DNA of 37,793 nucleotides from Bacteroidales bacterium (GTDB taxonomy: Bacteria; Bacteroidota; Bacteroidia; Bacteroidales; VadinHA17), in the NCBI GenBank assembly GCA_003141525.1, contig PLML01000240.1, forward strand, positions 1-37,793, in the 5' to 3' direction. This document shows positions 1 to 37,793 of the stretch, in pieces. The notes under the pieces were generated by a model. The model saw only the letters and a program-made list of their open reading frames with translations. It was not told where the DNA came from and searched no databases. How positions within the stretch are numbered: the stretch's first letter is position 1; each line of letters opens with the position of its first letter. The translations under genes were made by a program, and so were the position numbers.

Positions 1-719
1 TTCTGAGCTGAAATTACTGTCTCTTTCAAGGGGATCAGAACACTATTCATTGTTACATTCAATTCTCCCGACCCGTTAAGATCCAGGTTGATCATCTTTT
101 CTCTCATCCCAATGAATGAAAATTGAAGCAGGTGAATTCCACGAGGTACTGTAAGGGTATAATATCCGTACTCATTGGAGATGGTCCCTGTCGAGAGCTT
201 CTGAATAAACACAGTTACTCCGGGTACCGGCTCTTTTGTGTCTTTGTTTGTGATATATCCTGAAACAACAACATTCCCCGGATTATTTTTTTCAGCAGGA
301 TTTCCTATCTCCACTGTTGCATTTCCTGCTATTTGCTGGTTTTCCCCGGAAATTGAATAATCAGTAGGTGGAAGGAATTTATTATTTTTTTCCAAAGGTA
401 TATCTGAAACTTTAATTGCATAATTATTTGTAATAACTATATTCCCTGATTCTTCAATAATATAGTAAAGTGAGGTTCCTTTAAAAAGGTTATCCAATAC
501 ACATGATAACGTGGAACAGTTTGAATATTCGCCTATTTTCAGATTATGTACCCATTCGTCTTTATAAAAGAATCTTATCGGAAAAAGTTTTTCCGTCCTG
601 GCCGTAAATTCTTTAAATGTCAAATCTTTAAAATCCATGGGCAACATATATTTTTCCTGTGCCCAAAGACCCTCCGGCAAAAACAATAATAAAATCAGAA
701 TAGAGATCTTTGATCTCAT
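1..719 (-). CDS. TonB-dependent receptor, N-terminal part (runs off left edge)
   Basis: Outer-membrane receptor of the STN plus carboxypeptidase-regulatory-like type, cut by the window edge after about 239 codons. The ATG at 719 is followed by a signal peptide (MRSKISILILLLF, then a WAQ-type cleavage site). Next come an STN-like domain at about residues 22-105 and a beta-sandwich regulatory domain at about 145-225 (VSGYITNK, then GYYTLTVPRG). The fragment ends just before the plug. It aligns almost residue for residue with the start of the receptor at 4871-7609, so the two are paralogues. It lies 10 nt downstream of a secreted protein whose own paralogue sits 10 nt upstream of the other receptor. 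The substrate cannot be told; such receptors import ligands across the outer membrane using TonB energy. The plug and barrel lie outside the window. Confidence 0.88.
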   Translation of the reverse strand, partial: MRSKISILILLLFLPEGLWAQEKYMLPMDFKDLTFKEFTARTEKLFPIRFFYKDEWVHNLKIGEYSNCSTLSCVLDNLFKGTSLYYIIEESGNIVITNNYAIKVSDIPLEKNNKFLPPTDYSISGENQQIAGNATVEIGNPAEKNNPGNVVVSGYITNKDTKEPVPGVTVFIQKLSTGTISNEYGYYTLTVPRGIHLLQFSFIGMREKMINLDLNGSGELNVTMNSVLIPLKETVISAQ

Positions 720-729
720 AGGTACAGTT

Positions 730-1446
730 CTATCGGCTTATACTATCGTAATACCTGATTACCGGAACAAAACTTTCGGGATCTTTTTTTGAAACCCTCA
801 ATTTGTTCTTTTTCATAAAATCCCTGATCTGGGCTTTGTCTTTTTTTAAAACCTCGAATAAGTCACTTTTATCGGTTAAGGTATATGCTTTGTTGTCTTT
901 TACGAAATATATCCGGCTCGTCTGATAAAAACTGTCAGATTTTCCTTCAATTGCGGAACGGTCAATTTTTTTATTGTACTTTACATATAGAGCTGTTTCC
1001 CCTTTATATATCACATTAACATAACTTTTAAGCCTTTTCAGACTATCCTCCTGCATCTTGGTAAACCGATACTTTTTATTCTGGAAGACAACAGAAAAGC
1101 TGTCAACCAGTTCTTTATTCAGCTGAAGAATTCTTCCGGAATCGATCGGAATCAGGATTTCATCACTAAAAATATCATGCTTAATATCGATATTAGTAAA
1201 TGTTTTACCGTTAATTGTCAATGATCCTGGCATAAACATATTGGTAAAAATCAATTGATCTCCATTCAACCTGTAATAGAGATTTCTCCAGATTCTGCCA
1301 TTATAAAGAATTTGATTCTCCGGAAAGGTATCCTGTTGTATCATATAAAATCTTAGATGTTCAGAATAATCAGGACAAGTTCCGGATAAGCCAGATATGA
1401 TAAAAAAGTTCAGAAAGAAAATAAGCAGGAAATAAGATCTGTTCAT
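730..1446 (-). CDS. secreted protein of unknown function, paralogue of 7620-8333
   Basis: About 238 residues. I chose the ATG at 1446 rather than the longer open frame to 1521, because it gives a clean signal peptide (MNRSYFLLIFFLNFF) and matches the start of the paralogue at 7620-8333. The two proteins share the ordered blocks ILYNG.W.NLY, GDQ, GSLTI.GK, ILQLNKE.VDSF, YVN..YKG..ALYVKY and a near-identical C-terminus around PESFVPVIRYYDSIS. There is no lipobox and no recognisable enzyme motif; the alternating hydrophobic pattern suggests a soluble beta-rich periplasmic or surface protein. It sits directly upstream of a TonB-dependent receptor in both copies, so a role as accessory protein for that receptor is a reasonable inference, but no function is known to me. 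Confidence 0.8.
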   Translation of the reverse strand: MNRSYFLLIFFLNFFIISGLSGTCPDYSEHLRFYMIQQDTFPENQILYNGRIWRNLYYRLNGDQLIFTNMFMPGSLTINGKTFTNIDIKHDIFSDEILIPIDSGRILQLNKELVDSFSVVFQNKKYRFTKMQEDSLKRLKSYVNVIYKGETALYVKYNKKIDRSAIEGKSDSFYQTSRIYFVKDNKAYTLTDKSDLFEVLKKDKAQIRDFMKKNKLRVSKKDPESFVPVIRYYDSISR

Positions 1447-1532
1447 GGAATAATTTTCATATTTCAGACTTAAAAAATTCAAGATCTCCGATATTTTAAA
1501 AGAAAAAGGATTAGGCCTCAAAAGGATAAATT

Positions 1533-3710
1533 CTACTTTATCTTTACGATTTTCTTACATGAAAATATTTTGCCTTCAGGTGTAATACCCTGAATATTAA
1601 CTTCAAAATCAGAAATTAAATCAGATGTCCAGAATTCAATCCTTGATTTACCATCTTTATCCGGTTTCACTGTCGGATTCCAGTAAAGTGTATTTCGGAA
1701 ATCCGGAATCCGGCTTCTCTTCAAGGATGCTGATGAATAATCCGGTGAAACAAACGAATAAACAGGATCTATTACTCTGTAAGGCAGCCTTATAGCATCG
1801 TCAGGCAGGGTTGCATTACCAAAATCTCCTGCTTTTGTTATAACATTTACTATTCCATAGAACAGATAATCACCTACAAAGTACCTGCTTCTTTCGATAT
1901 CTATTTTTTCGATAATTTCAGGATCAAGGCCAGCAATAATTGCAGGATCCTTGATTTTTACACCATCAATAAATAAGCCAGGCGGGGTATCATAGGTTTT
2001 ATTATTTTCAGGATCAGCCACGGTTATCTCATAACCAGACTTTTTACTTTTCAGGAAGACGCCCGCCAAAAGTTCAAAAAAGACTTCCTGCATTACTGGT
2101 AGAATAATGTAATCCTTCATATTCAATTCCTGATCAGGTTTTCCATAGAATCTTTTTAGTTTGGTGTGTGAAATTACAGGATTCAAAGGATCTCCAATCG
2201 AAGAAGTTCCATAGATTTTCCTTACCTGATGATTTACACTCCAGGTTGAAATATAGTCAGGAATCGGCTTACTGGCTGAATCAGCCAGTATCTCAGATTT
2301 AAGATAGCGATCGGAAAATGATGATTCAATATTAAGAGATTGATTTTTAGTTGTTACATCTGGCTGGATAATTAACTCATTAATCTTTTGATCAAAATGA
2401 ATTCTAAAACTGAAGTTCCCTGCTTTGTCAGTTTTGGCATATTGAAAAGTAGCTATTTTGCCGGGAGATGACAATATAACAAATTTATCGGCATAGGCTT
2501 GTTTATCACTGGTCAAAAATTTTCCTGAAAGATAATGATCGTCTTTTTCCATCTGGTACTTAAAAACAGGCAATTCATCTGCCAGGATAGCATTCCAGTC
2601 TATCCAGTTACTTTTAACATTCTGAAGAAGGCTATCAATGACTTCAGGAGCAATCTTTTTGACTTTAATATCCTTAAGTGTACTCACCTGCAACAACCCA
2701 AATTCAGTACCGAAAACCATATAATCATTTATATCCATTACAGAATGTTCATTTGTCACAGGTGAAACTGATATGCTTAAACTGGTTGAATTAATTGTAG
2801 TGGTTAATCCATGTCCAAACGCTAAATCGAAAAATATTTTATTTCTCCGCCCGGTGCTGTCAACAGAATTAATAGTTACATCAGGACTCTCCCTGTCAGG
2901 AGTGTAAATGAAGCTCTCACAAACAGGTTTCCCTTTTGAATTAAAAAGGGTTATTTGATTGATTCCGGCTGACAATTGTTTTTTAGGAATAGCGATTTTT
3001 GTATTTTCAGATGTTACCATCTCAGCACTAACGTGGTTAATATTCCCACGCGTCTGAATAAATAAATAAAACAGATTATTATTTTCAGCACGGTATTTTT
3101 CATTAGTTACAACATTGATTTCCAGAACATCTGGTTTTAGATTATCTGCTTTTAAAGTCAGTCCGGTATTTATAACTGAGAGGTTATTTTTAACGCTTTC
3201 ATTCCCCATTGGTTTTTTATCTGAATATATCTTTTCTTTAAATGCCCTGGAACTAAATGCGTTATATATATGAACATCCTTCATGAAGCAATTTAAGGGT
3301 AGAAAATTTTTCATCCAGCTGGTATATGCCCTGATTGTATATATTCCTGTACTCAAGGTGTCAGGCAGAACAACCTGACCCGGTCCAAAACCCCCATCAA
3401 GCCAGATCCTCTTCTGTACTATGGGACGGTTTTCAGAATTAAGAAGTTCGAAGTACGCAATTTTGCTCTCAGATGAAGGTTTCAAGCTTTTTCTGTCGAT
3501 CAGATAAATATTAAACCAAAGATCTTCTCCTGAAATATACTCATCCCTGTCAGAGTGAACATATATTTCTTCTCGCGGAACAGCAGTAGTATAATTTAAG
3601 AACTTTTTACTTAGGAAATCTGTCATATTCATCGGCACCTGACCGCATAGTCCTTGCAGAAAAAGGATATGCATCAGAACATATATTGCCGGTTTTATTT
3701 TTTTTATCAT
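1533..3710 (-). CDS. MG2-domain / receptor-plug-like secreted protein
   Basis: 725 residues with an N-terminal signal peptide (MIKKIKPAIYVLMHILFLQG, cleavage near CGQ). Residues about 47-140 form an alpha-2-macroglobulin MG2-like domain: a VHSDRDEYISGEDLWF block, then GIYTIRAYTSWM. The middle is beta-rich. Around residues 575-630 there is a TonB-plug-like stretch (LFIDGVKI, IEKIDIERS, GIVNVITKAG) but no beta-barrel follows. The C-terminus carries PDFRNTLYWNP and a final beta-sandwich that resembles the macroglobulin family. Bacteroidota encode many such proteins next to outer-membrane receptors; their function is not established. It follows the DUF4249 gene by 25 nt and so belongs to the receptor operon. 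It may act in surface capture or assembly of the receptor complex, but that is inference. Confidence 0.8.
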   Translation of the reverse strand: MIKKIKPAIYVLMHILFLQGLCGQVPMNMTDFLSKKFLNYTTAVPREEIYVHSDRDEYISGEDLWFNIYLIDRKSLKPSSESKIAYFELLNSENRPIVQKRIWLDGGFGPGQVVLPDTLSTGIYTIRAYTSWMKNFLPLNCFMKDVHIYNAFSSRAFKEKIYSDKKPMGNESVKNNLSVINTGLTLKADNLKPDVLEINVVTNEKYRAENNNLFYLFIQTRGNINHVSAEMVTSENTKIAIPKKQLSAGINQITLFNSKGKPVCESFIYTPDRESPDVTINSVDSTGRRNKIFFDLAFGHGLTTTINSTSLSISVSPVTNEHSVMDINDYMVFGTEFGLLQVSTLKDIKVKKIAPEVIDSLLQNVKSNWIDWNAILADELPVFKYQMEKDDHYLSGKFLTSDKQAYADKFVILSSPGKIATFQYAKTDKAGNFSFRIHFDQKINELIIQPDVTTKNQSLNIESSFSDRYLKSEILADSASKPIPDYISTWSVNHQVRKIYGTSSIGDPLNPVISHTKLKRFYGKPDQELNMKDYIILPVMQEVFFELLAGVFLKSKKSGYEITVADPENNKTYDTPPGLFIDGVKIKDPAIIAGLDPEIIEKIDIERSRYFVGDYLFYGIVNVITKAGDFGNATLPDDAIRLPYRVIDPVYSFVSPDYSSASLKRSRIPDFRNTLYWNPTVKPDKDGKSRIEFWTSDLISDFEVNIQGITPEGKIFSCKKIVKIK

Positions 3711-3735
3711 TTAAAATACTTTCGTCGATAATTAG

Positions 3736-4863
3736 CTATTTACCATCTATCCAGAAATCAGGTTCTACAGTAGTACCTCTTACCGTGCAATCTGCACAAC
3801 CCTTTGTATATGTGATTACTCTGTAGGGCGGTGGCGGCATACTCACTGTAATAATTACCCAAACAGTGTTGTTAAGATTTTGAATAGGACCATTCCCGTA
3901 AACAGTATCTGCCGGGCAGTTTATATATTGGTTAACCAAACCTGCAAATCGATCCTTTATAAAAATCCTTTTGGATGAACTGGCTGAAACGCTGAAATAA
4001 CCCAGAACTGTTTCATTTGGATCATCAGTACAATAAACATTGCTTGGAATAGATGATGGTATCATATCATAAAGACCTCCTACCTGTTCTGAAAAATTTT
4101 GCAACTTTTGCCAGTAAAGATATTCATCTTCATTAAGGGAATACTGGTTCACTAATATGCTGTATTTTACACTCAGCCTGTCTGTCAGGTTCGAAATAAA
4201 GTTTAAGTGATACCGGTCGATCTTATCTTCAGCAAGAACAGAAGTGTTTTTAATATTAATTAAATCAGAATTATTTGATACCCAGCATACACTGTTTGTA
4301 ACATAATATGGAAGGACTATTTTCCAGGTTTCAGAATACTCCCACCTGTAATACTTACACTGGTTTGTCGGATCGTGGGTATTTAAATAAACCTGGCAAC
4401 CCTCCTGAGAGGGGCTCCCGTTATATTCAGCAATTGTAACTTTTTCATAATAAACACTGTCAATGGGAGGAACAGGTTTCATCTCCGCCGGGTATGATTC
4501 GTAGTTATGATTATTAGTTGAACCGTTTGTACTGATGTGCAAAATATATTTTTTCCCAATTGCACCCTGAAATATTGCCGGGTTTGTAACATATGTCCCG
4601 GGAACTGTTTCTGTCAAACTGAATGTATTTCCAAGATCGTCTGAAATTGAAACAGTATTCCCTATTACAGGGGTTGCGACGTTTCTTATTCCAAGAGGAT
4701 TGGATCTCGACAGTTTTATGGTATTTATACCTGGCTGATCAGTTATCAAACCTTCAACAACAAGTAATTGTTTATCCTCATTCGTATGAGGAATGAATTG
4801 CGTTATACAACTACTAAGAAATAGTAATATTGATAATAATAATATTTGTCTGGTAAGCTTCAT
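3736..4863 (-). CDS. DUF4249 lipoprotein
   Basis: About 375 residues. The ATG at 4863 is preferred over an upstream TTG at 4881: it gives a classic lipoprotein signal (MKLTRQILLLSILLF with lipobox LSSC) and starts 7 nt after the receptor stop codon. The mature protein opens with LLVVEGLITDQPG and NTIKLSRSNP, the signature of DUF4249 proteins. These are found almost always directly after an STN-type TonB-dependent receptor in Bacteroidota. It is likely anchored in the outer membrane and probably acts as the receptor's lipoprotein partner, by analogy with SusD but without a SusD fold. The ligand is unknown. Confidence 0.9.
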   Translation of the reverse strand: MKLTRQILLLSILLFLSSCITQFIPHTNEDKQLLVVEGLITDQPGINTIKLSRSNPLGIRNVATPVIGNTVSISDDLGNTFSLTETVPGTYVTNPAIFQGAIGKKYILHISTNGSTNNHNYESYPAEMKPVPPIDSVYYEKVTIAEYNGSPSQEGCQVYLNTHDPTNQCKYYRWEYSETWKIVLPYYVTNSVCWVSNNSDLINIKNTSVLAEDKIDRYHLNFISNLTDRLSVKYSILVNQYSLNEDEYLYWQKLQNFSEQVGGLYDMIPSSIPSNVYCTDDPNETVLGYFSVSASSSKRIFIKDRFAGLVNQYINCPADTVYGNGPIQNLNNTVWVIITVSMPPPPYRVITYTKGCADCTVRGTTVEPDFWIDGK

Positions 4864-4870
4864 AATTAAT

Positions 4871-7609
4871 TTAAAAGTCAAAACTAAAAGTTACAGATGG
4901 AATAGCTCTGCCAAACACTGACAATTTGTACCCATTAACAAATTCTCCCTGATTTTTAAAATAAATTGAGTAAACATTTTCTCGTCCAAGAAGATTATAT
5001 ACTGAGAATGTCCAGTTTGGATGTGCAATTCTGTGTGATTTCAGGTTCCCGCTTACTTTTAAAGATACATCGAGCCGTGAATAATCAGGAATTCTGTATT
5101 CATTCCGGTCTGAATAAGTTACAAGCAACTTATCGCTGATATCATATGTAGCGATAGGGTATGTTATTGGACGACCTGTGCTGTATGTATAGCTTGATGA
5201 AAAACTGATCCGTCGGGAGAAGAGATAATTAAACGTAACAACAAGGTCATTTGGTTTATCAAAATTCGCAGGAAACCACTTTCCGGAATTAATAATTTCA
5301 TCACTGAAGGTCCCGATGCTTTTAACAAAGGTTCTGGAATATGTATAACCAATACTATAGCGAATCTTTCCTTCTGTCTTTTTAAGTACCAGTTCCAAAC
5401 CATAAGCTTTACCCTTCATATTTATTATATCTTTTTCAATGTTGTCATTCATAATCAGATTTGTACCTCCCTTGAAATCAAGCATATTCCTGATAGATTT
5501 ATAGTATAACTCGGCAGAAGCTTCAAAATTATTTTTAAATAACAATTCATAAAACCCGACTGCTATCTGGTCGCCGATTTCCGGTTTCAGGTAATAATCA
5601 CAGAGCTTCCAGGTATCTGTCGGCGCTATTGAGGTTGAATTTGAAAGCAGATGAATGTATTGTCGTGTTCTGTTATAATTTATCTTGAAAGAATTTTTGT
5701 CCGAAATACGGAAATTCAAGGATACTCTCGGCTCCAGTCCTCCATATTTCCTGATGACTTCACCAGCCTTGAAGTTAAGGGTGTCGGTAATTGTTGAGGT
5801 GCTTTTTGAATACTCAGGATTATAAATCATAACTGATTGCGGACCCAGAGCATAATAAGCCGACATTCGCATTCCAACATTAACCGACAGAAAATCAGTC
5901 AACAGGAATTTGTCATCAATATATAATCCTCCTTCCCAGGCTCGTTCTTTTTCGATTGTATTTTGTACAATAAGTGAGGAATCGCCTTTCGGAAGATAGC
6001 TCCCGGGTAGTATCTCATATTTTGTAAGGTCGAGTCCAAAATTAATCTCATTTCTTCCGAGGAACCAGTTGAAATCTGCTTTAAAGCTGGTACTGTTTAC
6101 TTTATGAGAAAGCACAAATGCCTCTGCCGGTATATTCTGACTGGAAATATTGTAATTATAAGAACTGCTATTAATTGAAAGGGCTGAAAAAAACCTGCTG
6201 CTGAAGAAATGACGCCACTTCAATGCAAAAATATTGTTGTCATAACTGTAAACCGAATCTGAGTTGAACCGGAAAGAGTCGTGACTGGTGATATGCAGAA
6301 AAGTCAATTTTATTATTTTTATTTAAGTCATAAGTCAGTCTTACCGTTCAAATCATAGAATGATGCCCTGCTCTTGCGCAGAGCATGGATCGTTGATCAT
6401 ACCGAAAATCCAGTTTGAGTATGTAGTACGTGCTGTAAGGATATAGGTAAGTGTATCTTTTATAATTGGGCCTTCCACCATGATAGATGCGCAGTTATGG
6501 GACTTATTCCTGCACTCCCTGCAAATTCATTTCTGTTTCCTTCTTTTGATCCGATATCAAGAACTGAAGAGATTCTTCCCTCCATACCTGCTTGGGATAC
6601 CCCCTTTATATAATGTAACATCTTTTATTATATCGGAATTGACTGCAGAAAAGAATCCAAAGAAATGTGAGGAATTGTAGATAGGGGCTCCATAGAGAAG
6701 GATCAGGTTCTGGTCAGCGGAACCACCTCTTACGTTAAAACCAGCTGAACCCTCTCCTACAGACTGAACACCGGGTATTAACAAAACGCTCTTTATTATA
6801 TCAGACTCTCCCATCGATGTTGGCAACAATTTAAAAGCGGTTATGTTGATTTTTTCTGCTCCAACTTCAAATCGCTGAAGTGTAACACTTTTCTGAGCTG
6901 ACACAACTGTTTCTTTTAAAGGGATCATAACACTGTTCATTTCAACATTGAGTTCACCGGTTCCATAAAGATTCAAATTGACTGTTTTTTCTCTCATCCC
7001 GATGAATGAAAACTGGAGTAAATGAACTCCGCGTGGAACTGTTATAGTATAATACCCATACTCGTTGGAGATTGTTCCAATTGAGAGTTTCTGAATGAAT
7101 ACGGTCACTCCTGATACAGGTTCCTTGGTTGCCTTATTTTTGATATATCCGGAAACAATAACATTCCCTGGTTTGTTTTTTTCAGCCGGATTCCCGATAT
7201 CCACCGAGGCATTTCCTGCCATCTGCTGGCTTTCTGATGAGCCTGAAAAATCAGTCGGAGGAAGGAATTTATTGTTTTTTTCTACAGTTTTGCTTGAAAC
7301 TTTAACAGCGTAATTATTCGTAATCACAACATTTCCAAAATCATCAATATAATAATAAAGAGATGTACCTTTCAGAAGATTATCCATAACACACGAAAGT
7401 GTTGTACAATCAGGATAATCTCCTAATTTCAGATCTTTCACCCATTCATCCATGTAAAAGAATTTTACAGGAAGAATGCTCTCGACTTTTGCAGCAAAAT
7501 CTATAAATGAAATATCCTTGTAATTTTGTGATATTCTGTATTTTTCCTGAGCTTCAAGATTTGCCGATATGGACAATATTAAAATGAGGATATGTAATTT
7601 TAATTTCAT
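4871..7609 (-). pseudogene. TonB-dependent receptor, disrupted by five clustered indels
   Basis: The N-terminal part (7609 to about 6557) has a signal peptide, an STN-like domain, a carboxypeptidase-regulatory-like domain and the start of the plug, up to GGIPSRYGG. The C-terminal part (about 6290 to 4871) is an intact outer-membrane barrel ending in FSFDF with a terminal aromatic residue. Between them the reading frame breaks. Reading all three minus-strand frames restores continuous receptor sequence if extra bases are removed at about 6576 (+1), 6483-6488 (+2), 6385 (+1), 6332 (+1) and 6287 (+1). Recovered blocks include RISSVLDIGSKEGNRNEFAG, ISPITAH, VEGPIIKDTLTYILTARTTY, RKSRASFYDLNGK and NNKIDFSAYH. 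The net change is +6, so both ends share one frame and the repaired protein would be about 910 residues. It is either a young pseudogene or a local consensus error. It is a paralogue of 1-719. Confidence 0.87.
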
Positions 7610-7619
7610 AAATACAGGT

Positions 7620-8333
7620 CTAATGGCTTATACTATCATAGTACCGGATTACAGGAACAAAACTCTCCGGTACCTTTTTTGAAATCTTTAACCTATTTTT
7701 CTTAATGAAATCTTTAATCTGAGTCTTATCCTGATATAAAATCTTTAATAAGTCACTTTTATTGTTGAGTTGATGAACTATTCCATCTTTCAGGAAGTAG
7801 ATACGAAATGATTCAATGAACAAATCGTACTTATCATCAACTGCAAGTAATTGAATTTCTTTCTTATACTTTACATATAACGCTGATTTCCCTTTATATA
7901 ATACGTTAACATATCCTTTGATGCCTGTCAGACTATCCTCAAGAGTATTCTTAAACATGTAAGTTTTAAATTCAAAGACCATAGTAAAACTGTCAACCAT
8001 TTCCTTGTTCAGTTGCAGAATTGAACCATTATTTGAAGTGGTTATGATCTCATCATTATAAATATCATAACTGATGCTTAAATTATTATACAATTTACCA
8101 TCAATTGTCAGTGAACCTTGTAAATATGCTTTTGAAAAAAGGAACTGATCCCCCTTGATATTATTATAAAGATTATGCCACAATTTGCCATTATAAAGAA
8201 TCTGATCTTCTTTAAGGGGAGATTTCTGACTTATCCGGGCAGGAAGAAGTTGGCCAAAACCCGGTATGCTGAAGAAACAAAAAACAGTAGAAATGAATAT
8301 TAAGAATAGGTAGAATAAATTATTTCTGTTCAT
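7620..8333 (-). CDS. secreted protein of unknown function, paralogue of 730-1446
   Basis: 237 residues, with a signal peptide at the N-terminus (MNRNNLFYLFLIFISTVF, cleavage near GFGQ). It shares with 730-1446 the blocks ILYNGKLWHNLY, GDQFLFS, ILQLNKEMVDSF, YVNVLYKG and a C-terminus with PESFVPVIRYYDSIS. There are no catalytic motifs, no lipobox and no internal membrane segment. It is the first gene of the minus-strand receptor operon, 10 nt before the receptor at 7609. Both the order and the 10-nt gap are repeated in the downstream copy, so the pair was duplicated as a unit. I do not recognise a named family. A periplasmic or surface accessory role for the receptor is an inference from position only. 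Confidence 0.82.
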   Translation of the reverse strand: MNRNNLFYLFLIFISTVFCFFSIPGFGQLLPARISQKSPLKEDQILYNGKLWHNLYNNIKGDQFLFSKAYLQGSLTIDGKLYNNLSISYDIYNDEIITTSNNGSILQLNKEMVDSFTMVFEFKTYMFKNTLEDSLTGIKGYVNVLYKGKSALYVKYKKEIQLLAVDDKYDLFIESFRIYFLKDGIVHQLNNKSDLLKILYQDKTQIKDFIKKNRLKISKKVPESFVPVIRYYDSISH

Positions 8334-8475
8334 TCATAGGTTTACTATTAACTCTGATAATGGGTTATTAAATAAAAAGGTTTTTAAAGGTTCTAAAGAT
8401 ATTAAAAAGTTTATCTTTAAAGAAGATTGAAATATTTTAGTAAGATGATTTAATATTATTTAACAATTCAGGTGT

Positions 8476-9873
8476 CTATTTTATCAGGCCACTGACTTTA
8501 AATACATATGCAAGCTGATTGTCATCAGGAGTAAGTACAGGAGGTGTTATAAGCAGATTCCCTCTGGCTTTTTTAACAGAAACAGGACTTTCCGTTCCCA
8601 GAAGAATGGCTTTCACTTTTTTATCCGGAGCGACTCCCTTAAGTTCAATATCACCCCTGGGCCAGTCGAGGCAAATGACATAAATTTCTTTATCTTTTTG
8701 AGTAAAAAAGATGGTTTTATTTGTTCCCGGATTGATTTCCAGATCCTTTTTTGTCTTTATATAAGCTTGTGTACTATAAATAGCCTCCCCATTTGTTTTT
8801 AACCATCTCCCTATTTCGAGCAGACGCTGCTGCATAATAACAGGTATAGTACCATCAGCCGCTGGTCCTATATCAAGAAGCAAATTTCCTCCAGCAGACA
8901 CTGTCGATACCAGGAGCCTTATAAGTTGTTTAGGTGTGGAATAGTCTGAAAGACCCTCAGTCCGGTTGAAACCGAAAGAGTTTCCGATTCCCCTGCACTC
9001 TTCCCATGGATGAGAAACAGTGTTATCAATTCCTTCTTTTTCACCAATAAGACCATATTCTGTAGTATAGAAACCTCCGTGTTTACTTCTTGTTTCACTT
9101 CCCCACCTGTCGTTTACAACTATTTTATCCTTCACGGGAGATTCATTGTATAACCATGCAAGGAATTCTTCACTTTTCCAGGCCTGGCTCAGATTTTCCC
9201 ACTCTCCGTCAGTCCACAGGATATCTGGCGTATAACGAGTTACAAGGTCTATCATTTGAGGTATCATGTGGTCATTCACATATACTGTCAGGTTACTCTT
9301 GTAAATTGGATTAAACCATTCATATAGAGAATAATAAAAGCCCATATGAAGACCTTTATTCTTTACCGCAGTAGTGAGGTCGCCGCAAAGATCACGATGC
9401 GGCCCAATGTCAACACTGTTCCAGTTCCAGCTCTGAGCGCTTGGCCAAAGTGTAAACCCTTCGTGATGTTTTGAAGTGAGAACAATGTACTTTGCTCCTG
9501 ATTCTTTAAATATTTCTGCCCACTTATCGGGATCAAAAAGCTCTGCTTTGAACATGGGTGCGAAATCCTGATACATGAAGTTAGGTCCATAGGTTTTTGT
9601 ATGAAACTCCTTAAAATATTTCTGGGTTTTCCCGGGTTGCACCAATTTATTCCAGTACCATTCTGCATATTTGTCGTAAACGCCAATACTGTCTCCTGTT
9701 GGTCCCCATGCAGGTACTGAATAGACACCCCAGTGAATAAATATACCGAATTTTGAATCCTGAAACCATTGCGGAACTGGTCTTTTATCGAGAGATTCCC
9801 ATTCGGGCTTATAATTCTGTCCACTAAGGTTTAGTGCCAGAAAGAGAAAGAGGAGCAAAACTGAGCTTTTCAT
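8476..9873 (-). CDS. GH29 alpha-L-fucosidase
   Basis: 465 residues. Exported glycoside hydrolase family 29 enzyme that removes terminal alpha-L-fucose with retention. After a signal peptide (MKSSVLLLFLFLALNLSG) comes the family start WFQDSKFGIFIHWGVYSVPAW at about residues 36-56. The substrate-binding HHEGF is at 136-140, with GFYYSLYEW after 177. The predicted nucleophile is Asp222 in ILWTDGEWE. A GGNLLLDIGP block closes the barrel, and a small beta-sandwich ends the protein. The length is normal for the family. It starts 70 nt after rmuC on the same strand and 142 nt separate it from the receptor operon below, so it may be transcribed alone or with rmuC. It is clearly divergent from the second fucosidase at 13415-14767, which suggests a different linkage preference. 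It is probably periplasmic. Confidence 0.93.
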   Translation of the reverse strand: MKSSVLLLFLFLALNLSGQNYKPEWESLDKRPVPQWFQDSKFGIFIHWGVYSVPAWGPTGDSIGVYDKYAEWYWNKLVQPGKTQKYFKEFHTKTYGPNFMYQDFAPMFKAELFDPDKWAEIFKESGAKYIVLTSKHHEGFTLWPSAQSWNWNSVDIGPHRDLCGDLTTAVKNKGLHMGFYYSLYEWFNPIYKSNLTVYVNDHMIPQMIDLVTRYTPDILWTDGEWENLSQAWKSEEFLAWLYNESPVKDKIVVNDRWGSETRSKHGGFYTTEYGLIGEKEGIDNTVSHPWEECRGIGNSFGFNRTEGLSDYSTPKQLIRLLVSTVSAGGNLLLDIGPAADGTIPVIMQQRLLEIGRWLKTNGEAIYSTQAYIKTKKDLEINPGTNKTIFFTQKDKEIYVICLDWPRGDIELKGVAPDKKVKAILLGTESPVSVKKARGNLLITPPVLTPDDNQLAYVFKVSGLIK

Positions 9874-9943
9874 CAGAATAAAAATTTGAAATAAAAGTCA
9901 ATAATTATGTTTATTTAAAAGATGTTTTTTGGAAATCAAGTAT

Positions 9944-11218
9944 TTACTCCTCAGATTTCTTAAGTTCTCGCACAGGTTTATCCAGAATCTCAATATCAGG
10001 TAATACATTTTTATTATCTGTCGCTTTTAATTGTTCCAGTTTTCTACCGGCAGGTAATACCCGGCTTTCCCATGAGCCTATTGCATCATTATACCCTTTT
10101 AGAGCGGTTTTTAATCCTCCCCCTACTTTATCCAGATGATCGGCAAACACATTTACCCTTCCATAAAAATCCATTGCAGCTTCCATTATCTGTAGAGCAT
10201 TTTCAGTGATATTATGCTGCTGCCACGACATTGCAACAGATTTAAGAATAACAACCAGAGTCGTTGGTGTAGCTAAAATTATTTTGTTGCTCATCGCGTC
10301 CTGCAGTAAAGTCTTATCTGTCATTAATGCGACATTTAATGCAGATTCAACTTCCATATACAATACAACAAAGTCGGGTGTATTATCAAACTGAGACCAA
10401 TACTGTTTTTTACTTAATTTGTTTACATGATCCCTCAGGTCTTTTGCATGTTTCGCGAAAAGAAGATTCCTTGAATTTTCATCATCTGTTTCCAAGGCCT
10501 GAAGGTATGCATCTAATGGTAATTTGGAATCCACAACAACGTGGCTGTTCCCAGGAAGATTAATAATCATATCTGGTTTTAAGACCGAATCCTCACCTTC
10601 GGTATAAGCCTGTTCTACAAAATCGCAATGTGCTGATAACCCGGAAAACTCAACAACACGTTTCAAGCCTATCTCACCCCATCTTCCTCTTACTCTCGGA
10701 TTTCTCAAAGCATTTACCAGGGCCCCTGTTTCTTTCTGCAAACTGGCATTGGTTATCTGAATATTTGACAACATCTCAGTAACCTGACCGAAAGTTTTTT
10801 CTGAACCTTTTTCAAGCTCTTCAATTCGTTTTTTATAACTGTCAATTGATTCTTTTACAGGTTTGAGCATCTCGGCAATAGCTGACTTACGCTCATCAAG
10901 GTTTCCTTCAGCTTCCTTAACATGAGTTTCGAGCTGAGATTTTGCCAGATCAATAAACTGTTTATTATTTTGAGTCAATGCATCAGATGCTGCCGATTTA
11001 AAGGTATCAACCATAGCTTTCCTTACCTCTTCGAGACTATTTGCCTGTCCTTCAACCTTCGACTGCAAAATGCTGTTTTGCCTGCTAAGCATATTAACTT
11101 CATCGGCCTTTGAAAGTAATTCCTTCTGGTGTATGGTGGTCAATCCCGACTTTGTGGCCAGATACGCAATCAGAGCCCCTGTTATTAATCCAATAATTAT
11201 ATAGAGTATTATTCCCAT
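9944..11218 (-). CDS. rmuC: RmuC-family DNA recombination protein
   Basis: 424 residues. RmuC proteins are nuclease-fold proteins that limit rearrangement at inverted repeats; the biochemical activity is poorly defined. An N-terminal membrane segment (about residues 3-22, ILYIIIGLITGALIAYLA) is followed by a long coiled coil (about 30-170, rich in Glu, Lys and Gln). The conserved core begins with NALRNPRVRGRWGEIGL at about 186, continues with KPDMIINLPG and VVVDSKLPLDAY, and ends with the LATPTTLVVILKSVAMSWQQ region. The length and order match the family. It is divergently transcribed from the metallopeptidase at 11327 and probably has its own promoter in the 108-bp gap. It appears unrelated to the glycan genes on either side. 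Confidence 0.93.
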   Translation of the reverse strand: MGIILYIIIGLITGALIAYLATKSGLTTIHQKELLSKADEVNMLSRQNSILQSKVEGQANSLEEVRKAMVDTFKSAASDALTQNNKQFIDLAKSQLETHVKEAEGNLDERKSAIAEMLKPVKESIDSYKKRIEELEKGSEKTFGQVTEMLSNIQITNASLQKETGALVNALRNPRVRGRWGEIGLKRVVEFSGLSAHCDFVEQAYTEGEDSVLKPDMIINLPGNSHVVVDSKLPLDAYLQALETDDENSRNLLFAKHAKDLRDHVNKLSKKQYWSQFDNTPDFVVLYMEVESALNVALMTDKTLLQDAMSNKIILATPTTLVVILKSVAMSWQQHNITENALQIMEAAMDFYGRVNVFADHLDKVGGGLKTALKGYNDAIGSWESRVLPAGRKLEQLKATDNKNVLPDIEILDKPVRELKKSEE

Positions 11219-11240
11219 TCTGTAATTATTTATTAGTTTT

Positions 11241-11248
11241 CAAATTTA
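11241..11248 (-). promoter_or_regulatory. candidate -7 element for rmuC
   Basis: On the minus strand this reads TAAATTTG, an exact match to the Bacteroidota -7 consensus TAnnTTTG. It lies 22 nt upstream of the rmuC start codon, which would give a short leader. I see no convincing TTTG -33 element at the usual distance, so this is suggestive only. Confidence 0.35.
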
Positions 11249-11299
11249 AGGGATTTAAGCGTAACTATGCTGATAAAAGTTCCATTTTACCATTTTTGC

Positions 11300-11307
11300 T
11301 ATCTTCG
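11300..11307 (+). promoter_or_regulatory. candidate -7 element for the metallopeptidase gene
   Basis: TATCTTCG matches TAnnTTTG with one mismatch and lies 19 nt before the ATG at 11327. A similar TATCTTG stretch precedes the GH2 gene near 16380. No clear -33 element is visible, so confidence is low. Confidence 0.25.
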
Positions 11308-11326
11308 CAATACTTATTCTAACCAA

Positions 11327-13360
11327 ATGAAAAAACTACTTCTTTTATTAGCAGTATTAACTGCCTGTTCGACACATGAACCAAAAAAGGAAATTAACAA
11401 GTCAGCGGTATACATCAGTGAGACAACTGTTAAGGCTGTCATTGATACTGTGAAAGCTGCTCAACCTGGATCTGACCTTAAGCTCCTTGAAAAAGGGGTA
11501 AAACATGTCGCCTCGCTCTGGAGACGGGAAGATGGAACTGCCGGGGATTTTTCAGAATTTATTAAGAAAAACTATATTTCTGATCCTGCAAAACGGCGAA
11601 CGGTCTTTAATAAGATCAGCAGTTACATCGAGTCGCTATCAGGATACAATAATGAAATAACCCTTGACCTCCGGAAAACTCTTGATGAGGCCCGAGGTGA
11701 AATTGATGAAATTGACCGTATGTTTGGTAACTACTCAGTAGGTTCTCATATTCAAACCGATTTTTATTCAAACAAGATAGCTTTTACAATCGCTCTCAAT
11801 TTCCCGTATTTTACATTAGCTGAGAAAGAAGAACTTGGACCAAAATGGAGTCGCGACGACTGGGCAATGGCTCGTATGGGTGATATTTTTATATCGCGGG
11901 TTCCAGCCGAACTTGAACAGGCGGTAACTGAAGCTACGGGTAACTCAGAAATGTATATTGCAGAATACAACATACATATGGGGCATCTTCGCACTGATGA
12001 TGGCCGTCAGATTTTTCCTGATAAAATGGTACTTCTTTCTCATTGGAACCTTCGTGACGAGCTGAAAGCTGATTATGCCGATAAAAAGAATGGAACCGAG
12101 AAACAGGAGATGATATATAAAGTAATGCAACGCATTATAAACCAGGATATTCCTAAAATGGTTATAAATAGTCCTGAATATGAATGGGCTCCTTATTCAA
12201 ACACAGTAACTAAAGCAGGTATAAAAGTTCAGGCATCTCCTGAACAAGATACTCGCTACTCTCATATAATCAACAATTTCAGGACAAGAAAGAAAATGGA
12301 TGCCTTTAACCCTGAAATGAACACTTTTATTCTCCGTAAATTCTCTCTCGAGATGGAGATCTCTCAAAATGAGGTTGAATCTCTCTTCGATTCGTTTCTG
12401 AGCTCTCCGGAGCTTATTAAAGTTGGTTTGTTGATTAAAGAAAAGTTAGGACGCGATCTGAAGCCTTATGATATATGGTATGACGGTTTCAAGACGAGGA
12501 GCAGTATTTCAGAGGATCTGCTAACTTCAAAAACCGCTGCTCTTTATCCTGATCCAGCTGCATTCCATGCAGGAATGCCTCTGATGTTGAAAAAACTTGG
12601 ATGGTCTGCAGAAAAGTCCTCTTACATAGCTGATAAGATCGTTGTTGATCCTGCAAGGGGCTCAGGTCATGCCTGGGGTGCAGCCAGAAAGGGATCATTT
12701 TCACATTTACGGACACGTATTTCAGATAAAGGTATGGATTATAAAGGATACAATATTGCTATCCACGAATTTGGTCATAATGTTGAACAGACGATATCAC
12801 TTTATAATGTTGATAATTACATGATGTCCGGTGTTCCCAATACTGCTTTTACCGAAGCAAATGCCTTCATCTTTCAGAGTCGTGATTTGTTCTTACTGGG
12901 GATGAAAGATGATAATCCCAATAAGGAAAAAATGGATACTTTTGACGCCTGCTGGTCTCTTATGGAGATCATGGGAGTCGGAATGGTTGATATGAAAGTC
13001 TGGAAATGGCTTTATGCAAATCCCGATGCCACTCCGGCTCAGTTGAAAAAGAGTACAATAGCAATCGCCATTGAAGTCTGGAACAAATATTTCGCACCTG
13101 TAATTGGAGTCAAGGACTCACCCATTTTGGCAATCTATTCACATATGATTGATTCCCCTCTTTACCTTGCAAATTATTCATATGGTCTTGTAATTCAATT
13201 TCAGATAGAAGAATTTCTAAAAGGCAAGAAATTCTCAGATGAGATTGATCGTATATACAGTCAGGGACGCCTTACACCACAACTATGGATGAGGGGTGCT
13301 GTTGGAAGTAAAATTTCGACTCAGCCTATCCTGACTGCACTTGACAGGGCTTTGAAATGA
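11327..13360 (+). CDS. lipoprotein zinc metallopeptidase (HEXXH, M3-like), role unknown
   Basis: 677 residues from the ATG at 11327. This start is preferred over the open frame from 11267 because it gives a lipoprotein signal, MKKLLLLLAVLTAC, with Cys14 as the lipidation site. A gluzincin active site is visible: HEFGH at residues 480-484 supplies two His ligands and the catalytic Glu, and Glu510 in FTEANAFIF, 26 residues further on, is the likely third ligand. A GHAWGAARKGS stretch precedes it. The arrangement resembles peptidase family M3 (oligopeptidases), but the rest of the chain does not match a named member I know. It is probably anchored in the inner or outer membrane, facing the periplasm, where it could trim peptides. 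It is transcribed alone and diverges from rmuC. The substrate cannot be inferred. Confidence 0.75.
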   Translation: MKKLLLLLAVLTACSTHEPKKEINKSAVYISETTVKAVIDTVKAAQPGSDLKLLEKGVKHVASLWRREDGTAGDFSEFIKKNYISDPAKRRTVFNKISSYIESLSGYNNEITLDLRKTLDEARGEIDEIDRMFGNYSVGSHIQTDFYSNKIAFTIALNFPYFTLAEKEELGPKWSRDDWAMARMGDIFISRVPAELEQAVTEATGNSEMYIAEYNIHMGHLRTDDGRQIFPDKMVLLSHWNLRDELKADYADKKNGTEKQEMIYKVMQRIINQDIPKMVINSPEYEWAPYSNTVTKAGIKVQASPEQDTRYSHIINNFRTRKKMDAFNPEMNTFILRKFSLEMEISQNEVESLFDSFLSSPELIKVGLLIKEKLGRDLKPYDIWYDGFKTRSSISEDLLTSKTAALYPDPAAFHAGMPLMLKKLGWSAEKSSYIADKIVVDPARGSGHAWGAARKGSFSHLRTRISDKGMDYKGYNIAIHEFGHNVEQTISLYNVDNYMMSGVPNTAFTEANAFIFQSRDLFLLGMKDDNPNKEKMDTFDACWSLMEIMGVGMVDMKVWKWLYANPDATPAQLKKSTIAIAIEVWNKYFAPVIGVKDSPILAIYSHMIDSPLYLANYSYGLVIQFQIEEFLKGKKFSDEIDRIYSQGRLTPQLWMRGAVGSKISTQPILTALDRALK

Positions 13361-13414
13361 ACTTATTATAAGGTGAATGTTCCCGAATGCAACTTGCATC
13401 CCAGAACACTCGTT

Positions 13415-14767
13415 CTACTTCAGATAAATCTCAAGAACAGGAATTTCCACCGGTGGTTTCTGAACCGGAAGGGAAAGAATCAGATCATTCTTTGATTCAT
13501 CCGAAGCTCTGAACCTGATTTCAGAAGCATCATGCAGAAATTGTACATATTTAACCTTATCAGCCATATTTGCTAGAACAAGGCTTTCCATAGGATAAGC
13601 CAGCAAGTGAACATATAAACGTTTTAAGACCGGATTGTAGGTCAAAAGTGTATTGGCAGGTGCTTTGAATTCAGCGGGTGCTTCAGTACAGCCATAAATA
13701 GAACGGCTGTTAAACTTCATCCACTCTCCCATGGATTTTAACCTGTCCTGGGCTCTGTAATCAAAAACACCTCGGGCTGTCGGACCGACATTTAACAACA
13801 AATTGCCACCTTTACTAACTGATTCGATAAGCAACTCAATAAGCTGGGCAGTGCTTTTCCAGGTATTTTCATCCCGGTAATAACCCCATGAACCGGAGAA
13901 GGTCTGACATGTTTCCCATGGAACCCTTTTACCATTAACTTCAGGCCATTTTGAAACTTGTACCTGCTCGGGTGTTGTGAAATCCCATCCACCTTCGACA
14001 TCCTCAAGATCAAGTCTGTCATCAACTATAATACCTGGTTGAAGGCTCCGGGCCATTTTAAGAAGGTTTTCAGAGTCCCAGTCCTTATGACCTTTCCCAT
14101 TCTTGCCGGGGAATGAAAAATCGAACCAGATGATACTTATCTCTCCATAATTGGTGAGAAGCTCCCTGACCTGGTTTTTAATATACTCTCGATACTTATT
14201 CATATCACGCCCTTTATTCAGACGGGCATAGGCTGTATCTGATTCCTGCCTTTGCGGATGAACCCTGTCAATTGTATAATCCGGATGATGCCAGTCAATA
14301 AGTGAGTAGTAAAATCCAACTTTCAATCCTTCTGCCCTGAAGGCTTCTACATATTCTTTTATCAGATCTTTGCCGTAAGGGGTATTTGTTGCTTTGTAGT
14401 CAGTAAATTTAGAGTCGAAAAGACAGAAGCCCTCATGGTGTTTTGCAGTAAGGACTACATACTTCATTCCGGCAGCTTTTGCCATTTTTGCCCACTCATG
14501 CGGATCCCACATGTCGGGGTTAAACATTTCAAAATACTTCTGATACTGTTCGTTAGTCATTCTTTCGGCATTCTTTACCCATTCATGGCGTGCAGGTAAA
14601 GCATATAATCCCCAGTGAATGAACATACCAAAACGCGCATCGGTCCACCATTTCATCCGTTCAGCTTTCTGGGTTTCTGTTTCTTTAGGAAGCTGAGCCA
14701 ATGATAACTGTGTAGTGAATAATATGGAAACGAAAAAAAGAACTGTAAATAAGGTTTTTGTTTTCAT
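13415..14767 (-). CDS. GH29 alpha-L-fucosidase (second, divergent)
   Basis: 450 residues from the ATG at 14767, chosen because it gives a clean signal peptide (MKTKTLFTVLFFVSILF, cleavage at LAQ). An in-frame ATG at 14788 adds seven residues with two Cys and is less likely. Family 29 hallmarks are present: WWTDARFGMFIHWGLYALPAR, KHHEGFCLFDS, VGFYYSLIDWHHPD, a predicted Asp nucleophile at about residue 216 in IIWFDFSFP, VDDRL, and GGNLLLNVGP. The loop order differs from the fucosidase at 8476-9873, so the two probably belong to different GH29 subfamilies. It lies 44 nt after the iron-type alcohol dehydrogenase on the same strand, and that gene overlaps the LsrG-like gene, so the three look like one operon ending here. 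This supports a role in fucose release and use. Confidence 0.92.
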   Translation of the reverse strand: MKTKTLFTVLFFVSILFTTQLSLAQLPKETETQKAERMKWWTDARFGMFIHWGLYALPARHEWVKNAERMTNEQYQKYFEMFNPDMWDPHEWAKMAKAAGMKYVVLTAKHHEGFCLFDSKFTDYKATNTPYGKDLIKEYVEAFRAEGLKVGFYYSLIDWHHPDYTIDRVHPQRQESDTAYARLNKGRDMNKYREYIKNQVRELLTNYGEISIIWFDFSFPGKNGKGHKDWDSENLLKMARSLQPGIIVDDRLDLEDVEGGWDFTTPEQVQVSKWPEVNGKRVPWETCQTFSGSWGYYRDENTWKSTAQLIELLIESVSKGGNLLLNVGPTARGVFDYRAQDRLKSMGEWMKFNSRSIYGCTEAPAEFKAPANTLLTYNPVLKRLYVHLLAYPMESLVLANMADKVKYVQFLHDASEIRFRASDESKNDLILSLPVQKPPVEIPVLEIYLK

Positions 14768-14811
14768 GCAGCATGGTTTTATAATCATATATTAAAAAAT
14801 GATAGCTATTT

Positions 14812-15984
14812 CTAAAGACTCTTAAGCAATATCTCAATTAAATCCTCTTCAGCTAATTTAACAGGATTATTTTTAATTTCAGTTTTAAAACAAATTATTC
14901 CTGCATCCTTTTCATCGAGGCCTGATTTTCTTAAACCTGTCAGGTCCAGATCATATGTGAGATTCTGCAGGTAGCTTACAAAACTGTCAATATAATAATC
15001 CTCAGTGTGCCTGCTTTTGTCATTAAACAATTTCCCGAGAATTGCGTATTTTTTCAATGCAACCGGGTTTTTATCTTTTTTTCTTAGTTCACGGACATTT
15101 ATCTCATTTGATCTTGCCATGAGAGTTCCGCAGATCAAACCATGTGGGATATCAAACATCCCTCCTATTGAAGATGCAAAACCATGTACAACACCAAGAC
15201 CGGCATTTGCCAGACAAATTCCTGAAGTAAGAGCGGCGAAGGACATACCGGTCCTTGCTTCTATATTTTGACCGTCGATATAACTCCTTGTTAATGATTC
15301 TTTTATTGCTTTAAGTCCCTCCATGGCCAACGCGTCTGTGTATTCATTAGATTTATCAGAAAGATAAGCTTCTGTAAGCTGTGTAAAACAGTCCATCCCG
15401 CTTGCTGCGGTAATTTCCTTAGGACAATATACAGTCAGTTCCGGGTCAATAAGAGCTATGTCAGGTACAAAGTTATCGTGACGAAGCGATCTTTTGAATC
15501 CGGTTATCCCAATCCTGGAGATAACCGCATTTTTTGTTGCTTCACTACCTGTACCTGATGTAGTAGGAATTGCAATATATGGCAACTTGGTGCCAGGATG
15601 TTCCTTGCTACCGACTCCCTCAAGAAACTCAACCACAGATTCAGATCTGTACATCATTGCCGAAATCGCCTTCCCTGCATCAATAACACTTCCTCCCCCG
15701 ATACCAACAATAAGATTAATTAACTCATTTTTAAATACTTTTGTGGCATTGTCAATTATATCAGGGGACGGCTCTCCCGGAATCGAAAGAACATGATACC
15801 CAATGCCCTTCTTTTTAAAATCATTAAAAAGCTTTTCGGCATATATGGAACCGGGGAAAGACCTCTTACCTGTAACCAGGATTATCTTTTTACCGTATTG
15901 TTCCACAAAACAAGGCAGTTCAGCGATTAACCCCTTTTTGAAACAAATTTTGGGTAATCGTGAAAATTGAAAAGGTTTTACCAT
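14812..15984 (-). CDS. iron-type (group III) alcohol dehydrogenase
   Basis: 390 residues, cytoplasmic, of the Fe-ADH family that interconverts alcohols and aldehydes with NAD(P). Nucleotide binding is shown by GIGGGSVIDAGKA (GGGS at residues 96-99) and by PTTSGTGSEAT at 140-150. The metal site is visible: Asp198 in GMDCFTQ, His267 in GVVHGFASS and His281 in DIPHGLICG. The position of the second classical ligand, His in FucO (DxxxH), is Gln202 here; this replacement occurs in some branches of the family. It sits between an LsrG-like gene (7-bp overlap) and a fucosidase gene (44 nt away). A role like FucO, reducing the lactaldehyde formed from fucose, would fit that context, but no fucose isomerase, kinase or aldolase is in the window. 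Substrate assignment is therefore inference. Confidence 0.9.
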   Translation of the reverse strand: MVKPFQFSRLPKICFKKGLIAELPCFVEQYGKKIILVTGKRSFPGSIYAEKLFNDFKKKGIGYHVLSIPGEPSPDIIDNATKVFKNELINLIVGIGGGSVIDAGKAISAMMYRSESVVEFLEGVGSKEHPGTKLPYIAIPTTSGTGSEATKNAVISRIGITGFKRSLRHDNFVPDIALIDPELTVYCPKEITAASGMDCFTQLTEAYLSDKSNEYTDALAMEGLKAIKESLTRSYIDGQNIEARTGMSFAALTSGICLANAGLGVVHGFASSIGGMFDIPHGLICGTLMARSNEINVRELRKKDKNPVALKKYAILGKLFNDKSRHTEDYYIDSFVSYLQNLTYDLDLTGLRKSGLDEKDAGIICFKTEIKNNPVKLAEEDLIEILLKSL

Positions 15985-16286
15985 CCTGACCTTTCTTTTG
16001 GTTCAATGATGTTGTATTTCACGCCGTATCTTGGTTCAGACATAAAGTTAACTACACCATCGCGCCATTTAAGATAATGAGCAGTGGTCTTATGATTTGC
16101 TGCAGATTCCTCAGATTCATAAGCTTCATAAATCATGAACTGATTTGGATCATCGGCCTTCTGAATTAAGTCAAACCTCAGATTACCCGCTTCTTTTACC
16201 GATTCAAGACGATTTGACAAAGTTGCATCAATAAAATTTTTGACTTCATCGGGTTTCACATGAACATATACGCAGGTTACAATCAT
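15978..16286 (-). CDS. LsrG-like ABM-fold protein (antibiotic biosynthesis monooxygenase family)
   Basis: 102 residues with the dimeric ferredoxin-like ABM fold. The order of motifs, GNLRFDLIQ, then MIYEAYESEE, then HKTTAHYLKW and EPRYGVKY, is strikingly like LsrG, the enzyme that processes phosphorylated autoinducer-2, and like the quinol monooxygenase YgiN group. It has no signal peptide and is cytoplasmic. Its stop overlaps the start of the iron-type alcohol dehydrogenase by 7 bp, so the two are translationally coupled. In Bacteroidota such small ABM proteins commonly accompany sugar-catabolism genes, and the partner here suggests a sugar-derived carbonyl compound as substrate. There are no lsr transport or kinase genes nearby, so a true autoinducer-2 role is doubtful. 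Confidence 0.8.
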   Translation of the reverse strand: MIVTCVYVHVKPDEVKNFIDATLSNRLESVKEAGNLRFDLIQKADDPNQFMIYEAYESEESAANHKTTAHYLKWRDGVVNFMSEPRYGVKYNIIEPKERSGW

Positions 16287-16418
16287 AGCTGTTTACATTT
16301 TTTAGTAAAGTTAAACGATTAGACATAAAGTTCAAACTACTTCCTGAATTCCCAAAAAACATTAATTACCCTGATTTTTCTATCTTGCTGATTATATTTA
16401 AATTTTAAAAATGGAAAT

Positions 16419-18845
16419 ATGAAACTGCATAAATCAAATTTCCGATGGCTGATCCTCATATTTATTTTCGTTTTTATCAGGACATCAGCGCAACCCGAAC
16501 TAAAACGGAATAATCTGTTTGATTTTAACTGGCGATTTCACAAAGGAGGTGCCCTTGGGGCTGAAGAACCATCTTTTGATGATTCTCAATGGAGAGCGAT
16601 AGATCTTCCTCATGACTGGAGTATTGAAGATTTGACGGGAACCAATTCTCCTTTCAATATAGATGCCATCAACCAGGTAAACGGAGGATTTACAACTGGA
16701 GGTACAGGCTGGTACAGGAAAAAATTTATTGTACCTGAAAAACTAAGCAATAAACAATTCATAATAATGTTTGAAGGTGTCTATATGAATGCAGAAGTAT
16801 GGATTAACGGGGAATTTCTTGGGAATCATCCTAACGGTTATACAAGCTTCTGGTTTGATATCACCGATAAAATAAAATTTGAAAAGCAAAATGTCCTGAC
16901 TGTCAAAGTGAAAAACGAAGGGGAAAACAGTCGCTGGTATTCTGGCTCCGGAATATACAGACACGTGTGGTTGAATATTGTTTCACCGGTTCATATTACA
17001 ACCTGGGGTACCAATATAACCACTCCTAAAGTAACTGAAAAAGAAGCTCTAATAAATATAAAAACTTCAGCGGTAAACCAAACCCAGAAAATCTCAAAAA
17101 TTACCCTGGTTACAAAAGTTTTTGATGTAAAAGGACAGGAACAAATAAAGGTTGAGACAGACAAGTCGATTGAACCGGGTAAAACGATAGAAATTGTCCA
17201 GGAGATGATGTTAAATAATCCAGCTCTCTGGTCGACTGATTCCCCCACACTCTATAATGCAATATCTGAAATACATGAATCTGATTCACTTACTGATCGG
17301 GTTGAAACGGAATTCGGAATCAGACAAATATCGATAGATGCTGCCAGAGGATTTTTATTAAACGGGAAACCACTGAAATTAAGAGGAGGGTGTGTTCATC
17401 ATGACAATGGAATCCTGGGTTCAATGGCTTACAACAGGGCTGAAGAGCGCCGTGTGGAACTTCTGAAATCGAGCGGTTTTAATGCAATAAGATCGTCTCA
17501 TAATCCGCCCTCTCCTTCGTTCCTTGATGCGTGCGATCGTTTAGGTATGCTTGTTGTTGATGAAGCATTTGATATGTGGAAAGAAGAAAAAAATCCATAT
17601 GATTATCATCTCTACTTCAGTGACTGGTGGAAAAAAGATATTGAGAGTATGATTATTCGTGACAGAAATCATCCTTCAGTTATTTTTTGGAGCATTGGTA
17701 ATGAAATACCGAACAGGCAAAAACCGGAAGTAGTGGAACTGGCAAAAACATTAGGAGGCTATGTAAGACTTATTGATCCCACACGTGCGATCACTTCTGC
17801 TGTTAATGACCTCAGACCGGATAATGATCCATATTTCGCTGCTCTTGACGTTGCCGGATATAATTATGCTTCCGGAGGGGACCATAATCAAAAAAATTTG
17901 TATGAGATCGATCATGATCGCCAACCTCAGCGAATAATGGTTGGGACAGAATCTTATCCGCTTGAAGCGTTCGGAAGCTGGATGGATGTGGTCGATCATC
18001 CTTATGTGATAGGTGATTTTGTATGGACAGCTTTTGATTACATTGGTGAGGCTAGCATCGGGTGGAGAGGATATTTTCAAAAACAGGATTTCTTTCCCTG
18101 GAATCTGGCTTATTGCGGGGATTTGGACATTTGCGGATGGAAACGAGCTCAATCTTATTATCGTGACGCATTGTGGAATGAGAATAAAATCTCAATATGG
18201 GTAACACCTCCTCAACCCTCGTTTTTGCTTAATCCTGAAAGACAATCCTGGTCCAAGTGGCACTGGAATGATGTTGTTGACGATTGGAACTGGAAAGGAA
18301 ATGAAGGAAGAATCATGGTAGTGAATATATATTCATCCTGCGGACAGGTTGAACTTTTACTGAACGGTAAATCGCTGGGCAAAAAAATAACCGATCGATC
18401 AACAAAGTATATAGCCGAATGGCAGGTTCCTTATGAGCCCGGAATACTAAGAGCAGTTGGTTTTGAAGGGAAAAAACAGGTGGCAGTCACTGAATTACAC
18501 TCTGCAGGTGAAGCCACACAAATCAAGCTTTCAGCCGACAGAAATAAAATCAGATCAGATGGACAGGATTTAAGTTATATTACAGTTGAACTAACTGACA
18601 ATGAAGGTGTCCGTAATCCCAGGGCAGAAAATCCGGTTTCATTTGAATTGGATGGGCCTGGAAACATTGCTGCAGTAGGCAATGCCAACCCGGTAAGCCT
18701 TGAGAGTTTTCAACAGCCACAAAGGAAAGCCTGGCATGGAAGGTGTATGGTAGTCGTAAAATCAGGCACAAATGCCGGTAAAATTATCCTGAAAGCAACT
18801 TCATCCGGATTAAGAAGTGCAAGTTTAGAGATAGAAAGTAATTGA
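16419..18845 (+). CDS. GH2 beta-galactosidase-like glycoside hydrolase
   Basis: 808 residues, exported (signal peptide in residues 1-25, WLILIFIFVF then SAQ). The domain order is typical: a GH2 jelly-roll at about 30-190 (FDFNWRFHKG, LPHDWSIED, GWYRKKF, VWINGEFLGNHPNGY); an immunoglobulin-like domain at about 195-305; and the TIM barrel from about 308, opening with GFLLNGKPLKLRGGCVHHD. The acid/base is predicted to be Glu429 in WSIGNEIPNR and the nucleophile Glu511 in VGTESYP. After the barrel come a DUF4982-type domain and a C-terminal beta-sandwich (about 700-807). The enzyme removes terminal beta-galactose or a related sugar, probably in the periplasm. It diverges from the LsrG-like/dehydrogenase/fucosidase operon across 132 bp, which fits joint use of fucosylated galactosides. 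Confidence 0.92.
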   Translation: MKLHKSNFRWLILIFIFVFIRTSAQPELKRNNLFDFNWRFHKGGALGAEEPSFDDSQWRAIDLPHDWSIEDLTGTNSPFNIDAINQVNGGFTTGGTGWYRKKFIVPEKLSNKQFIIMFEGVYMNAEVWINGEFLGNHPNGYTSFWFDITDKIKFEKQNVLTVKVKNEGENSRWYSGSGIYRHVWLNIVSPVHITTWGTNITTPKVTEKEALINIKTSAVNQTQKISKITLVTKVFDVKGQEQIKVETDKSIEPGKTIEIVQEMMLNNPALWSTDSPTLYNAISEIHESDSLTDRVETEFGIRQISIDAARGFLLNGKPLKLRGGCVHHDNGILGSMAYNRAEERRVELLKSSGFNAIRSSHNPPSPSFLDACDRLGMLVVDEAFDMWKEEKNPYDYHLYFSDWWKKDIESMIIRDRNHPSVIFWSIGNEIPNRQKPEVVELAKTLGGYVRLIDPTRAITSAVNDLRPDNDPYFAALDVAGYNYASGGDHNQKNLYEIDHDRQPQRIMVGTESYPLEAFGSWMDVVDHPYVIGDFVWTAFDYIGEASIGWRGYFQKQDFFPWNLAYCGDLDICGWKRAQSYYRDALWNENKISIWVTPPQPSFLLNPERQSWSKWHWNDVVDDWNWKGNEGRIMVVNIYSSCGQVELLLNGKSLGKKITDRSTKYIAEWQVPYEPGILRAVGFEGKKQVAVTELHSAGEATQIKLSADRNKIRSDGQDLSYITVELTDNEGVRNPRAENPVSFELDGPGNIAAVGNANPVSLESFQQPQRKAWHGRCMVVVKSGTNAGKIILKATSSGLRSASLEIESN

Positions 18846-19062
18846 ACCAATTGCCTGAGTGAGTGTTTAAAGATGAGTTGGGTAACTTATGATGGTTCCC
18901 ACATAGTATATTACATATTTATTGATGCATAAAAGACAATTGCTTATATTAAATTTTAAAATAATTTCCTAAATTGACGTTAATTTAAAAAACTTCAGGA
19001 TCCATTGTCTTAATTTTATACAATAGTTAATTTCAGGATTTAAAACCTGTTATCTGGAATAT

Positions 19063-20034
19063 ATGAACTTAAAAAGTAATGTACCATTTATTGAAAGGGT
19101 ATTGCTTACAACTGTGTTTTTTTCTGCTTTTTGTATTTTACAAGGACAGCAGACACCCTTAAGTCCTGTCTCTTACTGGATTTTTACTCCATATATTTAT
19201 AACCCGGCTATAGTCGGTAGTAAAGATTTTTTATCAATAGGGGTCAATGCAGCTTTCCAGGGCAATTCCAACACACAGCTTATAAGTGGAAATACCAGAA
19301 TTTCGAAGACTAATTCCGGCTATTTCTCATCATCTGATATTTTAGAATTTAAAAATATAGGAATAGGCGGTTCAGTTTTTAAAGATATTAACGGGATATC
19401 TCAAAATATTGGAATAAGTGCATCATTTTCATACCATATCCCATTAAACAAGGCTAATCTTTCATTTCTATCATTTGGTGTTACTGTAAAAGGAGTATAC
19501 AATACACTTGATAACGATTCAATTGGGCCGGCGCATTCTTTTAAAAAAACATTTTTCCCTGATTTTGACCTGGGAATATATTATTATGGCACGAGTTTTT
19601 TTACCGGACTGTCCTCTACTAATATTCTTGGAAATCCATGGAAGTCAGATAGTCTGGGAATTTTTAAGATACCCATTTCGAGGCAGTATTATTTTACAGC
19701 CGGTTATAAAATTCTCCTTAGCAAATCTATGAATATAGTTCTGGAACCTTCTGTTTTGATTTTTGTTAATGACTCTACTATCAGGAAAATATCGGACAAT
19801 ATAAATCCCATAATTAAACTTTATCTGGAGGATTTTTGTTTTGGTACATCTTTCCATAGTGATAGGAAAATATCATTTTTTGCACAATATAGATATCCCA
19901 GGTTATACGTGGGAGCATTTTATGAATTGCCTGAAAAAACAGCCTTCTTTAAAAAGTCCCCTATTGTAGAATTCACAGTAGGTTTAAATATTCAACCTGA
20001 TAAATCAAGGTTATCTAATCACAGCCACTGGTAA
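19063..20034 (+). CDS. PorP/SprF-family outer-membrane protein
   Basis: 323 residues with an N-terminal signal (FIERVLLTTVFFSAF, cleavage near QGQ). The mature start, WIFTPYIYNPAIVGSKDFLSIG, carries the NPA..G pattern of the PorP/SprF family. The rest alternates short hydrophobic beta strands as in a small outer-membrane barrel, with a final SPIVEFTVGLNI strand. PorP/SprF proteins belong to the type IX secretion machinery and help export and attach proteins with type B C-terminal domains. It is followed after 20 nt by a PD40-repeat protein, a common pair. No cargo with a type B sorting domain is beside it, unlike the second copy at 34029-34991. The partner cargo may be encoded elsewhere. Confidence 0.85.
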   Translation: MNLKSNVPFIERVLLTTVFFSAFCILQGQQTPLSPVSYWIFTPYIYNPAIVGSKDFLSIGVNAAFQGNSNTQLISGNTRISKTNSGYFSSSDILEFKNIGIGGSVFKDINGISQNIGISASFSYHIPLNKANLSFLSFGVTVKGVYNTLDNDSIGPAHSFKKTFFPDFDLGIYYYGTSFFTGLSSTNILGNPWKSDSLGIFKIPISRQYYFTAGYKILLSKSMNIVLEPSVLIFVNDSTIRKISDNINPIIKLYLEDFCFGTSFHSDRKISFFAQYRYPRLYVGAFYELPEKTAFFKKSPIVEFTVGLNIQPDKSRLSNHSHW

Positions 20035-20054
20035 AACTTACAAATAATTACTAC

Positions 20055-21575
20055 ATGAAAAAAATTCCTCAAACAGCGTTTTTTAGCATCTTGATAATAG
20101 TTATGCTCACTTCTGGTATTATCAATAAGAACCTGAGTAGTGGAATAAATATGAATTCTGCAGTTGCAATAATGGATGATACAACAAGTTTAATCCGCAT
20201 GATTAATGTAGAATCTTTCAGACTCCCAATTCTTCCTCCCTCTTCCGGTGTTCAGTTTTATAAAGATGGAATCATATTCCTCTCTTTGTCGAAATATGAA
20301 AAGAAAATGTCACCAAATCAGATATCCTTTGGAGTGGTTGAAGCATATTATGCATCTGTTGAGGATTCTGTTTTGGGTAAGCATATGATATTTTCACCAT
20401 CATCTTCATTTTCATATCCATGTGAAGCCATGACGTTTAGCAGCGATTATAGTACTGTCTATTTTACAAAACTTTCCAAAAAAGACAGGAAGGAAAAGAT
20501 CTTTATGGCAAAATTTAAATCGGATAGTAAAAACCAGGCAAACTTATTCCCGGAGATAATTCCCATGGATTTTTGTTCAGATGATTACACATATTCCCAT
20601 CCCACCTTATCATCTGATGGGAAGATGCTGATTTTTGCTTCAGACATAAAAGGTTCTTTTGGTGGTATGGATCTGTTTGTCTCGAGATTGGCCGACGGAA
20701 AATGGTCAGTACCTGAAAATCTTGGAAAATTTATAAATACAGCAGGTAATGAGTTTTTTCCTTTTCTCGATTCGGAAAACAACTTATTTTTCTCATCTGA
20801 CGGACTACATGGATATGGAGGCTATGATATCTTTACCTGTAAATTCAACGGAGTAGGCTGGAATAAACCAATAAACCTTTCTGACCGTATAAACTCCGAT
20901 GCGGATGATATTGCGTTTACCATTAATAAAACGGACGGGAAGAGTGCGTTCTTTACAAGAAGGCAAAAATCAGGAAAAGGTGATATGCAATTATTCCGAG
21001 TTACATTAAATCATGAAGTTGCGGACCAAAATTTATTAACTCTATCAAATGTATTTAACGGGAGTCCTGTTCCTAAAACCAGCCTTATCGCAGCTACTTC
21101 CAAAGTGGAAGTTAAATCACCTGAGGCAGAACCTCCAACGAAAAAGCCTGGTATTAATGTTGTAAAAAAAGAAGAGGTAAAAGTTCCTGAGACAATCACC
21201 GAAATTAAGAAATCGGCTGAGAAAATTACTGTCACTAAGACTAAACCGGTTATCGACTCAGCTGAAAATAAAGCTGTTATAATCAAAACGCCTAAAGTGA
21301 TATCTACTGAACAAAAAGATGTTGTTATTTACAGGGTTCAACTTCTTCCAAGTACAACTCAAATAAACTCCAAAGAAATGGTAATAAATGGTACTAGTTA
21401 TAAGATATACGAATATCTATATCTTGGAGCTTATCGTCATACTATTGGTGAATTCAATACGCTTGGTCTTGCAATAGCTCTTCAAAGGATCTGCAGACAA
21501 TCAGGCTATTCCCAGTCCTTTGTTGTAGCATTTAAAAATAATATCAGATCTCTGGATATGAATTTATTCAAATGA
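20055..21575 (+). CDS. PD40 beta-propeller protein with C-terminal SPOR-like region
   Basis: 506 residues, exported (MKKIPQTAFFSILIIVML). Residues about 90-320 contain PD40/WD40-like blades: SYPCEAMTFSSDYSTVYFT, HPTLSSDGKMLIFASD, GGMDLFVSRL, NLFFSSDGLHGYGGYDIF. A low-complexity linker rich in Lys, Glu, Val and Thr spans about 345-425. The C-terminal 80 residues (VIYRVQLLPST, then KIYEYLYLGAYRHTIGEF and LAIALQRI) resemble a SPOR-like peptidoglycan-binding domain. The architecture recalls PorE-type proteins, which carry PD40 blades plus a peptidoglycan-binding domain and anchor the type IX machinery to the cell wall. Here the OmpA-like domain is replaced by the SPOR-like one. It is 20 nt downstream of a PorP/SprF gene, so the pair likely forms an envelope-spanning accessory to type IX secretion. 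Confidence 0.72.
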   Translation: MKKIPQTAFFSILIIVMLTSGIINKNLSSGINMNSAVAIMDDTTSLIRMINVESFRLPILPPSSGVQFYKDGIIFLSLSKYEKKMSPNQISFGVVEAYYASVEDSVLGKHMIFSPSSSFSYPCEAMTFSSDYSTVYFTKLSKKDRKEKIFMAKFKSDSKNQANLFPEIIPMDFCSDDYTYSHPTLSSDGKMLIFASDIKGSFGGMDLFVSRLADGKWSVPENLGKFINTAGNEFFPFLDSENNLFFSSDGLHGYGGYDIFTCKFNGVGWNKPINLSDRINSDADDIAFTINKTDGKSAFFTRRQKSGKGDMQLFRVTLNHEVADQNLLTLSNVFNGSPVPKTSLIAATSKVEVKSPEAEPPTKKPGINVVKKEEVKVPETITEIKKSAEKITVTKTKPVIDSAENKAVIIKTPKVISTEQKDVVIYRVQLLPSTTQINSKEMVINGTSYKIYEYLYLGAYRHTIGEFNTLGLAIALQRICRQSGYSQSFVVAFKNNIRSLDMNLFK

Positions 21576-21623
21576 AAGTACTCTGGTGATTGGTTTAAGG
21601 TTGTCGAAAAAAGCAAAAACCGG

Positions 21624-22085
21624 TCAGATAAATACTACTTTATCCTTTACAACCTCATCTGCATCATTTGTCCCATAAATCTTTAAGCCTATGCTTGGGA
21701 TGGCACATTGCAATACATCTGCTATTGGGAAAAAAGCGTCTTTTATATCATCAAACTCCTCCAATTCATCAAATTCATCAACTGGTAAATACAGGTGAAA
21801 CATTAAAACATAATCAGGTTCATTAATCCTTGCAAGTACCTTAAATATTTTTGCAAGCCATAATGATGAGGAAGTATTGAAATATTCCAGATTGAGTCTC
21901 AGATTTGTCGTTGGTCTTGCATGCAGGATATATCCCGTTACCCAACTGAGTATAGGTTCATATACTTTGGCGGCGTTTTCAGGAATTGATTTCCCGGAGA
22001 AAATAAAGTCACCTGTAAATGGATTTAGTTCAACTTGCGGAGTTTTTGGTGTCTCTTCAATTATGAAACTTTGAATATCTTTCAT
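21624..22085 (-). CDS. SiaC-family (DUF1987) regulatory phosphoprotein
   Basis: 153 residues, cytoplasmic, no signal. The family pattern is clear: EETPKTPQVELNPFTGDF, then GKSIPENAAKVYEPILSWV, then NLRLNLEYFNTSSSLWLAKI, with Thr71/Ser72 in the YFNTSSS stretch as the expected phosphorylation site. In Pseudomonas aeruginosa, SiaC is phosphorylated by SiaB and dephosphorylated by SiaA, and it activates the diguanylate cyclase SiaD. No siaA, siaB or cyclase gene is next to it. It is convergent with the PD40 gene (48 nt) and diverges from the exopolysaccharide operon across 700 bp, so a link to control of that operon is possible but unproven. Confidence 0.85.
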   Translation of the reverse strand: MKDIQSFIIEETPKTPQVELNPFTGDFIFSGKSIPENAAKVYEPILSWVTGYILHARPTTNLRLNLEYFNTSSSLWLAKIFKVLARINEPDYVLMFHLYLPVDEFDELEEFDDIKDAFFPIADVLQCAIPSIGLKIYGTNDADEVVKDKVVFI

Positions 22086-22785
22086 TATAGTTGCTTTGAT
22101 GACTTTAGAATAAATTTAAAATATCATTCAAATATAAACACTAAATTTAAAATTTACTTTCACACCATTCCAGATCTTAATCAAATTCTGAATGCCAATC
22201 ATCAATTAATAATACCATTTTATAAATATATTTACCAAAGTTCCCATTATCTGATCAAACTTTCTTTAAACGATGTGATGTTTCAGATTGTTTGAAGCCT
22301 TTTCCAAACTGAAGAAAATAAGGTTATAAGTGTTTATGGAAAATTAAGTGATTTACAACTAATCACGTGCTATAATTGCGTAATTATGCCGTTAATGATC
22401 CAAGAACTAGTTAAAAAAAATAGCGTATTCTTTGAATAATACGAATTTTCATCCAAATATTGCTATCATTGGTCAAAAAGTTGATTTTTAAATTTTAGTT
22501 CGATTTGATGTTACAAACAGTATATATCATTCTGATTTTCTGCTTTTTATTTTTAACAACCATACTTGAAGTTCAAATTAGGCAAATATCATTTATAAAT
22601 TTCACAATTTTTTGACAAAAGGAACAATTTCAGTTATCAATATAACTTTGACATAGATATATCTGTAAATTTCATTGATTAACTAAAAATCAAAAACTCC
22701 GTCTTTTTCCGATGGAAGTGTATTCCCTATTGACTGAGGTCATCATAATGTCTAATTTTATTTTCTGAAGTTAAAGATAATTTTA
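22086..22785 (+). other. 700-bp AT-rich divergent intergenic region
   Basis: This gap separates the SiaC-family gene (minus) from the exopolysaccharide operon (plus) and is very AT-rich. I found no open frame with credible coding character and no tRNA or riboswitch shape. It contains a TAACTTTG element at 22643-22650 and, in the likely leader, a 6-bp stem (TCCGTC at 22698-22703 with GATGGA at 22711-22716, one G-U pair) around a T-rich loop. The long leader and gap suggest regulatory content, otherwise unresolved. Confidence 0.6.
22643..22650 (+). promoter_or_regulatory. candidate -7 element for the exopolysaccharide operon
   Basis: TAACTTTG is an exact match to the Bacteroidota -7 consensus TAnnTTTG. 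A TTTG lies at 22611-22614, but the 28-nt spacing is longer than the usual 19-21, so the -33 assignment is uncertain. A start here would leave a leader of about 130 nt before the ATG at 22786. Confidence 0.4.
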
Positions 22786-23418
22786 ATGAGAAATAGTATT
22801 ACTATAGACAATCTGAATATTAGTAGCGATCAAAGAATTAATACTTTTGTTAATCTAGGCAACACTGCAACAGATTCACGCAAGAGTAATCCTGTTCTTA
22901 AAATGCTTGCTTCTGAAGGTTGTGAAAACTTTGCCAGGTATATTAAGCTGTTAGGGCTCGCAAAAGATTGCAATATGGTGGTTCTTTCTTCCCAGCACCA
23001 TTATTATTATGACGCTGAGGAGATGATTAATATAAAAACTGTTATTAACTTAAAGGAACTCAACCAGATAAAACAACTTAAGGAGTTCCTTCATTCAAGT
23101 TTCCATATTCTTCCGGCTAGCTGTAATTTTATTGGTTGTTTTGTCAACAATAGAAAGCAGAACGGTTTTGTATTGAGTACCGGTCCTTCGGACTCCTATT
23201 ATAAGAGGAATTCTGATGCTATAGAAAACGGTATTGTGTCAAGTAGCCCATTCTTGAACATGATATACAATATGATTGATTCAAAGACCAATAAATACAT
23301 GTCTGAACGAAGTGTTTCTTTTCTTTTAGGCGAACACGGTTTTAAAGTACTGGACATGACTGAAATTGATGGTTTGACATATTTCTATGCACAAAGCCTT
23401 CGGACTGCTGATAATTAA
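22786..23418 (+). CDS. hypothetical protein, first gene of the exopolysaccharide operon
   Basis: 210 residues with no signal peptide or membrane segment, so probably cytoplasmic. Visible features are a central KMLASEGCENFARYIKLLG helix region, a VVLSSQHHYYY motif with paired His and Tyr runs at about residues 67-75, and a C-terminal half with FLNMIYNMIDSKTNKYMS followed by FLLGEHGFKVLDMTEIDGLT and a FYAQSL ending. The last block loosely resembles the C-terminal strands of SAM-dependent methyltransferases, but the glycine-rich SAM motif is absent. It lies 76 nt before the initiating sugar transferase on the same strand. I do not recognise the family; a regulatory or assembly role in polysaccharide synthesis is a guess from position. 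Confidence 0.75.
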   Translation: MRNSITIDNLNISSDQRINTFVNLGNTATDSRKSNPVLKMLASEGCENFARYIKLLGLAKDCNMVVLSSQHHYYYDAEEMINIKTVINLKELNQIKQLKEFLHSSFHILPASCNFIGCFVNNRKQNGFVLSTGPSDSYYKRNSDAIENGIVSSSPFLNMIYNMIDSKTNKYMSERSVSFLLGEHGFKVLDMTEIDGLTYFYAQSLRTADN

Positions 23419-23494
23419 TTATATCTTCGAATCGTTATTCTTGATTTTGATCATCATTTAATCAGAACTAATTTACAATGAAGTTTGACTGATT

Positions 23495-24946
23495 ATGGAT
23501 TTTATTAATTACCTGGAACGACTTAAGATAATTCCATTTTTAAAGAAATGGAAACTTTTAGGTATTGTACTTGGCTCAATTGACATCCTGGCGATTGCCC
23601 TGGCTTTCCAGTGCGCTTTTTATTTAAATTACCATGCGGAAGTAGATTTCTTTTTCTTAAAAAGCAGAACTCTTAAACTTTTTATTTTAATACTTCCTTT
23701 CTGGCTTGCGATTCTTTATTTAATACAAGTCGCTGAGATCCCAAGAACAAAGCGTTACAGCGTACTCTTTTACCAATATTTTCAATCGACTATTTTGGTC
23801 ATAACTCTTTTATTGATATTCTATTTTACTTTTAAGCTCTATTTGATTTCCCGTCTGTTCCTCATAGAACTTGCACTTTTTGGGCTCCTTTTCCTTTTCC
23901 TTGTAAGGTCATTAGAATATAAAGTCTTCAAGATTTACAGGGCAAAAGGATATAACTTTATAAACGTTGTTCTAATTGCTGACGATTCATCTATTCCTTT
24001 TATTGAAAGTCTGATTTCAAATAAGGAATGGGGATATAGAATAATTGCAATTTTTACCGGATCGGATAAAATTAAAGAAAAGTATGAAAAAGCGATTATC
24101 CTGTTACCGGATGAATATTTAGCTGTACTTAATGACCTGATGGAAGTTGATATAATTGATGAAGTAATTTATTTTAAAACCAAGGTGATACCGTCAGAAG
24201 TAAGAAGTACAGTCAGATCATGTGAAGAATTGGGAGTCGTTTTCAGCTTAAATTATACCGATCAGAATAATAAATTGACAAACGCTATAAAAACTATTAT
24301 TGGGAACCAGAAGTTCCTGACTTTTATTAATATTCCACATAATTCATTTGCACTGGCGATTAAGAAAATTATGGATATCGGTGTATCATTCTTAATGATA
24401 ATATGTCTCTCTCCTTTTCTATTAGTTATTTCCATTTTATTAAAAACAACTTCAAAGGGACCAATTATATTCAAACAGTCCAGGGTAGGTTTAAGAGGCA
24501 GACAGTTCAGTTTATATAAATTCAGGACCATGATTGTCAATGCGGAAGAGCTTAAAAAAGAACTTGAAACTGAAAATGAAATGGACGGACCCGTTTTCAA
24601 AATAAAGGATGATCCTCGTGTTACAAATATCGGGAAATTTCTTAGAAGAACAGGACTTGATGAGTTACCTCAGCTTTTTAATATCCTAAAAGGCGAAATG
24701 TCTTTGATTGGCCCGCGTCCTCCACTTCCTAGCGAGACTCAACAATATAAACGCTGGCAATTAAGACGTCTTTCTGTAAAACCCGGATTATCCTGTTTCT
24801 GGCAGATAAAACCTGACAGGAACAATATTAAATTTGAAAAATGGATGGAGTTAGACTTAGCCTATATTGATAATTGGTCGCTTCGATTAGATTTTATAAT
24901 TTTACTGAAAACTATTAGGACGGTTTTTCAGAGAACAGGCTTGTAA
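23495..24946 (+). CDS. polyprenyl-phosphate sugar-1-phosphate transferase (exopolysaccharide initiation)
   Basis: 483 residues in the inner membrane. The enzyme transfers a sugar-1-phosphate from a nucleotide sugar to undecaprenyl phosphate, the first step of polysaccharide synthesis (WcaJ/PglC-type superfamily). Four hydrophobic segments fall in about residues 22-42, 53-75, 90-112 and 118-135, followed by a CoA-binding-like domain (150-260). A membrane helix at about 288-310 leads into the catalytic domain: SRVGLRGRQFSLYKFRTM, GPVFKIKDDPRVT, then DELPQLFNILKGEMSLIGPR and KPGLSCFWQI. All typical motifs of the bacterial sugar transferase family are present. It starts the recognisable exopolysaccharide genes and is 20 nt upstream of the export lipoprotein. 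The sugar specificity, glucose or galactose, cannot be read from sequence. Confidence 0.93.
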   Translation: MDFINYLERLKIIPFLKKWKLLGIVLGSIDILAIALAFQCAFYLNYHAEVDFFFLKSRTLKLFILILPFWLAILYLIQVAEIPRTKRYSVLFYQYFQSTILVITLLLIFYFTFKLYLISRLFLIELALFGLLFLFLVRSLEYKVFKIYRAKGYNFINVVLIADDSSIPFIESLISNKEWGYRIIAIFTGSDKIKEKYEKAIILLPDEYLAVLNDLMEVDIIDEVIYFKTKVIPSEVRSTVRSCEELGVVFSLNYTDQNNKLTNAIKTIIGNQKFLTFINIPHNSFALAIKKIMDIGVSFLMIICLSPFLLVISILLKTTSKGPIIFKQSRVGLRGRQFSLYKFRTMIVNAEELKKELETENEMDGPVFKIKDDPRVTNIGKFLRRTGLDELPQLFNILKGEMSLIGPRPPLPSETQQYKRWQLRRLSVKPGLSCFWQIKPDRNNIKFEKWMELDLAYIDNWSLRLDFIILLKTIRTVFQRTGL

Positions 24947-24966
24947 TTTTATTATAAATATGACTT

Positions 24967-25737
24967 ATGCAAAAGAAAATAAAGTATTGTTTGTACAAAG
25001 CGGGTGTCATTCTGACAGTGATTTTTACTGCCTCATGCGTACCTATAAAACAGATAGATTATTTCAACGATCTCAATGAACTTCAAGAACCTGTAGTTAA
25101 TCCAAGGATCCAGAAGCTAATTATGCCATTCGATAAACTTTATATTAAAGTAATAAGTATCGATCCCCAGACAAGTCAGATATTTAATGTTACCGAAGAG
25201 ATGAGGAGTGGAGGTAATAATGGTATACTCGGCTACCTTGTAGACGAATTGGGTAATGTTAATTTTCCTTTTGTTGGCAATATAAACGTGGTTAAACTAA
25301 CAACAGCTCAAGCTTCTGAAAAGATTCAGAAGGCGATGAATGATTATGTTTCCAATACCTCAATAATAGTCAAGTTTATTGATAATCAGGTAACGGTTAT
25401 GGGTGAAGTTCAGCGACAGGGAATCTACCCTTTTACACAGGATAAACTTAATATCTATGAAGCTTTGGGACTCGGCGGAGGACTTACCCAATATGGCGAC
25501 CGCAAGAAAATTATACTGGTTCGTAATGAAGGGGACAAGATTATGCATTACCGTTTAAACCTGTCAGATTCAAAAATTACAACTAAAGATTATTATTATA
25601 TTCTTCCAAATGATGTAATTGTCGTTGAACCATTGAAAGCTATCGCTTCAAGTTATCAGAATATAACTTATACAACAATACTCAGCTCAATAACAACCCT
25701 GATAGCCGTTCTGCTTTTTACAAACGTTAAATTTTAA
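24967..25737 (+). CDS. Wza-like polysaccharide export lipoprotein
   Basis: 256 residues. The lipoprotein signal peptide (VILTVIFTASC, Cys about residue 23) anchors it to the outer membrane. The polysaccharide export (poly_export) domain covers about 48-130 (DKLYIKVISIDPQ, then LVDELGNVNFPFVGNINVVKLTTAQASEKI). A SLBB-type domain follows from about 138 (VTVMGEVQRQGIYPFTQDKLNIYEALGLGGGLTQYGD). A hydrophobic C-terminal helix (about 230-252, ILSSITTLIAVLLF) may span the outer membrane, as in Wza. It forms the export pore for the polysaccharide. It is 20 nt after the sugar transferase and 17 nt before the Wzc-like kinase, the classic order. Confidence 0.94.
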   Translation: MQKKIKYCLYKAGVILTVIFTASCVPIKQIDYFNDLNELQEPVVNPRIQKLIMPFDKLYIKVISIDPQTSQIFNVTEEMRSGGNNGILGYLVDELGNVNFPFVGNINVVKLTTAQASEKIQKAMNDYVSNTSIIVKFIDNQVTVMGEVQRQGIYPFTQDKLNIYEALGLGGGLTQYGDRKKIILVRNEGDKIMHYRLNLSDSKITTKDYYYILPNDVIVVEPLKAIASSYQNITYTTILSSITTLIAVLLFTNVKF

Positions 25738-25754
25738 AATAAATATTTCATTAA

Positions 25755-28124
25755 ATGTCATATCAAAAAGAATCTACATCTGAAGCTTATAATATCAAGG
25801 AATTTATATTATCAGCTTTACCTTATAAATATTTCTATTTAGCCAGTTTTGTGGTCTGCATAGCTGTTGCTTTTATGATTAACAAGTTATCACCAACAAT
25901 AGTCAGGGTAACTTCCATAATCGGACCTATTGAGGATAAGCGTCCATCATTAAGGGGATCAAACAATCTTTTCAATGGAATCGGAGATTATTCCCAGGTG
26001 AGGAATCTTGAAAACGATATAAATAGTCTATCTTCATTTAGTCTGATCTCCACAACTATTAGAACAATGAATCTTGAAATAGGATATTATACAGATAAAA
26101 AAAACATATTCGGACATTCACGTCAGAATTACCTCGGATCTCCTTTTACTGTAAATATTGACAAATCTCACATTCAACCTATCAATACAAGATTTTATAT
26201 TAAAATTATTGATGATAAGTCTTACAGATTAAAATCTTCGGAAAAAGAAGTTATACTGTATAATTATGTTGATAACTATATTGTAAGCAAGCAAAATTTC
26301 CTAAAAATAGACACAATATGCAAATTTAATGAAACTGTACAAAATAAGAATTTTAAGTTCTCAATATCCCAAAATAAAGATATTTATGCCTCTGGCGAAA
26401 AAAATGAAAATCTTTTATACTTTGAGTTTTATCATCAGGATTTACTTTCACAACAATATCTTAAACGACTTAAAGTTGAACCTGTCAGCGCCAAATCTTC
26501 ATTGATAAAAGTCTCGTTTCAGGGAGAAAACATTGGTTTGACAATTGACTTTTTGAACAACTACCTTCAAGCCTATTTAGACGATGACCTATCAAAAAAA
26601 AATAAAATCGCATTAAGTACTATAAATTTTATAGATTCACAGATTTCTGAGATATCTGATTCACTTACGAAGTCTGAATCAAAATTAAAGGATTATCGGT
26701 CTGTTAACCAGGTTACGAATCTTAGTTACCAGGGACAGCAGGCGTTGGAACAGATGACAAGAATAGAAACAGAGAAGTCCACCCTTATGGTACAGGAGCG
26801 CTATTATAAATATATATTGGACTATTTCGATAAGAATAAGGATGTGGCCGGACTCGCCCCTCCCTCTTCAGCAAATGTTGTTGATCCTTTAATGACCACT
26901 CTGGTAACTGAGCTTTTATCGCTTAATGCACAAAAAGCAAGCATATTAAGCAATAATTCCGAAAAAAATCTTTTCCTGGGACAAATCGAGAATAAGATTA
27001 AAACACAGAAACAGGCAATTATTGAGAATGTAACTAATAGCCTTAACACTTTGAATCTTACTCAAAATGAGCTGAACTACCGCTCTGAAAGACTTTCAGG
27101 GGAGATTTCCAAATTGCCGAGGACTGAACTTAATATGGTCAGTATGCAGCGAAAATTCAATCTGAGCGATGCGATTTATACTTTCTTGCTTCAGAAGCGA
27201 TCTGAAGCTCAGATCACAATGGCTTCAAATATTCCTGATTATGAGATCATGGAACCAGCTCGTGAAACCTCAAGAATCATCCTGTCACCCAGAACAATGA
27301 TAAACTACCTGGTAGCACTGTTTCTTGCGTTTTTGGGTCCTTCACTTTTCATTATTCTGAAAAACTACTTTAACGAAAAGATAACTTCCATCTCTGATGT
27401 CCGGAACCTGATAGACCGAGATGTTTTTGGAATTATTTATAGCAATATATATAAAACTGAATCTGTTGTACCTGAATTTCCCGGTTCTTCAATAGCAGAA
27501 TCATTTAGAAACTTACGCAGTAGGATATTCCTTAGATTAAGATCGCAGCCGTCAAAAGTAGTTTTGGTCACATCTGCTCAGCCACGGGATGGAAAAAGTT
27601 TTATCGCATATAACCTGGCTGCTTCAATAGCATCTGTTGGTTATAGTACAATTATTTTGGATTGCGATTTGCGAAGACCAACACTTCATCTGAAATTTAA
27701 GGAAAATAACTCATCGGGTCTTTCTGTTTATATGGACAAACATTCATCAATTGATGATATCATCCTCAAAACTTATGTCAAGAATCTTTCTTTTATTCCT
27801 GCCGGCCCACAAATGCCAAATCCATCTGAATTAATGGAGTCAGGAATTCTTGATGATCTGATCGTTTCTCTTAAAAGCAGATATGAGTATATTATTCTTG
27901 ATACTACACCTGCCGGAATAGTTGCAGATGCTTCACTGATGATGAAACATGCAGCAGAAATACTAGTAGTATGCAGGAATAATTATACAAGGAAAGATCT
28001 ATTCTCTGAGGTTATAAATAATCTTAATACAAATAAATTTACAAATTTTGATATAGTATTTAATGATCTTGATTTAAAAAGGAGTAAGTACGGGGCGTAT
28101 AACAGCTATTATCACAAAGAATAA
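25755..28124 (+). CDS. Wzc-like polysaccharide co-polymerase with tyrosine kinase domain
   Basis: 789 residues in the inner membrane. Two membrane helices (about 27-43 and 516-535) flank a large periplasmic region with coiled coil (about 290-450) of the Wzz/GumC type. The cytoplasmic BY-kinase domain has EXXRXXR at 582-588 (ESFRNLR) and a Walker A SAQPRDGKS at 607-615. Walker A' is ILDCDLRRP at about 634-642 and Walker B IILDTTP at about 713-719. The C-terminal tail has a short Tyr cluster (YGAYNSYY at 779-786) suited to autophosphorylation. BY-kinases control chain length and export of polysaccharide together with Wza. The tail is shorter than in Escherichia coli Wzc. No phosphatase (wzb-like) gene is in the operon. 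Confidence 0.94.
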   Translation: MSYQKESTSEAYNIKEFILSALPYKYFYLASFVVCIAVAFMINKLSPTIVRVTSIIGPIEDKRPSLRGSNNLFNGIGDYSQVRNLENDINSLSSFSLISTTIRTMNLEIGYYTDKKNIFGHSRQNYLGSPFTVNIDKSHIQPINTRFYIKIIDDKSYRLKSSEKEVILYNYVDNYIVSKQNFLKIDTICKFNETVQNKNFKFSISQNKDIYASGEKNENLLYFEFYHQDLLSQQYLKRLKVEPVSAKSSLIKVSFQGENIGLTIDFLNNYLQAYLDDDLSKKNKIALSTINFIDSQISEISDSLTKSESKLKDYRSVNQVTNLSYQGQQALEQMTRIETEKSTLMVQERYYKYILDYFDKNKDVAGLAPPSSANVVDPLMTTLVTELLSLNAQKASILSNNSEKNLFLGQIENKIKTQKQAIIENVTNSLNTLNLTQNELNYRSERLSGEISKLPRTELNMVSMQRKFNLSDAIYTFLLQKRSEAQITMASNIPDYEIMEPARETSRIILSPRTMINYLVALFLAFLGPSLFIILKNYFNEKITSISDVRNLIDRDVFGIIYSNIYKTESVVPEFPGSSIAESFRNLRSRIFLRLRSQPSKVVLVTSAQPRDGKSFIAYNLAASIASVGYSTIILDCDLRRPTLHLKFKENNSSGLSVYMDKHSSIDDIILKTYVKNLSFIPAGPQMPNPSELMESGILDDLIVSLKSRYEYIILDTTPAGIVADASLMMKHAAEILVVCRNNYTRKDLFSEVINNLNTNKFTNFDIVFNDLDLKRSKYGAYNSYYHKE

Positions 28125-28178
28125 AAATACTTGAACTATTTCCCCATTTATCTACATAATTTGTTTACAATTTCATCT

Positions 28179-28439
28179 ATGGAGCAAGACGTTTTAACAA
28201 TCAAACAGAAGATTAATCAATATGTTTTACAAAATACATTTGCTGAAAAACTTAAAATTCAGGACGATTCTTTAATTTTTAAAGAGGGGTATTTTGATTC
28301 TATGGGATTTATAATGTTAATCACATTTATAGAAGAAGAATTTGCATTAAAGACGAGTGATTCTGACCTTATAGAGGAAAATTTTGAATCAATCAACGCA
28401 ATAACTTCTTATATTATCAGGAAGAAATCAAAGCAGTAG
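28179..28439 (+). CDS. acyl carrier protein (phosphopantetheine-binding)
   Basis: 86 residues from the ATG at 28179. A TTG at 28131 would add 16 residues that do not look like the family, so the ATG is preferred. The chain is acidic and helical and contains the carrier motif FDSMGF, with Ser41 as the predicted phosphopantetheine attachment site, flanked by FKEGYF and an EEEFALK helix. It is free-standing rather than fused to a synthase. It lies directly upstream of an AsnB-like amidotransferase and in one operon with an AMP-forming ligase, which is the obvious enzyme to load it. This is probably not the housekeeping AcpP: the motif context is DSMGF rather than the DSLD of the fatty-acid carrier. 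It likely holds a substrate during a modification step. Confidence 0.9.
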   Translation: MEQDVLTIKQKINQYVLQNTFAEKLKIQDDSLIFKEGYFDSMGFIMLITFIEEEFALKTSDSDLIEENFESINAITSYIIRKKSKQ

Positions 28440-28470
28440 ATTAAAATTCTACATATTTAACCCAAATAAG

Positions 28471-30468
28471 ATGTGCGGAATAGTCGGGATTTATAATAGT
28501 GCGGGTACTTTACGCAGTCCCCAGGCCCTATTGGTGAGGATGCTAGCGCGTATACAATATCGGGGACCCGACGAAAGTGGTATCTACATTAATAAGAATG
28601 CTGCTCTTGGTAGTGTTCGCCTAAGCATTATTGATATTAAATCCGGACAGCAACCTCTTTCATCTGAGGACGGAAAATACTGGATTGTATTTAATGGAGA
28701 AATTTTCAATTATATTGAGCTTAAGGCTGACTTAAAACATCTTGGATATTCTTTCAGAACCGAATGTGATACAGAAGTATTATTAAATGCCTACCTGGAA
28801 TATGGATCGGATTGTTTGAATAAGTTAAATGGCCAATTTGTATTTGCTATCTGGAATAATGAGAAGAAAGAATTATTCCTGGCCCGCGACAGGGTGGGAA
28901 TACGACCTCTTTTCTACACTCAGACGGAGAACAATACTTTTATATTTGGATCAGAGATCAAAACACTTTTTGAACACCCTGATGTCAAACCTGAAATTGA
29001 TCCGGTTTCAATGTCACAGGTTTTCACCTTCTGGTCCACTATCACACCCAGAACAATTTTTAAACATATCTTTGAGTTGGCTCCTGGTAACTTTATGAAA
29101 ATATCACATGGAAAAACAACGATTCAATCATTCTGGTCTCTCAAATTTCCCGTTGAAAAAGAAGCCTATTTTAAAGGAACAATAAATGAAGCAGCAGAAG
29201 AACTGAAAAGAATACTTACAGATGCAGTCAGGATCAGGCTCCGGGCCGATGTACAGGTTGCAGCTTACCTTAGCGGTGGACTTGATTCAAGTGCTACTAC
29301 GGCATTAATTAAAAAGGTTGAACCAGAAACCCTTCAAACCTTCTCCATTGGCTTTGAAGACGGTGAGTTTGATGAAACATCTTACCAGCAGGAAGTTTCA
29401 AAATACCTAGGAACACGACACACCTCGTTTACCTGTACCAGGAAAGATATTGGCAATTATTTCCCACAGACAGTATGGCATTCAGAGATACCAATATTAC
29501 GTACTGCACCGGTTCCTATGTTCTGCCTGTCTAAAAAGGTTAGAGAAAACAATATTAAAGTAGTTGTAACGGGGGAAGGTGCTGACGAAATGCTTGCCGG
29601 ATATGATATTTTTAAGGAAGGAATCATCCGTGAATTCTGGTCACGTCAACCTAATTCAAAATACAGACCCTTGCTTTTACAAAAGTTATATCCCTACCTT
29701 GCACAATTCCAGGGAAAGAACAAAAGTATGCTAAAGTTCTTTTTTGGATATCAGCTTCACAATACTGCCTCCCCGTTCTATTCTCATGTACTGAGGTGGA
29801 GAAACACTTCAAGTATCCAGAATTTTTTCTCAGAGGATTTAAAATCCGATCTGGACGGATTTGATCAATATGAAGAGGTGAGAAAAATGCTCCCGGCAGA
29901 TTTTGATCAGTACGATCGTTTAAACAAATCGCAATGGCTTGAATCGTCAATTTTCATGTCAAGCTATCTTCTATCCTCTCAGGGTGATCGCGTTGGCATG
30001 GCCAATTCAGTGGAAGGACGATATCCATTTCTTGATTACAGGGTTATGGAATTTGCTGCTAAACTTCCTCCAGATTATAAGATGCACGGGCTCAATGAAA
30101 AGTTCATCCTGAAACGTATGATGAATAACCGTCTGCCTGAAAGTGTTTTGAAAAGGCCGAAACAGGCCTACAGGGCACCCATGGCTGGCAGTTTTTTGTC
30201 ATCACCCGCCAGGGAATATGTTATGGATCTGCTTTCTGAACATGATATTAATAAAAACGGGCTGTTCTCCTATAATGCAGTTCATAAATTACTAAATAAG
30301 ATATCGACAGGAGAATTGGTCACTGAGATGGAAAACATGGCTCTTTGCGGAATTATTTCCTCACAACTTATTTATCACCAATATATTTTAAAAGATAAAT
30401 TCAGGCCCTCAATTCCGCACTTAAATAATTGTCGTATTATTCATGAACAAAATCCAATCTATTCCTGA
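28471..30468 (+). CDS. AsnB-like glutamine-dependent amidotransferase
   Basis: 665 residues, cytoplasmic. Class II glutamine amidotransferase domain with catalytic Cys2 (MCGIVGIYNS), RGPDESG at 31-37, and FNGEIFNY at 74-81. The synthetase domain has the PP-loop YLSGGLDSSATTALI with SGGLDSS at 268-274, and later TGEGADEMLAGYD. Such enzymes activate a carboxylate with ATP and replace it with an amide using ammonia from glutamine. It is somewhat longer than the usual 550-620 residues of primary asparagine synthetases, and its operon context (carrier protein before, NadE-like synthetase after) argues for a specialised substrate. Exosortase-A-associated polysaccharide clusters contain comparable amidotransferases together with an AMP ligase and a carrier protein. 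The substrate here is unknown. Confidence 0.9.
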   Translation: MCGIVGIYNSAGTLRSPQALLVRMLARIQYRGPDESGIYINKNAALGSVRLSIIDIKSGQQPLSSEDGKYWIVFNGEIFNYIELKADLKHLGYSFRTECDTEVLLNAYLEYGSDCLNKLNGQFVFAIWNNEKKELFLARDRVGIRPLFYTQTENNTFIFGSEIKTLFEHPDVKPEIDPVSMSQVFTFWSTITPRTIFKHIFELAPGNFMKISHGKTTIQSFWSLKFPVEKEAYFKGTINEAAEELKRILTDAVRIRLRADVQVAAYLSGGLDSSATTALIKKVEPETLQTFSIGFEDGEFDETSYQQEVSKYLGTRHTSFTCTRKDIGNYFPQTVWHSEIPILRTAPVPMFCLSKKVRENNIKVVVTGEGADEMLAGYDIFKEGIIREFWSRQPNSKYRPLLLQKLYPYLAQFQGKNKSMLKFFFGYQLHNTASPFYSHVLRWRNTSSIQNFFSEDLKSDLDGFDQYEEVRKMLPADFDQYDRLNKSQWLESSIFMSSYLLSSQGDRVGMANSVEGRYPFLDYRVMEFAAKLPPDYKMHGLNEKFILKRMMNNRLPESVLKRPKQAYRAPMAGSFLSSPAREYVMDLLSEHDINKNGLFSYNAVHKLLNKISTGELVTEMENMALCGIISSQLIYHQYILKDKFRPSIPHLNNCRIIHEQNPIYS

Positions 30469-30485
30469 TTAACTTTAAATCAATT

Positions 30486-31466
30486 ATGAAAAATAAAAGG
30501 CCATTCAGTAAAGATATTCTGATAATTGAAGATATAGGAGCAGAATGTGAAAGAATAGTCACCGGCATTCGGGAAAATGTTTTGCATCGCCTGCACCGTA
30601 TTGGGGGCGTAATTGGGATATCAGGAGGTATTGATTCATCTGTTTCCATGGCTCTTGCTGCTAAAGCACTTGGAACTGAAAATTTGTTGGGGATCATGTT
30701 ACCTGAGCAGGATTCGAGTGGAGACAGTGCCAGATTTGCACAAAAACTGGCCGATAAATTTGGCGTAAAAGCCATTACAGAAAATATAACAGGGGCATTG
30801 AAGGGATTCGGATGCTATATACGTCGTGACGAGGCTGTCAAGAAAGTTTTACCGGAATATGATCCCGATCATTACAAAATGAAAATTGGAATCAGTAATT
30901 CGGGTCTTTATACTAATCTTCCGCCTCTTTTTTCACTCACAATAGTTGATAGTAAAAGTAATCAACAATCAAAACGATTGCCCCCAAATGAACTCAGACA
31001 GATCGAAGCTGCCTCAAATTTTAAACAGCGCTGCCGTATGTCTATGCTTTATTATCATGCAGAACGCCTTCACTATGCGGTAATTGGGACACCCAATAAG
31101 CATGAAATTGAACAAGGATTTTTTGTCAAGAACGGTGATGGTGGGTCAGATATTATGCCAATTGCTCATCTCTACAAAACGCAGGTATATCAACTGGCAC
31201 ACTACCTTGGTATCCCAAACGAAATTATTGAACGTACGCCGACCTCTGATACATATTCAGCTGAACAGACCCAGGAGGAGTTTTTCTTCCAGCTGCCATT
31301 TCAGCAAATGGACCTGCTCTGGTATGCTTTTAAAAACGGGTACGACCCGCAGGAAGTTGGAATTGTTATGGACAGAACCGCAGATGAAATAGAAAAAGTA
31401 TTTGGCGGTTTTGAACGTAAAATTAAAACGACAGAATACCTGCGAATGCCACCTCTTAGCTTCTAA
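30486..31466 (+). CDS. NadE-like (NAD+ synthetase family) amide-forming enzyme
   Basis: 326 residues, cytoplasmic. The family core is clear: PP-loop GISGGIDSS (SGGIDSS at 46-52), NFKQRCRMSMLYYHAE at about 178-193, GTPNKHE at 201-207 and KNGDGGSDIMPIAHLYKTQV at 215-234. True ammonia-dependent NAD+ synthetases are about 250-280 residues. Here an extra segment of roughly 50 residues lies between about 105 and 175. In the tail, TPTSDTYSAEQTQEEFFFQLPF replaces the usual ADLW..QTDE block. Both changes suggest a substrate other than deamido-NAD. It has no fused glutaminase domain; the neighbouring AsnB-like enzyme could provide ammonia, or the enzyme may use free ammonia. It sits 17 nt after that gene and 15 nt before the ligase. 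Confidence 0.85.
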   Translation: MKNKRPFSKDILIIEDIGAECERIVTGIRENVLHRLHRIGGVIGISGGIDSSVSMALAAKALGTENLLGIMLPEQDSSGDSARFAQKLADKFGVKAITENITGALKGFGCYIRRDEAVKKVLPEYDPDHYKMKIGISNSGLYTNLPPLFSLTIVDSKSNQQSKRLPPNELRQIEAASNFKQRCRMSMLYYHAERLHYAVIGTPNKHEIEQGFFVKNGDGGSDIMPIAHLYKTQVYQLAHYLGIPNEIIERTPTSDTYSAEQTQEEFFFQLPFQQMDLLWYAFKNGYDPQEVGIVMDRTADEIEKVFGGFERKIKTTEYLRMPPLSF

Positions 31467-31481
31467 TCTTTTATTCAGACA

Positions 31482-33059
31482 ATGATTAAGATACCACAGC
31501 GCTTACTTGGTGAGGCACTATTATTCTCTGCCCGGGAACATCCCTCAAAAACTGCTATTATAATAAAGACAAAGGAATATTCATATTCCTGTCTTAAAGA
31601 ATGCTCAGAAAAGCTGGCAGGTCATTTAGTACTTGCAGGTATTAAAAAAGGAGACAGGGTTGCTGTTTATATGAACAACTCCTGGCAAAGCATAGTTTCG
31701 ATTTACGGTATAACACTGTCCGGTGCAGCATTTCTGGTAATTAATCCTCAGACCAAAGCTGATAAATTACAATATATACTTAATGACAGTGGTGCTAAAA
31801 TATTGATTTCAGAAGGCATTCTAAGTAATGAACTATCACAAGCATTAGGAGGTTCGACAGACATTCAGGAAGTAATAATTATCGGAGACATTCGTAGACT
31901 AACAAGGCTCCCCAGTATTAAATTAGAAGATTTTGAAAATTTAGTTTCAGATACTAACCCTGCAATAGTTTTACCTAAAATCATCCCAAATGATCTGGCT
32001 GCTTTAATATATACTTCGGGCAGCACAGGATTTCCCAAAGGAGTAATGATGACACATCAATCAATGGTCTTTACTTCATGGAGCCTTATCGAATATTTGA
32101 GATTATCGGAGGAGGATCGTATAATATTGTTGCTGCCGCTTGCATTTGACTATGGATTATACCAGCTTCTTATGGCAATTACTATAGGTGGTTCACTGAT
32201 TGTGGAGCAATCAATTACCTTTCAAGCATCCGTTTATAAACAAATTGAGATATTTAAACCAACTGTTTTCCCTGGCGTACCGACAATTTATGCCATGATG
32301 ATTGCTGCAAATAAGAATTCGGGACTGTCTTTTAATTGTATAAAAAAAGTTACAAATACTGCAGCTGCCTTGCCAGCAGAATTCATTCCGGATCTTAAAA
32401 AAATATTTCCTGAAGCATTAATATTTAAAATGTACGGATTAACCGAATGTAAGAGAGTATGTTATCTGGAACCTGAATTAATTGATTTTAAAACAGATTC
32501 AGTCGGAAAAGCGATACCGGGAACTGAAGTCTTCTTATTATCGCTTGAAGGGAACCCGGTACAACCAGGTGAGCGGGGCATTTTGCATATTCGTGGACCC
32601 CACGTTATGTTAGGCTATTGGCATAAAGAAGAACTTAGCAGGCAAATGCTCAAGCAAGGTAATCTTCCAGGTGAAAGAATCTTATGCTCAAACGATTGGT
32701 TTAAAATGGATGAAGAGGGTTTTTTATATTTTCTCGGCAGAACTGATGATATAATTAAAACAAGAGGAGAAAAAGTCAGTCCGGCAGAAATTGAAAACAC
32801 TATATATAAAATTGAGGGGATTAAAGAAGTTGCAGTTATCGGTATTCCTGATGAAATTTTGGGAGAATCAATCATTGCCTATGTTACAACACATGGTCAT
32901 TTACAGATAGGAGAAAAGGATATACAAAAAGAATGCATGTCCAGCCTGGAGTTGTTCATGGTTCCCCAGCATATAATATTTTTAGATGAGATGCCAAAAA
33001 GTTCTAATAGTAAGATTGATAAAAAAGAACTTAGAAAAATGTATTTGAAAAATGAATAA
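31482..33059 (+). CDS. AMP-forming acyl/aminoacyl ligase (ANL superfamily)
   Basis: 525 residues, cytoplasmic. Adenylating motifs in order: YTSGSTGFPKGV at 177-188 (P-loop), MYGLTECKR at 317-325, DWFKMDEEGFLYFLGRTDDIIK at about 405-426, and a C-terminal Lys511 in SNSKIDKKEL as the catalytic lysine. The ECKR and SVGKAIPGTEV pattern is reminiscent of the AMP ligases associated with exosortase-A polysaccharide clusters (TIGR03098 type). It probably activates a carboxylic or amino acid and transfers it to the carrier protein at 28179-28439. Its stop overlaps the start of the methyltransferase by 8 bp, so the two are coupled. Fatty-acyl-CoA ligase activity cannot be excluded. Confidence 0.9.
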   Translation: MIKIPQRLLGEALLFSAREHPSKTAIIIKTKEYSYSCLKECSEKLAGHLVLAGIKKGDRVAVYMNNSWQSIVSIYGITLSGAAFLVINPQTKADKLQYILNDSGAKILISEGILSNELSQALGGSTDIQEVIIIGDIRRLTRLPSIKLEDFENLVSDTNPAIVLPKIIPNDLAALIYTSGSTGFPKGVMMTHQSMVFTSWSLIEYLRLSEEDRIILLLPLAFDYGLYQLLMAITIGGSLIVEQSITFQASVYKQIEIFKPTVFPGVPTIYAMMIAANKNSGLSFNCIKKVTNTAAALPAEFIPDLKKIFPEALIFKMYGLTECKRVCYLEPELIDFKTDSVGKAIPGTEVFLLSLEGNPVQPGERGILHIRGPHVMLGYWHKEELSRQMLKQGNLPGERILCSNDWFKMDEEGFLYFLGRTDDIIKTRGEKVSPAEIENTIYKIEGIKEVAVIGIPDEILGESIIAYVTTHGHLQIGEKDIQKECMSSLELFMVPQHIIFLDEMPKSSNSKIDKKELRKMYLKNE

Positions 33060-33966
33060 ATCAGAACTATTTAGCAGTATCAGTAATGATTTAAAAAACA
33101 AACTTCATCTACTTGAAGATAAACCGGAAGAGACAATAGAATCAACATTGAAAGCCCTGTGGTTAGCTGCAGCAGGTATTCCGGTTTCTGCAGAAGGTTC
33201 AACTAAATTGTCAATTCCTGATCTGACGGAAAAACAGATAGAGAATTTGCATCAATTAATTGAACTAAGACTAAACAACACTCCCCTTGCGTATATTACA
33301 AATCGGCAAAATTTTATGGGGATTGAATTATATTCTGACAAGAGAGCTTTAATCCCAAGGAAAGAAACTGAATTATTAGGCAGAACAGCCTTGGAACTTT
33401 CCAAAAGAATTGCCAAATCAAAGGGTAAAATAAATGTTATCGATGTTTGTTGTGGATCAGGAAATTTGGGCATAGCTATAGCTCATCACAATAAAGATTG
33501 CAATGTTTATGCCTCGGATATTTCACAGGAAGCTGTGGAACTCACCCGGGATAATATCAATTTATTGAATTTAAACCAGCGTATACAAGTCAAACAAGGA
33601 AATTTATTGTCTGTATTTGAAACAGATGAGTTTTATGAAAAAACTGACATGATTATCTGTAATCCTCCTTATATACTAAGTTCGAAAGTCCAAAAAATGG
33701 ATTCAGAAATTACATCTAATGAGCCCGTCCTGGCTTTTGATGGTGGTATGCTTGGCATAAAAATAATTCAAAAATTAATTTCTGAGGCACCTAAGTTTTT
33801 AACAAGCGAAGGCTGGTTGATTTTTGAGGTCGGGGCAGGACAAGGCAATTTTATAACACAACTCTGCGAAAGGTCTCGGTTATATCAGGCAATTGAATCC
33901 GTTTCAGATGATTCAGGCACTGCAAGGGTCATATTGGCCCAAAAATTAAGACCTTCCAACTCTTAA
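33052..33966 (+). CDS. PrmC/HemK-like SAM-dependent methyltransferase with NPPY motif
   Basis: 304 residues, cytoplasmic. The N-terminal helical domain (about 1-85) ends in PLAYITNRQNFMGIEL and LIPRKETELL at 100-109, both typical of PrmC/HemK. SAM motif I is DVCCGSGNLGIAI at 131-143; ASDIS follows at 154-158; the catalytic NPPY is at 204-207. PrmC methylates the glutamine of the GGQ loop of release factors. A paralogue at the end of a polysaccharide operon, without prfA beside it, suggests another amide substrate. The product of the neighbouring amide-forming enzymes would be a logical target. The ATG overlaps the ligase stop by 8 bp. It is the last gene of the operon. It could still be the housekeeping prmC, which a genome search would show. 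Confidence 0.88.
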   Translation: MNKSELFSSISNDLKNKLHLLEDKPEETIESTLKALWLAAAGIPVSAEGSTKLSIPDLTEKQIENLHQLIELRLNNTPLAYITNRQNFMGIELYSDKRALIPRKETELLGRTALELSKRIAKSKGKINVIDVCCGSGNLGIAIAHHNKDCNVYASDISQEAVELTRDNINLLNLNQRIQVKQGNLLSVFETDEFYEKTDMIICNPPYILSSKVQKMDSEITSNEPVLAFDGGMLGIKIIQKLISEAPKFLTSEGWLIFEVGAGQGNFITQLCERSRLYQAIESVSDDSGTARVILAQKLRPSNS

Positions 33967-34028
33967 AATTAAAATGGAGATTAAAAACACCTTCGCAAGC
34001 CCTGGACCAAATAACACTAGCCAAATAG

Positions 34029-34991
34029 TTAATTTCTATTTTTTTCTTTATTCACGAAGTTAAAGATCCTTATACCCAAGGATAACTGGTGACTGCCGTA
34101 GGAATATATAAATACATCATTGATTATGTTATATGAATAGTTAAGTATAATACCGTCATATATTTCACCCCCTAATCCTAAACCAAATATTCCACCAGTT
34201 CTGAAGAGTGTTGTTCCCCAGAAGCGGTTATTCCATATTATGCTGGAACCTATTTCAACCTGCATGGGGATATTCTGTCCTCCCCTCAGGATAAAACTTG
34301 GTTTAGCAGACCAACTATTGTCTAGCACAAATAAATATGATCCATGTAAAAGGTAATTTTTCAATGGTTTATATGTCAGGTTGGTATTACGGTATCTTGC
34401 TGAACCAAACATTATATTTGAGAAAAGAATTCCAGCTTCAACCTGCTTGTATCTGTATAGCGCACTTACATCAGTAGCAAATTTCACTTTTGATTTTTCC
34501 AGACCAACAGTAAGTGCCGCATCCTGGACATATTTCGGATCATTATAATACTTTCCAAGGTCAACTGAATTCCAGTAAAATCCTGCAGACAAAGCAAAAT
34601 TGACTTTCTGATCTTTTGCAATCCTTATTTCATAAGCATATGTTCCAAGGAAAAGCGTTTGCTTGAAAATATCAGTTTTATCATATATGAATCTTCCTCC
34701 CAGACCCACACTGTTCTTGAATATATCAGACTGATCATAAATGAAGTCCCCTCCCAGTTTTTTCTTTTCAGGTAACTTATCATTGTAACTAAGTTCGTAT
34801 GTTGTCGGAGCTCCCGCAAGACCAGACCAGTCAGAACGATAATCAATAAAAAGGGTTTTACTATTATGAATTCCGGCATATGCGGGTGAAAGACTAAAAG
34901 GATTAACATTGTATCCTTCCATAAACGGAAACTGTTGTCCGAATAGAACCGATGGGATAAGTACAATTAGTATAATTATTACTCTTTTCAT
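34029..34991 (-). CDS. PorP/SprF-family outer-membrane protein (partner of the adhesin)
   Basis: 320 residues with a signal peptide (MKRVIIILIVLIPSVLFG, then QQ). The mature start FMEGYNVNPFSLSPAYAGI has the NP...PAYAG signature of PorP/SprF, followed by alternating beta strands (DYRSDWSGLAGAPTTYELSY and others) ending in HQLSLGIRIF. PorP/SprF members assist type IX export and surface attachment of type B cargo, the best-known case being SprF for the gliding adhesin SprB. It lies only 18 nt downstream of a giant repeat protein with a type B C-terminal domain, so the two are almost certainly a cargo-exporter pair. It is only distantly similar to the PorP-like protein at 19063-20034. Confidence 0.9.
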   Translation of the reverse strand: MKRVIIILIVLIPSVLFGQQFPFMEGYNVNPFSLSPAYAGIHNSKTLFIDYRSDWSGLAGAPTTYELSYNDKLPEKKKLGGDFIYDQSDIFKNSVGLGGRFIYDKTDIFKQTLFLGTYAYEIRIAKDQKVNFALSAGFYWNSVDLGKYYNDPKYVQDAALTVGLEKSKVKFATDVSALYRYKQVEAGILFSNIMFGSARYRNTNLTYKPLKNYLLHGSYLFVLDNSWSAKPSFILRGGQNIPMQVEIGSSIIWNNRFWGTTLFRTGGIFGLGLGGEIYDGIILNYSYNIINDVFIYSYGSHQLSLGIRIFNFVNKEKNRN

Positions 34992-35009
34992 CTCAGCTTT
35001 TTAGTATTT

Positions 35010-37793
35010 CTATCTTACAATATTTACCACACCAGTAATGAAACCCTTGGCAGAAGATTTGATCAGGTAATAGTATGAGGCCGAGGGAAGAGGATATCCC
35101 TTCCATTTTCCGTCCCAATCATTTTTATAACTATTTGAATGGTAAACAACCTGTCCAAACCGGTTGTAAACTGTCACCTCTATAGAGCCATATTGCTCAA
35201 GGTCAGAGATATACCAGTAATCGTTCATCCCATCATTGTTCGGAGTAAAAAGTGACGAGATCCCATCAAACGTAGGAAAAGTAACTATTGATTGGGATGC
35301 ATCAGGTGCCGGATTCCAGTTATGATCACCTTCCTGTATTGCCATGATTGTCAGATTGCCATCTTTCTGTACTGTCAGAATATTATCATTCAAACTGGCG
35401 ATATTGGGATCGGATAATTCAAAACTCACAACTAAACCGCTTGATGCAGTAGCATGCAGTCCGTATTCCTGTGTCATCCTTAAACCAGCAGGTATGGGTG
35501 CAAAATCGATAACCTGATCAGCTTTCGTTATATTTAGAGTACCTTTTTTATAAATAAAATTATAATTTGAATCAGCAGCCTCTGTAATGCTAATGTCATA
35601 ATCTCCAGCATCTGAATTCAAATTCGCTGCAGTTTCTGCAGCTGGAAGTATTTTGAGAACACTTTGATCCTGATCAAGCACAAAACCTGCATAGGTTATT
35701 GTAAGATCAGGATTTGCTGCTCCGTAAACTTTAGTCTTATTATCAGCTGTGACGGTCAACGGAGCTTTAACAATATTCAGGCTTCCGTTCACCAGAATTA
35801 AGCTATAGTCTTTATCACTACCACCTGAAAGTACAATGCTATATGATCCTGCATTGCTTGTACTCAGAGCAGTTGTCGAAACAACAGGTAATGCATCAAG
35901 TACTGAAGTATTTTCTCCTTTTATAAAACCTGTATAGCTAATCGTTAAGGGCGGGTTATCAGATCCATAAACTTTCGTTTTGTCATCAGCTTTTGCTGTA
36001 AGTATTGCTTTATTTACTATCATTATACCACTGACATAGGTGAAGATGTAATTATTATTTGTCCCTCCACCTACTGAAATGACGTATGTTCCAACAACAG
36101 CCGAAGCATCTGCCCCGGGGCTGCTGAGTGTGATACCTGAAATTGTATCTCCGCTTACCAGTCCTACTGCTTTATATTCCGATCCTGTAAAAGTCAAGCT
36201 GGATCTATAAGCCTTTGTGAGATCATTAGCAATGATTGTCAAGGCTTTAGCTGATATATTGGCGATTAATGCTGGTTGAGTTAATGTGTAATTGCCTGCA
36301 TCTGTTCCTTCAAGCGTAAAACCTGATGTCGAAACTATCTTTCCAGTGCCGACATTTTTGCTAGAAAAGGTTCCAGTAGCTGTCGAAGATACCAGGTTAA
36401 CAACATCCCCTCCAAAAATACCATGAAGGGTTACGCTTCCAGCATTCAATGTAGCTACTGTTGTACCGTCATATACTTTATTATTGGCCGTTACACCTGA
36501 TACTGTCAGTGAGGCTATCGTGATATCAGCAGCTACTGTTGGCTGTGTCAATGTATAATTAGCCGCATCATTTCCTCCAAGTGATAACCCTGATGTTGAT
36601 ACCACTTTGCCTGTACCAACATTCTTATTCACAAAAGTCCCTGTGGCGCCTGTTGTGATAAGGGTAACAACATCTCCTCCTAAAACTCCTGCAATGGCTG
36701 CGATTCCTGTATTAAGCGTCGCTGCTGTACTGCCATTATAAACTTTGTTATTAGCTGTTACGCCTGTTACTGTTATAATAATACCTGTTATATTGGCAGT
36801 AGTTGTTGGTTGTGTAAGAGTATAATTGGCAGCATCACTACCTCCGATAGAAAAGCCTGACATAGTTACAACTTTGCCCGTTCCAACATTCTTATTTGAA
36901 AAGGTTCCTGTTACACCCGTTGAGATAAGGGTAACCGCATCCCCTCCAAAAACTCCTACAAGCCCGGCACTGCCAGTATTCAGAGTCGCCGCTGTGATCC
37001 TGTCATATACTTTGTTATTGGCTGTCACTCCTGACACTGTCAGTCCGGCTTTCGTGATATTTGCTGTTGCCGTTGGCTGTGTCAGCGCATAATTGGCTCC
37101 ATCAGCACCTCCTAGAGTTAAGCCTGATATTGAGACTGATTTGCCCGTGCCAACACTCTTGTCCACAAAGGTTCCCGTCGCTCCTGTTGATACCAGGGAA
37201 ACAACATCTCCGCTAATTACACCTGCAAGCGTGGTGCTTCCAGTATTCAGCGTAGCTACTGATGTACCATCATATACTTTATTGTTGACAGTTACACCTG
37301 ATACAGTCAGTGAGGCTATCGTGATATTAGCAGTTGCAGTTGGCTGTGTCAATGTATAATTAGCCGCATCATTTCCTCCAAGTGAAAAGCCTGATGTTGA
37401 TACCACTTTGCCTGTACCAACATTTTTATTCGCAAAAGTCCCTGTGGCGCCTGTTGTGATAAGGGTAACAACATCTCCTCCTAAAACTCCTGCAATGGCT
37501 GCGATTCCTGTATTAAGCGTCGCTGCTGTACTGCCATTATAAACTTTGTTATTAGCTGTTACGCCTGTTACTGTTATAATAATACCTGTTATATTGGCAG
37601 TAGCTGTCGGCTGTGTAAGAGTATAATTGGCAGCATCACTACCTCCGATAGAAAAGCCTGACATAGTTACAACTTTGCCCGTTCCAACATTCTTATTTGA
37701 AAAGGTTCCTGTTACACCCGTTGAGATAAAGGTAACCGCATCCCCTCCAAAAACACCCACAAGTCCGGCATTGCCAGTATTCAGAGTCGCCGC
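35010..37793 (-). CDS. YDG/MBG-repeat surface adhesin with type B type IX sorting domain (N-terminus off right edge)
   Basis: At least 927 residues; the frame is open to the window edge with no start inside. Reading from the N-terminal side, the chain has five-plus YDG-type repeats of 89 residues (each with GVTANNKVY, GTFxxKNVGTGK and NYTLTQP; 36255-37793). Three MBG-type domains follow at about 35520-36254, two with a DxKTKVYG motif. Next comes an interdomain stretch and then a C-terminal domain of about 85 residues (LFTPNNDGMNDYW, VYNRFGQVVY, WDGKWKGYPLPSASYYYLI), ending in VVNIVR. This last domain is the gliding-motility-associated type B sorting signal recognised by type IX secretion. It is presumably a long filamentous surface adhesin, exported with the PorP-like protein 18 nt downstream. 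Confidence 0.93.
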   Translation of the reverse strand, partial: AATLNTGNAGLVGVFGGDAVTFISTGVTGTFSNKNVGTGKVVTMSGFSIGGSDAANYTLTQPTATANITGIIITVTGVTANNKVYNGSTAATLNTGIAAIAGVLGGDVVTLITTGATGTFANKNVGTGKVVSTSGFSLGGNDAANYTLTQPTATANITIASLTVSGVTVNNKVYDGTSVATLNTGSTTLAGVISGDVVSLVSTGATGTFVDKSVGTGKSVSISGLTLGGADGANYALTQPTATANITKAGLTVSGVTANNKVYDRITAATLNTGSAGLVGVFGGDAVTLISTGVTGTFSNKNVGTGKVVTMSGFSIGGSDAANYTLTQPTTTANITGIIITVTGVTANNKVYNGSTAATLNTGIAAIAGVLGGDVVTLITTGATGTFVNKNVGTGKVVSTSGLSLGGNDAANYTLTQPTVAADITIASLTVSGVTANNKVYDGTTVATLNAGSVTLHGIFGGDVVNLVSSTATGTFSSKNVGTGKIVSTSGFTLEGTDAGNYTLTQPALIANISAKALTIIANDLTKAYRSSLTFTGSEYKAVGLVSGDTISGITLSSPGADASAVVGTYVISVGGGTNNNYIFTYVSGIMIVNKAILTAKADDKTKVYGSDNPPLTISYTGFIKGENTSVLDALPVVSTTALSTSNAGSYSIVLSGGSDKDYSLILVNGSLNIVKAPLTVTADNKTKVYGAANPDLTITYAGFVLDQDQSVLKILPAAETAANLNSDAGDYDISITEAADSNYNFIYKKGTLNITKADQVIDFAPIPAGLRMTQEYGLHATASSGLVVSFELSDPNIASLNDNILTVQKDGNLTIMAIQEGDHNWNPAPDASQSIVTFPTFDGISSLFTPNNDGMNDYWYISDLEQYGSIEVTVYNRFGQVVYHSNSYKNDWDGKWKGYPLPSASYYYLIKSSAKGFITGVVNIVR
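36255..37793 (-). repeat. 267-bp tandem repeats organised in an 801-bp higher-order unit
   Basis: Tandem 267-bp coding units begin at 36255, 36522, 36789, 37056, 37323 and 37590 (the last cut by the edge). They encode the 89-residue YDG repeats. Units differ from neighbours but match the unit three places away: segments shifted by exactly 801 bp are nearly identical, including more than 150 identical bases starting at 36641 and 37442. This indicates recent duplication of a three-unit block. Confidence 0.9.

Follow-up and report, generated by a model that had tools for sequence, protein, structure and literature searches.

A recurrent carrier-protein cassette with NadE-like and PrmC-like enzymes beside polysaccharide export genes: a candidate pathway for an amide-bearing unit

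The window, 37,793 nucleotides of contig PLML01000240.1 from a Bacteroidales bacterium (assembly GCA_003141525.1), carries on its forward strand a set of polysaccharide genes followed by a biosynthetic cassette. A wcaJ-like initiating sugar-phosphate transferase (positions 23495-24946; TIGR03025, 353.7 bits against a cut-off of 295.55) precedes a wza-like polysaccharide export protein (24967-25737; PF02563, 46.6 bits) and a wzc-like chain-length/tyrosine kinase (25755-28124; TIGR01007, 157.8 bits). Five contiguous genes follow. They encode a free-standing carrier protein of the peptidyl/acyl carrier type (28179-28439; PF00550, 22.1 bits), with a TTG at 28131 as an alternative start that would lengthen it; an AsnB-type glutamine amidotransferase/amide synthetase (28471-30468; TIGR01536, 516.3 bits against 267.1); a NadE-like ammonia-dependent synthetase of the NF002048/PRK00876 subfamily, called here NadE2 (30486-31466; NF002048, 415 bits against 313); an AMP-forming, amino-acid-adenylation-like ligase (31482-33059; PF00501, 280 bits); and a PrmC/HemK-like N-methyltransferase, called here PrmC2 (33052-33966; TIGR03534, 209.5 bits against 199.1). 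The last two genes overlap by 8 bases. The earlier note had described five contiguous genes of these kinds behind wza/wzc-like genes, and its description is borne out by the Pfam families along the cassette (PP-binding, Asn_synthase plus GATase, NAD_synthase, and AMP-binding) and by TIGR03534/TIGR00536 matches for the final product. Among the window genes scanned, no glycosyltransferase was recognized besides wcaJ, and no acyltransferase is evident in the operon.

The catalytic residues of the carrier and of AsnB look intact in alignments. The serine of the carrier's DS motif is a serine in 72 of 72 aligned carriers, and the best relatives of solved structure are stand-alone peptidyl carrier proteins, followed by PltL, with D-alanyl carriers ranking lower. 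For AsnB, Cys2 is a cysteine in 72 of 75 aligned rows (the other three have gaps), the SGGLDSS serine is kept in 74 (one gap), and the GEGADE glutamate is kept in 73 (two gaps). The genome encodes a second full asnB on another contig (C88, 441.2 bits). Because the window AsnB passes TIGR01536, the plain asparagine synthase model, we count this match against the main reading given below. A precedent for carboxamide formation comes from siderochelin, in which deletion of the AsnB-like gene sidA yields a carboxylate instead of a carboxamide, according to the available portion of the report (PMC11481915). SidA, like the AsnB described here, belongs to a pathway with an AMP ligase and a discrete carrier; unlike it, SidA serves a siderophore rather than an exopolysaccharide (EPS), and counterparts of NadE2 and PrmC2 are not seen in the pathway as that portion presents it (PMC11481915).

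NadE2 also exceeds the cut-off of TIGR00552 (154 versus 63.65 bits), and its AlphaFold2 model (pLDDT 91.4) is nearest in fold to NadE enzymes. It shares with NadE NAD+ synthetases, and NF002048/PRK00876 itself is named NAD(+) synthase, both this fold and the catalytic residues of the ATP-pyrophosphatase. In contrast to them, it carries an insertion that forms a beta element around residues 110-168 (inserted stretches 114-156 and 162-168), it has changes at several other canonical positions (G255D, L256T, E263Q, and T214V relative to the canonical NadE consensus), and it is a second copy in its genome. The Francisella NadE-family NMN synthetase (PDB 3fiu, titled NMN synthetase) provides a precedent for a NadE fold with a changed substrate.

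The neighborhood recurs in relatives. Neighboring genes were called with tblastn and conservation-scored reading frames. At least one of asnB, ligase, and carrier lies within 7 kb at 84 of 89 fetched NadE2 loci and at 0 of 34 ordinary nadE loci; removal of two duplicates leaves 82 of 87. By locus set, the counts are 42/47 for the scan loci, 11/11, and 31/31, and the other five scan loci have none of the three partners within that distance. The five-gene unit proposed in the earlier note holds as a conserved core of four genes (asnB, carrier, ligase, and nadE2) and does not hold for the methyltransferase as a fixed member, which is instead optional and accompanies one ligase subtype. Locus L158 is a compact prmC2-GNAT-asnB-carrier-ligase-nadE2 operon. 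Culturable, non-pathogenic bacteria with the cassette include, for example, Chelativorans, Mesorhizobium composti, and Devosia. Many proteobacterial cassettes have a tandem-GNAT acyltransferase within the operon, an assignment based on weak Pfam matches (2 of 9 proteins above the cut-off, and none for the L163 member) and on a structure model of the family that matches tandem-GNAT N-acyltransferases. A literature search that covered few subscription journals found no description of the asnB-carrier-ligase-nadE set. Separately, NadE2 at three scan loci (L060, L071, and L075) sits beside Rrf2 and acetate-kinase-like genes, with no cassette.

With the genes confirmed, the neighborhood conserved, and the housekeeping copies located elsewhere, a pathway of carrier, ligase, amide-forming enzymes, and N-methyltransferase, as the earlier note had envisaged, is still the best reading. 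We give about an even chance to a carrier-protein pathway for an amide-bearing, in this lineage N-methylated, acyl or aminoacyl unit, which most likely decorates the polysaccharide exported by the wcaJ-wza-wzc system. EPS-type genes lie near 14/32, 7/10, and 7/27 NadE2 loci in three sets versus 0/24 canonical nadE loci, with a marker set drawn partly from those same NadE2 loci, and the order wza-wzc-carrier-asnB-nadE2 is common to the window and two other loci (L045 and L091). Both observations speak against the strongest alternative, namely that the same enzymology yields a secreted small molecule of a peptide-like or chelating kind and that the wza/wzc neighbors are incidental. Nor does any transporter or condensation enzyme recur. 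This alternative is nevertheless favored by the 18/32 and 20/27 NadE2 loci with none of the tested EPS markers over 15 kb, by the recognition of wcaJ as the sole glycosyltransferase among the scanned genes, and by stand-alone adenylation/carrier pairs being typical of natural-product pathways, and we rate it as possible, at somewhat under one chance in four.

The ligase offers the most specific clue to the substrate. Its top matches of solved structure are nonribosomal peptide synthetase (NRPS) adenylation domains, and its D223 aligns with their conserved aspartate, which we take to bind the amino group of the substrate. Because of this alignment, the acid loaded by ligases of this subtype is probably an amino acid. 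The ligase and carrier also match the stand-alone adenylation/carrier pairs PltF/PltL and DltA/DltC, in sequence as well as in the aligned aspartate and the DS serine, whereas in the cassette such a pair is accompanied by AsnB, NadE2, and PrmC2. The motif ending in D223 (A221-F222-D223, or AFD; codons at 32142-32150, forward strand) tracks PrmC2. It is present in 24/24 PrmC2-positive and 0/52 PrmC2-negative ligase rows, an agreement in 76/76 aligned rows for a motif picked after the data were seen. These rows include one locus twice (L090 = L154) and one genome with a pair of cassettes (L134 and L163), and they exclude L164, which is from the same genome as L054, and loci in which no ligase reaches 380 residues (L034, L035, L042, and others), with listed exceptions possible. 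On a 52-ligase tree, restricted to the clade in which the window's ligase sits, PrmC2 presence and the motif each change seven times, every time jointly; a larger, 73-row tree leaves out L163, L155, and L080. Residue 221 is the best single predictor of PrmC2 within the ligase (48/52; the next best reaches 40), and it is unmatched in the other cassette proteins (0.92 versus at most 0.78 for any position in NadE2, AsnB, or the carrier). Taken alone, A221 gives 4/7 concordant pairs (p 0.125), and three other residue pairs reach 51/52. Among three further PrmC2 genomes, one agrees with the link, one is undecidable (G301), and one disagrees (G722): in the last, PrmC2 is present, its matched frame flagged with one stop, and the cassette is without a ligase, no AFD ligase having been found. 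Also, the genome of locus L052 has an intermediate 192.5-bit PrmC2 match that we scored as negative; if it is a PrmC2, it would be one case of SFD with PrmC2.

PrmC2 proteins form one clade apart from housekeeping PrmC (support 100/99) in a tree of 18 PrmC2 and 12 housekeeping rows, which omits L174 (G602), whose reading frame the search pattern did not pick up. Within one order, PrmC2 occurs in 15 of 30 genomes with NadE2 and in none of the 30 sampled genomes that lack it, and in 12 of those 15 it lies no more than 6 kb from nadE2. PrmC2 shares its fold family and NPPY motif with the PrmC/HemK release-factor glutamine methyltransferases and differs from them in its separate clade, its linkage to the cassette, and its co-occurrence with the ligase motif. 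Since PrmC2 tracks the ligase A4 motif, and no position in the other three proteins does so comparably, the two enzymes probably share a small substrate. PrmC/HemK relatives with an experimentally established activity methylate protein glutamine, and so PrmC2 might instead modify a pathway protein, such as a glutamine of the carrier, NadE2, or an export protein. The window PrmC2 still passes TIGR03534, albeit narrowly, and none of the other PrmC2 matches listed reaches that cut-off. It has an N-terminal stretch, though its matches begin at residues 57-61; L055 and L064 have no such region. Several alphaproteobacterial PrmC2 reading frames have nothing that aligns to the PrmC N-terminal domain. 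Given these frames and the covariation with the ligase, we consider a protein target unlikely.

Another alternative is that the cassette is an ordinary exosortase-A (XrtA/PEP-CTERM) set, which likewise places a ligase, a carrier, and an amidotransferase in exopolysaccharide loci and also includes a PLP decarboxylase. TIGR03098 and TIGR03108 are indeed among the best matches of the ligase and AsnB. However, both proteins fall below the respective exosortase-A cut-offs (428.2 versus 592.35 and 453.5 versus 816.9 bits), and NadE2 and PrmC2 are not known to belong to that set. The absence of an exosortase from the window extends to its genome (93.7% complete), where Exosortase_EpsH (PF09721) has no match at E <= 0.001. 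Plain membership is rejected for the window on the cut-offs and the exosortase search, and we regard this explanation as very unlikely. The earlier note had argued that the exosortase-A system does not explain the NadE-like plus PrmC-like combination; related cassettes do, however, occur in exosortase settings, since one adjoins an exosortase W gene (L052) and another has a ligase that passes TIGR03098 (L062; 598.4 versus 592.35 bits).

Finally, the idea that NadE2 and PrmC2 are an extra NAD synthase and release-factor methyltransferase landed here by chance, as the curated names of the matching models and the three loci beside Rrf2 might suggest, is rejected as extremely improbable on the control loci above, the lack of PrmC2 in NadE2-negative genomes, and separate housekeeping copies. 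The earlier note would have been refuted by a lack of conserved co-occurrence in relatives or by these two genes being the only housekeeping copies. The neighborhood recurs, and the window's genome has a separate nadE (C154, 236.1 bits) and a separate prmC (C166, 219.8 bits), and a housekeeping PrmC above the cut-off is also found in 7/7 checked PrmC2 genomes (G296-G302).

For the polysaccharide-decorating pathway, we infer the chemical steps, their order, and the acceptor from the genes, motifs, co-occurrence, separate housekeeping copies, and PrmC2-ligase covariation observed. The AMP ligase would activate a carboxylic acid, perhaps amino-acid-like, and load it onto the free-standing carrier. 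The carboxamide or carboxamides would be formed by AsnB, with glutamine as its ammonia donor, and by NadE2, as a NadE repurposed for a different substrate. PrmC2 would methylate the amide nitrogen, as NPPY-type sites in relatives do. In the simplest version, methylation would precede loading, and the change of Ser221 to Ala would admit the methyl group. The product would then be attached to the polysaccharide, with transfer of the group by the GNAT where the operon has a tandem-GNAT acyltransferase. More tentatively, at slightly under one chance in three, the unit may be an N-methylated carboxamide amino acid made by a new EPS-linked pathway, such that PrmC2 acts on the small molecule instead of a protein, NadE2 makes the carboxamide, and the replacement of Ser by Ala at the second residue ahead of the adenylation aspartate tunes the ligase to the methylated substrate. 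Possible NadE2 substrates would then be the carrier-bound acid or a uronic acid activated by a nucleotide, the latter being similar to nicotinate adenine dinucleotide.

In most loci examined, NF002048, curated as NAD(+) synthase, appears to be part of a polysaccharide-associated biosynthetic cassette, and therefore the family name probably misleads. The PrmC2-ligase covariation is a testable handle on the substrate, which should be an acid loaded by AFD but not by SFD or YYC ligases. If the methylation step is true, PrmC-type methyltransferases would extend from proteins to small molecules, and the pathway would account for an amide decoration on exopolysaccharides made by bacteria from soil, sludge, and sediment. 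As a minor observation on the extent of the PrmC2 clade, a prmC-like gene inside locus L070 was dropped as a candidate, aligning with housekeeping PrmC (26% identity), and the true PrmC2 of that genome lies on another contig.

Five genes on one strand of the window, placed behind wcaJ, wza and wzc genes, encode a carrier protein (28179-28439), an AsnB-type amidotransferase (28471-30468), a NadE-like synthetase (NadE2, 30486-31466), an AMP-forming ligase (31482-33059) and a PrmC-like methyltransferase (PrmC2, 33052-33966). This set is present as the earlier note described it, with each family supported by Pfam and NCBIfam, and by sequence the protein motifs look functional. That the synthetase and methyltransferase might be the only housekeeping copies does not apply, since other nadE, prmC and asnB genes occur in the same genome.

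Of 296 genomes sampled from the window's phylum, 12 (the window's own included) carry NF002048, the subfamily of NadE2, as do 30 of 397 genomes of one proteobacterial order. A scan of species genomes added 47 loci (L045-L091) among the best 80 matches listed, from L092 on being ordinary NadE; two of the 89 NadE2 loci are repeats (L164 of L054, L154 of L090). At least one of asnB, ligase and carrier lay within 7 kb at 11/11 phylum, 42/47 scan and 31/31 order loci, and all three were detected at 5/11, 23/47 and 16/31, with several absent partners falling at contig ends. None of the three was found within 7 kb at any of 34 ordinary nadE control loci (L092-L124, among the best 80 matches listed, plus the window genome's own nadE). 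The expectation of conserved co-occurrence in relatives is thus borne out. At L060, L071 and L075, Rrf2- and acetate-kinase-like genes adjoin the NadE2-like gene in place of the cassette, where NF002048 perhaps has another function. Six cassette loci (L035, L036, L045, L062, L073 and L083) share a VOC gene resembling methylmalonyl-CoA epimerase.

PrmC2 is an optional fifth member. Its clade numbers 18 rows, drawn from the window, a second Bacteroidales MAG and several further genomes, proteobacterial and other, and splits from 12 housekeeping PrmC rows with support of 100/99. Genomes G296-G302 each hold PrmC2 plus a higher-scoring PrmC over the cut-off elsewhere, and two genomes without PrmC2 have one PrmC match each. 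Within the proteobacterial order, to which G296 belongs, PrmC2 was detected in 15 of 30 NadE2-bearing genomes (278-376 bits, one of the 15 having contributed a row to the search profile) and in 0 of 30 sampled from the 367 lacking NadE2 (best match, 155 bits). In those 15 genomes, prmC2 lies within 6 kb of nadE2 in 12, at 25 kb in one and on another contig in two.

PrmC2 is linked to a ligase motif. Residues 221-223 (window numbering) read A-F-D in all 24 ligases from PrmC2-bearing genomes and in 0 of 52 from genomes without it, where S-F-D occurs 17 times and other triplets make up the remainder. In a 52-ligase tree built with residues 219-226 left out, PrmC2 and AFD both show seven changes, and 7/7 independent pairs are concordant (sign test, 0.0156). 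Because the motif was chosen post hoc, all 525 window-ligase positions were scanned: 221 was the best predictor (48/52; next, 40), and among 8911 admissible pairs 221+223 alone reached 52, with three others at 51. Ligase position 221 scored 0.92, and all positions of NadE2, AsnB and the carrier at most 0.78. D223 occupies the alignment column of the Asp that NRPS adenylation domains conserve as their amino-group ligand; Arg325 is retained in 75/76 ligases.

Several genomes bear on this link. G736, examined afterwards, is concordant, with an AFD ligase and prmC2 12 bases downstream. In G722, PrmC2 is present (with one stop flagged in the frame that matched), the cassette contains no ligase, and the best ligase, outside the cassette, reads SFD. 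In G301, nadE2 sits at a contig end and a YYC-type ligase on another contig. The L052 and L065 genomes, scoring 192.5 and 163.9 bits in the PrmC2 search, were counted as negative, and in L056, L067 and L085 a PrmC2 may be concealed by gaps in the MAGs. Among several PrmC2-bearing cassettes (L136, L147 and L149), a second adenylate-forming-like reading frame directly precedes nadE2.

For asnB, carrier and nadE2 of the window, the closest counterparts lie in Bacteroidota cassettes (52-63% identity to L045). The window's ligase shares 28-33% identity with the L037, L038 and L045-L049 ligases and 44-52% with the ones from L051, L070 and L173. Because the ligase's affinities differ from those of its partners, ligase and prmC2, which adjoin in the window, L051 and L173, may have travelled together. 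In the ligase tree, the cassette of L061, titled Bacillus subtilis SK6B4, nests among alphaproteobacterial ones; the record is probably mislabelled.

We interpret NadE2 as a NadE that has acquired a new substrate. Its 59 proteins retain the ATP-pyrophosphatase residues when compared with 31 canonical NadE proteins (weaker matches from the same scan) and differ at positions that the canonical proteins conserve (e.g., T214V, G255D, L256T and E263Q). Insertions occupy residues 114-156 and 162-168, a region modeled by AlphaFold2 as one helix and three strands (pLDDT 91.4). The closest solved folds are NadE enzymes, including 3fiu, titled NMN synthetase.

The cassette is related to the exosortase-A ligase/amidotransferase set, but falls outside it by that set's curated cut-offs, and also to stand-alone adenylation/carrier pairs; it is a new form among these relatives. 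Judging from the protein families, the most likely route would begin with an amino-acid-like acid, on which AsnB and NadE2 would form an amide for PrmC2 to N-methylate; the ligase would then load the unit onto the carrier, from which it would pass to a sugar. A GNAT-like gene occurs in the fetched region of 20/31 order loci, mostly directly before asnB, and L158 is a compact prmC2-GNAT-asnB-carrier-ligase-nadE2 operon. A model of this family (L055 member, pLDDT 87.9) matches tandem-GNAT N-myristoyltransferases (TM ~0.5); no GNAT-like transfer gene was recognised in the window.

Polysaccharide-type genes, by a marker set drawn in part from the very loci tested, accompany 14/32 scan loci over 15 kb, 7/10 phylum loci, 7/27 order loci and 0/24 controls; the majority of the longer loci from the scan and the order showed none of these markers. 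Second-hand support for a role of AsnB-type genes in polysaccharide phenotypes comes from a passage of PMC7662799, where asnB/asnH are cited as genes that floc formation requires.

The window's polysaccharide operon opens with a 210-residue protein (22786-23418) that has no match in Pfam or NCBIfam; two tandem relatives (~41-42% identity) precede wcaJ in L045. Just upstream, on the opposite strand, a SiaC-family regulatory phosphoprotein gene (PF09345; 21624-22085) is a possible regulator of the operon. A long repetitive secreted protein (35010-37793), cut by the contig end, adjoins a PorP/SprF gene (34029-34991). Paralogous proteins at 730-1521 and 7620-8333, neither with a Pfam match, share a nearly identical C-terminal sequence. 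To the left of the operon lies a glycan-degrading neighbourhood with two alpha-L-fucosidases and one family-2 glycoside hydrolase (8476-9873, 13415-14788 and 16419-18845).
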